A DNA stretch of 64,000 nucleotides from NCBI GenBank assembly GCA_021776245.1, contig JAJFGF010000053.1, positions 1 through 64,000 of the forward strand, written 5' to 3'. A program made the translations under genes and the position numbers. This document shows positions 1 to 64,000 of this stretch, piece by piece. The notes under the pieces were generated by a model, which did no database searches, was not told where the DNA came from, and saw nothing but the letters and a program-made list of their open reading frames with translations. Position 1 is the first letter of the stretch. Each line of letters starts with the position of its first letter. The DNA is from Hyphococcus sp. Lineage in GTDB: Bacteria; Pseudomonadota; Alphaproteobacteria; Caulobacterales; Parvularculaceae.

Positions 1-192
1 GAAGCGATTTACGCAAGTTGTATGCGGGCCGTAACGGGCCGGAATATCCGCCCAGGGCGCGCCGGTGCGCAAGCGCCAGAAGATTCCGTTTAAAACCCGA
101 CGATCATCTACCCGCGCCACGCCGCGTGGCTTGTTCGGCAACAAAGGCTGAATCACCGACCACTCAAAATCTGTCAAATCAAAACGCGCCAT
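1..192 (-). CDS. IS5-family transposase, N-terminal part (runs off the window)
   Basis: An open frame with no stop runs from an ATG at 192 to the window edge and gives 64 residues. It begins MARFDLTDFEWSVIQPLLP and contains GIFWRLRTGAPWADIP, the N-terminal domain (DUF4096) typical of IS5/IS427-group transposases. The motif comes from recognition, not a database search. A strong ribosome-binding site (GGAGGAAAGA) lies just upstream of the ATG, which fixes the start. The DDE catalytic residues would lie beyond the window, so I cannot say whether the element is intact. Confidence 0.85.
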   Translation of the reverse strand, partial: MARFDLTDFEWSVIQPLLPNKPRGVARVDDRRVLNGIFWRLRTGAPWADIPARYGPHTTCVNRF

Positions 193-263
193 TCTTTCCT
201 CCATCACTGAAGAAAATGAATCACTGTTCGATTTCAAAGAAAATCCCCTTTATGGGTATGTGA
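1..263 (-). mobile_element. Partial IS5-family insertion sequence (transposase-start end only)
   Basis: The left edge of the window cuts an insertion sequence. What remains is the first 64 codons of its transposase and about 70 bases of flanking sequence outside the start codon. The outer boundary is placed near 263 because the sequence there (GGGTATGTGAC, then CTAG) has the look of an IS5-type end beside a short TA-containing target, but the other terminal repeat lies outside the window, so the exact end and any target duplication are unproved. A palindromic repeat begins immediately beyond it. Confidence 0.55.
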
Positions 264-265
264 CC

Positions 266-370
266 TAGAGCCGTTCCGATCTTAACTGAATCGCGGACCG
301 GCTCTAAGTTATTGTTTGGTCGCATTTCCTTCACGCGAACCGGTTCCCACTTCGCTCGGAAATGCTCTAA
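266..370. repeat. Compound palindromic repeat beside the insertion sequence
   Basis: Two inverted repeats lie in tandem. The first (266-306) is an imperfect palindrome with arms TAGAGCCG and CGGCTCTA. The second has perfect 8-base arms GCATTTCC (322-329) and GGAAATGC (358-365) around a GC-rich centre and ends in TCTAA. A related sequence with the same arm motif lies at 43466-43613. Short dispersed palindromes with GCATTT/AAATGC arms are common in alphaproteobacterial intergenic regions; that this is one of them is inferred from recognition. Confidence 0.6.
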
Positions 371-582
371 GTGACCTTGCCCCTTGATAGCCCGCGTTTA
401 TTGGCTCGGCCTGTGGTCTTTCGGATTCAAGAATTCATTTTGGGGCAATCTCAATGGACGCCGGCGCGAGGCGCCGCGACTCGCCAAGCGTATCGCGGCG
501 CGGCATGCCTGTGGCCCGAAGCCCTGAATTTTTTGCAGATCCATTGGTCCCGAGGGCCGGAGCGCCAAAACCGGGCAAACAC
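371..582. other. Gap with no recognisable gene
   Basis: This stretch lies between the palindromic repeat and the 3' end of the LpxR-like gene. The reading frames crossing it show no recognisable protein and lack convincing ribosome-binding sites. I see no T-tract terminator for the LpxR-like gene that ends here. Confidence 0.5.
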
Positions 583-2136
<1,554 letters not shown>

Positions 2137-2151
2137 CCGCCCGCTTGGTAG

Positions 2152-2907
2152 TCAGAATGACGCGTTGAAGCTGATACCCCACCATAATCCGCTGCTTTTG
2201 AGGGTTCCGGCGATGGAATCATCGATGAGCGAGCCGCCGGCAATGTCAGAACCGCCATAGCGCAGGCCTGCCGAAACCGATCCGGCGTCGGAAAGCGCAC
2301 AGGAAAGATCGGCGGAGACGCTGCCATAGAAATAGTCTCCCGGATCGTCGTCAAGCACGTATCCCAGTGACGCGCCGAGATCGAAACTTGCCTTTTCCGA
2401 CAGTGGGATCGAATGAGATGCAGAGCCTTCGACCGTGAACGTATCAAACATAAAATCGCGATAGATATAAAGCGTGGGCGATAACACCGTTTTGAGGCTG
2501 ACGCCGGCAAAAATCTCAACCGTGTTGGCGCCCAACCCGTCTCCGTCCTCTTCGAAAATATCAAAAAATCCGCTGGTGAGGTCGGGAAACGTGTAATAGG
2601 TAACGCCGATATCGAGTGTGACGCTTTCGCTGGGTGAAAAGCTATAGCCGGCATAAAGGTCGAGTTCTTCGCCGCCGGGAGTGACCACGAGGTCATCATC
2701 GCCAACCGGCAGGTTCAACCAGGCGCCGCCATAAAAATTTCCATAGTTCAGCTGGATGGCAGGCTGAAAGCTGGTTTCCGCGAATTGTACGCCGCGAAAA
2801 ATATACCGCGATTCAAATCCTACCGTCGTATCAACGGTGAGCGTGTCGGCATAGGCAGGCGCGCAAAGACCGAGCATTGAAAGGGCAGAGACAGACAGTT
2901 TCTTCAT
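2152..2907 (-). CDS. TorF-family putative outer-membrane porin
   Basis: The 251-residue protein has an N-terminal signal peptide (MKKLSVSALSMLGL to AYA|D), then alternating short beta strands and a C-terminal Phe (FNASF), as expected of an outer-membrane barrel. SRYIFRGVQFAETSFQPA is the hallmark of the TorF/Gcw_chp family (TIGR02001), where this Arg-Gly segment follows the first strand. Function in the family is poorly known. It is divergent from glnK-amtB, an association seen in other proteobacteria, and suggests a role in uptake of small nitrogen compounds under nitrogen control. The start is set at the ATG with GGGG about eight bases upstream; an in-frame ATG five codons earlier is less well placed. 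Confidence 0.8.
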   Translation of the reverse strand: MKKLSVSALSMLGLCAPAYADTLTVDTTVGFESRYIFRGVQFAETSFQPAIQLNYGNFYGGAWLNLPVGDDDLVVTPGGEELDLYAGYSFSPSESVTLDIGVTYYTFPDLTSGFFDIFEEDGDGLGANTVEIFAGVSLKTVLSPTLYIYRDFMFDTFTVEGSASHSIPLSEKASFDLGASLGYVLDDDPGDYFYGSVSADLSCALSDAGSVSAGLRYGGSDIAGGSLIDDSIAGTLKSSGLWWGISFNASF

Positions 2908-3185
2908 CAGAGATATCCCCATAATTGGAACTGTAAAATAGAACGCATACGGAAGGAAACGTCCTGTTACGGATCAAATCATGAAGGGAATTGCTGCAAT
3001 GCACAATATCGATTTTCTGAAAACGGGAGAAAAATGTATAAATCGCGGCAATACGTCGCTTAACGTTTTAAAAAGTGCTGGAAAATAGCATATACTGCCA
3101 ATTTGGTTAATTTTCTTCGCTTCCGCACAAGATGTCATGTTGCGCTGCAGCAGTTGCCTCAATAGTGTCATCAGCGATTCGTTGA

Positions 3186-3201
3186 TGGCTAATTAGTTGC
3201 T
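3186..3201 (+). promoter_or_regulatory. Candidate sigma-54 (-24/-12) promoter for glnK-amtB
   Basis: TGGCTAATTAGTTGCT carries the invariant GG and GC dinucleotides exactly ten bases apart, with TGGC at -24 and TTGCT at -12 as in the RpoN consensus. It sits 20 bases before the glnK ATG, and glnK-amtB is a classic NtrC/RpoN target. Against it, initiation 12 bases downstream would leave only about ten leader bases and cut the AGGAAAGG ribosome-binding tract. No clear NtrC palindrome was found upstream, only TGCA-type half sites. Confidence 0.45.
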
Positions 3202-3221
3202 AGCAGGAAAGGCGGACGCTG

Positions 3222-3560
3222 ATGAAATACATAATCGCTGTCGTTAAGCCGCATCGGCTTGACGAAATCCGCGACGCCCTCACGGCGATGGGCGTCGAAG
3301 GCATGACGGTTTCTGATGTAAAGGGGTTTGGACGCCAGAAAGGCCACAGCGAGGTCTATCGGGGGGCTGAATACCGCGTCGATTTTGTCCCAAAAGTAAA
3401 AATCGAAATCGCGCTTGAGGAATCCCGTACTGCCGCAGTGATTGAAGCCATTCAAAATTCCGCGAAAACGGATCGTATTGGCGACGGGAAAATTTTCGTA
3501 CTGAACCTGGAAGAGGCTGTGCGCGTGCGCACGAGTGAAACGGGCGCAGCAGCGCTTTAG
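3222..3560 (+). CDS. glnK: PII nitrogen regulatory protein GlnK
   Basis: The 112-residue protein is a standard PII trimer subunit. It senses ATP/ADP and 2-oxoglutarate and, with AmtB, blocks ammonium uptake when nitrogen is plentiful. The T-loop tyrosine that is uridylylated lies at residue 51 (RGAEYRVDFVPK), and the PROSITE-type PII segments (SDVKGFGRQKG and TDRIGDGKIFV) are intact. It is directly followed by amtB after 19 bases, the linkage that defines GlnK over GlnB. AGGAAAGGCGG upstream serves as the ribosome-binding site. Confidence 0.95.
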   Translation: MKYIIAVVKPHRLDEIRDALTAMGVEGMTVSDVKGFGRQKGHSEVYRGAEYRVDFVPKVKIEIALEESRTAAVIEAIQNSAKTDRIGDGKIFVLNLEEAVRVRTSETGAAAL

Positions 3561-3579
3561 TGAAGGGGATAACATAATA

Positions 3580-4872
3580 ATGACAAAGAAAGGCTTTGCG
3601 TTGCTGCTTGGCATAGTCGCCGCGCTATTAGTCACAAATGCGCATGCGCAAGTGGCGCCGGCGATCCCGGACGATTCGGTTTTTGTCTTTAATACTTTGT
3701 TGTTTCTTGTGTCCGGCATGGTGGTTATGTTTATGGCCGCGGGCTTTTGCATGTTGGAAGCCGGACTTGTGCGGGCAAAGAACGCCGCAACGATTTGCTT
3801 GAAGAACATCGCGCTTTATTCGGTTGCAGGGCTGATGGTCTATCTTGTGGGGTACAATCTTATTTATGGCGTCGCCGAAGGCGGGATCATCGGCAAGTTT
3901 GGCCCCTGGGGAGCTGACGACAGCGATCCGATTGGGACGGGATACGCTGCTGGCGCTGACTGGTATTTTCAGATGGTGTTTGTGGCGACGGCCGCCTCAA
4001 TCGTTTCGGGCACGCTGGCTGAACGCATCAGGCTGTGGCCGTTCCTCATATTTGTCGCGTTCCTCACCGGCTTTATTTATCCGATCCAGGCAGGTTGGGT
4101 GTGGGGCGGGGGCTGGCTCGACGCGCGGTTTGACGATTTTGCCGGATCGACATTGGTTCACTCGACCGGTGGCTGGGCGGCGCTTGCGGGCGCGATCGTC
4201 CTCGGTCCGCGCGCCGGCAAATACATGCATGGCCGGGTCACGCCGATCCCGGGATCGTCCTTGCCGCTGGCGACATTGGGCGCCTTTATTCTCTGGCTCG
4301 GCTGGTTTGGCTTTAATGGCGGATCGCAACTGGCGCTTGGCGCCATCAGCGACGCCATCTCAGTTTCAAAGATTGTCGTCAACACCAATATGGCCGCCTG
4401 CGGCGGCGTCATCGCAGCGCTGGCGCTGACGCAAATTCTCTATAAGAAAGCCGATCTGACGATTATATTGAATGGCGCAATCGGCGGGCTGGTGTCGATT
4501 ACCGCAGAGCCGCTGCAGCCGGCGGTCTATCAGGCGATCCTTATTGGCGCCGTCGGCGGCGTCATTGTCACGCTGGCGGTGCCGCTGCTTGATAAGTTGA
4601 AGATCGACGATGTCGTCGGCGCTATTCCGGCGCACTTATTCTGCGGCGTCTGGGCGACGTTGATTGTGCCGATGAGCAATCACGAGGTGACATTTTTTGG
4701 CCAGCTCACTGGCGTTCTCGCCATTGGCGCGTTCGTCTTCGGTGTAAGTTTGTTACTATGGCTTGCACTTAAATATTCAATTGGCATTCGCGCCAGCGAA
4801 GAGGATGAACGGGTTGGGCTCGATAAAGCGGAACTGGGCCTGGAAGCCTATCCGGAATTTGCGTCAACCTGA
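3580..4872 (+). CDS. amtB: Ammonium transporter AmtB
   Basis: The 430-residue protein has a cleavable signal peptide ending near AHAQ and about eleven membrane helices. The two pore histidines are visible in STLVHSTGGW and PAHLFCGVWAT, and the Amt signature region (DWYFQMVFVATAASIVSGTLAERI, shortened here as WYFQMVF...SGTLAERI) is complete. It conducts ammonia across the inner membrane as a trimer gated by GlnK. The chosen ATG follows AAGGGGAT; an upstream in-frame extension would overlap the glnK end and lacks a signal peptide. Transcription is likely shared with glnK. Confidence 0.95.
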   Translation: MTKKGFALLLGIVAALLVTNAHAQVAPAIPDDSVFVFNTLLFLVSGMVVMFMAAGFCMLEAGLVRAKNAATICLKNIALYSVAGLMVYLVGYNLIYGVAEGGIIGKFGPWGADDSDPIGTGYAAGADWYFQMVFVATAASIVSGTLAERIRLWPFLIFVAFLTGFIYPIQAGWVWGGGWLDARFDDFAGSTLVHSTGGWAALAGAIVLGPRAGKYMHGRVTPIPGSSLPLATLGAFILWLGWFGFNGGSQLALGAISDAISVSKIVVNTNMAACGGVIAALALTQILYKKADLTIILNGAIGGLVSITAEPLQPAVYQAILIGAVGGVIVTLAVPLLDKLKIDDVVGAIPAHLFCGVWATLIVPMSNHEVTFFGQLTGVLAIGAFVFGVSLLLWLALKYSIGIRASEEDERVGLDKAELGLEAYPEFAST

Positions 4873-4902
4873 CAACTCGCGGAGGCGATCATTTCTGAGA
4901 AG

Positions 4903-6330
4903 ATGCTGAAATTTGTTTCGCAGGACCGCGAAACACCGGTGAAAAAAGATCCCGGCGCCCGGCGCCGGGATTTCGGCGAAATATATGCGAAATTCGCCCA
5001 TGATCACGCAGCAGCGCAAGCCGCGCGGTGCAGCCAATGCGGCGTACCGTTTTGTCAGAATCATTGTCCGCTCGGCAACGACATCCCGGACTGGCTGCGC
5101 CTGGTCGCCGAAGGCCGGTTGAAAGATGCTTACGCAATTTCCTCGGCGACCAACAATATGCCGGAAATATGCGGCCGCATTTGTCCTCAGGACCGGCTTT
5201 GCGAAGGCTCTTGCGTGATTGAGCAATCGGGACACGGCACGGTGACGATCGGCGCCGTCGAGCAATACATAACCGAGACCGCTTGGGAACAGGAATGGGT
5301 GAAGCCGCTGCAGCCGCAATTTGAGCGCGGACAGTCTGTCGGCATTATTGGCGCCGGACCTGCCGGCCTCGCCGCCGCTGAGGAGCTGAGAAAGCTCGGA
5401 ATTCAGACGGAAGTTTACGACCGCTATGACCGCGTCGGCGGACTTCTTCTCTACGGCATTCCCAATTTCAAACTTGAAAAAGAAATTGTCATACGCCGCA
5501 CTCAATATCTTGAGAAGAGCGGGGTAAAATTCACGCTTGATTTTGAAGTGGGGCGTGACGCCACACTCAATCAATTGCGCGCAAAGCACGACGCCGTGTT
5601 GATTGCAACGGGCGTTTATAATGCCCGCGCGCTAGCCTGTCCCGGCATCGGCAATCTCGGCGTTATCGCAGCGCTTGACTATTTAACAGCATCGAACCGC
5701 AAAGGGTTGGGCGATCAGGTCCTCGCGTTTGAGAATGGTGAATTAAATGCGGCGGCAAAAAATGTCGTGGTGGTCGGCGGCGGCGATACGGCGATGGACT
5801 GTGTCCGAACTGCGGTTCGACAGGGCGCCAAATCTGTCACCTGTCTTTACCGGCGCGACCGCGCCAACATGCCGGGCTCGGCGCGTGAGGTCGCCAACGC
5901 CGAAGAAGAAGGGGTTATTTTCGAATGGCTGGCGGCGCCGAAAGCGATTCTGGGCGCCCCGGAAAAAACAACCGGCATCCGGATTGCGCGTATGGAATTA
6001 GGCGACGCTGATGCGTCCGGGCGCCGGGCGCCAAAGGAAATTGCGGGCGCTGATTTTGACCTTGCCTCGGATCTCGTGATCAAAGCGTTGGGATTTGCGC
6101 CGGAGGATATGCCAGCATTATTCGGCGCTCCAGATCTTGCCGTAACGGCGCGGGGCACATTGCGCGTTGATCCGGCGACGATGGAGACGAACCTGCCAAT
6201 GGTCTTTGCTGCAGGCGATATTGTGCGCGGCGCCTCGCTGGTGGTTTGGGGGATACGCGACGGCCGCGAAGCCGCACGCGCTATTGCGGAAAAGCTTTTG
6301 GCCGCGCCCTCAATCATGGTCGCCGAGTAA
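4903..6330 (+). CDS. gltD: Glutamate synthase (NADPH) small subunit
   Basis: The 475-residue beta subunit passes electrons from NADPH through FAD to the GltB iron-sulfur and FMN centres. The N-terminal cysteine clusters are present (CSQCGVPFCQNHC and ICPQDRLCEGSC), followed by the FAD-binding GIIGAGPAGLAAAEEL and the NADPH-binding VVVVGGGDTAMDC segments. The C-terminal VFAAGDIVRGASLVVW motif matches the family. It precedes gltB and overlaps its start (TAATG), the reverse of the gltBD order in E. coli. It lies 30 bases after amtB, so ammonium uptake and GOGAT may be co-transcribed. Confidence 0.95.
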   Translation: MLKFVSQDRETPVKKDPGARRRDFGEIYAKFAHDHAAAQAARCSQCGVPFCQNHCPLGNDIPDWLRLVAEGRLKDAYAISSATNNMPEICGRICPQDRLCEGSCVIEQSGHGTVTIGAVEQYITETAWEQEWVKPLQPQFERGQSVGIIGAGPAGLAAAEELRKLGIQTEVYDRYDRVGGLLLYGIPNFKLEKEIVIRRTQYLEKSGVKFTLDFEVGRDATLNQLRAKHDAVLIATGVYNARALACPGIGNLGVIAALDYLTASNRKGLGDQVLAFENGELNAAAKNVVVVGGGDTAMDCVRTAVRQGAKSVTCLYRRDRANMPGSAREVANAEEEGVIFEWLAAPKAILGAPEKTTGIRIARMELGDADASGRRAPKEIAGADFDLASDLVIKALGFAPEDMPALFGAPDLAVTARGTLRVDPATMETNLPMVFAAGDIVRGASLVVWGIRDGREAARAIAEKLLAAPSIMVAE

Positions 6331-9300
6331 TGAATGCAAGAATCATGACTGATTATATATCGACCTATCAAAAACGCCGCACCGCGTTGATCGCAGCCAA
6401 CGCTTATGATCCAGCATCCGAACATGATGCGTGCGGCGTTGGTTTGGTTGCGGCGCTTGACGCCAAACCGCGGCGTGAAATCGTTGACATGGCGATAAAG
6501 GCGCTGAAAGCCGTTTGGCATCGCGGCGCTGTGGATGCAGACGGCAAAACCGGCGACGGCGCCGGCATTCGCCTTAATGTTCCGCAGGCGCTTTTTCGAA
6601 AATTTGTGGCGCGCACGGGCCATCATGTTGGCGATGAAGATATCTGCGTCGGCATGGTGTTTTTGCCGCGCGTCAACTTCGCCGCGCAGGACGCCGCGCG
6701 CTCAATAGTGGAATCCGAAATTCTTCGCCGCGGATTTTATATCTATGGCTGGCGACAGGCGCCGGTGCAGTCCCGTTGTCTGGGCGAAAAAGCTAATGTG
6801 ACACGGCCGGAAATTGAGCAGGTTCTGTTTTGTGACCCGAAAAGTCGCGGGCCCGAGGAACTTGATCGCATTCTTTATCTGGTGCGGCGGCGGATAGAAA
6901 AGCGCGCGCATGAGGCTGGCCTGCATGAACTCTATGTCTGCTCTCTTTCGTCTCAGGACATCGTCTATAAAGGCATGTTTCTCGCCCAGGAGATTGATAA
7001 TTTTTACACTGACCTGAAAGACCCGCAGTTCATTTCGCGGGTCGCAATATTTCACCAGCGCTATTCAACGAACACCTTTCCTGAATGGCGCCTGGCGCAG
7101 CCTTTTCGCATGCTTGCCCACAATGGGGAGATCAATACGCTTAAAGGCAATATCAACTGGATGAAAAGCCATGAAATCCGGATGACGTCGGAGATTTTTG
7201 GAGAGGACGGAGACGACACAAAACCGGTGATCCAGCGAGGGTCGTCGGACTCCGCAGCGCTTGATCAGACGTTTGAATTATTGGTGCGCGCCGGCCGTTC
7301 CGCTCCGATGGCTAAAGCGTTGTTGATGCCTGAAGCATGGTCAAAACGAGCCGCTGTCATGCCGGCCAAATGGCGGGCGCTTTACGAATACTGCAATGCA
7401 GTAATGGAACCGTGGGACGGACCGGCAGCAATCGCTGCTTATGACGGACGCTGGGTGATTGCCGGTCTCGACCGCAGCGGTTTGCGGCCGATGCGTTACG
7501 CGATCACCGAGGACGGTATTCTGGCTGTTGGCTCGGAAACGGGCATGTGTCCGCTGGACGGGCGCAACATTAAAAAACGCGGCGCGCTGGAATCTGGACG
7601 TATGATTGCGTTCGATATGGTCGAAGCGAAATTTTACGGGCCGGATGAAATTCTCAATCAAATTTCCGAAAAGCATCCCTATACGGAATGGCTTGAAAAT
7701 ATTGTCGAACTTGAACCGATGATCGGGCCGGGGCCCGAAGAACGCCTTTTTTCCGGTGAAGACATGATCCGCCGCCAAGCGGCGACCGGCTATGATTTGG
7801 AACTGCTGGACCTGATTTTGCGGCCGATGGCCGACGAAGCAAAAGAAGCGGTCGGCTCTATGGGCGACGACACGCCTATTGCAGTTCTATCCGAACGCTA
7901 CCGGCCTTTGTCGCATTATTTTCGGCAAAATTTCAGCCAGGTGACAAACCCGCCGATTGATCCCTTGCGCGAAGCGGGCGTCATGAGCCTCAAAACCCGC
8001 TTCAAAAATCTCGGCAATATTCTGGTCGCCGATAACACGCAGACCGATGTTTTCGTCCTCGAAAGTCCGGTGCTGACAAATGGCATGTTTGCGCGGCTCA
8101 ACAGCTTTCTCGATCAACGGATTGAGGAAATCGACTGCACCTATGATTTTAGCGCGATCAACAATAATGGTGAGGCTTTGCGCGATGCTCTGGACCGAAT
8201 TCGCAAAGACGCTCACACGGCTATAGAAAACGGCGCCGGACATATTATTCTGACCGATGAGCGTCAGGGCGCGGGTCGCATCGCCGTTCCAATGATACTT
8301 GCTGTCGGCGGCGTCCATGCGCATCTGACCGCAGCGGGTAAACGCTCTTATTGCTCGATTATTGTACGCTCAGCGGAATGCGTTGACGCTCACTATATGG
8401 CAGTATTGGTCGGCGTCGGCGCGACTGCGGTAAATCCCTATCTCGCTTTTGATAGCGTCGCTGCGGGCCATGAGCGCGGGGATTATGGCAAACTGGCGAT
8501 TGGTAAATGCGTTTATAATTATAAATGCGCGCTCGAAGCCGGGCTGTTCAAGATTATTTCAAAGATGGGCATCTCGGTGATTTCGAGCTATCGCGGCGGC
8601 TGCAATTTCGAAGCGCTCGGCCTTTCGCGTATGTTGGTGGAAGAGTTTTTTCCCGGCATGACCAGCCGCATTTCAGGCATCGGCCTTCCCGGTCTTGAAA
8701 GAAAAACCGCAGAGCTCCATGCAAAGGCATGGGAATGCGCTGCGCCGCGCCTGCCGGTCGGCGGGTTTTATCGTCAGCGCGCCCAAGGCGAACATCATAT
8801 TCTTCAGGCGGCGCTCATCAGCGATTTGCAGCAGGCGGTGCGTGAAGAAGATTACGATGCGTATAAACGCTATTCCACGGCGCTAAAAAACCAGCCGCCG
8901 TCGCAGATCAGGGATTTATTAGCCGTGCGGTCGGGGGCCAAGCCCATTGGAGCGGATCAAGTTGAAAACAGCGACGACATTCGCCGCCGTTTCGTAACAC
9001 CAGGCATGTCGCTTGGCGCCCTGTCGCCCGAGGCCCATGGCGCGCTAAATATTGCAATGAATCGGATTGGCGCCAAATCTGTTTCCGGTGAAGGCGGCGA
9101 GGATCCGGTGCGCTATTTGCCCTTGCCGAACGGGGACAACGCCAACTCGGCGATAAAACAAATCGCCTCTGGCCGGTTCGGCGTGACTGCGGAATATCTC
9201 AATCAGTGCCGCGAGATAGAAATCAAAGTTGCGCAAGGGGCAAAACCGGGCGAGGGCGGTCAGCTTCCAGGATTTAAAGTCACCGAATTCATCGCGCGCA

Positions 9301-10853
9301 TGCGTCATGCAACACCGGGTGTGACATTGATTTCGCCGCCGCCGCATCATGATATTTATTCCATTGAGGACCTTGCGCAGCTGATTTTTGATCTGAAACA
9401 AATTAATCCAGTCGCGCGGGTTTGCGTGAAGCTTGTCTCTGCGTCTGGCATCGGCGCCATTGCTGCGGGCGTCGCTAAGGCGCGCGCCGATACAATATTG
9501 ATTTCCGGCAATGTCGGGGGAACCGGCGCGAGCGCCCAGACATCGATCAAATTCGCCGGCGCCCCATGGGAATTGGGGCTTTCCGAAGCGCATCAGGTGC
9601 TGACGCTTAACAACCTTCGAAAGAGTGTCACCTTGCGAACCGATGGCGGTATTCGCACTGGACGAGATGTTGTCATCGCCGCGATGCTTGGCGCGGAGGA
9701 ATATGGCGTCGGCACGATATCGCTCGTCGCGATGGGATGTTTGATGGTCCGGCAGTGTCATTCAAATACCTGCCCGGTGGGTATTTGCACCCAGGATGAA
9801 GAATTGCGCCGACGGTTTAGCGGCGCAGCCAATCACGTCGTCAATTTGATGAGTTTTATCGCAGAGGAAACGCGCGAAATTCTCGCATCAATTGGCGCGC
9901 GATCGCTTGAGGATGTAATCGGCCGCGCAGACCTCCTCGATCAGGTTTCGCGTGGCGCGGCGCATCTCGATGACCTTGATCTTAATCCGATCCTGACCCG
10001 AGTTGACGCTGGCGAAAACCCTGCGCGGTCAAACCGCAAAGGACGGGTTGAAGTCGGCGATACGATTGATCAAAAGATCTGGCCGGCGATTACGCCGTTT
10101 TTCGAACAACGCGAAAAACTGCAAATATCGCGGGCGGTTAAAAATACCGACAGAGCCATCGGCGCCCGCATTTCTTCCGAAATCGTGCGGCGTTTTAAGC
10201 CCGGCGACCTTGCCGGGGATCATCTAACCCTGAGGCTTAAAGGTTCTGCCGGACAATCGCTCGGCGCATTCACTGTTTATGGCCTGAAGATCATCGTTGA
10301 CGGTGACGCCAATGATTATGTGGGCAAAGGCCTTTCCGGCGCGACTATTATCGTCCGCCCGGAAAAAGACAGCGCGAATGCCGGCGACGCGATCATCGGC
10401 AATACCTGTCTTTACGGCGCCACATCGGGAGCGCTTTTTGCGGCGGGGCGCGCGGGCGGGCGCTTTGCAGTGCGTAATTCCGGCGCCGTTACGGTGATTG
10501 AGGGTTGTTCGGCCAATGGCTGCGAATATATGACCGGCGGCGTTGCGGTTATTCTCGGTTCCGTGGGTAATAATTTTGCCGCCGGCATGACCGGCGGCCA
10601 GGCATTTGTTTTCGATGAGGCAGGCGGATTTGAAGATTACGTCAATCCGGATAGTGTCGCGCTTCATCGCTTCGACGCAGATAGCGAAGAGATTTGCAGG
10701 AAGTTGATCGAGCGCCACGTTTCGGCGACACGATCGCAAAAAGCGCGATGGCTCCTTGATGATTGGGCGCATATGCGCTCAAAGTTCTGGGCGGTGACGC
10801 CATTGGAAAGCCTCAACAGATCGGGGATTGCGGACGCCGCCAAATCAGCGTGA
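6330..10853 (+). CDS. gltB: Glutamate synthase (NADPH) large subunit
   Basis: The 1507-residue alpha subunit makes two glutamates from glutamine and 2-oxoglutarate. In order it has a class II glutamine amidotransferase domain whose catalytic Cys (EHDACGVG, Cys35 after a short propeptide), a central domain, the FMN-binding synthase barrel (GEGGEDP and AKPGEGGQLPG), a [3Fe-4S] cysteine cluster (QCHSNTCPVGIC, near residue 1140) and a C-terminal GXGXG beta-helix (SGATIIVRP, IGNTCLYGAT). The start codon overlaps the gltD stop; a second ATG five codons later is also possible. Length and motifs are normal. Confidence 0.95.
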   Translation: MNARIMTDYISTYQKRRTALIAANAYDPASEHDACGVGLVAALDAKPRREIVDMAIKALKAVWHRGAVDADGKTGDGAGIRLNVPQALFRKFVARTGHHVGDEDICVGMVFLPRVNFAAQDAARSIVESEILRRGFYIYGWRQAPVQSRCLGEKANVTRPEIEQVLFCDPKSRGPEELDRILYLVRRRIEKRAHEAGLHELYVCSLSSQDIVYKGMFLAQEIDNFYTDLKDPQFISRVAIFHQRYSTNTFPEWRLAQPFRMLAHNGEINTLKGNINWMKSHEIRMTSEIFGEDGDDTKPVIQRGSSDSAALDQTFELLVRAGRSAPMAKALLMPEAWSKRAAVMPAKWRALYEYCNAVMEPWDGPAAIAAYDGRWVIAGLDRSGLRPMRYAITEDGILAVGSETGMCPLDGRNIKKRGALESGRMIAFDMVEAKFYGPDEILNQISEKHPYTEWLENIVELEPMIGPGPEERLFSGEDMIRRQAATGYDLELLDLILRPMADEAKEAVGSMGDDTPIAVLSERYRPLSHYFRQNFSQVTNPPIDPLREAGVMSLKTRFKNLGNILVADNTQTDVFVLESPVLTNGMFARLNSFLDQRIEEIDCTYDFSAINNNGEALRDALDRIRKDAHTAIENGAGHIILTDERQGAGRIAVPMILAVGGVHAHLTAAGKRSYCSIIVRSAECVDAHYMAVLVGVGATAVNPYLAFDSVAAGHERGDYGKLAIGKCVYNYKCALEAGLFKIISKMGISVISSYRGGCNFEALGLSRMLVEEFFPGMTSRISGIGLPGLERKTAELHAKAWECAAPRLPVGGFYRQRAQGEHHILQAALISDLQQAVREEDYDAYKRYSTALKNQPPSQIRDLLAVRSGAKPIGADQVENSDDIRRRFVTPGMSLGALSPEAHGALNIAMNRIGAKSVSGEGGEDPVRYLPLPNGDNANSAIKQIASGRFGVTAEYLNQCREIEIKVAQGAKPGEGGQLPGFKVTEFIARMRHATPGVTLISPPPHHDIYSIEDLAQLIFDLKQINPVARVCVKLVSASGIGAIAAGVAKARADTILISGNVGGTGASAQTSIKFAGAPWELGLSEAHQVLTLNNLRKSVTLRTDGGIRTGRDVVIAAMLGAEEYGVGTISLVAMGCLMVRQCHSNTCPVGICTQDEELRRRFSGAANHVVNLMSFIAEETREILASIGARSLEDVIGRADLLDQVSRGAAHLDDLDLNPILTRVDAGENPARSNRKGRVEVGDTIDQKIWPAITPFFEQREKLQISRAVKNTDRAIGARISSEIVRRFKPGDLAGDHLTLRLKGSAGQSLGAFTVYGLKIIVDGDANDYVGKGLSGATIIVRPEKDSANAGDAIIGNTCLYGATSGALFAAGRAGGRFAVRNSGAVTVIEGCSANGCEYMTGGVAVILGSVGNNFAAGMTGGQAFVFDEAGGFEDYVNPDSVALHRFDADSEEICRKLIERHVSATRSQKARWLLDDWAHMRSKFWAVTPLESLNRSGIADAAKSA

Positions 10854-10898
10854 GGTTTTAAGGCCGCTTTCCGGAATCATTGGCGACAATTTCACATC

Positions 10899-12077
10899 AT
10901 GTCGAATACTGAAGACTTTTATCGCATCAAACAGCTGCCGCCTTATGTTTTTGAGGAGGTCAACAATCTGAAATCCGCCCTGCGCAAACAGGGACGCGAC
11001 ATTATTGATCTCGGTATGGGCAATCCCGACATGCCGACGCCAGGTCATATCGTCGACAAGCTGATCGAGACGGTGCAAAAGCCGCGCACCCATGGTTATT
11101 CCGCGTCAAAAGGCATTATTGGCCTGCGCCGCGCCATGGGACGCTATTACAAGCGCCGCTTTGACGTCGGCCTCGACCCCGAAAGTGAAATCATTGCAAC
11201 GCTTGGGTCCAAGGAAGGATTTGCCAATCTGGCGCAGGCAGTGACAGCGCCGGGCGATGTAATCCTTTCACCAAACCCGGCTTATCCGATCCACGCCTAT
11301 GGGTTTATTATCGCAGGCGGCGTTATCGCGCCGATCCCTGCTCATAGCCCCGAGCAATATCTTTCGAGTGTCAGCGAAGCGATCAAAGTTTCGCATATGA
11401 AGCCGCGCGCGATAGTGTTGAACTATCCGTCCAATCCAACAGCGCAGACCGTGACGCTTGATTTTTATAAAGATGCTGTTGCATTGGCGAAAAAGCACGA
11501 CATCCTTATTCTCTCAGATCTTGCCTATGCGGAAATTTATTTCGGCGACCCGCCGCCGTCAATATTGCAGGTCGCCGGCGCCAGAGACATTGCCGTTGAA
11601 GTAAATTCTCTTTCCAAAACCTTCGCTATGGCGGGGTGGCGCGTTGGCATGGCGGTCGGCAATGAGCGGATGATCAAGGCGCTGGGGCGCGTTAAATCCT
11701 ATCTCGACTATGGCGCCTTCACGCCAATCCAGGTCGCAGCAGCGACGGCGCTCGACGGACCCGAGGAATGCATTGAAGAGATGCGACGCACGTATCGCGG
11801 GCGCCGCGATGTTGTGGTTGAGCATTTTGGCGCGGCGGGCTGGGACATTCCGACGCCTGATGCGTCAATGTTCGCCTGGGCGCCGATCCCGGAACAGTTC
11901 CGCGACGTTGGCTCTGTGGAATTCGCCAAACGGTTGATGAATGAGGCCGATGTCGCCGTCGCGCCCGGTATTGGTTTTGGTGAGCATGGTGAAGGATTTG
12001 TTCGCATTGGGCTTGTCGAAAACCAGCAACGCATCCGTCAGGCGGCGCGCAATATCAAAAAGCTATTGCGGCGCTAG
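10899..12077 (+). CDS. Class I/II aminotransferase, AlaC-like
   Basis: The 392-residue PLP-dependent fold-type I aminotransferase has the Schiff-base lysine in NSLSKTFAMAGWRVG, the phosphate-binding arginine in the same segment, and NYPSNPTAQTV, the family Asn-Pro motif. It resembles the glutamate-pyruvate aminotransferase AlaC and the enzymes annotated as aspartate or LL-diaminopimelate aminotransferase that precede homoserine dehydrogenase in many alphaproteobacteria. The substrate is not decided by sequence. It lies 45 bases after gltB, so it may use the glutamate made there. It ends before a promoter and riboswitch. Confidence 0.85.
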   Translation: MSNTEDFYRIKQLPPYVFEEVNNLKSALRKQGRDIIDLGMGNPDMPTPGHIVDKLIETVQKPRTHGYSASKGIIGLRRAMGRYYKRRFDVGLDPESEIIATLGSKEGFANLAQAVTAPGDVILSPNPAYPIHAYGFIIAGGVIAPIPAHSPEQYLSSVSEAIKVSHMKPRAIVLNYPSNPTAQTVTLDFYKDAVALAKKHDILILSDLAYAEIYFGDPPPSILQVAGARDIAVEVNSLSKTFAMAGWRVGMAVGNERMIKALGRVKSYLDYGAFTPIQVAAATALDGPEECIEEMRRTYRGRRDVVVEHFGAAGWDIPTPDASMFAWAPIPEQFRDVGSVEFAKRLMNEADVAVAPGIGFGEHGEGFVRIGLVENQQRIRQAARNIKKLLRR

Positions 12078-12199
12078 GCGCCAACAGAGCCGCTAATCAT
12101 GCATCGTTAAGAAATTCTAACGCGCAGTCGAGTTTTGCTCCGGATCGCTGCCTGCAGAGCACGATCAGTCGCAAAATCGAATATTTTTGAAAATATCTG

Positions 12200-12227
12200 T
12201 TGACGATTTCGCATCTGCGAATATATT
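12200..12227 (+). promoter_or_regulatory. Sigma-70 type promoter of the met operon
   Basis: TTGACG (12200-12205) and TATATT (12222-12227) are 16 bases apart. Initiation about seven bases after the -10 box would fall at or just before the first base of the riboswitch P1 helix (12237), a tight positional agreement that supports both calls. Confidence 0.65.
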
Positions 12228-12236
12228 CCCCGCCAA

Positions 12237-12360
12237 CTCATCAAGACCAGCTGAGGGACAGGCCCGTTGACGCTGGGGCAACCGCCAAGAAGCAAGACCT
12301 GCTTTGAGGAAAGGTGCCAATTCCTTCGAGACGCCAATTTTGGATGTTTCGAGAGATGAG
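12237..12360 (+). promoter_or_regulatory. SAM-I (S-box) riboswitch aptamer
   Basis: The sequence has the S-box core in order: P1 5' strand CTCATC followed by AAGA, the conserved GAGGGAC...GGCCCG and GGCAACC of the P2/kink-turn region, AAGGTGCCAATTCC joining P3 and P4, and a closing P1 3' strand GATGAG that pairs perfectly with CTCATC. It binds S-adenosylmethionine and normally turns the downstream genes off. The next gene is metX. Alphaproteobacteria more often use SAM-II in this position, so a SAM-I class element is notable. Confidence 0.93.
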
Positions 12361-12400
12361 TCGGACGAGTGCATGTTTGTATGCGACCCGCCGTCCGATT
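12361..12400 (+). terminator. Hairpin of the riboswitch expression platform
   Basis: Seven-base arms TCGGACG (12361-12367) and CGTCCGA (12392-12398) form a stem directly after P1, with an inner GCAT/ATGC pairing, and are followed by TTTGGT. The position fits a terminator controlled by SAM binding, but the T-tract is short. No antiterminator pairing was established, so it could act another way. Confidence 0.5.
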
Positions 12401-12454
12401 TGGTCTCTGTGAATCACTTGTTGAGCGACGAAACGAGTGAGGCAGGGATTAAAA

Positions 12455-13450
12455 ATGACAATGGTTCAGCTAAAAGCGCCGGAAAACCCGGATTGTCCGT
12501 TTCCTGATTATCAGGATATCAGCGTGTTGTTGCCGCGCGATTTCATGCTCGAAAGCGGTGAGCGGCTTTCGCGTCCTCAATTGCGCGTTCGCCTTTGCGG
12601 CGACCGGACGCAACCGCTGGTCGTTGCGCTTGGCGGCATTTCGAGCGGGCGCGTAATTGCTGACGCCAGTGACGGGCAGGGCTGGTGGCGCAATATTGTT
12701 GGCTGCGGTCAATCGGTGGATTTAAATCGACTTTGCGTTCTCGGGTTTGATTTTCTGCCAAATACCCGCGAAACCGCGCGGACAATAACGACGCTCGACC
12801 AAGCGCGTGCGCTGGCTCATGCGCTGAAAATTCTTCGATTTGAAAGAATACATAATTTCATCGGCGCCTCTTATGGCGGCATGGTAGCGCTGGCTTTTGC
12901 TGCTGAATATCCTGGACTTGTTGCGCGCTTGTGCGTCATTTCTGCCGCCGATCGCGCACATCCGGCAGCCACTGCGTTGCGCGGCATCCAGCGGCGTATC
13001 CTGAAATTCGCCGCTGAGTGCGGCAGGCCCGAAGACGGCGTTGCTCTTGCGCGCCAGATCGCGATGGCGTCCTATCGAACCCCAACCGAATTCGCAGAAC
13101 GGTTTGACTGCGTTCCTGGCGCCTGTGCGGGGGAAGCGTATGACGTATGCGAATATTTGATTGCGTGCGGCGCAGCCTTTGACATGGACGGTGCGCGTTA
13201 CCTGACGCTTTCAGACTCTATTGATCGGCATCGTGTCGATCCTTCACAAATTCAAACGCAAACGGTGCTGATTTCGAGCTTGAGTGATCAGCTTGTTCCA
13301 CCTGGCGATCTTCAGCGCTTAGCGTCGGCAATACCCGGGACCGTCACCTTACACGAAATTGCATCACGCTACGGCCATGATGCGTTTTTGAAGGAAACGA
13401 AAACCATTGGCGCGTTAATCGAAAACTGCCTTCAGGAGAGTAATTTATGA
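12455..13450 (+). CDS. metX: Homoserine O-acyltransferase, MetX-like
   Basis: The 331-residue alpha/beta hydrolase-fold protein is the first gene behind the SAM-I riboswitch and is followed by metB, so it most likely activates homoserine by O-acetylation or O-succinylation. The nucleophile elbow is GASYGGMVAL, the acid lies in SLSDQLVPP and the histidine in RYGHDAFL. It is shorter than typical MetX (about 370-390). Because MetB classically uses O-succinylhomoserine, a succinyl donor is plausible, but sequence alone does not settle acyl specificity. The ATG is preceded by GAGGCAGGGA, which selects it over an in-frame start six codons earlier. It overlaps metB by four bases. Confidence 0.8.
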   Translation: MTMVQLKAPENPDCPFPDYQDISVLLPRDFMLESGERLSRPQLRVRLCGDRTQPLVVALGGISSGRVIADASDGQGWWRNIVGCGQSVDLNRLCVLGFDFLPNTRETARTITTLDQARALAHALKILRFERIHNFIGASYGGMVALAFAAEYPGLVARLCVISAADRAHPAATALRGIQRRILKFAAECGRPEDGVALARQIAMASYRTPTEFAERFDCVPGACAGEAYDVCEYLIACGAAFDMDGARYLTLSDSIDRHRVDPSQIQTQTVLISSLSDQLVPPGDLQRLASAIPGTVTLHEIASRYGHDAFLKETKTIGALIENCLQESNL

Positions 13451-14676
13451 GCCGCCGGCAAAACCGTGAAACGATTTGCGCCTCAGCTGCCGTCGGCGTC
13501 GACGCCGCGCATCATTCCGTGGCGCCGCCCCTACATCTTTCTGCGAATTATGCGTGGAGCGATCCATGCCAAAAGCCGCAATATGACTACGCGCGCTCTG
13601 GAAACCCGACACGGAGCCAACTCGAAGAAGCGCTTTGTGCGCTTGAGGGCGCCGCAAAAGGCGTTGTGACGGCGTCCGGCATGGCGGCGCTCGATCTTGT
13701 TTTATGTCTGGTTGCGCCCGGCGAGTTGGTATTGGCGCCCCATGATTGTTATGGCGGCACACACCGGCTTTTGACCGCGCGCGCCAAACGCGGTCAGTTC
13801 GACGTCGCCTTTGTCGATCAGTCCAATCCAGAGACGCTTGATGCTGCCTTCAGGCGTGCGCCGAAACTGGTGCTTATTGAAACGCCAAGCAATCCATTGC
13901 TTCGGATTTCTGACATTCGCTCTTGTGTTGCGCTTGCCAGGAAAACAGGCGCCCTTGTTGTTGCCGACAACACATTCCTGTCACCCGCACTGCAGCGCCC
14001 GCTCGAACTCGGCTGCGATATTGTCGTTCACTCGACGACCAAGTTCATCAACGGCCACAGCGATGTTGTCGGCGGCGCTGTGCTTGCGCGTGACGCGGCG
14101 CTTGGTGAAGAGCTTGCCTGGTGGGCGAATTGCACCGGCGTTACAGGCGCTCCCTTTGACAGTTTTCTGACCTTGCGCGGTTTGCGCACTCTGTTTCCAC
14201 GTATTGAGCGCCAGCAATTAACGGCGCAGGCCCTGGTTGATGCGCTCGCCGCTGACGATCGCGTTGAGACCGTATTTTATCCCGGGCTTTCCTCTCATCC
14301 AGGCCACGAAATCGCCCGTTCTCAGCAGGCAGGTTTCGGCGCCATGTTCAGCGTTGAATTCAAAGAGGGCGTGGAAGTGCTGCGCCTGCTCCGATCAATA
14401 AATGTTTTTACTATCGCTGAATCGCTGGGCGGCTTTGAAAGCCTTGTCTGCTTACCGGCGGCGATGACACACGCGTCGATGGATGCAGAAGCGCGGCGGA
14501 TTGCGGGGATTTCTGAAAGGCTTGTGCGTTTTTCCGCCGGGCTGGAGCACGAGCAGGATTTGCTCCGGGATATTTTTACTGCACTTGATTCGGCGTCCGA
14601 AATCGGCGCGGCATTGCCTGCCGGGCCTGCCAATATATCAAAATTTCCGAAACAGGCGGCAGATATATGTGCCTAG
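13447..14676 (+). CDS. metB: Cystathionine gamma-synthase
   Basis: The 409-residue Cys/Met-metabolism PLP enzyme joins an O-acylhomoserine with cysteine to give cystathionine. It closely follows E. coli MetB in recognisable stretches: YDYARSGNPTR, LAPHDCYGGTHRL, FVDQ, ADNTFLSPALQRPLELG, the PLP lysine in STTKFINGHSDVV, and AWWANCTGVTGAPFDS. These favour MetB over O-succinylhomoserine sulfhydrylase, though the two can overlap in activity. The start codon overlaps metX (ATGA) and its end overlaps the next gene, so translation is probably coupled. Confidence 0.85.
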   Translation: MSRRQNRETICASAAVGVDAAHHSVAPPLHLSANYAWSDPCQKPQYDYARSGNPTRSQLEEALCALEGAAKGVVTASGMAALDLVLCLVAPGELVLAPHDCYGGTHRLLTARAKRGQFDVAFVDQSNPETLDAAFRRAPKLVLIETPSNPLLRISDIRSCVALARKTGALVVADNTFLSPALQRPLELGCDIVVHSTTKFINGHSDVVGGAVLARDAALGEELAWWANCTGVTGAPFDSFLTLRGLRTLFPRIERQQLTAQALVDALAADDRVETVFYPGLSSHPGHEIARSQQAGFGAMFSVEFKEGVEVLRLLRSINVFTIAESLGGFESLVCLPAAMTHASMDAEARRIAGISERLVRFSAGLEHEQDLLRDIFTALDSASEIGAALPAGPANISKFPKQAADICA

Positions 14677-16424
14677 AAACTGTGGACATGTCGTTGTCTC
14701 GATCGGCGAGGGGTGAGGCGGCGTCCTTCGCACCGCCCGAGCCAATTGTTTTGAAATTTGGTTCATCGGTGCTGCGCGATGCGTCTGATTTGAAAGACGT
14801 TGTCTCAGAGATTTACCGATATGCCAGACACGGGCGAAAAACCGTCGCGGTTGTTTCCGCTTTCGCGGGAGAAACCGACAAACTCTACAAAGAGGTTGCA
14901 GCGCTTGGCGCCACAAGCCAGTCGCGGCACGCGCCGCGAGTGATCGCACTGGGCGAGGATCGTTCAGCCGCGCTGCTAGCAATTGCCTGTGATGCGTTGG
15001 GATTAGGCGCGCGCATCGCCGGGGCTCGACAATTATCGTTGCGCGCCGGCGGCCCGGTAGACGACGCGCACCCGCAATCGATTGACGACGAGGCCTTGCG
15101 GCACGCGCTGAATGAAAATGATGTCGTGATCGTGCCGGGATTTGTGGCGATTGGCGCCTCTGGCGAACCAGTTTTGCTGGGCCGCGGCGGGTCTGACCTC
15201 ACGGCCGTTTGTGTCGCACATGCGCTGGATCTCGGTGAAGTGTCTCTGATCAAGGATGTGGACGGCGTTTATGATCGTGACCCGGCGATTGCCGGCCGTG
15301 AAGCCAAGCGTTTTCGATATATGGACTGGGGCGCAGCGCGCGATGTTGCAGGAAAATTGTTACAACCGAAGTCTGTCGATTATGCAGCCGCCCGTGATGT
15401 GGCGATCAATGTTCGGCGTCTCGGTGACGATGAAGGTACGCGCGTTGCGTCTAAAACGATTGAACCCGCCGACGCCTTTACGAGCGATCCCTTGGGCGTT
15501 GGCGTAGCCGGCCTCGGTGTTATTGGAGCGGGCGCGGCTTTGCGGATTCTCGAAAACAACGCCGATTACGCGTTCAGCGGTGCGCTCGTGCGCACCCGCG
15601 CAAAAACGCGCGAAGCGCATTTTGATGAGCACAAGCTACATTGCGCACTGGGAGAATTTCTGGACATAAATCCCGATATTATCGTTGACGCGTTGCCTTC
15701 CGGCGGCGCCGGCCGCGAATTGATCGAATCTGCTTTGTCCCGCGGCGTCAGCGTCGTATCAGCAAACAAACAGGCCATTGCAGGATCTCTGGCGAAATTT
15801 CATCACATTGCGGCCGCGAATGGTGCTGCGCTTTTCTATAGCGCCGCTGTGGGCGGCGGGGCGCCCATGATTGAAACGATACGCTGCGCTAAAGCGGCTG
15901 GCAGCGTGCGATCAGTAACGGCGATATTAAACGGCACCGTCAATTTTATCCTTTACGCGATGAAGGGCGGCGAAACCTATGATGGCGCAATTCGGCATGC
16001 GCAGGCGGCGGGGTTTGCCGAGCCGGATCCATCTGCTGATTTATCGGGAGAAGACGCCAGGGCGAAAATATCCATTCTCTGTTTTGAGGCCTTTGGGTGC
16101 GAGCCAGATCCGGGGATAATTGCAGTTGAAGCACTGACACAGGAACTGGCGGAAAAGATCGCGCGGAACGGAGGCGTCTGGAAGCAACTGGCAAAGATGC
16201 GCCAGGCGCCTGACGGTGAAATCATCGCATCTTTGAAATATGAACCTGTGGGTGACGACACGCTGTTCAGCGATACGCCGGGCGAAGGCAATGCAATGCG
16301 TGTCGTCGTTCGTGGCGGGCGGCAATTTGAGTGCCGGGGCAAGGGCGCCGGGCGCCGCCCGACAGTTGAGAGCCTGCTTGCTGATATCGGCGACCACCGG
16401 CGCTCGATTTCAAAAAGCGAATGA
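14667..16424 (+). CDS. Bifunctional aspartokinase/homoserine dehydrogenase lacking ACT domains
   Basis: The 585-residue fusion has an N-terminal amino-acid kinase domain (KFGSSVL near residue 29, RGGSDLTAV, KDVDGVYDRDP) and a C-terminal homoserine dehydrogenase (VAGLGVIGAGAA for NAD(P), SANKQAI, GTVNFIL, and the catalytic Asp/Lys in DLSGEDARAKISIL). E. coli ThrA and MetL have over 800 residues; here the kinase runs straight into the dehydrogenase near residue 275, with no room for the ACT domains that carry allosteric control in ThrA. The first and third steps of the homoserine branch are thus present. Placement in the SAM-controlled operon points to a methionine-dedicated MetL role. A second ATG seven codons downstream is an alternative start. 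Confidence 0.85.
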   Translation: MCLETVDMSLSRSARGEAASFAPPEPIVLKFGSSVLRDASDLKDVVSEIYRYARHGRKTVAVVSAFAGETDKLYKEVAALGATSQSRHAPRVIALGEDRSAALLAIACDALGLGARIAGARQLSLRAGGPVDDAHPQSIDDEALRHALNENDVVIVPGFVAIGASGEPVLLGRGGSDLTAVCVAHALDLGEVSLIKDVDGVYDRDPAIAGREAKRFRYMDWGAARDVAGKLLQPKSVDYAAARDVAINVRRLGDDEGTRVASKTIEPADAFTSDPLGVGVAGLGVIGAGAALRILENNADYAFSGALVRTRAKTREAHFDEHKLHCALGEFLDINPDIIVDALPSGGAGRELIESALSRGVSVVSANKQAIAGSLAKFHHIAAANGAALFYSAAVGGGAPMIETIRCAKAAGSVRSVTAILNGTVNFILYAMKGGETYDGAIRHAQAAGFAEPDPSADLSGEDARAKISILCFEAFGCEPDPGIIAVEALTQELAEKIARNGGVWKQLAKMRQAPDGEIIASLKYEPVGDDTLFSDTPGEGNAMRVVVRGGRQFECRGKGAGRRPTVESLLADIGDHRRSISKSE

Positions 16425-16466
16425 TTTTGATTGATTGCCGCGCTGCCGCTTTTATAGCTAAGTGTT

Positions 16467-17612
16467 ATGTCCACGAATTCATTTTCTCCAGCGGCAGAAA
16501 TTCTGCGGTCATCAAAGCGTCTTGTGATCAAGGCGGGTTCGGCAATCATTTGCGGAACACAGGGTGAGGCGAATGCCAGTTGGCTATCGTCAATAGCAAC
16601 TGATATCGCGATGTTGCGTAATGAAGGCGTCGAAATGATCGTGGTGACGTCTGGCGCCATTGCGCTGGGCCGAAACGTTCTCGGCTTGAAAGGCGCATTG
16701 CGACTGGAAGAAAAGCAGGCGGCGTCTGCAGCCGGGCAGGTCAAGCTGGCGGAAGCCTGGCAGGCCGCGCTCGCGCCCCATGGCATAAAGATCGCGCAGG
16801 TTCTGCTGACCTTGCAGGAAACCGAAGAACGTCGCCGGTACCTGAATGCGCGTGGGACGATCAGGACCCTGCTTGATCTCGGCGCACTGCCATTGGTCAA
16901 TGAAAATGACACAGTTGCGACAAGCGAAATTCGCTATGGAGACAATGACCGGTTGGCGGCGCATACAGCGCAGATTGCCGGTGCGGATGCGCTGATAATT
17001 CTTTCCGATATTGACGGGCTCTATACCGCAGACCCCCGGATCAATGCGGACGCTGCACACATTTCTGTCGTCGACGTCATTACGCCGGAAATTATCCGCT
17101 CGGCTTCGGGCCCCAACAGCGTGAGTGGCGTCGGTTCGGGCGGGATGGCGACAAAAATCACGGCAGCGAAAATCGCCGGCGCCAGTGGTTGTGCGACGAT
17201 TATTGCGGCGGGCGATTGTGCGCATCCGATTAGAGCGGTTCTGGAAGGTGCGCCTGCAACGTTATTTCGGCCGTCGGACAATAAGGAAAATGCACGGCGC
17301 CAGTGGATCGCCGGGCGGATCAAATCAGCTGGCAAGATCATTGTCGATCAAGGCGCCGCCGTTGCGATCAGAGACGGCGCCAGCCTGCTGCCAGCAGGAG
17401 TGACCGCAATAGAAGGCGATTTCCGGCGCGGTGACGCCGTGAGCATCATAAGTACAGATAACGAGATGTTAGGGCAGGGGCTGTCGGCATATGATGCGCC
17501 CGACATTAAAAAAATTATGGGATTATCTTCGGACGCCGCCGAACAGGCGCTCGGTTATCGCCGCCGCCCGGCAGTGATAGAGCGCAATGATCTTGTGCTG
17601 CGGACAAAATGA
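16467..17612 (+). CDS. proB: Glutamate 5-kinase
   Basis: The 381-residue enzyme phosphorylates glutamate in the first step of proline synthesis. The amino-acid kinase domain shows VIKAGSAII, VTSGAIALG, NENDTVA, YGDNDRLAAHTA and SGVGSGGMATKI; a C-terminal PUA domain (about residues 275-370) follows, as in E. coli ProB. It begins 42 bases after the kinase-dehydrogenase fusion with no terminator between, so it may be read from the met promoter. proA follows after 15 bases. No strong ribosome-binding site is evident. Confidence 0.95.
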   Translation: MSTNSFSPAAEILRSSKRLVIKAGSAIICGTQGEANASWLSSIATDIAMLRNEGVEMIVVTSGAIALGRNVLGLKGALRLEEKQAASAAGQVKLAEAWQAALAPHGIKIAQVLLTLQETEERRRYLNARGTIRTLLDLGALPLVNENDTVATSEIRYGDNDRLAAHTAQIAGADALIILSDIDGLYTADPRINADAAHISVVDVITPEIIRSASGPNSVSGVGSGGMATKITAAKIAGASGCATIIAAGDCAHPIRAVLEGAPATLFRPSDNKENARRQWIAGRIKSAGKIIVDQGAAVAIRDGASLLPAGVTAIEGDFRRGDAVSIISTDNEMLGQGLSAYDAPDIKKIMGLSSDAAEQALGYRRRPAVIERNDLVLRTK

Positions 17613-17627
17613 TGTGGAATTGACCCA

Positions 17628-18902
17628 ATGACGGACGATCAGTCGATTGCAGCGGCCATGAAAGTCATCGGCGCCAATGCGCGCGCTGCCACGCGAAAAA
17701 TGGCCTCGGCGCCATCAAAACATAAAAACACAGCGCTGCGTCTTGCCGCTGATCAAATTGTCGAGCGTCAGGAAAGGATTCTGGCTGTTAATCTTGGAGA
17801 GCTCGAAGCTGCTAGGGCGCGTGACGTTTCGCCTGCTTTCATCGACCGCATGACATTAACACCGGCGCGCATCGGCGAGATCGCGACAGCGCTGCGCGAT
17901 ATAGCTTCGCTTGACGATCCTGTCGGCAAATTGATCAGCAAATGGTCGCGGCCAAACGGGCTTCAGATTGAACGCGTGCGTGCGCCCATCGGCGTCATCG
18001 CGATTATTTATGAAAGCCGGCCCAATGTAACTGTTGATGCGGGTGCGATCTGTCTCAAAGCCGGCAATGCGGCTATCCTTCGCGGCGGTTCAGAATGCAT
18101 TAAAACATCGAAAGCGCTGTTTGACTGTCTTGCCGGCGCTTTGGCGCCCAGTGGGCTTCCGGAAAATGCGCTGCAGTTTATTGAGACAACGAACCGCGCC
18201 GCGGTTGGAGAATTGCTGTCGGGGCTCGATGGTCAAATTGACTTGCTCATTCCGCGCGGCGGCAAGTCTCTCGTGTCGCGTGTGCAGTCTGAAGCGCGGG
18301 CGCCGGTCTTGAGCCACCTTGATGGCATCTGTCATGTTTATATTGATCGCGACGCCGATGTGAAAAAAGCAGTCGACATTACAGTCAACTCCAAAATGCG
18401 CCGTACAGGCGTTTGCGGCGCCGCTGAGACGCTCCTTGTAGACCGCGCCATTGCCGGCAAGATCTGGCCACAACTTTCCAAATCATTGCGCGACGCGGGC
18501 TGTGAGCTTCGTGGAGACCGAGCCATACGGAAGATCGACTCATCGATAGCAGCGGCAAAAGAAGAAGATTGGCGAACGGAATATCTCGCGCCAGTCCTGT
18601 CTGTTGCAGTGGTCGAAGGGGTGACTGGTGCGTTGGAACATCTCGAGAAATATTCTTCCGGTCATACGGAAGCTATTGTCACGGAAAATGACGAAACGGC
18701 CGGGCAATTTCTTGTGGGCGCTGACAGCGCGATCCTTTTGCACAACGCCTCGACACAATTTGCCGATGGCGGTGAGTTTGGGCTGGGAGCAGAGATCGGC
18801 ATCGCCACCGGGCGTCTCCATGCTCGCGGGCCGGTCGGCGTAGAAGAATTGACGACCTATAAGAATATTGTGCGCGGGCACGGTCAGATTCGGCCAAACT
18901 GA
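17628..18902 (+). CDS. proA: Gamma-glutamyl phosphate reductase
   Basis: The 424-residue aldehyde dehydrogenase-superfamily enzyme reduces glutamyl phosphate to glutamate semialdehyde. Recognised features are IGVIAIIYESRPNVTVDA, LKAGNAAILRGGSE, the catalytic Cys in RRTGVCGAAETLLVD, and HTEAIVTEND near the C terminus. Length is normal. With proB it forms the usual proline pair. A long interrupted palindrome follows about 85 bases downstream. Confidence 0.95.
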   Translation: MTDDQSIAAAMKVIGANARAATRKMASAPSKHKNTALRLAADQIVERQERILAVNLGELEAARARDVSPAFIDRMTLTPARIGEIATALRDIASLDDPVGKLISKWSRPNGLQIERVRAPIGVIAIIYESRPNVTVDAGAICLKAGNAAILRGGSECIKTSKALFDCLAGALAPSGLPENALQFIETTNRAAVGELLSGLDGQIDLLIPRGGKSLVSRVQSEARAPVLSHLDGICHVYIDRDADVKKAVDITVNSKMRRTGVCGAAETLLVDRAIAGKIWPQLSKSLRDAGCELRGDRAIRKIDSSIAAAKEEDWRTEYLAPVLSVAVVEGVTGALEHLEKYSSGHTEAIVTENDETAGQFLVGADSAILLHNASTQFADGGEFGLGAEIGIATGRLHARGPVGVEELTTYKNIVRGHGQIRPN

Positions 18903-19077
18903 CCAAATGCTGCACCGGCTAAGGAGTTAGATGAATATGCTAAAAAAGTGCATGAAAGGTGCGGCACAGTAAACTAATGACGTCTAATTGGAATTAGCAG
19001 GTTGTTTTTTAACCAATTCCAATTTAGGGGCTTATTTGCGCTGCAACAAATGCCGCGCGGAAACCGGAATAGAAGAG
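18903..19077. other. Intergenic region before the ilv leader
   Basis: No gene is recognised here. A frame opening at 18988 extends the ilv leader ORF upstream, but its extra 30 residues are not rich in branched-chain residues and run across the palindrome described separately. A promoter for the ilv leader should lie here, but I could not identify convincing -35 and -10 boxes. Confidence 0.45.
18986..19024. repeat. Long interrupted palindrome between proA and the ilv leader
   Basis: Arms AATTGGAAT and ATTCCAATT enclose an inner GGTT/AACC pair separated by GTTTTTT, giving a near-symmetrical 39-base structure. It could be a regulator-binding site for the ilv promoter or a hairpin ending proBA transcription. 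There is no T-tract after it, only a run of T within the loop, so a terminator is the less likely reading. Confidence 0.55.
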
Positions 19078-19224
19078 ATGCAGTCTTTGTTTGACGCAGC
19101 ATTGGCCAGAGTGGTTGCGCCGTTTATGGGCGATCAACTTTTGCCTTTTCTAATGCCCCTCCTTCTAGTGGTGATCCTCCTTATTAGCCCCAACCGGGGA
19201 GTGGCCTTGGAGCCCGCGCGCTAA
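19078..19224 (+). CDS. Branched-chain-rich leader peptide of the ilv operon
   Basis: The 48-codon ORF ends with nine consecutive Leu, Val and Ile codons (LLLVVILLI, 19159-19185) and then SPNRGVALEPAR and a double stop. Its C-terminal pattern recalls the E. coli ilv leader peptide, where a Val/Ile run is followed by a proline and GAAL. It lies directly before a terminator hairpin and ilvD, the arrangement of ribosome-mediated attenuation: ribosomes stalled at these codons when branched-chain tRNAs are scarce allow read-through. An in-frame ATG at 19126 would give a 32-residue peptide; the ATG at 19078 is chosen because AGAAGAG precedes it, but this is not decisive. Confidence 0.8.
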   Translation: MQSLFDAALARVVAPFMGDQLLPFLMPLLLVVILLISPNRGVALEPAR

Positions 19225-19245
19225 TAAAGCGACACGGACCTTCAA

Positions 19246-19277
19246 AAACCCGCTCCCGACCGGAAGCGGGTTTTTTT
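19246..19277 (+). terminator. Attenuator terminator before ilvD
   Basis: Arms AACCCGCT and AGCGGGTT, separated by ten bases, are followed by a run of T (TTTTTTTG overall). This is a good intrinsic terminator located between the leader peptide stop and ilvD. GGGAG at 19197-19201, just past the branched-chain codons, is complementary to CTCCC at 19253-19257, which overlaps the 5' arm, so a competing antiterminator is possible. That pairing is inference. Confidence 0.85.
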
Positions 19278-19306
19278 GTGTTTGAAACAAAGGCGAGAAG
19301 AAAAGA

Positions 19307-20986
19307 ATGAACGAGACGAGGCAAAAGCGATCCGACGCAATCACCAAGGGGCCGGCAAAGGCCCCGGCGCGGGCGATGCTGCGGGCTGCCGGCTATGACG
19401 ACAAGGATTTCGCGCAGCCGATGATTGCGGTGGTCAATACCTGGTCCACGGTGACGCCGTGCAACATGCACCTTGCCGATCTCGCTGAACCGGTTCGCGC
19501 AGGCGTGCGGGCCGGGGGCGCAACGCCGATCGATTTTAACACTATTGTTGTTTCCGACGGCATCACCATGGGCGGCGAGGGCATGCGCGCTTCGCTGATC
19601 TCACGGGAGGTGATTGCTGATTCAATTGAGCTCGCGGTGCGCGGACATTCTCTTGATGCGGCGATCATCATGGTCGGCTGCGACAAGACATTGCCGGCGG
19701 CGGCGATGGCGCTGGCGCGGATGGATATTCCCGGCTTGATTTTCTACGGCGGCACGATCATGCCCGGTCATTGCAGAGGCCGTGATCTTTCCGTTCAGGA
19801 TGTCTTTGAAGCGGTTGGCGCTCATGCCAGCGGCAACATGTCCGATTCGGAATTGGATGAAATCGAACGCCATGCCTGTCCAGGGCCCGGCGCTTGCGGC
19901 GGGCAGTTTACGGCAAACACGATGGCCATGGCTCTGACCTTTTTGGGTCTTGCGCCGATGGGGGCCGGCGATCCGCCGGCGACAAATGGCGCAAAAGCCG
20001 GTGAAGCTGAACGTTGTGGCAAGCTGGTTGCTGAACTTGCCTATAGCGGAACGACAGCGCGGACTTTTGTTACAGAAGTCTCCTTGCGCAATGCGGCGAC
20101 CGCCGTGGTCGCCAGCGGCGGTTCAACCAATGCTGTCCTGCATTTGCCGGCGATCGCCGCGGAAGCGGGCGTTGAGTTTTCAATCGATGTTTTTGACGAG
20201 TTATCCCGCGTCACGCCGGTCATCACTGATTTAAAACCAGGCGGCCGGTTTCTCGCCAAAGACCTTTTTGAGGCGGGCGGCATGTCGCTTTTCGGCCAGC
20301 GCCTGATGGAAGGCGGACGCCTTGCTGATGCGCCAACCGTGAGCGGGCGAATGCTGTTTGAAGAGCTCAGCACCGCTGCGGAAACACCCGGTCAACAGGT
20401 CGTTTGCAGTGTTGACGATCCGGTTAAGAAAACCGGGGGCTTGCGTATTCTTTATGGCGATATGGCCCCGGAAGGCGCAGTGTTAAAGACCGCCGGTTAC
20501 AGCGATGGATCGTTTGAAGGCCGCGCGCGGGTTTTTGACAGTGAGGAAGCTGCGTTTGAGGCTGTCTCTCAAAACCAGATCAAGGACGGCGACGTTGTTG
20601 TCATTCGCTATGAAGGCCCCAAGGGTGGGCCGGGCATGCGCGAAATGCTGGCGGTCACCGCCGCCGTCGCCGGCCAGGGCCTTGCAGGCAAAGTTGCGCT
20701 GATTACCGACGGACGGTTTTCCGGCGCCTCCCACGGTTTTGTCATCGGCCATGTGGCGCCGGAAGCCGCCAGTGGCGGACCGATTGCTCTCGTTGAAGAC
20801 GGGGATGTGATCCGCATTAGCGCTGAGGAACGGCGAATAGATGCGGATATCGACTGGACGGCGCGGCGCGCGGCCTTCACGCCGCGCCCGCTCAATCGCA
20901 TGGGCGGCGCCTTCGACAAATATGCAAGGCTTGTCTCCTCAGCGTCAAAAGGCGCTGTCACCATTGCGCACAACCAGGATCAGTAA
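19307..20986 (+). CDS. ilvD: Dihydroxy-acid dehydratase
   Basis: The 559-residue enzyme dehydrates dihydroxy acids to the keto-acid precursors of valine and isoleucine. Three cluster-ligand cysteines are in the expected contexts ([26 protein letters not shown]), the set associated with the [2Fe-2S] or short [4Fe-4S] IlvD group. [17 protein letters not shown] and [11 protein letters not shown] are diagnostic. The ATG follows AGGCGAGAAGAAA after the attenuator. It is the first structural gene of the ilv operon, with ilvC 11 bases on. Confidence 0.95.
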
Positions 20987-20997
20987 GGAAAGAAGCG

Positions 20998-22008
20998 ATG
21001 AAAGTTTATACGGATAACGACGCCAACCCCGCCGCCATGAAAGAGGGGCCTGTTGCGATTATTGGTTATGGCAGCCAGGGGCGCGCTCATGCGTTGAATT
21101 TGAAAAATTCCGGATGCGACGTAATTGTCGGCGTGCGCAAAGGCGGCGCCGGCGCGGAAAAAGCGACGGCGGACGGCTTGGAAATCGCCAGCGTTAAAGA
21201 CGCCGCCCATGCGGCAAAGCTCATCGCCCTCCTAACACCGGATATGAGTCATGAAGCCCTCTATAAGGAAGAAATTGCGCCGTCGATGAGCGATGGTGAT
21301 GCGCTTTCTTTCGCACATGGCTTTTCCATTCTTTATGGGCGCGTTCAGCCGCCGAAAAATATCGATGTGATCATGGTGGCGCCAAAGGGGCCCGGCGATC
21401 TCGTCCGCCGCGAATATGAACGCGGTCGCGGCGTGCCTTGTCTCTTCGCCGTCCATCAGGATGCGACCGGCCGCGCTAAAGAGCGGGCGCTATCTTATGC
21501 GAGCCTCATTGGCGGGACCACCGCCGGCGCGCTTGAAACGACATTTAAGGAAGAAACGGAGACCGATTTATTCGGCGAGCAGGCGGTGTTATGCGGCGGC
21601 GCGACCGAGCTGGTGCTGGCGGGTTTCGAGACGCTCACGGAAGCCGGCTACCGTCCAGAGATTGCTTATTATGAATGTCTTCATGAACTAAAGCTCATCG
21701 TTGACCTCCTCTACGAAGGCGGTCTGGCTAAAATGCATGAGTTCATTTCAGAAACTGCGATTTACGGCGACCTCGTTTCAGGACCGCGCGTCATCAATGA
21801 CGAAACGCGTCACCGCATGCGTGAGGTGCTGAAGGACATTCAATCCGGCGCCTTCGCGCGGGAATGGGTCTTGGAAAATCAGGCAGGCAAGCCGCGCTAT
21901 GGCAAGCTGTTGGAAGCTGACCTTAATCACCCGATTGAAAAAACTGGCAAGGAACTGCGCGAGCGCATGGCCTGGCTGCAATCCGGCGCCAACACAAAAG
22001 AAGACTGA
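20998..22008 (+). CDS. ilvC: Ketol-acid reductoisomerase (class I)
   Basis: The 336-residue enzyme isomerises and reduces acetolactate and acetohydroxybutyrate. The NADPH-binding [17 protein letters not shown] lies at the N terminus and the two-metal site in [17 protein letters not shown]. Length matches the short class I type. AGGAAAGAAGCG precedes the ATG. It sits between ilvD and ilvB in one operon. Confidence 0.95.
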
Positions 22009-22016
22009 GACAGAAA

Positions 22017-23822
22017 ATGACCGGGCAAGCGCTGCAGAAAGAAAAAGAAACGAAAATATTGACGCCGGCGAAAAAGCCGGGCGCCGAGCTGTTGCTCGAT
22101 GCGCTGGAAGAGCAGGGCGTTGACATCATTTTCGGCTATCCGGGCGGCGCGGTGTTGCCGATTTATGATGCGATCTTCAAACGCGACACGATCCGGCATG
22201 TAATGGTGCGCCACGAGCAAGGCGCATTGCACGCCGCTGAAGGCTACGCGCGATCCACTGGCAAGGTTGGCGTCGCTCTCGTAACGTCAGGCCCGGGCGC
22301 AACCAATGCTGTGACCGGACTTGCAGACGCATTGCTCGATTCGATACCGGTCGTGTGCATTACCGGTCAGGTGGCGCGTCCGCTGATCGGTACGGACGCG
22401 TTTCAGGAATGCGATACGATCGGCATTACGCGCTCTTGCACAAAGCATAACTACCTCGTCGAATCGCCGCAAAAATTGTCGACTTTAGTGCACGAAGCGT
22501 TTCACATCGCGCGCAATGGGCGTCCGGGCCCGGTGTTGATCGATATACCCAAAGACGTACAGTTCGAGGAAGCGCAGTACACGCCCCGCGACGAGGCGCG
22601 CAAACGCAATTGTATCGTGTTGCCCGAAATAAAGGCGACGCAGATCGAGATGGCCGTCGATTTGATGCGCCATGCGCGCCGCCCGGTATTTTATACCGGC
22701 GGCGGGGTCATCAATGCAGGACCTGGCGCAAGTGAAACCTTGCGTGCGATGGCGCTTGAGACGGGATTTCCGGTGACCTCAACCTTGATGGGTCTGGGCG
22801 CCTTTCCGGCATCCGATCCTCAATGGCTTGGGATGCTCGGGATGCATGGCAGCGTCGAGGCAAATAGCGCGATGCATGATTGCGATTTGATGATCGCCAT
22901 TGGCGCACGTTTTGACGATCGTGTCACCGGAAGGCTTGATGCATTCTCGCCCAACTCCCGAAAAATCCATATCGATATCGACAGATCATCGATCAACAAG
23001 AATGTCCGCATTGATCTTGGTATTGTCGGTGACGCGGGCGCGATCATGACTGCGCTGGTCGCCGAATGGCGCAAGCGTGAGACCCAGGAAAAGTCGGACC
23101 GGGACCGCTTGAGGGCGTGGTGGACGCAAATCGGCAAATGGCGGGCGCGAAAATCTTTTTGTTATGAGGCCCATGATCAATTCATTAAGCCGCAATACGC
23201 GATCGAACGGCTTTATCATTTGACCCGTGGTAAAGACGTCTATGTGACAACCGAAGTCGGCCAGCACCAAATGTGGGCGGCGCAATATTTCCAATTTGAC
23301 AGCCCCAACCGCTGGATGACCTCCGGCGGTCTCGGAACCATGGGCTATGGCCTGCCGGCGGCGTTGGGCGTTCAAGCGGCGCACCCGGGCGCGCTGGTTA
23401 TTGACATTGCCGGCGATGCGTCAGTGCAGATGACCATGCAGGAGATGTCGACGGCTGTGCAGCATGATCTGCCGATCAAGATTTTTATCGTCAATAACGC
23501 TTATCTCGGAATGGTTCGCCAATGGCAGGAGCTCCTTCATGGCGGGCGTTATTCGCATTCTTATTCAGATAGCCTGCCTGACTTCGTAAAACTCGCCGAG
23601 GCCTATGGAGGGGTCGGGTTGCGCGCAACCACGCCGCAGGAGCTGGACTCAAAGATCGAGGAAATGATCGCCGTCAACAAGCCCGTGCTGTTTGACTGTG
23701 TTGTAACCCAGGAAGAAAATGTCTTTCCGATGATTCCATCCGGGGCCGCTCACAATGAAATGCTGATGGGCGGTGCGGTGACCGGTGATGAAATTAGCGA
23801 TGCAGGAAAGGCGTTAGTCTGA
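22017..23822 (+). CDS. ilvB: Acetolactate synthase, large (catalytic) subunit
   Basis: The 601-residue thiamine diphosphate enzyme condenses pyruvate with pyruvate or 2-oxobutyrate. The proton-relay Glu is in [16 protein letters not shown], the FAD-site region in GTDAFQECD, and the ThDP motif runs from GDASVQMT to [22 protein letters not shown] is typical of biosynthetic acetohydroxyacid synthases. The ilvH stop/start overlap (TGATG) suggests coupled translation with the regulatory subunit. It could equally be called ilvI. Confidence 0.94.
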
Positions 23823-24373
23823 TGTCTGCAAATACGCAATCACAGTCAGTCTATCCCGTAACCCAGGACGAGGGTGAGGCGGCGGAGGCCATTATCGCTG
23901 TTATTGTCGACAACGAGCCAGGCGTTCTCTCCCGCGTTGTCGGACTGTTCTCGGCGCGCGGCTATAATATTGAAAGTCTGACAGTCGCAGAAACAGACGT
24001 GGAAAAACATACGTCGCGGATAACCGTTTTGACCAACGGTACGCCGGCAAAAATTGAACAAATTAAAGCCCAGCTCGGACGGCTGGTGCCGGTCCGCCGC
24101 GTCATCGACGTCACGGCGGAAACCGATGCACTGGAACGCGAACTTGCCCTGATTAAGGTCGTCAATAACGGCGATCACCGCGTTGAAGCGATGCGCCTTG
24201 CCGATATCTTTCGCGCAAGGGCGCTCGATACCACCCATACATCGTTCGTTTTTGAAGTCACTGGCACGCGTGAAAAAATCAATGCCTTTATAGATCTGAT
24301 GAAACCGCTTGGCTTAACGGAAACCTCACGCACTGGCGTCTTGTCGATCCGGCGCGGCGTAGAGAGCGATTAG
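23822..24373 (+). CDS. ilvH: Acetolactate synthase, small (regulatory) subunit
   Basis: The 183-residue subunit has an N-terminal ACT domain (IIAVIVDNEPGVLSRVVGLFSARGYNIESLTV) shown here by IVDNEPGVLSRV and ARGYNIESLTV, and a C-terminal ALS_ss_C domain (ALIKVVNNGDHRVEAMRLADI region, with FEVTGTREKINAF). It confers valine feedback and full activity on IlvB. It overlaps the ilvB stop by one base. The leu leader ORF starts four bases after its stop. Confidence 0.94.
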   Translation: MSANTQSQSVYPVTQDEGEAAEAIIAVIVDNEPGVLSRVVGLFSARGYNIESLTVAETDVEKHTSRITVLTNGTPAKIEQIKAQLGRLVPVRRVIDVTAETDALERELALIKVVNNGDHRVEAMRLADIFRARALDTTHTSFVFEVTGTREKINAFIDLMKPLGLTETSRTGVLSIRRGVESD

Positions 24374-24377
24374 CGCC

Positions 24378-24440
24378 ATGCGATCAAAGATTCTCTTCTT
24401 TACTAAGGGCCTGCGCCTCCTCCTTATCACCGCGCGGTGA
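24378..24440 (+). CDS. Candidate leucine leader peptide before leuA
   Basis: A 20-codon ORF (MRSKILFFTKGLRLLLITAR) lies between ilvH and leuA. Five of its codons are Leu, four of them within the stretch CTG CGC CTC CTC CTT. Leader ORFs of this kind sense leucyl-tRNA supply before leu operons. No clear ribosome-binding site of its own was seen, though the ilvH stop is four bases upstream and could reinitiate ribosomes. Confidence 0.6.
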   Translation: MRSKILFFTKGLRLLLITAR

Positions 24441-24453
24441 CAATCGCCGCGCG
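24431..24453 (+). promoter_or_regulatory. Hairpin overlapping the leu leader stop codon
   Basis: CGCGCGG and CCGCGCG form a seven-base-pair stem with a nine-base loop across the leader ORF stop codon. It is followed by CAAAAAGTTTC and not a T-tract, so it is not a standard intrinsic terminator. It could be a pause or alternative structure in leuA attenuation. Confidence 0.4.
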
Positions 24454-24495
24454 CAAAAAGTTTCACACGATAAGGAAAAACGAGGACCAGAACTC

Positions 24496-26067
24496 ATGAC
24501 GACGCAGACCGACGACACCCATGTGAAAATTTTCGACACGACCTTGCGCGACGGTGAGCAGGCGCCGGGCTTTTCGATGTCGACCGACGCCAAACTCGTT
24601 GTCGCCCGCGCGCTGCAGGCGTTGAATGTTGATATTATTGAGGCGGGTTTTGCGGCGGCGTCGCCGGGCGACACCGCCGCGGTGCGCGCTGTGGCCGAGG
24701 AAATTACCGGGCCGGTAATTTGCTCTTTGTCGCGATTGAACGAGGCCGATATTGAAGCCTCCGCCCGGGCGATCGAACCGGCGGCGAAAAAGCGCATCCA
24801 TACGTTTATCGGCACAAGCCCGACGCACCGCGAAGCCAAATTGAAACTTACCAAAGATGAAATACTAAAACGCATATCGGAAACGGTTCGGTTTGCCCGC
24901 TCGGCTTGCGAAGATATTGAATTCTCACCTGAAGATGCGATCAGGACGGAACGCGATTATCTGTTGGAAGCGGTTTGGGCGGCGATTGAAGCGGGCGCTG
25001 CGACCATTAATATACCCGATACAGTGGGCTACACGACGCCCGAAGAGATAGCCGATCTGTTTCGGTTTTTGAAAGCGGAAACAGCCGGCGCGGAAAATGT
25101 CGTTTTCAGCACGCATTGCCATGATGATCTCGGCATGGCGGTTGCCAATAGCCTGGCGGCGGTGCGCGGCGGCGCCCGGCAGATCGAGTGCGCCATCAAT
25201 GGAATTGGCGAACGAGCCGGTAATTGCTCAATGGAAGAAGCGGTGATGGCGCTGGCGACACGCCGGGATTTTTTTGGTCTGGAAACTCAGGTCGAAACAA
25301 CCAAACTCTATCCCGCCAGCGTCGCTCTGTCCCGGGTCACTCATAATCCTATCCCGCGCAACAAAGCGATTGTTGGGAAAAACGCATTTGCCCATGAAGC
25401 GGGTATTCATCAGCATGGCGTCCTTGCGGACAAGCGAACCTATGAAATCATGGATGCGGCAGCCGTTGGGATGCCGTCTAATGCGATCGTCCTGGGCAAG
25501 CATTCCGGCAAGCATGCGCTGGCGGCGCGCGTAAAAGCGTTGGGATTTAAAGTTTCGAAACATAAGATCGAGGACATCTTTCCTGACTTCAAGCGCCTTG
25601 CCGATACATGCCGAGAGGTCACCGACGCAGACCTTGTTAAGCTCGTCACAGGGAATGCGTACACTGACGGGCGCGCCGGGCCGTGGCGCATGCGCCGGAC
25701 GGAATTGCGCGCCGATGTTGAAGACGGCACACGGCCTTACGCCCGCATCACCATGGAACATGATAATGGCGATCGCCGGACGGTTGCCCATGACGGAGAT
25801 GGACCGATTGATGCAGCCTTTGCAGCGGTTTGCGCTATTGCAGACGTGCCGGGCCGGATCAGCGTTCTTGATCTTCACCATTTGGCGGCAGAAGGCGTTG
25901 TGCGGGCTGAAGCGGTCGTTGAAGTCGATGATCGCCTGTTTACCGGGCACGCGCAGGAAGTGGATATTGCTGACGCTGCAGTTGCCGCTTTTGTCGCGGC
26001 TGTCAATCAGGCGGCGGCGATGCGGGCGAGCGCACCGGCGGAAGAAGAAATGGCGGCTACGCAATGA
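24496..26067 (+). CDS. leuA: 2-isopropylmalate synthase
   Basis: The 523-residue enzyme condenses acetyl-CoA and 2-ketoisovalerate, the committed step to leucine. The catalytic HMGL-like barrel is marked by FDTTLRDGEQAPGFSM, the metal-binding STHCHDDLGMA and NGIGERAGNCSMEE, and LGKHSGKHAL. A C-terminal LeuA regulatory domain of about 130 residues is present (residues about 375-510), so leucine feedback is expected. GAGGA lies upstream of the ATG. It overlaps leuC by four bases. Confidence 0.95.
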   Translation: MTTQTDDTHVKIFDTTLRDGEQAPGFSMSTDAKLVVARALQALNVDIIEAGFAAASPGDTAAVRAVAEEITGPVICSLSRLNEADIEASARAIEPAAKKRIHTFIGTSPTHREAKLKLTKDEILKRISETVRFARSACEDIEFSPEDAIRTERDYLLEAVWAAIEAGAATINIPDTVGYTTPEEIADLFRFLKAETAGAENVVFSTHCHDDLGMAVANSLAAVRGGARQIECAINGIGERAGNCSMEEAVMALATRRDFFGLETQVETTKLYPASVALSRVTHNPIPRNKAIVGKNAFAHEAGIHQHGVLADKRTYEIMDAAAVGMPSNAIVLGKHSGKHALAARVKALGFKVSKHKIEDIFPDFKRLADTCREVTDADLVKLVTGNAYTDGRAGPWRMRRTELRADVEDGTRPYARITMEHDNGDRRTVAHDGDGPIDAAFAAVCAIADVPGRISVLDLHHLAAEGVVRAEAVVEVDDRLFTGHAQEVDIADAAVAAFVAAVNQAAAMRASAPAEEEMAATQ

Positions 26068-27506
26068 GTGTGGCTGAAACAAAGCCGCAATCGCTGTTCG
26101 AGAAGCTGTGGCGCCGCCATATTGTTGTCGAAGAGGAAAGCGAACGGCCGGCAGTTCTCTATATCGATTTGCATCTCATTCATGAGGTGACGTCGCCGCA
26201 AGCGTTTGACGTGCTGGCTGGGAAAAAGATCCGTACACGGCGGCCGGATTTGACTTTTGCGACGCTTGATCATTCAACGCCAACCCTGCCGGCCGACAAT
26301 CACGGCGTCCTGCCTTACGCGACGCCGGCGGCGGCGGCGCAGGTTAACGCGTTGATCCGAAATTGCCGCGAACATGATATCCCGCTCCTTGGGCTTGATG
26401 ATCCAAGGCGTGGGATTGTGCATGTTATCGGGCCCGAACTTGGGTTGACCCAGCCGGGCAAGACAATTGTCTGCGGTGACAGTCATACATCAACCCATGG
26501 CGCTTTTGGCGCATTGGCCTTTGGCATAGGCACAACGGAAGTCGGCCATGTGCTGGCGAGCCAATGCGTGCTGCAACGCCAACCAAAAACCATGCGGGTG
26601 ACGTTCAACGGCGCATTGTCGCCCGGTGTCGGCGCAAAAGACATGGCGCTGGCGATGATTGCCGATATCGGCGCCGATGGCGGGCAAGGTTATGCGATCG
26701 AGTTCGCCGGACCTGCGGTGCAAAACCTCTCCATGGAGGGGCGTATGACGCTTTGCAATATGTCGATCGAGGCAGGCGCGCGATTTGGCATGGTTGCGCC
26801 GGACGAAAAGACATTTGAATATTTGTCAGGTCGTGAATTTTCGCCGCTCGGCGACAGTTGGGATGAAGCCGTCGCCGAATGGCGCACGCTGCCCAGCGAT
26901 CCTGATACGGTCTATGATCGGGAAGTGCGCATTAATGCATCCGCGATCCCGCCAATGATCACTTACGGCGTGTCCCCGGATGCCGCAGCGCCGGTTGATG
27001 GACGTGCGCCGCAACCGAAAAGTGATATCGAGAAACACGCTGCGGAATATATGAAGTTCGACGCAGAGCAACCTTTTTCGACCGCCACCGTTGATCGCGT
27101 GTTTATTGGCAGCTGCACGAATTCGCGGCTCTCGGATTTGCGGGAAGCAGCATCTGTGATGCGTGATCGCAAGGTAAAAGAGGGCGTCACGGTTCTGGTG
27201 GTGCCGGGTTCTGAAGCGATCCGCGCTGCTGCTGAAGCAGAAAACCTGCATCTTGTTTTTCTTAACGCCGGAGCCCAATGGCGCAATTCCGGCTGTTCAA
27301 TGTGCATTGCCATGAATGGCGATCAGGGCGAGCCCGGCGAGCTTGTCGTCTCCACATCGAACAGGAATTTTATCGGCCGCCAGGGCAGGGGCGTCCGCAC
27401 AGTGCTCGCAAGTCCCGCGACTGCGGCCGCATCAGCCATTGAAGGCAGGATTGCTGACCCGCGTCCCTATCTTACCATGACGGGAAAGCAAAACCGATGT
27501 CATTGA
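26064..27506 (+). CDS. leuC: 3-isopropylmalate dehydratase, large subunit
   Basis: The 480-residue aconitase-family protein isomerises isopropylmalate with LeuD. Cluster cysteines lie in FIGSCTNSRLSDLREA and RNSGCSMCIAMNGD, and substrate-site CGDSHTSTHGAFGALAFG is intact. Start overlaps the leuA stop (ATGA) and its end overlaps leuD by ten bases, so the leu genes form a tightly coupled operon. Confidence 0.95.
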   Translation: MSVAETKPQSLFEKLWRRHIVVEEESERPAVLYIDLHLIHEVTSPQAFDVLAGKKIRTRRPDLTFATLDHSTPTLPADNHGVLPYATPAAAAQVNALIRNCREHDIPLLGLDDPRRGIVHVIGPELGLTQPGKTIVCGDSHTSTHGAFGALAFGIGTTEVGHVLASQCVLQRQPKTMRVTFNGALSPGVGAKDMALAMIADIGADGGQGYAIEFAGPAVQNLSMEGRMTLCNMSIEAGARFGMVAPDEKTFEYLSGREFSPLGDSWDEAVAEWRTLPSDPDTVYDREVRINASAIPPMITYGVSPDAAAPVDGRAPQPKSDIEKHAAEYMKFDAEQPFSTATVDRVFIGSCTNSRLSDLREAASVMRDRKVKEGVTVLVVPGSEAIRAAAEAENLHLVFLNAGAQWRNSGCSMCIAMNGDQGEPGELVVSTSNRNFIGRQGRGVRTVLASPATAAASAIEGRIADPRPYLTMTGKQNRCH

Positions 27507-28078
27507 AATCATTTCAAAATCTGACGTCGCGGGTGATCGTGTTGCCGGAAGACAATATCGATACCGATCAGATTATTCCCGCGCGATTTTTGACAACGAC
27601 AGAGCGTTCTGGTCTCGGCAAAGCTGCGTTTTATGACTGGCGTTACGACGACGCCGGTCGCCCACGCAATCAAAGCCCGTTAAATCTCGCAGGGCAAGGC
27701 GGACATGCAATCCTGGTGGCAGGCAGCAATTTTGGCTGCGGATCATCGCGCGAGCATGCGCCATGGGCGTTGCTGGATCTTGGCGTTAAAGCGGTGATCA
27801 GCTCGGACATCGCCGATATATTCAAAAGCAATGCGTTGAAAAACGGGCTCTTGCCGGTTGAGGTGGATAGAAAAACCCATCGCCGCTTGTTGAAGGCGCC
27901 GGGTGAAGAGGTAACAATTGATCTCGAAACTCAAACGGTGCGTTTTGGCGGGAAGTGGCAGGCAGTGTTCAAAGTCGATAGCTTCGCCAGATATTGCCTT
28001 CTTGAAGGCGTCGACCCACTCGGTTTTTTGATGCAGCAATTGCCTGCGATTAAAGAGTTCGAAAAGGGACGGGCATGA
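27497..28078 (+). CDS. leuD: 3-isopropylmalate dehydratase, small subunit
   Basis: The 193-residue swivel-domain partner of LeuC is identified by DNIDTDQIIPARFL near the start and GSNFGCGSSREHAPWALLD. Length is normal for the bacterial small subunit. It overlaps leuC at its start and leuB at its end (ATGA). Confidence 0.95.
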   Translation: MSLKSFQNLTSRVIVLPEDNIDTDQIIPARFLTTTERSGLGKAAFYDWRYDDAGRPRNQSPLNLAGQGGHAILVAGSNFGCGSSREHAPWALLDLGVKAVISSDIADIFKSNALKNGLLPVEVDRKTHRRLLKAPGEEVTIDLETQTVRFGGKWQAVFKVDSFARYCLLEGVDPLGFLMQQLPAIKEFEKGRA

Positions 28079-29118
28079 GTTTTGAGATTGTTTTTTTACC
28101 GGGCGACGGCGTCGGTCCGGAAGTTGCGGCTGCGGCGCGTCAGGTCATGGAAAAAGCGGCGCGGCGCCGGGATATCTCGATTGCGTTTTGTGACTATCCT
28201 TTTGGCGGCGCCGCCATTGATCAATACGGGGATCCTTTTCCTGCTGCGACGAAAGAAGCTTGCGTTAATGCGCATGCAGTTTTTCTTGGCGCGGTCGGCG
28301 GGCCTGGATGGGAAGGCGGCGACATCCGCCCTGAAACGGGACTTCTTGAGTTGCGGCGGACGCTTGGACTGTTTGCCAATTTGCGCCCGACGCGGGTGAT
28401 GCCGGGACTGGAAAACCTCTCACCCTTGAAAACGGACAGCGCTGCAGGCGTTGATTTGCTGATCGTTCGGGAATTGATCGGCGGCCTTTATTTTGGCGAT
28501 CGCGAAGAGGGGCTGGAAAAGGCCAGCGACCAGTGCGTCTATACGCGCAACGAAGTCGTCCGCGTTGCGCGTGTTGCTTTTGATGCAGCGCGATTGCGTA
28601 AGGGGCGCGTGACCTCGGTCGACAAGGCAAATGTACTGGCGACCAGCCGCTTGTGGCGAAACGCCGTCATGCAACTGCATCAGGCGGAGTATTCTGACGT
28701 TATGCTCGATCATATGCTGGTCGACGCGATGGCGATGAAACTCATTCGGGCGCCCGCGGAATATGACGTTATTCTGACAGAAAATCTGTTCGGCGATATT
28801 TTGAGTGATGAGGCGTCGGTGATCGCTGGATCGATCGGACTTGCGCCGTCAGCTTCTCTCGGCGAAGGGGCGGCAGGCCTTTATGAGCCTATTCATGGAT
28901 CTGCACCGGATATAGCAGGCAAGGACAAGGCAAATCCGGTTGGCGCCATATTGAGCGGGGCCATGTTGTTTCGTCATAGCCTCAATTCGGAAGAAGCAGC
29001 TTTGTCGATTGAACGTGCAGTTGATACAGCGCTGTCTGACGGCGCTGGAACAGCTGATATTAATGGATCTGATGGTTGTCGGTCTTTTACCGACAAAATC
29101 TGCAAACTGATTGAATAA
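28075..29118 (+). CDS. leuB: 3-isopropylmalate dehydrogenase
   Basis: The 347-residue NAD-dependent beta-decarboxylating dehydrogenase completes the leucine branch to 2-ketoisocaproate. It shows LPGDGVGPEV, LFANLRPTRV, the metal and substrate segment TENLFGDILSDEASVIAGS, and HGSAPDIAGKDKANPVG. It is the last gene of the leu operon. Only a weak stem (GCCCG/CGGGC) follows the stop, so a terminator is not assured. Confidence 0.95.
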   Translation: MSFEIVFLPGDGVGPEVAAAARQVMEKAARRRDISIAFCDYPFGGAAIDQYGDPFPAATKEACVNAHAVFLGAVGGPGWEGGDIRPETGLLELRRTLGLFANLRPTRVMPGLENLSPLKTDSAAGVDLLIVRELIGGLYFGDREEGLEKASDQCVYTRNEVVRVARVAFDAARLRKGRVTSVDKANVLATSRLWRNAVMQLHQAEYSDVMLDHMLVDAMAMKLIRAPAEYDVILTENLFGDILSDEASVIAGSIGLAPSASLGEGAAGLYEPIHGSAPDIAGKDKANPVGAILSGAMLFRHSLNSEEAALSIERAVDTALSDGAGTADINGSDGCRSFTDKICKLIE

Positions 29119-29148
29119 TTCCTTGCTGCCCGCGTCGGGCTGCTGTGC

Positions 29149-29595
29149 TTATTCCATTATGTCTTCGTTCCACAGGCTGGGGTTTTCTGAAATAAACCGG
29201 GCCATCAGTTCGATAGAGGCAGGGTGTGCGACATCGACAATTTCGACGCCATGCTCGCGCAAAAACTTTTCATTGCCGCCGAAATTTTGCGTATCGTTGA
29301 TGACGACGCGCGGGATCTTGAACTGAACGATTGTGCCGGCGCACATCATGCATGGCGACAGAGAAGTATAAAGCGTCATATCACGATAAGTTTTTTGCCG
29401 GCCGGCTTTTCTAAGGCAATCCATTTCCCCGTGGGCGATGGGATCGCCTGCCTGAACCCGTTGATTGTGACCTGTGGAAATCAGCTTGTTGCTGTTCGCC
29501 AATGCGGCACCAATCGGCAGGCCGCCAGTGTTGAAGCTATTTTTTGCTTCTTCAAACGCTTTTTCGATGAATTGATGATCCCATTCATTGAGCAT
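29149..29595 (-). CDS. Cytosine deaminase, yeast Fcy1-like
   Basis: The 148-residue zinc deaminase has the HxE and PCxxC ligand motifs (HGEMDCL and TSLSPCMMCAG). It follows the small fungal-type cytosine deaminase: the zinc site context, the IPRVVINDTQNF segment and the C-terminal ENPSLWNEDIME all have counterparts in Saccharomyces Fcy1, and it differs from the large amidohydrolase CodA. It deaminates cytosine to uracil. The neighbouring divergent gene upp would convert that uracil to UMP, which supports the substrate. Guanine or another nucleobase remains possible. Confidence 0.8.
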   Translation of the reverse strand: MLNEWDHQFIEKAFEEAKNSFNTGGLPIGAALANSNKLISTGHNQRVQAGDPIAHGEMDCLRKAGRQKTYRDMTLYTSLSPCMMCAGTIVQFKIPRVVINDTQNFGGNEKFLREHGVEIVDVAHPASIELMARFISENPSLWNEDIME

Positions 29596-29719
29596 GGTCT
29601 ATTTCCTGTTTCACGGCTGGCTTGCGTATTCCGACATGGACAACGAAATCAGGATAACGGATAACAATCGGAAATGTTAGAAGCGTTGCTGCAAAAACGC
29701 CCCGGCGAAAAGGCTAAAC

Positions 29720-30352
29720 ATGTCCGATATGCTCACCATCGTTGATCACCCGCTGATCCAGCATAAGCTCACCATTTTGCGCAACAAAGAGACGTCGATT
29801 ATGCAATTTCGCCAGGTTCTGCGCGAAATTTCCTTTGTCCTTGGCTGTGAAGTGACAAAGGATTTGGCGCTTGGGGAAATTGAAATAGAAACGCCGCTGG
29901 AACACACGACCGCGCCCTATCTTGAAGGCAAGAAACTGTGCTTCGTGTCGATTCTGCGCGCCGGCAACGGGCTCCTCGAAGGCGTGCTGGATCTTGTTCC
30001 ATCCGCGCGCGTCGGCCATATCGGACTTTATCGCGACCCCGAAATGCTGGAGGCGGTCCAGTATTATTTCAAGACGCCGGATGCGCTGGGCGAACGACAG
30101 GTGATTATGGTCGATCCCATGCTGGCAACAGCCAATACGGCAATCACAGCGGCGAATTTGTTAAAAGAAAAAGGCGCGCGCCGGATCAAATTCATGTCCC
30201 TTGTCGCGGCGCCCGAAGGCGTTAGGGCCTTTAGCGACACCCATCCTGATATTCCGATTGTGACAGCGGCGCTTGATCGAGAGCTCAACGAGTATGGTTA
30301 TATAATGCCGGGCCTCGGTGATGCGGGCGACCGCATGTATGGAACAAAATAA
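29720..30352 (+). CDS. upp: Uracil phosphoribosyltransferase
   Basis: The 210-residue enzyme makes UMP from uracil and PRPP. The PRPP-binding loop is [11 protein letters not shown] and the uracil-site loop [18 protein letters not shown] is at the C terminus. The length is usual. It is divergent from the cytosine deaminase with 124 bases between, so both may share a control region. AAGG precedes the ATG. Confidence 0.95.
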
Positions 30353-30390
30353 AATCTTCGGCGGTTTGTTCCGAAGCGGTGTGCGTCAAT

Positions 30391-30825
30391 TTATGAACCG
30401 GCTTCAGCCTTTTCTACAATATCTTCAAGTTCCCTCGGAACGTAATTTTCGTCATGTTTGGCGAGAATCGTATCGGCAATGAAAATACCGTTGTCGTTTA
30501 AACGTCCTTGCGCAATAACGCCTTGTTCCTCACGAAACAAATCGGGCTTTATGCCGGTGTAGGAGATCACGATACTGGCGGCGCCGTCCGTAACAGAAAA
30601 CGTCATTTCTGCGCCGCCGTCATTTTTAACGCTGCCCAGTTCCACAAGTCCGCCGAGGCGAATGCGCTTATCCGGTCCAATATTGGCGGCAAGGGCTTTG
30701 GAGGGGGTATAAAAATACGAGATATTCTGCTCCAGCGCGGAAAAAACCAAAAATGCAGCCCCGGCGAGTAGAACGGCGCCTGCAGCAACAAAGCCTATCC
30801 GACGGTTACGGTATAAAGGTTTCAT
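30391..30825 (-). CDS. ccmE: Cytochrome c maturation heme chaperone CcmE
   Basis: The 144-residue protein has one N-terminal membrane anchor (RIGFVAAGAVLLAGAAFLVFSAL region) and a periplasmic OB-fold. The heme-binding histidine lies in LAKHDENYVP, the exact CcmE context. It receives heme from CcmC/CcmAB and passes it to the ligation complex. The start follows a good position before the anchor; an in-frame ATG 12 codons upstream adds nothing recognisable. It is transcribed away from ccmA, not after ccmC/D as in many operons. Confidence 0.9.
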   Translation of the reverse strand: MKPLYRNRRIGFVAAGAVLLAGAAFLVFSALEQNISYFYTPSKALAANIGPDKRIRLGGLVELGSVKNDGGAEMTFSVTDGAASIVISYTGIKPDLFREEQGVIAQGRLNDNGIFIADTILAKHDENYVPRELEDIVEKAEAGS

Positions 30826-30959
30826 ATCTGACCATTTAGCGGTTTGGAGGCCCGGCTTCAAATCGTCGATTTGCGCCTTTTGTCGCGGCGCAGTTGCGCC
30901 GAACCGGGAACCTGTAGAATAGCTTTGTTGCGGGCGGTACAGGATCGCCGGGAGATCGG

Positions 30960-31598
30960 ATGCTGCGCTATAAGCGGGAAATTACCTTGCTGGCGGAGGA
31001 CGCTGGCTGCGACCGGGCGGGCGCCCCGATTGTGCGCGGCGTTTCTTTTGCGCTGAAACCCGGCGGCGCGCTTCAGCTTTTCGGCGCCAATGGATCGGGA
31101 AAGACGAGCCTGTTGGCGCTATTTGCCGGGCATATTCGCACAGCAACGGGCAGGTTGAGTTGGTCCGTTGCAGGCGGCCAGGAACAGGAAAAACCGTTTG
31201 CCGACAGCGTCTTTTTTCTCGGCCATGAAGTGAGCGTCAAGCCAGCGCTTACAGCGCAAGAAAACCTTTCGTTCTGGGCGACGCTTTATGGCGCCGATGG
31301 GCGCGCCGGTGGAGAGCAAATTGACGCGGCGCTGGATCGGGTCGGCATGAGCGAATGTCGACACATGCGAGCAGGGCGATTGTCAGCGGGACAGCGCCGG
31401 CGGATTGATCTTGCGCGTGCGCTGCTGGCGCGGCGTGAGGTTTGGCTCATGGATGAGCCTGCCGCGGCAATTGACGCCGATGGCGTTGCCATGGTGCGCG
31501 GCATGATTTCAGATCATCTTGACAGCGGCGGGATTGCGCTGATTGCAACTCATGATGAACTGGGCGTGGCGTCGCGCAAATTGGAGATCGGCGGATGA
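30960..31598 (+). CDS. ccmA: Heme exporter ATP-binding protein CcmA
   Basis: The 212-residue ABC ATPase powers release of heme-loaded CcmE from CcmC. Walker A is GANGSGKTS, the signature LSAGQRRRI, Walker B VWLMDEPAA, and the switch His is in ATHDE. Its four-base overlap with ccmB shows operon structure. Length matches the family. Confidence 0.93.
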   Translation: MLRYKREITLLAEDAGCDRAGAPIVRGVSFALKPGGALQLFGANGSGKTSLLALFAGHIRTATGRLSWSVAGGQEQEKPFADSVFFLGHEVSVKPALTAQENLSFWATLYGADGRAGGEQIDAALDRVGMSECRHMRAGRLSAGQRRRIDLARALLARREVWLMDEPAAAIDADGVAMVRGMISDHLDSGGIALIATHDELGVASRKLEIGG

Positions 31599-32275
31599 GC
31601 GCTGCTAAACCATTTACGCAAGCCGTTCTTGCGCGGGACATCAAAATCGCTTTTCGATCCGGCGGCGGATGGTTTTACGCGTTGTTCTTTTTTGCCGTAT
31701 TTGCGGCGCTTGCTGCAATCGCCATAGGGCCGGAATTATCGGCGCTTGCCGCCGCAGCGCCAGCGGTCCTGTGGCTGGCGGCGGCGTTTGCCATACAGTT
31801 TTCAGCAGCGGATATTTTTGAAGGTGATTTGCGCGACGGAACGCTGCGGGCGCTCTCGGCCGAGCAGGCGAGCCTGTTTCCCTATTGGCTGGCGAAAGTC
31901 ATATTGCTGGCTGCTGTTTCGGCCGCGCCAATTGCGCTGGCGGCGCCGTTTGTCCTTTCCATGCTGGGCGTTGGGGTTGATGTTTCATTAAATGCGATCA
32001 TCTTGTTGGCGATCGGGTTGCCGGCCTTGATCCTGGTGGCAGTCCTGACTGCGGCGCTGGCCTCCGGTTTGCGGGCAGGCGGCCTGTTGGCGACCATTAT
32101 TGCTGCGCCGTTTGCCGCGCCTGTTCTGGTGTTCGGGGTCAGCGCAACGAATATACTTTTTGCAAATGGCGTTCTCTGGAGCCCTGAAACCTTGATTTTG
32201 ATGGCGCTTAGCCTGTTTATGGCGGCGCTGACGCCCGGTTTTGCAATCGCTGCGTTGCAACTCAGTCTTGAATAG
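31595..32275 (+). CDS. ccmB: Heme exporter membrane protein CcmB
   Basis: The 226-residue protein has six predicted membrane helices and begins with the family pattern FTQAVLARDIKIAFRSGGGW. The cytoplasmic segment FEGDLRDGTLRAL after the second helix is diagnostic. It pairs with CcmA. It overlaps ccmA and is followed by ccmC after 19 bases. Confidence 0.92.
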   Translation: MSAAKPFTQAVLARDIKIAFRSGGGWFYALFFFAVFAALAAIAIGPELSALAAAAPAVLWLAAAFAIQFSAADIFEGDLRDGTLRALSAEQASLFPYWLAKVILLAAVSAAPIALAAPFVLSMLGVGVDVSLNAIILLAIGLPALILVAVLTAALASGLRAGGLLATIIAAPFAAPVLVFGVSATNILFANGVLWSPETLILMALSLFMAALTPGFAIAALQLSLE

Positions 32276-32294
32276 GAAACGGTCGATCCATCAA

Positions 32295-33053
32295 ATGTTC
32301 AGCCAATTTTCCAATCCGGCCAAATTTGATGCGCTTGCACAGCGTCTGAGCCCAATCATGTTTGGCGTTTTTGCGCTGACAGCCTTTATCGGCCTGGTCA
32401 TGGGCCTCTTTTTTTCGCCAGCAGAGAAATACCAGCTCGACAGCGTCCGCATCATGTATGTCCATGTGCCTGCGGCATGGATGGCGCTCGGCGCATATAC
32501 TTTTATTGCCGCAATGAGTTTGGTTGCCTTTGTCTGGCGCCACAGTCTCGCAGATCTTGCAGCGCGATCGGCGGCGGTTCCCGGCGCCGCTTTCACAGCG
32601 CTTGCGCTATTTACCGGGGCAGTGTGGGGCAAACCTACCTGGGGCGCCTGGTGGGTGTGGGATGCGCGCCTGACGTCAATGTTGATTTTGCTGTTTATTT
32701 ATTTCGGTTACATGGCTGTATGGCAATCGGTACAGGAACCCGCGCGTGCGGCGCGATTTGCACGCCTCCTGGCGCTTGTAGGATTCATCAATATTCCGAT
32801 TATTAAATTCTCCGTCGATTGGTGGAACAGCCTGCACCAGCCCGCAAGTATCTTGCGCCCGGACGGTCCGAGCATCCATGTCAGCATGCTCATTCCGCTC
32901 TTTTCTATGCTGATCGCCTATACGGCGCTTTTTGGTTGGCTCGTATTAACTGGCGTTCGCGCTGACATCGCAGAACAAAAACGCATCGTCGGGCAACGGC
33001 GTGCGCCAAGCCGGCCCATCGCCTCGCCAGATGTTGGGGAGGGCGCTGCGTGA
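32295..33053 (+). CDS. ccmC: Heme transporter CcmC
   Basis: The 252-residue heme-handling protein has six membrane helices. The tryptophan-rich loop WGAWWVWDARLTS and two periplasmic histidines (YVHVPAAWM and PSIHVSML) that bind heme are intact. It loads heme on CcmE. The start is the ATG before FSQFSNP; an upstream in-frame frame overlaps ccmB. Its TGA overlaps the GTG of ccmD. Confidence 0.93.
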   Translation: MFSQFSNPAKFDALAQRLSPIMFGVFALTAFIGLVMGLFFSPAEKYQLDSVRIMYVHVPAAWMALGAYTFIAAMSLVAFVWRHSLADLAARSAAVPGAAFTALALFTGAVWGKPTWGAWWVWDARLTSMLILLFIYFGYMAVWQSVQEPARAARFARLLALVGFINIPIIKFSVDWWNSLHQPASILRPDGPSIHVSMLIPLFSMLIAYTALFGWLVLTGVRADIAEQKRIVGQRRAPSRPIASPDVGEGAA

Positions 33054-33202
33054 CTGAAATTTTCGATTTTGGGCGTCACACGCCATATATTTTTGCGGCT
33101 TACGGTGTTTCTGCGGCCGCTATTATCGCTTTGATTATCTGGCGCCGCGAGCAGCTAAAAAAATCGCTTGCGCAGGAGAAATCAGATCGCGACAAAACTT
33201 AA
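33050..33202 (+). CDS. ccmD: Heme exporter small subunit CcmD
   Basis: A 50-codon ORF starts with GTG, overlapping the ccmC stop (GTGA), with GGGGAGGG upstream. It has one membrane helix (YIFAAYGVSAAAIIALIIW) followed by a basic, charged tail (RREQLKKSL), the complete profile of CcmD. CcmD anchors CcmA-B-C and helps release holo-CcmE. Position directly after ccmC confirms it. ccmF, ccmG and ccmH are not in this window. Confidence 0.88.
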   Translation: MTEIFDFGRHTPYIFAAYGVSAAAIIALIIWRREQLKKSLAQEKSDRDKT

Positions 33203-33240
33203 CAGCGAAAAGCGGACGTTTCTTGGTCGCGATCTATTTT
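33184..33240. terminator. Bidirectional terminator between ccmD and the dsbA-like gene
   Basis: Perfect ten-base arms AGATCGCGAC (33184-33193) and GTCGCGATCT (33226-33235) lie across the convergent gene ends. The right arm is followed by ATTTTGTT on the plus strand. On the minus strand the inner GTTTTG and the TGATTT after the stem give a weaker T-rich context. The arms overlap the last codons of both genes. Confidence 0.6.
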
Positions 33241-34079
33241 GTTCTCGGTGAGGCCTGATCAGCAGCCTTTTTCGCGGCGGCGATTTTTTCCTGTAACTCT
33301 TCCGGCCTAAAGCCTGTAACGACATCGACATATGCTCCGTTGAGCGAGGCCACAATAAATGTCGGCGTGCCGTCGGTCGCCATTTGTCTCGCGATGTCAT
33401 GATTTTCGGAAATCGCACGTCCGATTTCGCCGGCGCTGATGGCCTGTTCCATTTGTTCGACGTTAAGACCTTGCTTGCGTGCTAAATCCTGAACGCGATC
33501 CTTTGTCAGGACGCCGGAGGATTGCATCATCGCCATATGAAACTTCTGGAATTTTCCTTGCTCGCGAGCCGCAAGCGACATCTCGGCTGCGTAATCAGAT
33601 TCTTCACGCAAAATTGGCAGCTCGCGAAAAATTATCTGCAGGGAGGCGTCCGATTTTGACATGTCATTGAGCATGCCGGTGGCGCGTTTGCAAAAACCGC
33701 AATGATAATCATAGAGCTCAATCACGGCGACTTTCGATTTGGAAATGTTCTTGGCGGCGACAAAACTGGTTTTGGGATCGAGCAAGCGATCAAGATTTTT
33801 AGCAGCCAGCTGCTTTGCCTGTTCTGCTTCGGCAATCTGCAGGCGCGCTTGGTATTCATTGACGGCTTCGATGATGACTTCAGGGTTCTCCATCAGATAG
33901 GCGCGGACAATTTTGCCTATCTCGTCCTCTTCCAATTCAGAAAAAGCAGTGCTGACGCGTTCCTTCGGCGCCTTTGATTGAGTTTCTTCCTGCTGAGCAG
34001 ACGAAAAACCGACAACGGTGGCGCCCAAAATAAATGCGCCGGCGAGAGCCGCGCCGATGGCGATTTTGGTCTTGTTCAT
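33234..34079 (-). CDS. DsbA-family thiol:disulfide oxidoreductase
   Basis: The 281-residue protein has an N-terminal signal or anchor segment, a helical region with coiled-coil potential (about residues 50-105), and a DsbA-like thioredoxin fold with the active site YDYHCGFCKRA and cis-Pro in TDGTPTFIV. The CGFC dipeptide and the N-terminal extension resemble the Com1/BdbD-like disulfide oxidoreductases found widely in alphaproteobacteria. It probably forms or shuffles periplasmic disulfides, relevant to the adjacent cytochrome c maturation genes. AGGAG lies upstream of the chosen ATG; the frame continues upstream without a signal peptide. Confidence 0.85.
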   Translation of the reverse strand: MNKTKIAIGAALAGAFILGATVVGFSSAQQEETQSKAPKERVSTAFSELEEDEIGKIVRAYLMENPEVIIEAVNEYQARLQIAEAEQAKQLAAKNLDRLLDPKTSFVAAKNISKSKVAVIELYDYHCGFCKRATGMLNDMSKSDASLQIIFRELPILREESDYAAEMSLAAREQGKFQKFHMAMMQSSGVLTKDRVQDLARKQGLNVEQMEQAISAGEIGRAISENHDIARQMATDGTPTFIVASLNGAYVDVVTGFRPEELQEKIAAAKKAADQASPRTK

Positions 34080-34142
34080 TTCAAACTCCTGAAACACAGG
34101 CAGCGCATACGAATTCCGCGCCGACCTGATCATTGACTGCGA

Positions 34143-35606
34143 TTACGTGTTATCGTCCGAAGAATTGTTTCCCGGAACAATCGGATCCGGCACATCCGGG
34201 CGTTTCGGCTTGATGTCGGGTGTTTGCCTGGGCGCCGGTTCATCATCGACAACGCCGGCGGGCATCGGTGCGCCGCCGGTTGCGGGTTGCGTCGCCAGCA
34301 CAATATCAGCCGCCTGGCGCCATTCCGACGTACCTCTTCGCAATCCGGTCATTGCGCGCCGGGCGAAGACATTGGCGTCAGGTTTGGCGCCTGCATGATA
34401 GCGCGATTCAGCGGTCGCCAGGTTTGCCATGACATCGTCGCCAAGACCGCTGTAAGCGCGCGCCAGTTCGAACCACCCGAAACTATTGTCGGGTTCGAGC
34501 AATAAAGCGCGCTTGAATTGCGTTACCGCCTCTTCAAATGCCGCGGGATCTTCCATGGCATTTAAAGCGCGCCCCAAACCAATGCGAATGAGTGCGTTAT
34601 CGGATTTTAGTGCGATGGCTTTTTTGTGAGGTTCAATCGCTTCTTCTACTTTGCCGAATTCGAACAGCATCTGCCCTTCGAGTTCATGAAAATAGGGATT
34701 TTCCGGTCTGGCTTCGGTCAGGATCCTGATCTCAACCAGCGCCTTATCGACCTGAGACGTCCGATAATAGGCGACCGCGCGCGCATAGTGCGCGGGTTGC
34801 GATTGATCAGACAACGGGTAACGCCGCAATGTCGAATTCGGCTCGTTGAGAAAGCCGCGGATCTTCGCCTGGATAAAACGCAGGCGCTCAATTTCTTCAG
34901 GGCTGTCCTCAACATCGTAATAGGGTGATGCTTGTGCGCGCTGTTGCAGGGCAGCGAGGCGATCATTCGCAAGCGGGTGGGTCTGCATATAGGGATTGAT
35001 GCGGCTGCCGCGAATGATTTGCGAATTTCGGACATTGCGCCAAAGCTCTGTTGCGCCTTTGCTCGAGTGACCGATGCGGTCGAGATAAGTGATCGATGAT
35101 TGGTCTGCGGTCGATTCCTGACCGCGGCTGTATTTCAGGAAATTCGCCATGCCAATATTCTGGCCGAGGCCCAATATGCCGATGCCAGCTTCCGGCGCTC
35201 CGGCGGCGACGGCGCCGGCTGCGAGCACCAGGCTCAACAACATTGGGCGCGTCGCAGCAGCAATGGCGGCATCCGTGCGTACTGAATGACCGCCGGCGAG
35301 ATGGCCGGCTTCATGGGCGATAACGCCTTCGATCTGGTTGGGCGTTTCGGCAATCGTCAGGAGGCCGGAATTGACGCCCATATATCTGCCGCCTGCAAAG
35401 GCGTTGAGTGTTTGATCGCCGACAAGCAGGATCTGGATCGAGTCTTCATTGAGCCCCGCCGCGCGAAAAATCGGTCTTGAATAGTCGTCAAGAAATTCCT
35501 CGATTTCTGCGTCGCGCAGCAAAGATATGCCTTGCGCCTGGGCAAGCGGCGCGCCAAAGGCGACCGTCAGTGCTGCAATCGCAACGCCAATTTTTCGCAG
35601 ATTCAC
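34143..35606 (-). CDS. Periplasmic M48 metallopeptidase with TPR repeats, BepA-like
   Basis: The 487-residue protein has a signal peptide (ending AQAQ), an M48 peptidase domain with HEAGH zinc motif, and a downstream Glu ligand region SRGQESTADQ. The C-terminal half carries several TPR units, as in BepA/YfgC, which degrades misassembled LptD and BamA at the outer membrane. A proline- and aspartate-rich tail ends the protein. The GTG chosen has AGGA eight bases before it; a GTG five codons upstream lacks a ribosome-binding site. It lies downstream of rne on the same strand. Confidence 0.87.
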   Translation of the reverse strand: MNLRKIGVAIAALTVAFGAPLAQAQGISLLRDAEIEEFLDDYSRPIFRAAGLNEDSIQILLVGDQTLNAFAGGRYMGVNSGLLTIAETPNQIEGVIAHEAGHLAGGHSVRTDAAIAAATRPMLLSLVLAAGAVAAGAPEAGIGILGLGQNIGMANFLKYSRGQESTADQSSITYLDRIGHSSKGATELWRNVRNSQIIRGSRINPYMQTHPLANDRLAALQQRAQASPYYDVEDSPEEIERLRFIQAKIRGFLNEPNSTLRRYPLSDQSQPAHYARAVAYYRTSQVDKALVEIRILTEARPENPYFHELEGQMLFEFGKVEEAIEPHKKAIALKSDNALIRIGLGRALNAMEDPAAFEEAVTQFKRALLLEPDNSFGWFELARAYSGLGDDVMANLATAESRYHAGAKPDANVFARRAMTGLRRGTSEWRQAADIVLATQPATGGAPMPAGVVDDEPAPRQTPDIKPKRPDVPDPIVPGNNSSDDNT

Positions 35607-35702
35607 GCGCCCATTCCTCACTCAATTGCTGCGCACCTTAGCCGCTATTTAAGGCAATTTCGAGATCGCCCGGGCGTGGCGCCGTGTTTGTGACCCCCGC
35701 CC

Positions 35703-35743
35703 GAAAAATCGAGGCCAGCACGCAAATTATACGCGCCCTGGCC
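35703..35743 (-). terminator. Intrinsic terminator after rne
   Basis: On the minus strand GGCCAG and CTGGCC, with an inner CGC/GCG pairing, form a stem followed by TCGATTTTTCGG. It lies 13 bases beyond the rne stop codon, in the right place to end rne transcription before the M48 peptidase gene. Confidence 0.6.
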
Positions 35744-35755
35744 GGATTTCCGTCG

Positions 35756-38545
35756 TTAAAGCCCCGTAGCGCGCTGCCACCAGCCCTTGCGGCTCGGCTT
35801 TTCTGGCTCTGCCGCCGGGGCAGGGTCATCAGGCTGCGGCGCGGGCTGACTTTCCGAAACCACCGGGGGAGGGGCCGCTTCCGGGACGGCGCGTTCGGCC
35901 GCCTCGACCTTGCCGGCGCCATTGCCATGAATATCGGCGCCTTCGTTCGATTTTTCAATCTCTGCTGGCGCTGCATCGGCCCTCGACTGATCGGTCGAAG
36001 ACGCTTCCGCGCTGTCGCCATCGTTACCCGTTTGCCTGTCGGCTTGCACGTCGGCTTGTTCGGACTCGCCTTCAGTCTTGCGATTGCGGCGGCCACCGCG
36101 GCGTCCGCGCCGGCGGCGGCGTTTTGGCTTATCGCTGTCGTCTTCCTTGCTGGCGGCAGCCTCTGTGGGTTCTGCCGATGGCTGGTCGCTGGCGTTTTCT
36201 TCTTCGGAAGAGGGTTGACCGGCTTCATCTTGCTCGCGTGGCGCCGCGTCCTTGCGCTTGCGCCGGCGGCGGCGGCGTTTGCGCCCGCCATCTTCGCGGT
36301 CTTCGGGTTTTTCTTCCGCTTCGGGGCTCGCCGCTATTTCAGCTTCATCGACGTCGTCGAGATCAATCGCGTCCGATTGATCGGCCTGAATAACCGTTGT
36401 TTCCGGCCTGCGCTCTCGCGGCATGCCGCTCTTTTCAAGATCATAAGCATCGCCCGCTTTGTCGGGGTCGGCGAGAATTTCAACAGTTACGCCGTTGTCG
36501 TTTTCGATGCGTTTCAACCAGTCGCGATTGTGATTAAGCACATATTGGCTGACATCGAGCGAGGTATGCGCAACAATGAGACCAACCTTGCCGGAGATAG
36601 CTTCGCCTTCGATCGCGCGCAAAATGCGCAGGGCGGCCATTTCATGAGACCGGACAGCGCCGGCGCCGGAACAGGTGGGACAGGTATGGGTTGTACCGTC
36701 GACAATGCCGGAGCGCCGGCGTTGACGCGAAAGTTCCAACAAGCCAAAATTAGAAATGCGGCCAACCTGGATGCGTGCGCGATCGGTTTTTAGCCCGTCT
36801 TTAAGCGCTTTTTCCACCTTGCGATTATTGCGGGATTCTTCCATGTCAATAAAATCGATCACGATTAAGCCGGCGAGGTCGCGCAATCGGAATTGCCGGG
36901 CGGCTTCATGAGCGGCTTCGATATTGGTTTTCAGCGCCGTCAATTCGATGTTGCGCTCACGCGTCGAGCGGCCCGAGTTGACGTCGATGGCGATCAGCGC
37001 TTCGGTTTGATGGATGACGATATAACCGCCAGATTTCAGCCGAACGGTCGGCTGATACATGCCGTCCAGTTGTTCCTCGACGCCGTATTTTAAAAAGATA
37101 GGCGCGCGTTCCTTATAGGGCTGCACATTTTTTGCGTGCGACGGCATCAGCATTTTCATGAAGTCTTTGGCTTCACGGTAACCGATTTCGCCCTCTACCA
37201 GAACGTTGGAAATGTCTTTGTCGTACAAATCGCGGATTGCCCGTTTGATGAGATTGGCTTCTTCATAAATCAAGCAAGGCGCGATCGACTTTAAGGTCAG
37301 CGTTCGGATATTTTCCCAAAGCCGCAACAGATAATCATAGTCACGCTTGATCTCTGTCTTGGTGCGTTTGGCGCCGGCTGTGCGGATGATCAACCCCATG
37401 CCTTGCGGCACTTCAAGGCTGTCGACGACGCGGCGCAAACGCCGCCGGTCAGCTGCACTCGGTATTTTTCGAGAAATGCCGCCGCCGCGCGCGGTATTGG
37501 GCATGAGAACGCAGTACCGCCCAGCGAGGGACATATAAGTCGTCAGAGCGGCGCCCTTATTGCCGCGTTCTTCCTTGACCGCTTGCACCAGCAATATTTG
37601 GCGCCGCTTGATGACTTCTTGAATTTTGTAATTGCGCAACAGGTTTGAACGCTTGCGCTTTGCGTCCTTATAGCGCTCAAAAAGCGCATCACGCGCGGAA
37701 CGTGCCTTCTTAGCTGTATCTGTTTTTTCAGCTTTGACATCATCACCGGACGTGTTGTCGGTTTCGCCGCCAGATTCCGGTTTTGGTTCCTTGGCGTTGT
37801 CGGCAGCTTCGACATTCGCCTCATTGTCATCTGCTTCATCGGCATCCTTGGTTTCCGGAGCAATCTCGATAACAGGTTGTTCTTCCTCCGCCGAAGCAGA
37901 GGCGTTAATGGGCGTCTTTTCTGGATGGTCGTCGCCATCATCATTGTTTTCGCTGCCGACAGATTGCGACTCGGATTTTTTGCCCTTACCGCCTGCCTCT
38001 TCTTCTTCATCCTCTTCGTCAATCTCATCTTCGCCGGCATCGATGACGGTTTCATCTGCGGCGTTTTGCGCGTCACTTTCGTGACCGCTGGCAGCCTCGA
38101 TTAATTCATCGCTCTGTTCGAACGCATCAATATCGCCCTCTTCGCCGTCAGCGGTTTCATATCCACTTCGATCATCGTCCGACGTTTCGTCGTCATCGTC
38201 ATATCCATCTTCATCGCCGCGTTGCGCCAGCTCCAGCTGCGCGGCGAGGTCAGCAACCTCCGCTTCAGCCTTTTGTAAGAGCTCACGATCGGAGACCGGA
38301 ATCTGATAATAATCGGGATGAATTTCGCTAAAGGCGAGAAAGCCGTGACGATTACCGCCATATTCAACAAATGCTGCCTGAAGGGAGGGTTCGACGCGTG
38401 TCACGCGCGCCAGATAAATATTACCCCTAAGCGGCTTTCGCGCTTCGGATTCGAAGTCGAAATCTTCGATTTTGCCATTGTCGAGCACAGCCACCCGCAC
38501 TTCTTCCGGGTGGGCCGCGTCGATCAACATATTTTTTTTCGTCAT
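35756..38545 (-). CDS. rne: Ribonuclease E
   Basis: The 929-residue endoribonuclease starts mRNA decay and scaffolds the degradosome. The S1 domain begins near residue 36 and is split by a highly acidic low-complexity insert of about 200 residues (about 88-290). DNase I-like catalytic Asp residues are in AIDVNSGR (near 521) and VIDFIDM (near 564), and the zinc-link cysteines in CPTCSG (622, 625). The C-terminal third is disordered with two arginine-rich RNA-binding tracts (RRRRRRKRK and RRRRRGRRGGRRNR). The very end, PSRKGWWQRATGL, matches the Gly-Trp-Trp motif through which Caulobacter RNase E binds PNPase. A terminator follows the gene. Confidence 0.93.
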   Translation of the reverse strand: MTKKNMLIDAAHPEEVRVAVLDNGKIEDFDFESEARKPLRGNIYLARVTRVEPSLQAAFVEYGGNRHGFLAFSEIHPDYYQIPVSDRELLQKAEAEVADLAAQLELAQRGDEDGYDDDDETSDDDRSGYETADGEEGDIDAFEQSDELIEAASGHESDAQNAADETVIDAGEDEIDEEDEEEEAGGKGKKSESQSVGSENNDDGDDHPEKTPINASASAEEEQPVIEIAPETKDADEADDNEANVEAADNAKEPKPESGGETDNTSGDDVKAEKTDTAKKARSARDALFERYKDAKRKRSNLLRNYKIQEVIKRRQILLVQAVKEERGNKGAALTTYMSLAGRYCVLMPNTARGGGISRKIPSAADRRRLRRVVDSLEVPQGMGLIIRTAGAKRTKTEIKRDYDYLLRLWENIRTLTLKSIAPCLIYEEANLIKRAIRDLYDKDISNVLVEGEIGYREAKDFMKMLMPSHAKNVQPYKERAPIFLKYGVEEQLDGMYQPTVRLKSGGYIVIHQTEALIAIDVNSGRSTRERNIELTALKTNIEAAHEAARQFRLRDLAGLIVIDFIDMEESRNNRKVEKALKDGLKTDRARIQVGRISNFGLLELSRQRRRSGIVDGTTHTCPTCSGAGAVRSHEMAALRILRAIEGEAISGKVGLIVAHTSLDVSQYVLNHNRDWLKRIENDNGVTVEILADPDKAGDAYDLEKSGMPRERRPETTVIQADQSDAIDLDDVDEAEIAASPEAEEKPEDREDGGRKRRRRRRKRKDAAPREQDEAGQPSSEEENASDQPSAEPTEAAASKEDDSDKPKRRRRRGRRGGRRNRKTEGESEQADVQADRQTGNDGDSAEASSTDQSRADAAPAEIEKSNEGADIHGNGAGKVEAAERAVPEAAPPPVVSESQPAPQPDDPAPAAEPEKPSRKGWWQRATGL

Positions 38546-39121
38546 TGGAAATTGCTCCGCAATGCGAGGCTACAGCCGCCGCATTGGCTAGGTTGGACCG
38601 CCGAAGCGCGCGCGCGACCGATCGGCCGGCCCATTGCGGGGCAGCGTCGGATTTCATTTGCGCATCTTGCGTCATCGGCGAAAACTAATTTTTATGCCGG
38701 ACAAATAAGCCGACGGTTTCTTGTTATGGCGCTGGGCGCCTGTTTTTGCTCCTCGCGCGCCGGCCTCGGACCGGATGTCGCGGGCCGGCGAAAGGAGCTG
38801 CCGGCGTCTATTCCAGGAAAAGCGTACAAATCCACGCTTTCCGGAAAATCTCTATTTTAGGCATTTTGGGGCGTAAACCCTTATTGCCTGGAAGCTCTGC
38901 CTGCGAAATGATCATTGAATCAGCCTTACGCAAGCAATTTCTGACCATGCATGAGCGCGTGGAAAAAGAAAACCCATAGCAGCGGGCGACTCAGTGTTGC
39001 ATGCAAAAGTAGATCAAAAGTTAACGTCGCGTTAACGCTATCGAAAAGATGATAATATACCGGGTTTCGGAGCAAATCCGCGTTTTTTTTAACTTTTCGG
39101 CGTATACGTGGCGGCGTATGG
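38546..39121. other. Long divergent control region of rne and the amidase gene
   Basis: These 576 bases separate divergent rne and amiC-like genes and hold no convincing gene. Small frames here lack ribosome-binding sites or oppose rne. A long 5' leader upstream of rne is known in other bacteria, where RNase E cleaves it for self-control; this region is long enough for that, but I recognise no specific structure. AT-rich stretches near 39020-39060 (GTTAACG repeats, ATAATAT) may contain the amidase promoter. Confidence 0.45.
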
Positions 39122-40408
39122 ATGGGTTCGATGACAGCAAAAATTTTCAAAATTGGCGGATTTTGGGGGCTCCGGGCCCTCGCCGTTGGATATTGCCTGC
39201 TTGCCGGCGCCGAAGCGGCCGAACTCCTTGAGGTTCGATTTGGGCCCGGCGGCGAGACCACTCGAATTGTGTTCGACCTTGACGGCGCCACGGAATATAC
39301 GATTTCCGGCGATGAAACCGGCGCGGGCCGCCTTTTGGTTGATTTTGCGGCCCTGGCGGTCAGCGCGGGGGACCGCAATTTCAAACCGGGCAAAGGCCAC
39401 ATCCTGCGCTTTGGGTTTGCCGCGGCGCAGCCATCGGGCGCCAGAGCGGTGCTTGAGTTCAGGCGATCAGCGAAAATAGACAAAGTTTTTATGCTTGAGC
39501 CTGGCGGCGGGGTCGCCAAGCACCGTCTGGTTATCGACCTTCAAAGTGCTGACAAGAGCGAATTTTTGGCGAGCTTGCCGCAGCGCTACCCGGACCTTGC
39601 GGCGGTGATTGAAAAAGCCACCGCAGAGCCGGCGCTGCCGAACCTTGTGGCGCCGCCCTCGCCAACACAAAAAGAGGTCAAAGCGCTATCAGCGGATCGC
39701 CGGATTGTTGTCATCGACGCCGGCCATGGCGGCGCTGATCCCGGCGCGCAAGGGCAAAGCGGCACCTTTGAGAAAACGGTGACGCTGGCCGCGGCTTTAT
39801 CGCTCGCCGAAACACTAAAGAAAAGCGGGCGCTATGAAGTCGTCCTGATCCGCGATGATGATTCAACCATCAAGGTGGAGACGCGCGATACCCACGCGCG
39901 TAAGGCTAATGCCGATCTATTCATATCGCTGCACGCCAACGCTATCGATGAGCAAGCGGTGCGCGGCGCATCGGTTTACACGCTATCCGAGAAAGGTTCC
40001 GCCCGGTCGGCAACGCTTGCAAAGGCGGAAGGCGAATTTCACGCCTATGGTTTGGATCTCGAAGAATGGGATCATGATGTCGCGGATATTCTTCTTGATA
40101 AAGCTCAGGATAAAACAATCACCGCCTCATCGAATTTCGCCAAAGGGTTGATCGACAAGCTGTCGAGGAAAACGCCGATGTTGAACCGGTCGCACCGGGA
40201 GGCCGATCTCAGGGTCCTTTTGGCGCCAGACGTTCCAGCGGTGCTGTTGGAAATGGCCTTTATTTCCAATGCCAAAGATGAGGCGAACCTCAATTCGCCA
40301 GCCTGGCGAAAACGTACAATGGAGGCTGTCGCCGAAGCAATTGACGCCTATTTTGACGATCCAGGGTTGCAACGACAAGCCGCGAACCGCGCGGGCGGAG
40401 CGCAATAG
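39122..40408 (+). CDS. N-acetylmuramoyl-L-alanine amidase, AmiC-like
   Basis: The 428-residue secreted amidase cleaves the stem peptide from glycan strands during daughter-cell separation. After a signal peptide (ending GAEAA) comes an AMIN domain (about residues 35-140) and then the Amidase_3 catalytic domain from RIVVIDAGHGGADPG, with zinc ligands His in DAGHGG, a Glu in GTFEKTV and His in SLHANA. The catalytic Glu is in LLEMAFISN. The interruption RGASVYTLSEKG is typical. An ATG three codons downstream is an alternative start. The penicillin-binding protein gene follows, forming a cell-wall pair. Confidence 0.9.
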   Translation: MGSMTAKIFKIGGFWGLRALAVGYCLLAGAEAAELLEVRFGPGGETTRIVFDLDGATEYTISGDETGAGRLLVDFAALAVSAGDRNFKPGKGHILRFGFAAAQPSGARAVLEFRRSAKIDKVFMLEPGGGVAKHRLVIDLQSADKSEFLASLPQRYPDLAAVIEKATAEPALPNLVAPPSPTQKEVKALSADRRIVVIDAGHGGADPGAQGQSGTFEKTVTLAAALSLAETLKKSGRYEVVLIRDDDSTIKVETRDTHARKANADLFISLHANAIDEQAVRGASVYTLSEKGSARSATLAKAEGEFHAYGLDLEEWDHDVADILLDKAQDKTITASSNFAKGLIDKLSRKTPMLNRSHREADLRVLLAPDVPAVLLEMAFISNAKDEANLNSPAWRKRTMEAVAEAIDAYFDDPGLQRQAANRAGGAQ

Positions 40409-40564
40409 GCCAACGCATTAAGAAAATGGACATTTTACGACGCCATTGCGCCTCGCTGTGGCCCAGATTATGCGCTAAAGCATGATGGATAAAATGGCGG
40501 CCAACAATATAGCGGGATGGTGTTCATTGAATAGGACGTCGATTGAAGGCGCGGCGTAGGGTTG

Positions 40565-43465
40565 ATGACTGACGACATAGAGAAAGATGGACGGCCCGAT
40601 CAGCGGTTGTCTTTTGGGGAGGATAGCGACGCGCCGAAAAACGACGCGAAGGCCCGGGATGTTGCCGAGCCCGGCGATATCGCTGCAGATGACGATCCGC
40701 TGGACGATCTCGCTTTTCAACCGTCAGAAGCCGCCGAAATCCCCGACAATCCAGAATTCTCTAACGCCCCGGACATACCCAGGAAACTGTCGGCTGATCA
40801 GGATAGTCGCGTTTCGGCTGAGGCAAGCGAAGTTCTTCTCGGCGAAGCTGATGTCGTCAGGGAACAGGTGCTCGCGGCGCCGAAGCGTGCTAAGGCTGCA
40901 GCGGCGCCGACGCAATTAAAAGCGGCCAATGATCACAAAGGCGGTGGCATCGTGCCATTTGTTTTCAGGCTGGCTGGAATCGGGTTTGCGATCGCGGCCC
41001 TTAGCATCATCAGCGCAGCAGGTTTTACAGCGTGGTATCTTAACAAGCTCAATCAGGATCTTCCGGATTATTCCGCACTTGCTGAATATGCGCCTGCTGT
41101 AACAACCCGTGTTTACGCTGGCGATGGTTCGCTGGTCGCGGAATTTGCCCGTGAACGGCGCTTGTTTGTGCCGATCGAGTCGATCCCCGATCATGTGAAA
41201 TTTGCGTTTGTGTCGGCGGAAGATAAATCGTTCTATGAGCATAATGGGATCGATTTCCGCGGCATCGTTCGCGCACAACTTTCCAACATTACGAATATTC
41301 TGCGTGGGCGGCGCCTTGAAGGCGGCTCGACAATTACCCAGCAGGTCGCCAAGAATTTTCTTCTTTCCAGCGAGCAGCGTATCGAACGTAAAGTGCGTGA
41401 GATGCTTATTGCGCGCAAAATGGAAAAAGCTTTCACCAAGGATCATATTCTCGAGCTTTATCTCAATGAGATTTATCTCGGAAATCGCTCCTATGGCGTT
41501 GCGGCGGCGGCGCTTAATTATTTCGATAAGCCCCTCAGTGAGCTGACTATCAGTGAGGCGGGCTATTTGGCGGCGATTACCAAGGGGCCCAGCAACTATC
41601 ATCCGGTCGAAAATGAAGATCGCGCATTGGACAGGCGTAATTGGGTTATTGGCCGTTTGCTTGCTGACGGACACATATCCCAGGAGCAGGCTGATGAAGC
41701 GCGCGCGCAGCCGCTCGGCGCCGCACTTGCGCCGCCGCTCGGCGCCCGCGACTGGACGATGGAATATTTTGCTGAAGAAGTGCGCAAGCAAATTGTCGAT
41801 TTATACGGCGTTGAAGCGCTCTATGACGGCGGTCTCGCGGTCCGGACTTCGGTCGATCCGCGTTTGCAACGGGCGGCCGGTAACGCGCTGCGGCGTTGGC
41901 TCGTGGCTTATGACCAGCGTCACGGTTGGCGCGGACCGCTTGGTACGGTTGAAATCGGCGATGATTGGGCAGAGACATTTCCCGCGAATATTGAGGGGCT
42001 CCTCGATAACCGAACACTTTCCGAAGATCTTGCGCCCTGGCGACCGGCGGTTGTCTTGTCCGCGACCGCCGCGGGTGCGCAAATTGGTTTTGCCGACGGC
42101 GCCGAAGGCGTCTTGCCGCTGGAACAAATGAGTTGGGCGCGCGAATATATTTCGGCTAATGATCGCGGCGATGAGTTGACGTCAACGGCGTCTGTTTTGA
42201 ATCGCGGCGATGTTATTTATGTGGAACAGGCGTTCAGTCTCCCCGCCGCGCCTGAGGAAGGCGCTGCAGCCAATGTTGTTGCTGAAGAACCTGTACTTCT
42301 GGAAGGCGTATATGCTTTGCGGCAGGTGCCCGGTGTTAATGGGGGGCTGATTGCTATTGATCCCCACACAGGCCGCGTCTTGGCGATGGTTGGCGGTTTT
42401 TCATTCCAGCTTTCGGAATTTAATCGGGCGATTCAGGCGGAGCGCCAGCCCGGATCGACCTTTAAGCCCTTCGTTTATTCAGTCGCGCTTGATAGCGGAT
42501 ATACGCCAGCATCAACAGTGCTTGATGCGCCCTTTGTCGCCCCTGGCGTCGACAGTTGGTATAAGCCCGGAAACTATATTGAGGGGCGATATTACGGCAA
42601 CAGCACGTTGCGTCTTGGCGTTGAGCAGTCACGCAACGCAATGACTGCGCGGCTGGCCCAGGACCTCGGCATCGGCCGCATCATGGATTACGTTGAACGC
42701 TTCCACTTGTCGGACAAGTTACCCCGCGAACTGGCGATTTCTTTGGGCGCCGGCGAAACCACATTGATGCGCATCACGGCGGCCTATTCGATTTTCGTTA
42801 ATGGCGGCAAGCGCGTCGATCCAGTGGTGATCGACCGGATTCAGGACCGCACCGGTAAAACCATCTATAAGCGTGACGAGCGCGTCTGCTTGACCTGCAA
42901 TCCGCAGCAATGGTCTGGTCAGTCTCAGCCGCAGCTTGCCGATTTGCGTGAGCAGGTTGTTGATCCGCGCACAGCCTATCAGATTACGTCGATATTAGAG
43001 GGTGTGGTGGTTCGCGGCACCGGTTCGGCGGTGCGCCGGGTGACCAACAAACCGATGGCGGGGAAAACCGGCACGACGAATGACTATAAGGATGCCTGGT
43101 TTGTCGGTTTTTCGCCCGATCTCGCCGCCGGCGTCTATGTTGGTTTTGATATGCCGCAAACCCTTGGCCAGAGCGAGGCGGGCGGTAAAGTCGCGGCGCC
43201 CATCTTTGCCGATTTTATGGTCGAAGCCTTGAAAGATACGGCTGGTATCCCGTTTCGTGTTCCCGGCGGTATTCGCCTTGAGCGCATTAACGCCAAGACC
43301 GGCAAGCCCGCGACGCCAACCGATCGCAATGTGATTCTCGAAGCGTTCAAAGCCGACAGCACCCGAGGCAGCGGGCTCGCCAACGAAGATTTGAACCTCG
43401 ACCCCTTAAGCGCGGCGCCGCGGGACGAGGAAGACGACGAAGACAATCTCAACGGCCTTTACTAG
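40565..43465 (+). CDS. mrcA: Penicillin-binding protein 1A
   Basis: The 966-residue bifunctional peptidoglycan synthase has an acidic cytoplasmic N-terminal region of about 130 residues, one membrane helix, a glycosyltransferase family 51 domain (catalytic Glu in SAEDKSFYEHNG, then EGGSTITQQVAKN), an OB-like insert, and a transpeptidase with the three catalytic motifs STFK, SRN and KTGT. A poly-acidic C-terminal tail (EEDDEDN) ends it. The N-terminal extension is longer than in E. coli PBP1A. It follows amiC in the same direction. A TTG just before the ATG is an unlikely start. Confidence 0.92.
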   Translation: MTDDIEKDGRPDQRLSFGEDSDAPKNDAKARDVAEPGDIAADDDPLDDLAFQPSEAAEIPDNPEFSNAPDIPRKLSADQDSRVSAEASEVLLGEADVVREQVLAAPKRAKAAAAPTQLKAANDHKGGGIVPFVFRLAGIGFAIAALSIISAAGFTAWYLNKLNQDLPDYSALAEYAPAVTTRVYAGDGSLVAEFARERRLFVPIESIPDHVKFAFVSAEDKSFYEHNGIDFRGIVRAQLSNITNILRGRRLEGGSTITQQVAKNFLLSSEQRIERKVREMLIARKMEKAFTKDHILELYLNEIYLGNRSYGVAAAALNYFDKPLSELTISEAGYLAAITKGPSNYHPVENEDRALDRRNWVIGRLLADGHISQEQADEARAQPLGAALAPPLGARDWTMEYFAEEVRKQIVDLYGVEALYDGGLAVRTSVDPRLQRAAGNALRRWLVAYDQRHGWRGPLGTVEIGDDWAETFPANIEGLLDNRTLSEDLAPWRPAVVLSATAAGAQIGFADGAEGVLPLEQMSWAREYISANDRGDELTSTASVLNRGDVIYVEQAFSLPAAPEEGAAANVVAEEPVLLEGVYALRQVPGVNGGLIAIDPHTGRVLAMVGGFSFQLSEFNRAIQAERQPGSTFKPFVYSVALDSGYTPASTVLDAPFVAPGVDSWYKPGNYIEGRYYGNSTLRLGVEQSRNAMTARLAQDLGIGRIMDYVERFHLSDKLPRELAISLGAGETTLMRITAAYSIFVNGGKRVDPVVIDRIQDRTGKTIYKRDERVCLTCNPQQWSGQSQPQLADLREQVVDPRTAYQITSILEGVVVRGTGSAVRRVTNKPMAGKTGTTNDYKDAWFVGFSPDLAAGVYVGFDMPQTLGQSEAGGKVAAPIFADFMVEALKDTAGIPFRVPGGIRLERINAKTGKPATPTDRNVILEAFKADSTRGSGLANEDLNLDPLSAAPRDEEDDEDNLNGLY

Positions 43466-43613
43466 GGCGTTTCCGAGATTAGGTGGTTCCCGGTTTATCG
43501 TCCAGAAACGTCGAGACTTATTTTTGAGCGCATTTCTTATCGGAAGTTCATCGCGTGGCAATAACCGCTTGGCGTAAAATGCTTTGCTTTTTACTCCGGA
43601 AATGCGCTAGTCA
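43466..43613. repeat. Intergenic palindromic repeat before prfB
   Basis: Between mrcA and prfB lies a sequence with nine-base arms GCGCATTTC (43530-43538 region) and GAAATGCGC around a long centre. It shares the order ACTTATT...TTTG...CGCATTTC...GGAAATGC...CTA with the repeat at 266-370. It begins with GGGCGTTTCCGAGATTAGGTGG, which resembles the outer palindrome of the same family. It has no coding potential. Confidence 0.55.
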
Positions 43614-43684
43614 GCCGGCGGTTCCCATAACAGCATCTTTATTGGCGGCGCAAAAACCGCCGCCGATTTTTCAGGAGGCCTTTC

Positions 43685-44795
43685 ATGCGCGCCGAGATGG
43701 AAGCGATCGTCAACGAGACCAAGCAGTCGCTGGAACTGCTGAGGAGGCGTCTTTGACTGGGACAAGGCGAAAAGAGAACTCGACGAACTAAACGCCCGAG
43801 CCGAGGATCCAAAACTCTGGGACGATCCCGGCGCCGCGCAGGCGCTGATGCAAAAGCGCAATGCCCTTGAAGCGCAGATGAGCGCAATTGGCGAGGTCGC
43901 GCAGGAGCTTGAAGAATTAGTAGAGCTAGCCGAACTCGCGGCTGAAGAAAGCGACGAGGCCAGCCTTAGCGAAACCCAGGAAATGATGGCGGGATTGCGC
44001 GATCGCGCAGCCAAAGCTGAAATCGAAGCGCTTTTGTCGGGCGAAGCTGACGCCAATGACTGCTTTGTCGAAATCCATCCGGGCGCGGGCGGCACCGAAT
44101 CCAATGACTGGGCGTCGATGCTCTTGCGTATGTATGTGCGCTGGGCGCAGCAGCGCGGTTACAAAGTTGATATCATTGAGGAGCAGGCGGGCGAAGAAGC
44201 CGGTATTAAATCGGCGACCATTCAGATTAAAGGCCATAACGCCTATGGCTGGCTCAAGACAGAATCCGGCGTTCACCGCCTGGTGCGGATCTCGCCATTC
44301 GACTCCAATGCGCGCCGCCATACGTCATTTGCGTCTGCCTGGGTCTATCCGGTCGTCGACGACAATATCGAAATCGACATCAATGAAAGCGACTGCCGCA
44401 TCGATACGTTCCGCGCCTCGGGCGCCGGCGGACAGCATGTCAACACAACCGATTCAGCCGTGCGCATCACGCATATCCCCACCGGCTTTGTTGTACAGTG
44501 TCAAAATGAACGCTCGCAGCACAAAAACCGCGCGACTGCATGGAATATGCTCCGTGCACGGCTCTATGAGGCGGAACTGCAAAAGCGTGAGGAAGCCGCC
44601 GCAGCGACGGAAGCCGGTAAATCCGATATTGGCTGGGGCCATCAGATCCGGTCTTATGTGTTGCAGCCCTATCAAATGGTCAAGGACTTACGCACGCAAG
44701 TTGAAAGTTCGGATCCTGACAAGGTGCTTGACGGCGACCTTGATAAATTCATGAGTGCGTCGCTGGCGCAGCGCGTGGCGGGGGACGGGGCGTAA
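43685..44795 (+). CDS. prfB: Peptide chain release factor 2 (programmed +1 frameshift)
   Basis: RF2 terminates translation at UGA and UAA. Frame one starts at ATG 43685 (AGGAGG six bases upstream) and reads 23 codons to CTT TGA. An internal AGGAGG (43742-43747) precedes CTTTGAC, the standard slippery site, and a +1 shift at 43754 joins the downstream frame to give 369 residues. The downstream protein has the recognition tripeptide SPF (RISPFDS) and the catalytic GGQ ([14 protein letters not shown]). Without the shift only 23 residues would be made. This is the classic RF2 autoregulation. Confidence 0.95.
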
Positions 44796-44796
44796 C

Positions 44797-45036
44797 TTAA
44801 AACGGAAACAGAATATCATAGAGCTGCGGGCCATAGCGCGCCTGTTGCACATCGGTTAGCTGGCCGCGGTCGCCATAGGAGATGCGCGCTTCGGCGATCT
44901 GCGTATGATTGATGCGATTGGCGTTTGAGATATCTTCCGGCCGGATAATACCGGTCACGATCAACTCGCGCAGCTCGTAATTAACGCGCACTTCCTGTTT
45001 GCCGGCGACCATCAGTGAAGATATTTTGCTCGGCAA
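44797..45036 (-). pseudogene. flgH: Flagellar L-ring protein FlgH, C-terminal remnant
   Basis: The frame encodes the last third of FlgH: AGKQEVRVNYELREL, VTGIIRPEDI, AEARISYGDRGQLTDVQQ and a terminal LFPF match alphaproteobacterial FlgH. The intact protein has about 230 residues with a lipoprotein signal; only about 72 remain here, and homology stops near 45018, where a TTG-led frame of unrelated codons and an in-frame stop lie upstream. No start or signal is present. It lies two bases from the prfB stop and points toward it. Confidence 0.85.
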
Positions 45037-45090
45037 TCAAGAAGCAATACGCTGGCGCGGCATCGCAAACGCAAGACGCGGCGCCCATAA

Positions 45091-45423
45091 GGCGGCCGGA
45101 TACGCGGTGAGATCCATTGGTCCGGGCAGCAACGGGCGCTGGCTGGCGACGGCTTCAGCGCGGCTGCAGCGCTTCCGGCGAAAATTGACGGACAACTCGA
45201 CCGTGAGCAGAGTGTTTTTGCGCTGCGCGCAGCGGCAGCCTACGGCGTTGCGGGCGCGCAGGCGGCGCTGCGCCGTCTCGGTCGCAGAGTTTCTGGCAAG
45301 CTCGCTGACACCGATGCAAACCACCTTCTTGAGGGGCTCGCATTTGGCGGTCTTGCCGACAATCCAACTGAATTCCGGGCTGCGTATCGCGCCTTTTTTG
45401 GCGACGGTGCAACTGCGAGTTGA
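45091..45423 (+). pseudogene. Headless reading frame, 3' remnant of an unidentified gene
   Basis: Between a stop at 45088 and a TGA at 45421 this frame reads as a credible alanine-rich helical protein (for example VFALRAAAAYGVAGAQAAL, then LADNPTEFRAAYRAFFGD) but contains no ATG, GTG or TTG start. It begins about where the flgH remnant on the other strand ends, so the two appear to be the 3' parts of opposed genes joined at a deletion or inversion. I do not recognise the family. A different frame across the region (44999-45580) is less protein-like. Confidence 0.45.
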
Positions 45424-45446
45424 CCCGCCGTCTGGCGGCACGCCCT

Positions 45447-47489
45447 TTAGTCGGCGGGCGTTGCTTCATTTGCGGAAGGCGACGTTGTATTTTCCAGTTT
45501 TCCCGCAGCCAGGCGGCGCTTGTTGCGCGTCCAGCTCTTCGGCCAGAAATGCGTCGGCATTAACTGGTATCTACGCGTGAGGAAATTCTTCTGGCGTTTT
45601 TTGCGCCGCCTTGGCGGCGCCGGCTGGTTTTCAAAAGCATGCTCCAGATCGCCAAGAGTAAGAAGATCAGTTTTCGCATCTGGCTCTGATTCTGACTCTG
45701 GTTCGGCCGTTGCTGTTTCCGGTTCGATTTCCTCGGCTTCCGGCGGGGCGTCAAATTTGATCGCGTCGTCAATTGGTTCGGCGGCGGCAAGCGCGTCGAG
45801 CGCCAATTGCTCCGGCGTCTCTGCGGCGTCCGGATCATGCTGCGGCGGTTCTGGCAGCGATGCGTCAGAATTGCGCAGCGCCGGATTGCCGACTCTGATG
45901 CCGGGCCGGAAATAAGCGCGCGCAGCCCCGACTGCCATTGAGAGTTTTTCTATGACAGGGCCGGCGCCTGATCCATCGCCATCCGCCTCTTGGGAGTCTT
46001 CTGATGCATTCGTCGGCAGGGCGTCATTTTCGTCTGCTGCAGTTTTCTTCTCTTGAGGCGCGGTCCTGTCGTCATCGGCCGTTGCCTGAGCAGAATCTCC
46101 CTCGTCCGAAGCCTCTGCAGGCGGCGCCGGTTCTGTGATGTTTGAATCAGGCGCTGACGGTTTTGTCGCCTTGGTCGGTTCCGGGGGCGCCGGTTCTTCG
46201 CCGGTTTCCAATTCCGGCTGCGGCGGCGCTTTTGGCGCGTCGCCGGTGGCGAACTCTTTATTCAGTTGTTCCTGTAATTCGCGAGGCGCGCGACCAGGCG
46301 GAAATGCGTCCTCTGCCGGGCGTTCCGCCTGTTGCGCGATTTGCGCCTTTTGTTTGGCATGGGCCATCTTCGCCTTGGCGCGGTCGATAGCGGCAGCCTT
46401 TCGCGCATCGCGCGCTTTGGCGCGTTTGGCGAGCGCCAACGCCTTGGCTTTTTCTCGGACGCGGGTTTTTTTCGCTTCATCGACCGGTGCGGTTGTCACG
46501 GTCGCTGCATCTTTTGCGGCAGCGACCCGTTTATCGAGATTATCAACCAGTTGGTCGTCATTTTCTTTGTGCGATTCGTTGGGGTCTTCACCAGGCCCCG
46601 CCGGGGCATCGACCGGCGCCGCATCTGCCGGCGACGGGGCGGGCGCTTGAGTGCGAAACAGCGCCGTCAAACTTTCGGAACTCAGCGGCTCGAGATCGAG
46701 CAGTTTTCGCACTTCATTGACGCGGCCCGGCCGAAATTCATTCAAGGCGCCGACTTTGGCCAGGTGATTGCCTTGCGCCGCTGTAAAGCCAAGCCCGCGC
46801 AACGCCGACAGCGACGCCTGATCTTCCACGCCGACGGCGGTGATCGCCGCATTGGATCGATTGGCGATATCGAGCAGATCGGAGATGGCGCTGAGCCCGG
46901 GTCCGCGAACGGTTCGGGCAAAACGCAAGATTGCCGAGCCGCCGGTTTTGATCTCGTCAAAAGGGAACGGGTCGATAGTACGCAGAAGGTCATTTGCGCG
47001 TCCACGCACTTCGATCGCGAGGCGGGCGCCTGTTTCCGCCAGCCGCGCAAAATAGGTCGATGCTGTGTCAATATCCAAATCCACAGGCGGCATCGGACAT
47101 TCCAGCGTCACCAGGTCAGGTGAAAACTGGCGATCACGCATAACTTTGGCGAAATGCGTCGCGAAAGCGTCATCACTCAGATCGCTCAGGGCGAGATTGA
47201 TGGAAAATCCTGGCGCATAGGGCCCTCGCCAATCGGTATAGGCGGCAAGGGCGCCCGCAAGGACATAGCGGGTGAGCTCGCTCATCCGCCCCTGAGTTTC
47301 GAAAAACGAGATAAACGCGCCCGGCGGCAACACCCCCAAAGACGGGTGACGCCAGCGAACAAAGGTTTCTACACGCGCAAGGGCGCCATTACCGAGATCA
47401 AATATCGGCTGAAAAAGGACCTCGAATTCCTTGTTTTTTAAGGCATTATCTATATCGACATTAGAAAGTCGAACTGCCTGAGCGCCCAT
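45447..47489 (-). CDS. Degenerate EAL-domain protein with long disordered tail
   Basis: The 680-residue protein has an EAL-like domain in residues about 10-260: VLFQPIFDL, RVETFVRWRHPSLGVLPPGAFI, INLALSDLSD and TLECPMP keep the fold, but the EAL motif reads VET, the DDFGTG motif is lost and the C-terminal part is GNHLAKVG. c-di-GMP hydrolysis is therefore unlikely; it may bind c-di-GMP or a protein. About 400 further residues are low-complexity, rich in Ala, Glu, Lys and Pro with a lysine/arginine-rich coiled stretch (about 310-400), and end in a basic region. The ATG has GGAGGG eight bases before it. A frame 18 codons longer lacks such a site. Confidence 0.75.
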   Translation of the reverse strand: MGAQAVRLSNVDIDNALKNKEFEVLFQPIFDLGNGALARVETFVRWRHPSLGVLPPGAFISFFETQGRMSELTRYVLAGALAAYTDWRGPYAPGFSINLALSDLSDDAFATHFAKVMRDRQFSPDLVTLECPMPPVDLDIDTASTYFARLAETGARLAIEVRGRANDLLRTIDPFPFDEIKTGGSAILRFARTVRGPGLSAISDLLDIANRSNAAITAVGVEDQASLSALRGLGFTAAQGNHLAKVGALNEFRPGRVNEVRKLLDLEPLSSESLTALFRTQAPAPSPADAAPVDAPAGPGEDPNESHKENDDQLVDNLDKRVAAAKDAATVTTAPVDEAKKTRVREKAKALALAKRAKARDARKAAAIDRAKAKMAHAKQKAQIAQQAERPAEDAFPPGRAPRELQEQLNKEFATGDAPKAPPQPELETGEEPAPPEPTKATKPSAPDSNITEPAPPAEASDEGDSAQATADDDRTAPQEKKTAADENDALPTNASEDSQEADGDGSGAGPVIEKLSMAVGAARAYFRPGIRVGNPALRNSDASLPEPPQHDPDAAETPEQLALDALAAAEPIDDAIKFDAPPEAEEIEPETATAEPESESEPDAKTDLLTLGDLEHAFENQPAPPRRRKKRQKNFLTRRYQLMPTHFWPKSWTRNKRRLAAGKLENTTSPSANEATPAD

Positions 47490-47688
47490 CCGTGTTCCCT
47501 CCGTCAGCCAAACGGCCAGTCCCCCATTCTGGAGTTCGTCCATCTTCCTAGGCGCGGGTTAATTCTCGCTGAATAGGTTCAAATAGCTGGACGCAGGCTG
47601 ACATTCAGAAGAACCATGCGGCGATTCACGGACAGGCGGAAACTATTTGTGAACCATAGCGGTCTGCAGTTTCCCCTGGGACCGGGCC

Positions 47689-48456
47689 CTAATAGTCGAA
47701 CTGTTCGCGCAAAATCCGCTCATCGAGGGATTGCCCACGGTCGAAAAGCAGCTTCATGGCGATCGACCTGTCTTCTTCGGCAGTAACGGACACCGCGTCT
47801 CGCACTTCGTAATTGTCAGCCACGGCTGATACCGGGCGGTGCTCCGGGTTTTCCGTTTCAATAGTAACGACGGCGTCATGGGGGACCAGGGCCCCCCGCC
47901 AACGGCGCGGCCTGAAGGCGCTGATCGGCGTTAGAGCCAAAAGTTGGGCGTTTATGGGCAAAATCGGCCCATGGGCGGAAAGGTTATAGGCCGTCGATCC
48001 TGCAGGCGTTGATAAAAGGACGCCGTCGCAAATCAGCGATTCCATGCGCACTTTACCGTTGACAATGATTTTCACCCGCGCGCTTTGCCGGGTCTGACGG
48101 AATAACGAGATTTCATTGATCGCTTTGGCGGTTTCCGTCCGGCCGTCGATGGTCTTTGCGGTCATGGTCAGGGGATGAATAACAGCTGCTTCGGCTTCGG
48201 CGATCTTTTCCGCGAGCCCGGCAATATCCTGCGTGTTCATCAAGAATCCGACAGTGCCGCAATTAATTCCATAGACAGGCTTGTCGTCGCTCATATGCGA
48301 CCTGAGGGTTTCCAGCATAAAGCCGTCGCCGCCGATCGCCACGATCACATCGGCCTCGTTCGGCGGGCAGCTGCCATAACGTGTCACAAGCTCGTTGAGC
48401 AACCCCGCCGCCTCAGGCCTGTCGCCCGCCAAAAAAGCAAGATTTTGATGTGTCAT
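47689..48456 (-). CDS. nadK: NAD kinase
   Basis: The 255-residue enzyme phosphorylates NAD to NADP. It has IVAIGGDGFML (GGDG loop), YGINCGTVGFLMN, NEISLFRQ and TPAGSTAYNLSAHGPILP, the family set. The start is placed at the ATG before THQNLAFLAGD, where the family begins; the frame continues 44 codons upstream over the egtB start without recognisable sequence. It is divergent from egtB. Confidence 0.92.
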   Translation of the reverse strand: MTHQNLAFLAGDRPEAAGLLNELVTRYGSCPPNEADVIVAIGGDGFMLETLRSHMSDDKPVYGINCGTVGFLMNTQDIAGLAEKIAEAEAAVIHPLTMTAKTIDGRTETAKAINEISLFRQTRQSARVKIIVNGKVRMESLICDGVLLSTPAGSTAYNLSAHGPILPINAQLLALTPISAFRPRRWRGALVPHDAVVTIETENPEHRPVSAVADNYEVRDAVSVTAEEDRSIAMKLLFDRGQSLDERILREQFDY

Positions 48457-48538
48457 GAGGTTTCTCGCCGCAGTTGGCTTTTGTTGACTGACCGGTATGA
48501 TAAGCGGGCGCGCCCAAGAAAGGAATGCGCTGGACTGT

Positions 48539-49816
48539 ATGGCCTTCGATTCCCCCATCTTGACTGATCGCGCTGCGCTCATTGCCAAATTTAAAATGGT
48601 GCGCGGCGACAGCGAGCGACTTGCTGCGCCGCTGACGCCAGAAGACTGGATGCTGCAGTCGATGCCGGATGCAAGTCCGGTGAAGTGGAATTTGGCGCAT
48701 ACCAGCTGGTTCTACGAAACATTTATCCTCAAGGTTCATGCATCTGAATATAAGGTTTTTCACCCGAAATTCGGCTATCTGTTTAACTCCTATTATAATC
48801 AGGTCGGCAAAATGCATCCGCGTCCCGAGCGTGGATTGTTGTCGCGGCCGACAGCTGAAGAAATTCTCGCTTTTCGCGCTCACGTCGATACCGCGATCGA
48901 AGCGTTTGTTTCAAAGGCGAGTGATCAGGAAATTGACAATATTGCGCCGTTGATGGCGCTCGGTTTTGCCCATGAGCAGCAGCATCAAGAGCTTTTGCTG
49001 ACGGATCTAAAGCACGCGCTTTTTCAAAATCCGTTATTGCCGGCTGTATTCGACGATGTTTCGCCGGACGATGAAACCATTGCTGCGCCCTTGTCCTGGG
49101 AAAACATGGAAGGCGGCTTGTGCGAAATTGGCTGGAATGGCGAGGGTTTTGCTTTTGACAATGAAGGGCCGCGCCACAAGGTTTATCTCCATCCTTTTCA
49201 GTTGGCGAACCGGCCGGTGACAAACGCCGACTATCTTAAATTCATCGATGATGGCGGATACGAAAATCCGAACCACTGGCTTTCCGACGCCTGGGATGCA
49301 GTCAAAAGCGAAAAATGGCGGGCGCCGCTCTATTGGCGCAAAGCCAAAGACGTTTGGCGTGAATATAGCTTGTTTGGCGAACGGCCCATCAATCTGTCAG
49401 CGCCGGTTTGCCACATTAGCTATTTTGAGGCCGCCGCCTATGCGTCATGGGCGGATGCGCGCCTGCCGACGGAATTTGAATGGGAGGCCGCCGCGTCGCT
49501 GTTCCCGCTGGAAGGCCGGTTCCTCGAAGACGGGGCGCCAGCCTCTCCGGCGCCGGGGGCGGGGACTGACCGTCTGCTTCAGCTTTTTGGCGATGTCTGG
49601 GAATGGACCGCGAGCCCTTATGTCGCCTATCCGGGATATGCGCCGCCCGACGGTGCGATCGGTGAATATAACGGCAAGTTTATGTCCGGCCAGATGGTTC
49701 TTAAAGGCGGATCATGCGCAACACCCGCTGAGCATATGCGCGTCAGCTATCGCAACTTCTTTCCGCCGTCGGCGCGCTGGCAGTTTTCAGGCTTCCGGCT
49801 TGCCAGAGATGCGTAA
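48539..49816 (+). CDS. egtB: Hercynylcysteine sulfoxide synthase EgtB-like
   Basis: The 425-residue protein has a DinB_2 domain (residues about 10-160) with iron-binding histidines in WNLAHTSW and AHEQQHQELL, then a formylglycine-generating-enzyme-like domain ending VWEWTASPY, LKGGSCATP, RVSYRNFF and GFRLARD. This is the EgtB architecture: oxygen-dependent joining of hercynine with a thiol in ergothioneine synthesis. No egtD methyltransferase is next to it. The exact start is uncertain: the ATG at 48539 is where the family begins, but AAAGGA is 15 bases away. Confidence 0.85.
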   Translation: MAFDSPILTDRAALIAKFKMVRGDSERLAAPLTPEDWMLQSMPDASPVKWNLAHTSWFYETFILKVHASEYKVFHPKFGYLFNSYYNQVGKMHPRPERGLLSRPTAEEILAFRAHVDTAIEAFVSKASDQEIDNIAPLMALGFAHEQQHQELLLTDLKHALFQNPLLPAVFDDVSPDDETIAAPLSWENMEGGLCEIGWNGEGFAFDNEGPRHKVYLHPFQLANRPVTNADYLKFIDDGGYENPNHWLSDAWDAVKSEKWRAPLYWRKAKDVWREYSLFGERPINLSAPVCHISYFEAAAYASWADARLPTEFEWEAAASLFPLEGRFLEDGAPASPAPGAGTDRLLQLFGDVWEWTASPYVAYPGYAPPDGAIGEYNGKFMSGQMVLKGGSCATPAEHMRVSYRNFFPPSARWQFSGFRLARDA

Positions 49817-49899
49817 CGCCTGAACTGCAATTGACGCATGCGGGAATGCCGGCGTTGGCGTATAGTGTCATCACAAGCCGATAGCCGGGAGATATTTCA

Positions 49900-50733
49900 A
49901 TGAACGCGCAAGCACAAACCGCCGAAGCCGTTGGGCGATCCCCGGGTTTTGATATTCCCGATCCTCTTTGTCTGCCAACGTTGAAGGGCAAGGTGAGCGA
50001 CGAGGAATGGCGCCTGCGCTGTGACCTTGCGGCGACCTACAGGCTTGCCGCGCTCTATGGCTGGGACGATATGATTTTTACGCATATTTCCGTGCGCTGT
50101 CCCGATGACGGCGGCAAAGCGCGGTTTTTGATCAATCCTTACGGCGTGTTTTTTGATGAAATGACCGCAAGTTCGCTGGTCAAAGTTGATATAGACGGAA
50201 ACGTTGCAGCGGAAACGCCGTATTTTTCCAATCCGGCCGGCTTTACGATTCATTCGGCGCTGCATATGTCGCGCGACGACGCGCACGCAGTTCTTCATCT
50301 GCACACGCCCTATGGCGTTGCGGTTTCGGCGCAACAGGGCGGCCTGAAACGCTATTCACAATTTGCCATGGTTGTTCATGATGACGTCGCCTATCATGAC
50401 TATGAAGGCATTGCGACGGACCATGATGAGCGCGCGCGCCTCGTAGCGGATATGGGCAATCATGGTTTTTTGATCCTGCGCAATCACGGCACGCTGACCG
50501 TTGGAAATAACTGCGCCATCGCTTTTTTGCGTATGTATTTTCTGGAGCAAGCCTGCCGCGCACAAATTCTGGCGCAGTCGGACACCAAAGAGCCGCTTGA
50601 AGAGCCGCCGGCAATGGGCGCGAAAGTCATGCAACAGGGCGGGCCGGCATTTGCCGCGGGCATTGGCGATAATCTCGCCTGGCCGGGATTGATCAGAAAG
50701 TTACGCCGCGAAAATCCGGGCTATGACGTTTAA
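49900..50733 (+). CDS. Class II aldolase/adducin-family protein
   Basis: The 277-residue protein has the zinc-binding histidines of the class II aldolase fold in VLHLHTPYG and RNHGTLTVG, with NPYGVFFDEMTASSLVKV upstream. It lacks markers of the sugar-phosphate aldolases FucA or AraD, and resembles the uncharacterised subgroup (residues about 30-250) also found in animal adducins. Substrate is unknown. GGGAG is upstream of the ATG. A strong hairpin follows directly. Confidence 0.85.
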   Translation: MNAQAQTAEAVGRSPGFDIPDPLCLPTLKGKVSDEEWRLRCDLAATYRLAALYGWDDMIFTHISVRCPDDGGKARFLINPYGVFFDEMTASSLVKVDIDGNVAAETPYFSNPAGFTIHSALHMSRDDAHAVLHLHTPYGVAVSAQQGGLKRYSQFAMVVHDDVAYHDYEGIATDHDERARLVADMGNHGFLILRNHGTLTVGNNCAIAFLRMYFLEQACRAQILAQSDTKEPLEEPPAMGAKVMQQGGPAFAAGIGDNLAWPGLIRKLRRENPGYDV

Positions 50734-50734
50734 C

Positions 50735-50772
50735 GCCAAAGCGTAAAATGAACTGCTCATTTTCACTTTGGC
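50735..50772. terminator. Hairpin between convergent genes
   Basis: Outer arms GCCAAAG/CTTTGGC and inner arms AAAATGA/TCATTTT form a long stem with a five-base loop directly after the aldolase stop. No run of T follows, although the stem itself carries TTTT. It faces a convergent gene and may end transcription from either side. Confidence 0.45.
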
Positions 50773-50898
50773 AAGGCCGCCGTTCCTAGGGACATTTTTT
50801 GGCCGCCGCGCGTTCGAAAGTTCCCGCCTTACGGCGCGAAAGCCCGCGTCGCGCCAAACGCCCATCGGTCATTCTTTTTGACCGTTGGCAGGGTCGGC

Positions 50899-51384
50899 TC
50901 AGGGCTGCAGCGTTTTTAGATAAGCGATAAGATTGGCGCGCTTTTGCGCATCGCGCTGACCCGGATAAGCCATCCGGTTCCTGCTGACGAGTTTTTGCGG
51001 GTTTTCTATAAATGCGTCCAGCGTTGCATCGTCCCACACCAGACCGGACTCGATTAACGCGCGGGAATAGGCGAACCCGTCGCGTTGCCCCGCCGGCTGT
51101 CCATAGACGCCGAAAAGATTGGGCCCGACACGTGCAGCCTCTCCCTCGCGGGCCGAATGGCACACGGCGCAGGCGCCAAATTCCTTGCGCCCGAGTTCAG
51201 CCGGGTCGGCCGCTGGCGGCGGGCTCTCGGCGACTGATTCGTTTGGCGCTGTCGTTTCGGCGGCGGCCGTTTCCACCGGCGCTGATGGCGCGGCCGGCTG
51301 AGCGGCCTCTTTTTCCGCTGGCGGGCGCTCATTGCTGCAGGCGGCAAGGAGGAGGGCGGCGGCGATGGCGAGATGTGTTTTCAT
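50899..51384 (-). CDS. Lipoprotein c-type cytochrome
   Basis: The 161-residue protein starts with a lipoprotein signal (LLLAACSNE lipobox), followed by an Ala/Pro/Glu-rich linker (about residues 20-60) and a class I cytochrome c domain with one heme motif CAVCH and a likely axial Met in RMAYPGQ. LGRKEFGACAVCHS is the usual context. It is expected to sit on the outer face of the inner membrane or on the outer membrane as an electron carrier. Partner unknown; the Ccm genes elsewhere in the window would mature it. Confidence 0.85.
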   Translation of the reverse strand: MKTHLAIAAALLLAACSNERPPAEKEAAQPAAPSAPVETAAAETTAPNESVAESPPPAADPAELGRKEFGACAVCHSAREGEAARVGPNLFGVYGQPAGQRDGFAYSRALIESGLVWDDATLDAFIENPQKLVSRNRMAYPGQRDAQKRANLIAYLKTLQP

Positions 51385-51461
51385 AGGGCTCTTTTAACAA
51401 TTTGCGCGTTATTGGCCAGCCTCTAGTCAGAGCGTTTGTTATGGGATATCGAGTGCGCCGC

Positions 51462-51537
51462 GCCGCAATAGCTCAGCTGGTAGAGCACCTGATTTGTAAT
51501 CAGGGGGTCGGGAGTTCGAGCCTCTCTTGCGGCACCA
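51462..51537 (+). tRNA. tRNA-Thr (anticodon TGT)
   Basis: The 76-base gene has acceptor arms GCCGCAA and TTGCGGC, D-stem GCTC, anticodon stem CCTGA/TCAGG with loop TTTGTAA (anticodon TGT at 51495-51497), T arm with TTCGAGC, discriminator A and an encoded CCA end. It reads ACA and other ACN codons by wobble. Confidence 0.97.
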
Positions 51538-51571
51538 TTTTTTCTTTCGGGGACCCAGGAAGGCCTAGAGA

Positions 51572-52810
51572 TTGTCTGCAACAATCCTCAGCTCTGGATG
51601 CGTTGTAATCGTCGGAGCTGGACACGCCGCCGGCCAGGCCTGCGCCAGTCTGCGCCAGGAAGGCTGGCAAGGCCGCATCGTCCTGATCGGCGACGAACCT
51701 TATCTGCCCTATCAGCGGCCGCCTCTGTCAAAGAAGTTTTTGCAGGGCGAATTCGAAGAAAGCCGTTTATTCGTCAAACCGGAAGCGTTCTATCAACAGC
51801 AAAATATCGAATGCCATCTGGGCGCCCGGGCCGTTCGAATTGATCGCGACAAGCGCCAGGTTGCAACCGAAGCCGGCGATTTCATTGATTTTGATCGCCT
51901 GATCATCGCAACGGGCGCGGCGCCGCGAAAAATTTCCATCCCCGGAATTGAGGCTGACGGCGTTTGTGAATTGCGCACCATGCGCGACGCGCTGGATCTA
52001 CGCGCGCGGCTTTCTGAAAAAAGCAAACTTGTCATCATTGGCGCTGGCTATATCGGCCTCGAAGTCGCGGCGACGGCGCGCGCGCTTGGGACGTCTGTGA
52101 CAATAGTTGAATCGGCCGACCGGGTTCTCTCGCGCGTTACGGGACCGGAGATGTCGCGCTTTTTTCAAAACCTGCATCATGAGCAAGGCGTCGATATCCG
52201 GCTTGGCGAAACAATTGCCGGTTTTGAAACGCAAGACGGCATCCTCACCGGTTGCCGTCTTTCAACCGGTGAGATTTTACCAGCGTCAATTGCTGTCATC
52301 GGCATTGGGGTCACGCCGAATGTAAATATCGCGGAACAGGCGGCTTTGCCGGTTGAAAATGGGATTGTCGTTGACGAATATGCGCGTACGATCGATCCGC
52401 AGATTTATGCAATCGGCGATTGTTCCAATCATCCAAGCGAACTGCTCGGTCGGCGCCTTAGATTGGAGTCTGTGCCAAATGCGCTTGAACAAGGCAAAAC
52501 TGCTGCTGCGGCGATTTGCGGTAAAGATAAGCCTTATGATCAGGCGCCGTGGTTTTGGTCCGATCAATATGATGTAAAACTGCAAACCGCCGGCCTGTGT
52601 GAGGGGTATGACCAGTTGCTGTTTCGGGGCGATCCAGCGGCGCGCAAATTTTCGGCGTCATATCTAAAAGGCGACGTTCTGATTGCAATTGATGCGGTGA
52701 ACAGTCCCGCAGATTTTCTGCCGGCGAAAAAATTGATTGCGGACAGGGCGCAAATCAATCGCGCCAAATTCGACGATCCGGAAATCCCGTATAAGGATTG
52801 TTTTGAATAA
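51572..52810 (+). CDS. FAD-dependent ferredoxin/rubredoxin reductase-type oxidoreductase
   Basis: The 412-residue protein has an N-terminal FAD site (VVIVGAGHAAGQACASLR), YQRPPLSKKFL, the second dinucleotide site (VIIGAGYIGLEVAATARALG) and IYAIGDCSNH, with the C-terminal reductase domain (WFWSDQYDVKLQTAG). This matches NADH-dependent reductases that serve ferredoxins of dioxygenases and P450 systems, such as PuxR/CamA-type enzymes. No cytochrome P450 or ferredoxin gene is adjacent. The start is a TTG with AGGAAGG upstream; no ATG fits. Confidence 0.9.
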   Translation: MSATILSSGCVVIVGAGHAAGQACASLRQEGWQGRIVLIGDEPYLPYQRPPLSKKFLQGEFEESRLFVKPEAFYQQQNIECHLGARAVRIDRDKRQVATEAGDFIDFDRLIIATGAAPRKISIPGIEADGVCELRTMRDALDLRARLSEKSKLVIIGAGYIGLEVAATARALGTSVTIVESADRVLSRVTGPEMSRFFQNLHHEQGVDIRLGETIAGFETQDGILTGCRLSTGEILPASIAVIGIGVTPNVNIAEQAALPVENGIVVDEYARTIDPQIYAIGDCSNHPSELLGRRLRLESVPNALEQGKTAAAAICGKDKPYDQAPWFWSDQYDVKLQTAGLCEGYDQLLFRGDPAARKFSASYLKGDVLIAIDAVNSPADFLPAKKLIADRAQINRAKFDDPEIPYKDCFE

Positions 52811-53232
52811 TCCGCATCCCGCAATATGTGTTGCGCCTGTTGCCATATCCTTCGTGTTGCTTGCCATATGGCGGCAAAAGGATAGGCCTGCAAAAACGTT
52901 GCAGCACAGGATGTCTCACGACATTGTTATCGCCTGCCGCATCACAATCAGCAAAACAAGAAACTTCGTTGAATCAAAAGGCTTTCACAGTGCAAATGCC
53001 CATGCAATTGGTTCGACAAGTCCCGATTTTTCCAGTGTCAGGCTCGCCTGACGTCGGATGCTGGTTCCAACAATTGAGGGTGGTTGCCTTATGGATGTCA
53101 TAAGTGACGCCTCGCAAATTAATGCTCGGATCGGCTCTCGGTTGGGGATGATCCCTTCTTGCGAATAACAAAAAATGATTTGCGGCGGGTGAGGCTAATG
53201 TTGCAAAGTTCAATTTGCTCAAAGGGGGGCAT
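52811..53232. other. Gap with no convincing gene
   Basis: Small frames here (for example 52737-53051 and 52974-53354) overlap each other or neighbouring genes, have no ribosome-binding site and show no known motif. The base composition is more mixed than in neighbouring genes. No tRNA or clear hairpin was noted. The AAAGGGGGG ribosome-binding site of the next gene lies at its end. Confidence 0.5.
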
Positions 53233-53994
53233 ATGAATTCGTCTCGTAAGTTTTCGAACCTGGTTGCCGCCATTGCATTGCCAATCGCCATTTTGTTAAG
53301 CGGCATTTCCGCCTCCGCCCAGAAACTTGAAGCATCTGAAGGCGTACTGCTCACCGGTAGAGGTGAGGCGGGTAAACCAGCGATTGTCCTTGCCCATGAT
53401 TGGTTTGGCGATACGCCCTATTATCGAGAATTTGCGTCGCGATTGGTCGAACAAGGATATACTGTGATTGCGTCGGACTTGTATAAGGGAAACCCCGGGG
53501 CAAGCGACCATGCTGGAGCCTGGGAAAGGCTGCAGAAGCTTACTAAAGAACACGCCGCTGCGGTTCTCGACAGAAATATTGAATTAGCCGCCAGTCAATC
53601 CGAAAAAGTTATCATTATTGGGTTCAGCGCAGGTGCGCCTCACGCATTTGATGCAGCCAGTCGAAATGGCGATATAGTCGATGCGTCGGTTGTATTTTAC
53701 AGCACGGTCGCGACAGATGAAGATACGCTGTCTAATTTGGGCGGCCCGGTTTTGGCAATCTATGGATCAAAAGACGGGCTCCATGGAAAACTGAGCGCCG
53801 CGGAAACCGCCGCCCAACTCTCAGAAGCTGCGGACGCGGCTGGCGCTGCTGCTGAAATTCACATCTATCCGGGCGCGGCGCATGCGTTCGCACAACCGCT
53901 CTTCAATGCCGGAAAAACCTATGATCCGGTTGCGGCAAACTCCGCATGGAATGTGACGCTCGATTTTATTTCGCGCATCGAGGAGACGGAATAA
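53233..53994 (+). CDS. Secreted dienelactone hydrolase-family protein
   Basis: The 253-residue alpha/beta hydrolase has a signal peptide (ISASAQ) and motifs of the dienelactone hydrolase family: AHDWFGDTPYYREFA, SDLYKG, nucleophile elbow GFSAGAPHAF, Asp in YGSKDGLH and His in AAHAFAQP. Most family members have Cys in place of the elbow Ser; here it is Ser. The export signal is also unusual for the cytosolic DLH enzymes. Substrate is not predictable. The ATG follows AAAGGGGGG. Confidence 0.83.
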   Translation: MNSSRKFSNLVAAIALPIAILLSGISASAQKLEASEGVLLTGRGEAGKPAIVLAHDWFGDTPYYREFASRLVEQGYTVIASDLYKGNPGASDHAGAWERLQKLTKEHAAAVLDRNIELAASQSEKVIIIGFSAGAPHAFDAASRNGDIVDASVVFYSTVATDEDTLSNLGGPVLAIYGSKDGLHGKLSAAETAAQLSEAADAAGAAAEIHIYPGAAHAFAQPLFNAGKTYDPVAANSAWNVTLDFISRIEETE

Positions 53995-54061
53995 TCTCTA
54001 TTGGCAATCGATGTCGTCCGAGGAAAAGGCGTCGATGAAAAAAACCTGGGTCCATACAGCA

Positions 54062-54090
54062 AAACCAGCCGCGACGCGGCCGGTTTCTTG
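54062..54090. terminator. Terminator between convergent hydrolase and dps genes
   Basis: AAACC-GCCG and CGGC-GGTTT arms with a single mismatch form a short stable stem. TTTCTTGCTTTC follows on the plus strand; on the minus strand a TTTTGCTGT tract follows. It lies 68 bases after the hydrolase and 27 bases beyond the dps stop, so it could serve both. Confidence 0.6.
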
Positions 54091-54116
54091 CTTTCGTTTG
54101 CTAAAAAGACTGCAGC

Positions 54117-54590
54117 TTATTGCGTTAGCGATCGCAGCATCCAGGCCGTTTTTTCGTGTGTTTGAATGCGTATTGTAAAAAGATCCGCGCTCGCTGCATC
54201 GCCGGCTTCTTCGGCTGTCGACAGGCCTTCACGTGCGCGCCGCACAAGTGTCTCATGTCCATCGAGCAAATTCTCGATCATCGTTGTCGCCGATGGCGGC
54301 GTTTCGTCCGCATTGTCGATCGCAGAAAGTTCTGAAAGCGCTTTGCCGCTGGACGGTGCAAAAACGCCAAGCGCGCGAACCCGTTCGGCGATTTCATCGA
54401 GCGCTGTCCACATTTCGCGATATTGTTCTTCGAACATGATGTGCAGGGTGTGAAATTGCGGTCCGGTCACATTCCAATGATAGGCGTGGGTTTTCATATA
54501 AAGCGCATAAGTGTCCGCGAGGGTTGCGTTCAGTGAAGCAGCCACAGAAGTCCGCACATTTTCGTCGAGCCCGATATTCAAACTATTCAT
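54117..54590 (-). CDS. dps: Dps-family DNA-binding/ferritin-like protein
   Basis: The 157-residue protein forms ferritin-like dodecamers that oxidise iron with peroxide and protect DNA. The ferroxidase residues appear in YHWNVTGPQFHTLHIMFEEQ and MWTALDEIAERVRALG. The lengths and helices match Dps. The ATG chosen has GAGGAGGA at the right distance; an ATG five codons upstream overlaps that site. Terminator follows. Confidence 0.92.
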   Translation of the reverse strand: MNSLNIGLDENVRTSVAASLNATLADTYALYMKTHAYHWNVTGPQFHTLHIMFEEQYREMWTALDEIAERVRALGVFAPSSGKALSELSAIDNADETPPSATTMIENLLDGHETLVRRAREGLSTAEEAGDAASADLFTIRIQTHEKTAWMLRSLTQ

Positions 54591-54705
54591 GTCATTCCTC
54601 CTCATTGAGACAAATCAGTTGTTGCACGGGATATAGGATGTGAGCCTAGTTCAATCAAATTGATAATACAGAACATTTAATTCGATTTAATCGATACAGA
54701 TGGCA

Positions 54706-56058
<1,353 letters not shown>

Positions 56059-56255
56059 TTATAGGGGTGATTTGCCCGGGAAGTCTCCCACGGAAGTTCC
56101 CCATGAATCTTAGGATGAAGCCACATCTCATTGAAACTATTTGATTTTATAGAAATACTATTGATCTGCTGAATCGTGTAAAATGATACAAGTTTGAGTA
56201 TCAGTCTTTGGCCGACTGTGGTTTCATAGACCGTCGATGGCGCGAAGGAGAGAGC

Positions 56256-57338
56256 ATGATTGCGGAATTGCAGACGGCAATTTCGAATGTTCCTAGTCGA
56301 AAGGCCCGATTAAAAGGGCTCACGCAAGTCGAAGCCGTCAAAATCAAAGTCGAGCGGGCTGCGCTTTTGTTTCGAGGCGCTCCAATTGCTATTGGATTGA
56401 GCGCAGTGAACGCCGCTATCACTGCGGCGGTCGCCTGGTCCGATATTGATCGCACCATATTGTTGAGTTGGACAGCTGCGGTTTTGATTTTCGCCAGTCT
56501 TCGCGCAGCCGTTTGGCTGCGGTTCAGGGTGGGCGGCACCTCGGGCCGTAATCTGTCGCGTTTTGCGCGCTTCCATGTGTTTGCCATGGCGGTGAACGGC
56601 GCATTATGGGGCGCCCTTGGACCGATCTTTGCCATACACGGGATGATCGATCATGCGTTCCTGCCATTCGTTGTTGCAGGGACGGCGGCGGGCGCCATTG
56701 TTTCAGCGGGCGCCTCCTGGCGCGCTGCGCTGGCTTTCACGGTGCCGGCGCTATTGCCGCTGGCAGTGGTTTATGCGCTGGCGGCGGGTTCCGACGGTTT
56801 GGCGATCGCCGGTGTTGTAACGCTTTATGCAATGGCAATGGCGTTTCTCGCCATGACGACGCAGCGGATGATTGACCGTTCCATTCTTCTTCACACGAAG
56901 AATGAAAAGCTTTTTTCGGCGCTCCGAAAAAAGGTCGATGAGGCGCATGTCGCCGAACAGCGCTATCGGGCGCTTGTTGAATCGTCGCAGGATGTGACAA
57001 TTATCTTTTCGCCTGACGGGCGCATCACCTATGCCAGCCCGTCTGTTGAAAAAGCGTTGGGAGCGCCATCTCAATTAATGATCGGCATGACCACAAAGCA
57101 TATTGTCCACCCGGATGATTTTCCGCTTTTCCGCGCTGTTGGCGAGAAATCACTGTCAAAACTGGGAGAAGTGGTGTCCTTGCCCCATGTCTGCATGCGC
57201 GGCGCCGACAATGGCGCATTTGTCGCGCTAAGCGGGCGGCTCACCAACATGCTTTATGTTCCGGGCGTAGAGGGCTTTGTCTTTAATGGCGGGCTCCTTG
57301 CGGAACAAGACGCCCGGCATATTCACGCCGCAGAATAA
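56256..57338 (+). CDS. Membrane PAS-domain protein without an output domain
   Basis: The 360-residue protein has about six or seven membrane helices (residues about 35-220), a short coiled linker, and one PAS domain (residues about 245-345; ALVESSQDVTIIFSPDGRITY, HPDDFPLF). Similar membrane-PAS modules normally lead into a histidine kinase or GGDEF domain, but this one stops right after the PAS fold at AEQDARHIHAAE. The stop is a normal TAA. Whether it is a truncated signalling protein or a free-standing sensor is undecided. Ribosome-binding site AAGGAG precedes the ATG; a frame 16 codons longer has none. Confidence 0.7.
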   Translation: MIAELQTAISNVPSRKARLKGLTQVEAVKIKVERAALLFRGAPIAIGLSAVNAAITAAVAWSDIDRTILLSWTAAVLIFASLRAAVWLRFRVGGTSGRNLSRFARFHVFAMAVNGALWGALGPIFAIHGMIDHAFLPFVVAGTAAGAIVSAGASWRAALAFTVPALLPLAVVYALAAGSDGLAIAGVVTLYAMAMAFLAMTTQRMIDRSILLHTKNEKLFSALRKKVDEAHVAEQRYRALVESSQDVTIIFSPDGRITYASPSVEKALGAPSQLMIGMTTKHIVHPDDFPLFRAVGEKSLSKLGEVVSLPHVCMRGADNGAFVALSGRLTNMLYVPGVEGFVFNGGLLAEQDARHIHAAE

Positions 57339-57428
57339 TACGCCTTTTTACGTGTGCCTGCGCGCCGCTATTTCCCGCGGTGATCTATTGATTTAAGCCG
57401 GAGAGAGCGAAAGACGCGAGGCGCGCCA

Positions 57429-58553
57429 ATGGGCATTCTGTCAGGCATCAGGATCGTAGAATTTGAAGGGCTGGGCCCTGGTCCCTTTTGCGGGATGTTG
57501 CTTGCTGACCTCGGCGCCGATGTTATTTTGATTGAACGGCGAGGCGGAATGGCTGTAGGTCCCGGCGCTGTTTTTAAACGCGGCAAGCGCTCCATTGCGC
57601 TTGATCTCAAAAACGACGCAGGCCGCAAGGTCGCGCTCGATATTCTCGCCAATGCAGATGCGTTGATTGAAGGAATGCGCCCTGGCGTCATGGAACGTCT
57701 GGGGCTGGGGCCGGACGTTGTGCGCGCAAGAAATGCAAAACTCGTCTATGGACGGTTGACCGGCTGGGGGCAAACTGGACCGTTATCGAAAGTTGCCGGG
57801 CATGATTTGAATTACATCTCGCTTTCCGGCGCCGCATGGTATGCGGGCGCAACAGGCGATGCGCCTGCGCCGCCGCCGACGCTTGTCGGCGATGTCGGCG
57901 GCGGATCGCTTTATTTGGCGATAGGGCTTCTCGCCGGCATTTTGCGGGCGCGCGAAACCGGCGAAGGAACAGTTGTTGATGCTGCGATTGTCGACGGGTC
58001 CGCGCATATGATGAACCTCTTATATTCGTTGCGCGCGGCGGGCGGGCTTCCTGATGAGCGTGGACAAAGCATGCTCGACGGCGCGCATTTTTATAGCGCC
58101 TATGAATGCGCCGATGACAAATGGATCAGTATTGGCCCGCTTGAACCAAAATTTTATGCCGAACTTCTGGCTCGGCTTGGCCTTCAGGACGATGAGGCAT
58201 TGCGCGATCAGTTTAACCGGGACCAGTGGGCTGCGCTGCGCGAGCGATTTGGCGCTCTATTCAGATCGCAACCGCGCCGGCACTGGGTTGATTTGTTGCA
58301 TGGGACAGATGTCTGTTTCGCGCCGGTGCTATCGCCCACAGAAGCTGCGCAAAACGACCACATGAAGTCGAGAAACATTCTGCGCGATATAGATGGCGTG
58401 TTGCAGGCTGCTGCGGCGCCGCGTTTCGACGGTAAAATTCCCGCCGATCCGCGCCCGGCACCCAATCCGGGCCAGCATACGGAAGAAATTCTGTCGGAGA
58501 TTGGTGTTGATGATCGCGACATTGCCAAATGGCGCGAAGACGGCGCCATATAG
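57429..58553 (+). CDS. CaiB/BaiF-family protein, probable alpha-methylacyl-CoA racemase
   Basis: The 374-residue protein belongs to the class III CoA-transferase fold. GQTGPLSKVAGHDLNYISLSG is diagnostic of the racemase branch, with its His in GHD, together with LVGDVGGGSLYLAIG, containing the active-site Asp. It should epimerise 2-methylacyl-CoA during branched fatty-acid breakdown. A CoA transferase cannot be fully excluded. The RimB-like gene follows after six bases. Confidence 0.85.
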   Translation: MGILSGIRIVEFEGLGPGPFCGMLLADLGADVILIERRGGMAVGPGAVFKRGKRSIALDLKNDAGRKVALDILANADALIEGMRPGVMERLGLGPDVVRARNAKLVYGRLTGWGQTGPLSKVAGHDLNYISLSGAAWYAGATGDAPAPPPTLVGDVGGGSLYLAIGLLAGILRARETGEGTVVDAAIVDGSAHMMNLLYSLRAAGGLPDERGQSMLDGAHFYSAYECADDKWISIGPLEPKFYAELLARLGLQDDEALRDQFNRDQWAALRERFGALFRSQPRRHWVDLLHGTDVCFAPVLSPTEAAQNDHMKSRNILRDIDGVLQAAAAPRFDGKIPADPRPAPNPGQHTEEILSEIGVDDRDIAKWREDGAI

Positions 58554-58559
58554 CGCAGC

Positions 58560-59009
58560 ATGACTGAACTGGCGTACAACAAAACTCAACGTCAACTGAT
58601 CGGGTGGAGAGAATGTGCTGCGCTGCCTGATCTTGGCATTGATTTTATTGATTCGAAAATCGACACCGGCGCAAAATTATCTGCCATCCACGCCTTTGGC
58701 GTCACGGAAGTTAACATCGACGGGGAGCGTCATGTTGAGTTTTTTCTTCATCCTGTTCAACAGCGAAAAACGGTAGGAATAAAGTGCTGTGAGCCGGTGC
58801 GTGACAGGCGCCTCATCAGAAGTTCCAACGGAAGAGAAGAGGAACGGTTTGTTATCAGAACCCACATTGAGTTGGGCGATCACCTGTGGGCTATTGATCT
58901 GACACTGACCAATCGCGACGCAATGGATTTTCAATTGCTTATTGGCCGCAACGCGTTGGGGCGCAAATTCCATGTTAATCCGGCGGCGTCCTATTTGTTG
59001 AACCGGTAG
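58560..59009 (+). CDS. RimB-like retropepsin-type protease (ATP-dependent zinc protease, DUF785)
   Basis: The 149-residue protein has the family core IDTGAKLSAIHA, an Asp-Thr-Gly-Ala aspartic-protease-like signature, plus FFLHPVQ, RPVIRTHI-like FVIRTHIELGD and LLIGRNALGRKFHVNP. In other bacteria these proteins process glutamate tails added by RimK, and their genes often lie next to rimK. Here it follows the racemase gene and no rimK is in view. It overlaps the convergent nucleotidyltransferase-like gene by 19 bases at the 3' end. Confidence 0.85.
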   Translation: MTELAYNKTQRQLIGWRECAALPDLGIDFIDSKIDTGAKLSAIHAFGVTEVNIDGERHVEFFLHPVQQRKTVGIKCCEPVRDRRLIRSSNGREEERFVIRTHIELGDHLWAIDLTLTNRDAMDFQLLIGRNALGRKFHVNPAASYLLNR

Positions 59010-59470
59010 AGATTACCCGGAGCTAATCGCTCCAGCGCGATAATTCGGGGCGCGTCTTTGGGCCGGCCTATCAATTTAAGGATCGCTATCTGTTCGTCGA
59101 TATCCGGCGCAAACATATCGCCAAATTGAACACGCGTTTGCGGCGTGATTGGTTTCCATTTGCCTTGAAGCGTCTGTAATTTAAATCCGGACATCACTTC
59201 AATCGGCAAAGGCGCGTCAAATCGATAAAAAGCTTCCGACCGAAATTGTTTGCTCGGCGCCGCCTGGAGGATTGGCCGGTCGCGCCAATGCTCTGTTATG
59301 ACGCGAATGTCGGCTTTGCTAAGCAGGAGATCGACATCGTTAATATGACCGACATCGGCGCCGGCGACCTTTGCCGCAGCACTGCCGATCAACTGCCAGT
59401 CGTCTTGAAAATGAGGCGCCGCCTCAGCGATCAGTGCGAGTGATTGATAAAAGGCGTGATCATTATTCAC
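58991..59470 (-). CDS. Nucleotidyltransferase-like protein
   Basis: The 159-residue protein has the minimal nucleotidyltransferase signature: IGSAAAKVAG, then NDVDLLLSKAD, where the Gly-Ser and the DxD-type acidic pair match the metal site of the NT fold. A conserved C-terminal segment (EQIAILKLIGRPKD) lets it be compared with small AbiEii/MazG-like proteins, but I cannot name a family. It overlaps the RimB-like gene convergently and lies three bases from the DUF427 gene. Confidence 0.7.
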   Translation of the reverse strand: MNNDHAFYQSLALIAEAAPHFQDDWQLIGSAAAKVAGADVGHINDVDLLLSKADIRVITEHWRDRPILQAAPSKQFRSEAFYRFDAPLPIEVMSGFKLQTLQGKWKPITPQTRVQFGDMFAPDIDEQIAILKLIGRPKDAPRIIALERLAPGNLYRFNK

Positions 59471-59472
59471 AC

Positions 59473-59757
59473 TTACTGCTCAACCGCAACGCCGTTCCAG
59501 AATGCAATGTGATCTTTGATGTGCGCGGCCTTTTCGAACGTTTCCGGATAATACCATGCCGCATCCACATTTTCTTTGCCGTCGACTGTGAGCGTAAAAT
59601 AGCTGGCGTCGCCTTTCCAAGGGCAATGGGTGGACGTGTTTGAAGGTTTCAGATATTCGCGCTTCACAGCATCCGGTGGGAAATAGACATTGCCTTCGAC
59701 GATTTCGAATTGATCGCTTTCGGCGACCACCTGATTATTCCAAATTGCTTTGGCCAT
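59473..59757 (-). CDS. DUF427-domain protein
   Basis: The 94-residue protein has the family pattern AKAIWNNQVVAESD, VYFPPDAVKREYL, CPWKGDASYFTL and AWYYPETFEKAAHIKDHIAFW. Its function is unknown; it is a small single-domain protein found in many bacteria and fungi. GGAG lies six bases before the ATG chosen, and an ATG one codon upstream is too close to it. The nucleotidyltransferase-like gene follows closely on the same strand. Confidence 0.85.
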   Translation of the reverse strand: MAKAIWNNQVVAESDQFEIVEGNVYFPPDAVKREYLKPSNTSTHCPWKGDASYFTLTVDGKENVDAAWYYPETFEKAAHIKDHIAFWNGVAVEQ

Positions 59758-59836
59758 CATCGGCTCCAATAATGTAATTGCTCGACATCAGATGGGGACG
59801 CAATGATCAGTCATCAACCGGGCGGACATCGTCGCC

Positions 59837-60781
59837 TCAATCAAAAAGGCTTGAGACTGATTCCTCGTTTGCGATACGCCGGATGGCTTCGGCGAGAAGT
59901 GTGGCAATCGAAATGACTTCAATTTTCGGGCAGGCCGCGACATCTTCCGGCGCTTCGATCGAATCCGTGACGATAAGCCGGGTCAGGGCGTCGGCTTTCA
60001 TCACGCGAGCGGCGGCGTTGTCCGACAAGACGCCGTGGGTGACGCAGGCAGAGACGCTTTTCGCGCCTTTGTCCATCAATGCCTGCGCGGCGTTGCACAG
60101 CGTGCCGCCGGAATCGACGATGTCATCAAAGATAAGGCAATGTTGTCCGGAGACATCGCCAATAATGTTCATCACTTCGGAGACGCCTGCTTTTTCCCGG
60201 CGTTTGTCAACGATCGCCAGGGGTCTGCCGTTCAGGCGCTTGGCGAGGGCGCGGGCGCGGACAACGCCGCCGACGTCAGGCGACACGAGTGTAATGTCGG
60301 ACAGGTCATTTTTGTGAATTTCGCGAATGCGCTTTTCAAATTCCTTGACCGCATAAAGATTGTCGGTGGGGATATCGAAAAACCCCTGGATCTGGCCCGC
60401 ATGTAGATCGACGGTGAGCACGCGGTCAGCGCCGGCGGTGGTGATAAGATTCGCAACGAGCTTTGCCGAAATCGGCGTGCGCGGGCCGGCTTTGCGGTCC
60501 TGCCGCGCATAGCCGAAATAGGGAATCACCGCGGTAATTCGCGTCGCCGATGCGCGCGTCAGCGCATCGATGGTGATCAACAGCTCCATTAAATTATTGT
60601 TGGCGGGATTTGACGTGGACTGCAGGACGAAGACGTCTTCGCCGCGCACATTTTCCTGGATTTCGACGAATACCTCGCCGTCCTTGAAGGTCCTGATATC
60701 CGCCAGGGCCAGAGGCTGCGTAAGTTTGCTAGAGATGGCCTCGCTCAACCGGCGGTTTGAGTTTCCGGCGATGAGTTTCAT
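59837..60781 (-). CDS. prs: Ribose-phosphate pyrophosphokinase
   Basis: The 314-residue class I enzyme makes PRPP from ribose 5-phosphate and [21 protein letters not shown] gives the metal and ribose 5-phosphate site; [18 protein letters not shown] and the PRPP loop [16 protein letters not shown] are intact. It supplies PRPP to nucleotide, histidine and tryptophan synthesis, including the upp reaction elsewhere in the window. Its gene follows pgeF at 88 bases. Confidence 0.95.
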
Positions 60782-60869
60782 AACTCCAGTCCCCTTGCGT
60801 TACCCCGAATTCGTCGCGGGTTTCATGACGGTTTATTGACAGACACGCAACCCGGTTTTGCGTGAAATT

Positions 60870-61643
60870 TTAATTGAGCGCGATCGCCGAAAGGTTTCGG
60901 CCATAATCGTTTAAGCCATCTCGTTTCGCAGCGCGAAAGCTGAAATAGCGATCCGGCGCTGCGAGGGTGCAATGCTTTAGATCGTTAAATTGCGTGACCC
61001 CGGCCAGTTGAAGCCGCCAGGCGCCGAAGCCAGCAAGGTCCAACTGGCGTTTCTCATCAGATTTGCCGGGCGAAAAGAAGCGCACTGATTCGCGGTATTT
61101 TGCTGTAAAGGCGGTCACTAGATCGAGCCCGACTTCAAAATTTGGTTGCCGCAGGCAGGGGCCGAGCGCAGCTTTGATATTAGCGCGCTGTGCGCCCAAG
61201 CCTTCCATCGCAGCAACAGTATTTTCCACAACACCGGCAAGCGCGCCGCGCCAGCCCGCATGGGCGGCGCCAATGACTTTCGCTTCAGGCTCAAGCAGCA
61301 GGAATGGCATGCAATCGGCAGCAAGCACGCCGATTGCAATGCCGGGAGTCCGCGTCACAAGCCCATCGGCTCTTGCCGGCGCGGCGGGCCACGGTGCGTC
61401 AACGATGGCGATATTGGGAGAATGGATTTGATGGGGCGTCAGGAGGCGGTCATCGCCGACGCTGAAAACTTGCGCACAGCGCCGGCGGTTTTCCGCAACA
61501 TCTTCGGCGGCGTCGCCGGATCCAAAGCCAGTATTGAGGGACGCAAACGGTCCTTGCGAAATGCCGCCGACGCGGCTGAAAAACCCGTGCGAGACGCCAT
61601 CCGCCTCAAGCAATCGCGATGTTAAAAAGGGCGGCGCCGTCAT
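60870..61643 (-). CDS. pgeF: Purine nucleoside phosphorylase/laccase-domain protein PgeF
   Basis: The 257-residue multicopper-like (YfiH/LACC1) family protein has the metal ligands His in HQIHSPNI, Cys in AADCMPFLL and His in AAHAGWRGALAG. Bacterial PgeF has been described as a peptidoglycan-editing factor and as a purine nucleoside phosphorylase/deaminase. It overlaps the upstream methyltransferase gene by four bases, so it is the third gene of an lgt-led operon. Confidence 0.9.
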   Translation of the reverse strand: MTAPPFLTSRLLEADGVSHGFFSRVGGISQGPFASLNTGFGSGDAAEDVAENRRRCAQVFSVGDDRLLTPHQIHSPNIAIVDAPWPAAPARADGLVTRTPGIAIGVLAADCMPFLLLEPEAKVIGAAHAGWRGALAGVVENTVAAMEGLGAQRANIKAALGPCLRQPNFEVGLDLVTAFTAKYRESVRFFSPGKSDEKRQLDLAGFGAWRLQLAGVTQFNDLKHCTLAAPDRYFSFRAAKRDGLNDYGRNLSAIALN

Positions 61644-62761
61644 GCGCCTTCAAATCCTGCTGGGACCGGCAGCGACGGCGAAGAAATACAAAGAGCCTTA
61701 AATATTTCGCCCATCTGATTGGGCGCAGCAATCCGCGCCGCGCCGGCGCGAATCTCATTGGCTTGAGCGGCGTCTTTGCCTTTGCACAGCATTTCGACCC
61801 GCAGCGTCAGGCCAAGTCCTTCGAGGAAACGGCCTTGCGTTACGGGACCATGCGCAACGGCGCCGCTGTCGATAATGGTGCATGAAAGCGCGTCGAAGTC
61901 CACATGGGCTGTGACATCGGCGCGCCCGGGCGAGGCGAGCGGCGCCCAATATTTGTGGTTGCGCACGGCCTGCAGCGTATCGCCCAAGCCGGACGCCATA
62001 TGACCATAGTCAATGATCAGCGCATGGCCGCCATGTTGGGTCAGCAAGGCGCAAATCTCTGCGGTGAATTCCTGCGCCCGCGAGGATATCTCGTAAATGT
62101 CGCCGATTTTGGTTTCTGAAATGTCGGGCAGAATTATTTCCGGCGGCGGCGGCGTGCGCCCCAACACGAAAGCCAGCTTTTTGCCGTCGGGATCGAGACC
62201 GACGAGGCGCTCTCGCCAGCCGTTTTTGACGCGTTCAAATTGGCGAATCGGCAGGCAGTCGAAAAACTCGTTGGCGACGATCAGTGAAGGCGCAGGCGGG
62301 ATGTCGGCAAACTCATCCGCCCAGAAGGGTTTAACCTCACTCGTGCGCAAGCGTTTTTGCTGTTCATGGCGTAACCGCCCAGACGTTTCCAGGAGCCAGA
62401 CCATGGCGGATTTCGTAAATTCGGGACGCAGCCGTGCGGCGCGCAAGATATCCGCCATCAAAACGCCGCGTCCGGGACCAAGTTCGACGAGGTTAAAACT
62501 TTTCGGTGAACCCATGGCGCGCCACGCATCGACCAGCCACAATCCGATGAGTTCGCCAAACACCTGGGATATTTCGGGCGCAGTTGTGAAGTCGCCTTCC
62601 GCTCCAATTGGCGCCTGGCGCATATAATAGCCGTCATGCGGATGGCCGAGGGCGTCGGCCATATAATCTGCGACCGACATCGGACCTTTGAGTTTGATGA
62701 GGTCAATCAGACGTTGTTCGAGCGGCGTGGTTTCGAGCGGCTCCGGCGTTGTTGTCATCAA
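61640..62761 (-). CDS. SAM-dependent methyltransferase, MidA/NDUFAF7 family
   Basis: The 373-residue protein has the SAM-binding site VELGPGRGVLMADILRA and the family motifs YMADALGHPHDGYY, FTTAPEISQVFGELIG and NEFFDCLPIRQF. Its mitochondrial relative NDUFAF7 methylates an arginine of complex I NDUFS2. It overlaps lgt and pgeF by four bases at each side, the usual alphaproteobacterial order. A role in complex I assembly is inferred from the family only. Confidence 0.9.
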   Translation of the reverse strand: MMTTTPEPLETTPLEQRLIDLIKLKGPMSVADYMADALGHPHDGYYMRQAPIGAEGDFTTAPEISQVFGELIGLWLVDAWRAMGSPKSFNLVELGPGRGVLMADILRAARLRPEFTKSAMVWLLETSGRLRHEQQKRLRTSEVKPFWADEFADIPPAPSLIVANEFFDCLPIRQFERVKNGWRERLVGLDPDGKKLAFVLGRTPPPPEIILPDISETKIGDIYEISSRAQEFTAEICALLTQHGGHALIIDYGHMASGLGDTLQAVRNHKYWAPLASPGRADVTAHVDFDALSCTIIDSGAVAHGPVTQGRFLEGLGLTLRVEMLCKGKDAAQANEIRAGAARIAAPNQMGEIFKALCISSPSLPVPAGFEGA

Positions 62762-63609
62762 CCGGCGGCCTTTTCAGATTTCGTCCGGGTGCGCCATATC
62801 ATCCAAAGGCCCAATGCCAGCATAGGCAGGGATAACATCATTCCCATAGTCAGCCCGAGGGGAAAATCCGGCAGATGTGCGTCAGGTTCGCGGAAATTCT
62901 CGACCAAAATGCGTGACGCTGCATATCCCGCGAGGAACAGCCCGATGGTGGCGCCCGGACGTTTCAGGAGGCCAAAATAATGGGTTGCGACGCGGATGAC
63001 GATAAAAAGCAAAATCCCTTCCAAGGCTGCTTCGTATAGCTGGCTTGGATGGCGGGTGAGGCCAAGCGAATCCGTCGGAAAAACCATCGCCCAGGGTCCA
63101 TCCCAGGGGCGGCCGTAAAGTTCCGCATTGATGAAATTGGCGATGCGCCCGAAAAATAATCCGATTGGCGCAGCACAAGCGAAAAGATCGCCCAGGGACA
63201 GCGCGTTGAGCTTGTATTTTCGCGCAAAGAAAAATCCGGCAAGCGTCACGCCAAGCAAGCCCCCGTGAAAAGACATGCCGCCTTGCCACAACATTAATGC
63301 GGGCGGGAAAGGCAGAAACCCGAACAGCGGTTCCCACGGCCTGATCAGCATCGTCGGTTCATAAAACAGAACATAACCCAGCCGACCGCCGGCCATGACG
63401 CCAATGGCGACCCAGAAGATGACGTCATCGAGCAGGACGCGGGTGATCGGTGCGCTCTTTTTCGGCCACAACCCGGTATTTTTCAGCAATCTTGTTAGAT
63501 ACCACCAGCCGGCGGCGAGTCCGCCGATATAGGCCAGCGAATACCAACGGATTGGCAAGGGACCGAGCTGTAACGCTATGGGATCGATATTCGGATAGGG
63601 AAGGCTCAT
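62758..63609 (-). CDS. lgt: Prolipoprotein diacylglyceryl transferase
   Basis: The 283-residue inner-membrane enzyme adds diacylglycerol to the lipobox cysteine of prolipoproteins, such as the lipoprotein cytochrome in this window. It has seven membrane helices, GGLAAGWWYLTRLL, MSFHGGLLGVTLAG and the signature GRIANFINAELYGRP. It is the first gene of the lgt-methyltransferase-pgeF operon, divergent from the ubiK-like gene. Confidence 0.95.
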   Translation of the reverse strand: MSLPYPNIDPIALQLGPLPIRWYSLAYIGGLAAGWWYLTRLLKNTGLWPKKSAPITRVLLDDVIFWVAIGVMAGGRLGYVLFYEPTMLIRPWEPLFGFLPFPPALMLWQGGMSFHGGLLGVTLAGFFFARKYKLNALSLGDLFACAAPIGLFFGRIANFINAELYGRPWDGPWAMVFPTDSLGLTRHPSQLYEAALEGILLFIVIRVATHYFGLLKRPGATIGLFLAGYAASRILVENFREPDAHLPDFPLGLTMGMMLSLPMLALGLWMIWRTRTKSEKAAG

Positions 63610-63718
63610 AATGTTCCGGTTGGGATTACTTCTCCAGGTTGCGTCTGTTTAGCGCGCTTCGGCGCCCCTGTCGCCCCGCGAGGTTTGTGCCTATATAGGC
63701 GCCTGAAAGGAAATTCCC

Positions 63719-63973
63719 ATGCAGACCCAAAGCGCGTTGTTTGACGAAATCGCCAAGATGATGACCGAGGCCGCCGGCGCCGCGGATGGTGTTCGCCGGG
63801 AAGCAGAGACAGTTGTTCGCAGTCAGCTACAGCGGCTCATCGCGGACATGGATTTTGTCGCCCGCGAGGAATTTGAAGCGGTGCGCGATATGGCGCGGAT
63901 TGCCCGCGAGGAAAATGAAGCGCTGAAAGAGCGAATCGTTGCACTTGAGAAACAAGCCAACGGCGTCTCCTGA
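63719..63973 (+). CDS. UbiK-like accessory factor (BMFP-domain protein)
   Basis: The 84-residue helical protein has the UbiK/YqiC pattern: FDEIAKMMTEAAGAADGVR, a middle amphipathic segment, then VAREEFEAVRDMARIAREEN and a C-terminal coiled coil ending LEKQ. UbiK helps late ubiquinone synthesis in E. coli. The ATG follows AAAGGAAATTCCC. Its place divergent from lgt is typical of alphaproteobacteria. Symbol withheld because function in this group is inferred. Confidence 0.85.
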   Translation: MQTQSALFDEIAKMMTEAAGAADGVRREAETVVRSQLQRLIADMDFVAREEFEAVRDMARIAREENEALKERIVALEKQANGVS

Positions 63974-64000
63974 GGAAAACCAGCCAAATCGAATCGTTTC

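Follow-up and report, generated by a model that had tools for sequence, protein, structure and literature searches.

A SAM-I riboswitch with a predicted translational platform ahead of a metX-metB-aspartokinase/homoserine dehydrogenase operon in Parvularculaceae

The window, that is, the whole 64-kb stretch of DNA that was analysed, carries a SAM-I (S-box) aptamer that precedes sulfur/methionine genes, namely metX, metB and a gene for a fused aspartokinase/homoserine dehydrogenase (AK-HSD), all of them on the same strand (Table 1). The aptamer starts 7 nt after the end of a sigma-70-like promoter and is separated from the metX start by 92 nt. The coding regions of metX and metB overlap by 4 nt (ATGA), and those of metB and AK-HSD by 10 nt. 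The span given by the initial annotation, 12200-16424, runs from the promoter to the stop codon; the proposed exchange between SAM-I and SAM-II, the enzyme devoid of ACT domains and the predicted translational platform, all described below, were absent from it.

Table 1. Features of the leader and of the operon (positions in the window).
Feature	Position	Strand	Evidence
Sigma-70-like promoter, TTGACG-16 nt-TATATT	12200..12227	+	Motif scan: 1 found, shuffles mean 0.3
SAM-I (S-box) aptamer	12235..12362	+	RF00162, 79.2 bits, model 1-108
P1/P4 3' strand, CGAGAGAU	12350..12357	+	Predicted partner of the anti-Shine-Dalgarno in the ON state
Platform hairpin, GUCGGACG...CGUCCGAU	12360..12399	+	Predicted folds; puts the anti-Shine-Dalgarno beside the P1 3' strand
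Anti-Shine-Dalgarno (switching strand), GGUCUCUG	12402..12409	+	GGTCT invariant in 29 leaders; predicted pairing
Shine-Dalgarno region, CAGGGAUU	12443..12450	+	Predicted 8/8 pairing with the anti-Shine-Dalgarno (5 Watson-Crick, 3 G-U)
metX, short form, 331 aa, homoserine O-succinyltransferase type	12455..13450	+	NF006449, 320.4 bits, cut-off 296
metB, cystathionine gamma-synthase	13447..14676	+	TIGR02080, 520.7 bits, cut-off 504.55
AK-HSD fusion without ACT domains	14667..16424	+	AA_kinase, NAD_binding_3 and Homoserine_dh matches

By every test run, the aptamer is an ordinary member of the SAM-I class and is presumed to bind SAM. The assignment to SAM-I made by the initial annotation is upheld by the Rfam score, since the RF00162 (SAM) match obtained with cmscan on the whole window (79.2 bits, E 5.5e-17) exceeds the gathering score of 44.4, and by the SAM-II model (RF00521), which gave 0 matches in the window's genome. 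RF00162 was also the best overlapping match kept within clan CL00012. The same annotation described all core segments with a perfect P1; the alignment does cover the full model (1-108 of 108) but the outermost position of P1 is a non-standard pair. It had also regarded the positions of promoter, aptamer and hairpin as consistent with each other. By the terminator scan, which found no terminator-like site in 12060-12480, the hairpin is not an intrinsic terminator, and an intrinsic terminator was rejected as a candidate in that interval.

The region between the aptamer and metX was compared in 29 leaders, taken from the 30 SAM-I loci of the family; in L002 the contig stops shortly after the aptamer, so this locus was not used, and the second copies L162 and L163 were also set aside. 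The sequence GGUCU, which lies outside the aptamer in the platform, is invariant in the 29 leaders, and its 7-nt form GGTCTCT is found as a single copy in the 64-kb window, at 12402-12408, 2.4 copies being expected. According to the predicted folds, all 29 leaders have a nascent intermediate in which the anti-Shine-Dalgarno is paired to the P1 strand. This ON hairpin is the SAM-free nascent fold in 28 of them, the P1 alternative being about 0.7-3.1 kcal/mol worse, although such nascent energy gaps are approximate, since the enforced-P1 energy of L023 came out below the minimum. A deficit of this size could be closed by a ligand. L023 is also the exception among the 29 leaders, its nascent SAM-free fold preferring P1.

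The opposite fold is predicted as well. The window's platform alone folds into an anti-Shine-Dalgarno:Shine-Dalgarno hairpin (z -2.69 to -3.05 against shuffles), and the minimum-energy fold of the whole leader without SAM contains this hairpin in 23 of the 29 cases, the window included, and the ON hairpin in the other 6. Since the SAM-free minimum-energy fold keeps the Shine-Dalgarno hairpin in those 23 leaders, the ON state would need co-transcriptional kinetics or a further factor, as has been reported in Xanthomonas (PMC7270179), and we infer that one or the other operates in the window's leader. Covariation was counted in composites of 38 nt, with Shine-Dalgarno pieces picked for best pairing, of which 23 distinct ones out of 30 were used. 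For the ON helix, both-side changes that keep pairing are present in 3 of the 23 composites (3 cells), in 2 of 7 pairs and in two lineages; shuffles reached this number of cells in 2/500 cases and this number of pairs in 43/500. The OFF helix shows 9 such cells (0/500 shuffles), a count favoured by the fact that the Shine-Dalgarno pieces had been selected beforehand for pairing. When the anti-Shine-Dalgarno:Shine-Dalgarno pairing was compared with plain shuffles of the Shine-Dalgarno region, values of 0.05 or lower were obtained for 11 of the 29 leaders (0.01 for the window, up to 0.99 for others).

These predictions suggest the following mechanism. Without SAM, the 3' strand of P1 would pair with the platform motif GGUCUCU (12402-12408), leaving the metX Shine-Dalgarno free (ON). 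Once SAM is bound, P1 would be held closed and the released GGUCUCU would pair with the Shine-Dalgarno region CAGGGAUU, blocking metX (OFF). Because of the overlaps of 4 and 10 nt between the three genes, the block would probably pass from metX to metB and AK-HSD by translational coupling. We regard it as likely that the SAM-I riboswitch turns off translation of this homoserine-to-cystathionine operon at high SAM. Translational control is the best-supported mechanism. The aptamer, the gene order with its overlaps, the negative ACT and terminator scans and the distribution are observed and the two alternative folds are predicted, and we infer SAM binding, coupling and the physiological role.

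The nearest described system is the met operon of Xanthomonas campestris. According to PMC7270179, the Shine-Dalgarno hairpin of this riboswitch (SAM-IXcc) is already formed in the absence of SAM, and the Shine-Dalgarno is released by uncharged initiator tRNA. Both systems share a SAM-I element before a homoserine acyltransferase-metB-hom operon, the lack of an intrinsic terminator and the sequestration of the Shine-Dalgarno at the translational level, which in the window is a predicted pairing. Unlike SAM-IXcc as described there, the window is alphaproteobacterial, possesses its own platform motif, GGUCUCU, and its hom is fused to an aspartate kinase devoid of ACT domains. A dual sensor of the Xanthomonas kind, in which the platform also binds uncharged initiator tRNA and thereby frees the Shine-Dalgarno, would suit the shared operon type and a Shine-Dalgarno hairpin that, as in Xanthomonas, is predicted to be stable even without SAM. 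We consider it improbable in the window, since recognition in Xanthomonas is not a simple base-pairing rule (PMC7270179) and the outside-class leaders that were compared, with no named Xanthomonas among them, do not carry GGUCUCU, the platform not being obviously the same. Transcription attenuation, that is, SAM binding leading to Rho-dependent or weak intrinsic termination instead of Shine-Dalgarno blocking, appears equally hard to sustain. Earlier characterised SAM-I switches do use a Rho-independent terminator (PMC7270179), and two hairpins are predicted 3' of the aptamer; nevertheless, the negative terminator scan and the predicted pairing of a conserved motif with the Shine-Dalgarno beside the start codon both speak against attenuation.

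The last gene of the operon differs from its closest known counterparts. ThrA and MetL are bifunctional aspartokinase-homoserine dehydrogenases. The window AK-HSD also combines kinase and dehydrogenase in one chain but, unlike ThrA/MetL, it has no ACT domain match in the domain scan, and it reaches 172.8 bits with the ThrA-type model NF006959, below the cut-off of 726. The fusion is the only homoserine dehydrogenase (HSD) found in the window's genome (1 match); the second match of the whole protein in this genome covers the kinase half only. For comparison, an operon set was formed with the window and 31 loci with readable hom (in L041 and L050 the place of the riboswitch lies beyond the contig end), leaving out L047 and L060, in which the contig breaks off within the gene. 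ACT domains were detected in none of the 32 operon HSDs but in 14 of the 16 HSDs located elsewhere in the family, and a kinase domain is present in 10 of the 32. The residues past the matched region number 2-26 in the 31 operon relatives versus 117-217 in the 16 others, the latter range being inflated by some matches that stop early. Three further SAM-I loci (L057, L063 and L068) have no hom match downstream of metB.

Among 41 family genomes searched for HSD, 16 carry SAM-I, and 14 of these have exactly one match, at 4 kb or less from the riboswitch. In the remaining two, G010 has a second HSD match elsewhere and G032 has no HSD match. The second fusion of G010 also lacks ACT, and no riboswitch match was found in the 10 kb around it (L164). 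AK-HSD fusions of the Caulobacteraceae type are transcribed away from the riboswitch, and the one that was scanned (L073) has no ACT. For these reasons ACT loss as a strict rule was rejected outside the family. As the window's fusion has no ACT domain, SAM-gated translation would probably be its main feedback control.

A different riboswitch occupies the same position in other members of the family. SAM-II (SAM_alpha, RF00521) is presented as a riboswitch of Alphaproteobacteria in PMC9373788 and PMC4239095; it belongs to another Rfam family, with another fold, and is found in sister genera, where it heads the same operon. MetX matches (E 1e-50 or better) were obtained in 43 of the 60 family genomes. 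In 29 of the 31 closest (at least 49% identity), SAM-I is adjacent on the same contig, as judged by eye; the exceptions are G054, whose SAM-I lies on a different contig, at its end, and G056, in which none was found. Of the 12 more distant MetX (46% identity or less), 11 are immediately preceded by a SAM-II match, which exceeds the gathering score in 5 cases; that of G002 has no SAM-II match upstream. Genus membership does not fully separate the two types, since G051 is assigned to the genus of the window but belongs to the SAM-II type. Nine SAM-II loci were read, five scoring 37.1-40.9 bits (gathering score 36) and four 30.5-33.9 bits, the latter below the cut-off but in the same place. The order metX-metB-AK-HSD of the window is conserved in five of the nine (L151-L155), and the other four show metX-metB.

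Trees were constructed for both MetX and MetB. That of MetX has 70 rows, namely the window, 45 of the 80 named metX loci described below, 9 loci with SAM-II, 5 additional ones from the order and 7 outside-class loci, with 3 classic MetX serving as outgroup; that of MetB has 64. The L197 MetX and several MetB rows are on long branches, and the MetX relative of G028 has an in-frame stop, stops being treated as gaps by the tree program. In the MetX tree, SAM-II rows form one clade (100/97) among the alphaproteobacterial rows, whereas the grouping of MetB from these loci does not follow the switch class (3 changes) and the family MetB, with both SAM-I and SAM-II rows, constitutes one clade (100/100) that also contains L067, L116 and L213 from other families. 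This disagreement, together with the SAM-II type of G051, could be the result of a replacement of the operon head, in which SAM-I together with metX took the place of SAM-II together with metX, or the reverse, as a single block, metB and hom being retained. We consider such an event conceivable but rather doubtful, because vertical descent, with the switch exchanged, is not rejected: p-AU values are 0.134 for family MetX as one clade, 0.32 for SAM-II MetB as one clade and 0.194 for SAM-I MetB as one clade. As for the direction of the exchange, a single clade is rejected neither for the alphaproteobacterial SAM-I rows (p-AU 0.332) nor for all SAM-I rows including those from outside the class (p-AU 0.24).

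We tentatively propose, at somewhat less than even chance, that Parvularculaceae have shifted feedback on the homoserine branch point from the protein to the RNA level. Their single HSD, ACT-less and in the window fused to an ACT-less aspartate kinase, would be made under a SAM riboswitch, with threonine supply tied to SAM, and the riboswitch at the head of this operon would have been exchanged between the unrelated classes SAM-I and SAM-II. If true, this would be a natural experiment in regulatory replacement: sister genera would use two structurally unrelated SAM sensors for one and the same operon, and the presence of an RNA sensor before the operon would coincide, across the family, with a missing protein feedback domain. 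In that case, one conserved control task would be served by riboswitch classes that can replace one another, and their gain, loss and swap could be directly tested in cultivable relatives. Translational SAM-I control would also reach beyond Xanthomonas. What gives the locus lasting interest would be the exchange of riboswitch class, together with a possible transfer of control from the ACT domain to RNA.

With respect to distribution, SAM-I was found in 30 of 60 genomes of the family (2/9 genera), in 46 of 200 of the order (9/41 genera, spread over three families), in 8 of 385 of the class (7 over the cut-off) and in 83 of 398 of the phylum, searches above 40 genomes using stricter filters with which weak matches may be lost. 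The class figure bears out the earlier statement that SAM-I is rare in alphaproteobacteria. Six of the class matches lie outside the window's order (L032-L037) and have no MetX, MetB or AK-HSD match in the stretch read. At E 1e-30 or better, short MetX was found in 2 of 337 class genomes, which both belong to the window's order. At E 1e-25 or better, 13 of 398 phylum genomes encode it; four of these are members of the window's order and the other nine come from two outside-class families, f197 and f218. These two families are taken as gammaproteobacterial because they share the Xanthomonas layout. All 13 short MetX have SAM-I 300 nt or less upstream, as seen by comparing coordinates by eye. 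The SAM-I-metX-metB layout also appears in 7 loci read from two outside-class families, with a hom match next in 6 of them.

A search with the MetX alignment gave named metX loci, the best 80 of 495 being considered. The aptamer lies shortly before metX in 78 of these, as detected with a model (R1) built mostly from the same family; the other two, L041 and L050, begin about 200 nt from the edge of a contig. Names among these best 80 include Brevundimonas, Asticcacaulis, Robiginitomaculum, Amphiplicatus and Rhodothalassium. Judged by this distribution, the SAM-I-metX unit is lineage-wide in the window's order and not a recent arrival in the window's genome.

The initial annotation had suggested that the operon could be a transferred unit and had proposed phylogenies of its genes. 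If the window's lineage had recently acquired the entire operon from a gammaproteobacterium, this would account for the presence of short MetX in only those two class genomes, both in the window's order, and for its being common to outside-class genomes. Such an acquisition is nonetheless very unlikely: alphaproteobacterial MetX rows form one clade (96/97) that leaves out the outside-class rows, the same is true of MetB (100/98), and SAM-I occurs across three families of the order. Both trees thus weaken a recent import, or any special transfer, from outside the class, while an old transfer between alphaproteobacterial and outside-class groups is plausible given the scarcity of short MetX in the class. 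An old shared cassette fits better than a recent transfer, as the 13 short MetX, all below SAM-I, belong to the window's order and two outside-class families.

A literature search of openly accessible main texts found no published report of SAM-I in Caulobacterales or Parvularculales. A 2013 survey counted SAM sites in lineages that include 4 Caulobacterales genomes (PMC3766115), and it may hold an earlier SAM-I count. Finally, the promoter element is not restricted to the window: TTGAC was observed by eye at 50 nt or less upstream in 9/9 SAM-II leaders and in the 12/12 other SAM-I leaders inspected.

In two genomes of the same family as the window, the Parvularculaceae, the met operon is split in two and each part carries its own SAM-I riboswitch. 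One of the copies precedes metX and the homoserine dehydrogenase gene (hom), and the second stands immediately ahead of metB (see table). The hom behind the former copy in genome G024 (scanned as locus L150) lacks the regulatory ACT domain. In the window, the met operon lies within a run of amino-acid genes (6246-22008) that also includes those for LL-diaminopimelate aminotransferase and proB, the latter followed by ORFs that we take to be proA-, ilvD- and ilvC-like; another ORF of this run is presumably glutamate synthase-like. For G001, a genome of the window's own genus, neither SAM-I nor the short, homoserine O-succinyltransferase-type MetX was present among the matches; an ACT-less hom is retained there, followed by proB and proA (locus L156).

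Riboswitches preceding separate metB or aspartate kinase genes (positions within each locus)
Riboswitch	Locus	Position	Gene directly downstream	Remarks
Second SAM-I	L162	4240-4379	separate metB	same-family genomes G014, G024 (with L163)
Second SAM-I	L163	4055-4200	separate metB	same-family genomes G014, G024 (with L162)
SAM-II	L158	95-170	stand-alone aspartate kinase
SAM-II	L160	4071-4151	stand-alone aspartate kinase	match below gathering score

The aspartate kinases behind SAM-II are 262-278 residues long, and no ACT domain was matched in either of them. The homoserine dehydrogenases of four relatives (loci L042, L046, L048 and L055) carry an N-terminal extension of about 135-147 residues ahead of the match, which is possibly the remnant of a decayed kinase; no kinase domain was found in those of L042 and L048, each scanned alone.

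With respect to MetB, the Parvularculaceae clade of the tree includes, on long branches, the proteins of L067, L116 and L213, which belong to one Sphingomonadaceae record and to Robiginitomaculum-type genomes. Their placement suggests that metB was laterally transferred.

Outside the class, threonine synthase-like and cysteine synthase-like genes, as read by eye from the translations, are located behind SAM-I in a large family of the phylum-wide search (f189; loci L206 and L208).
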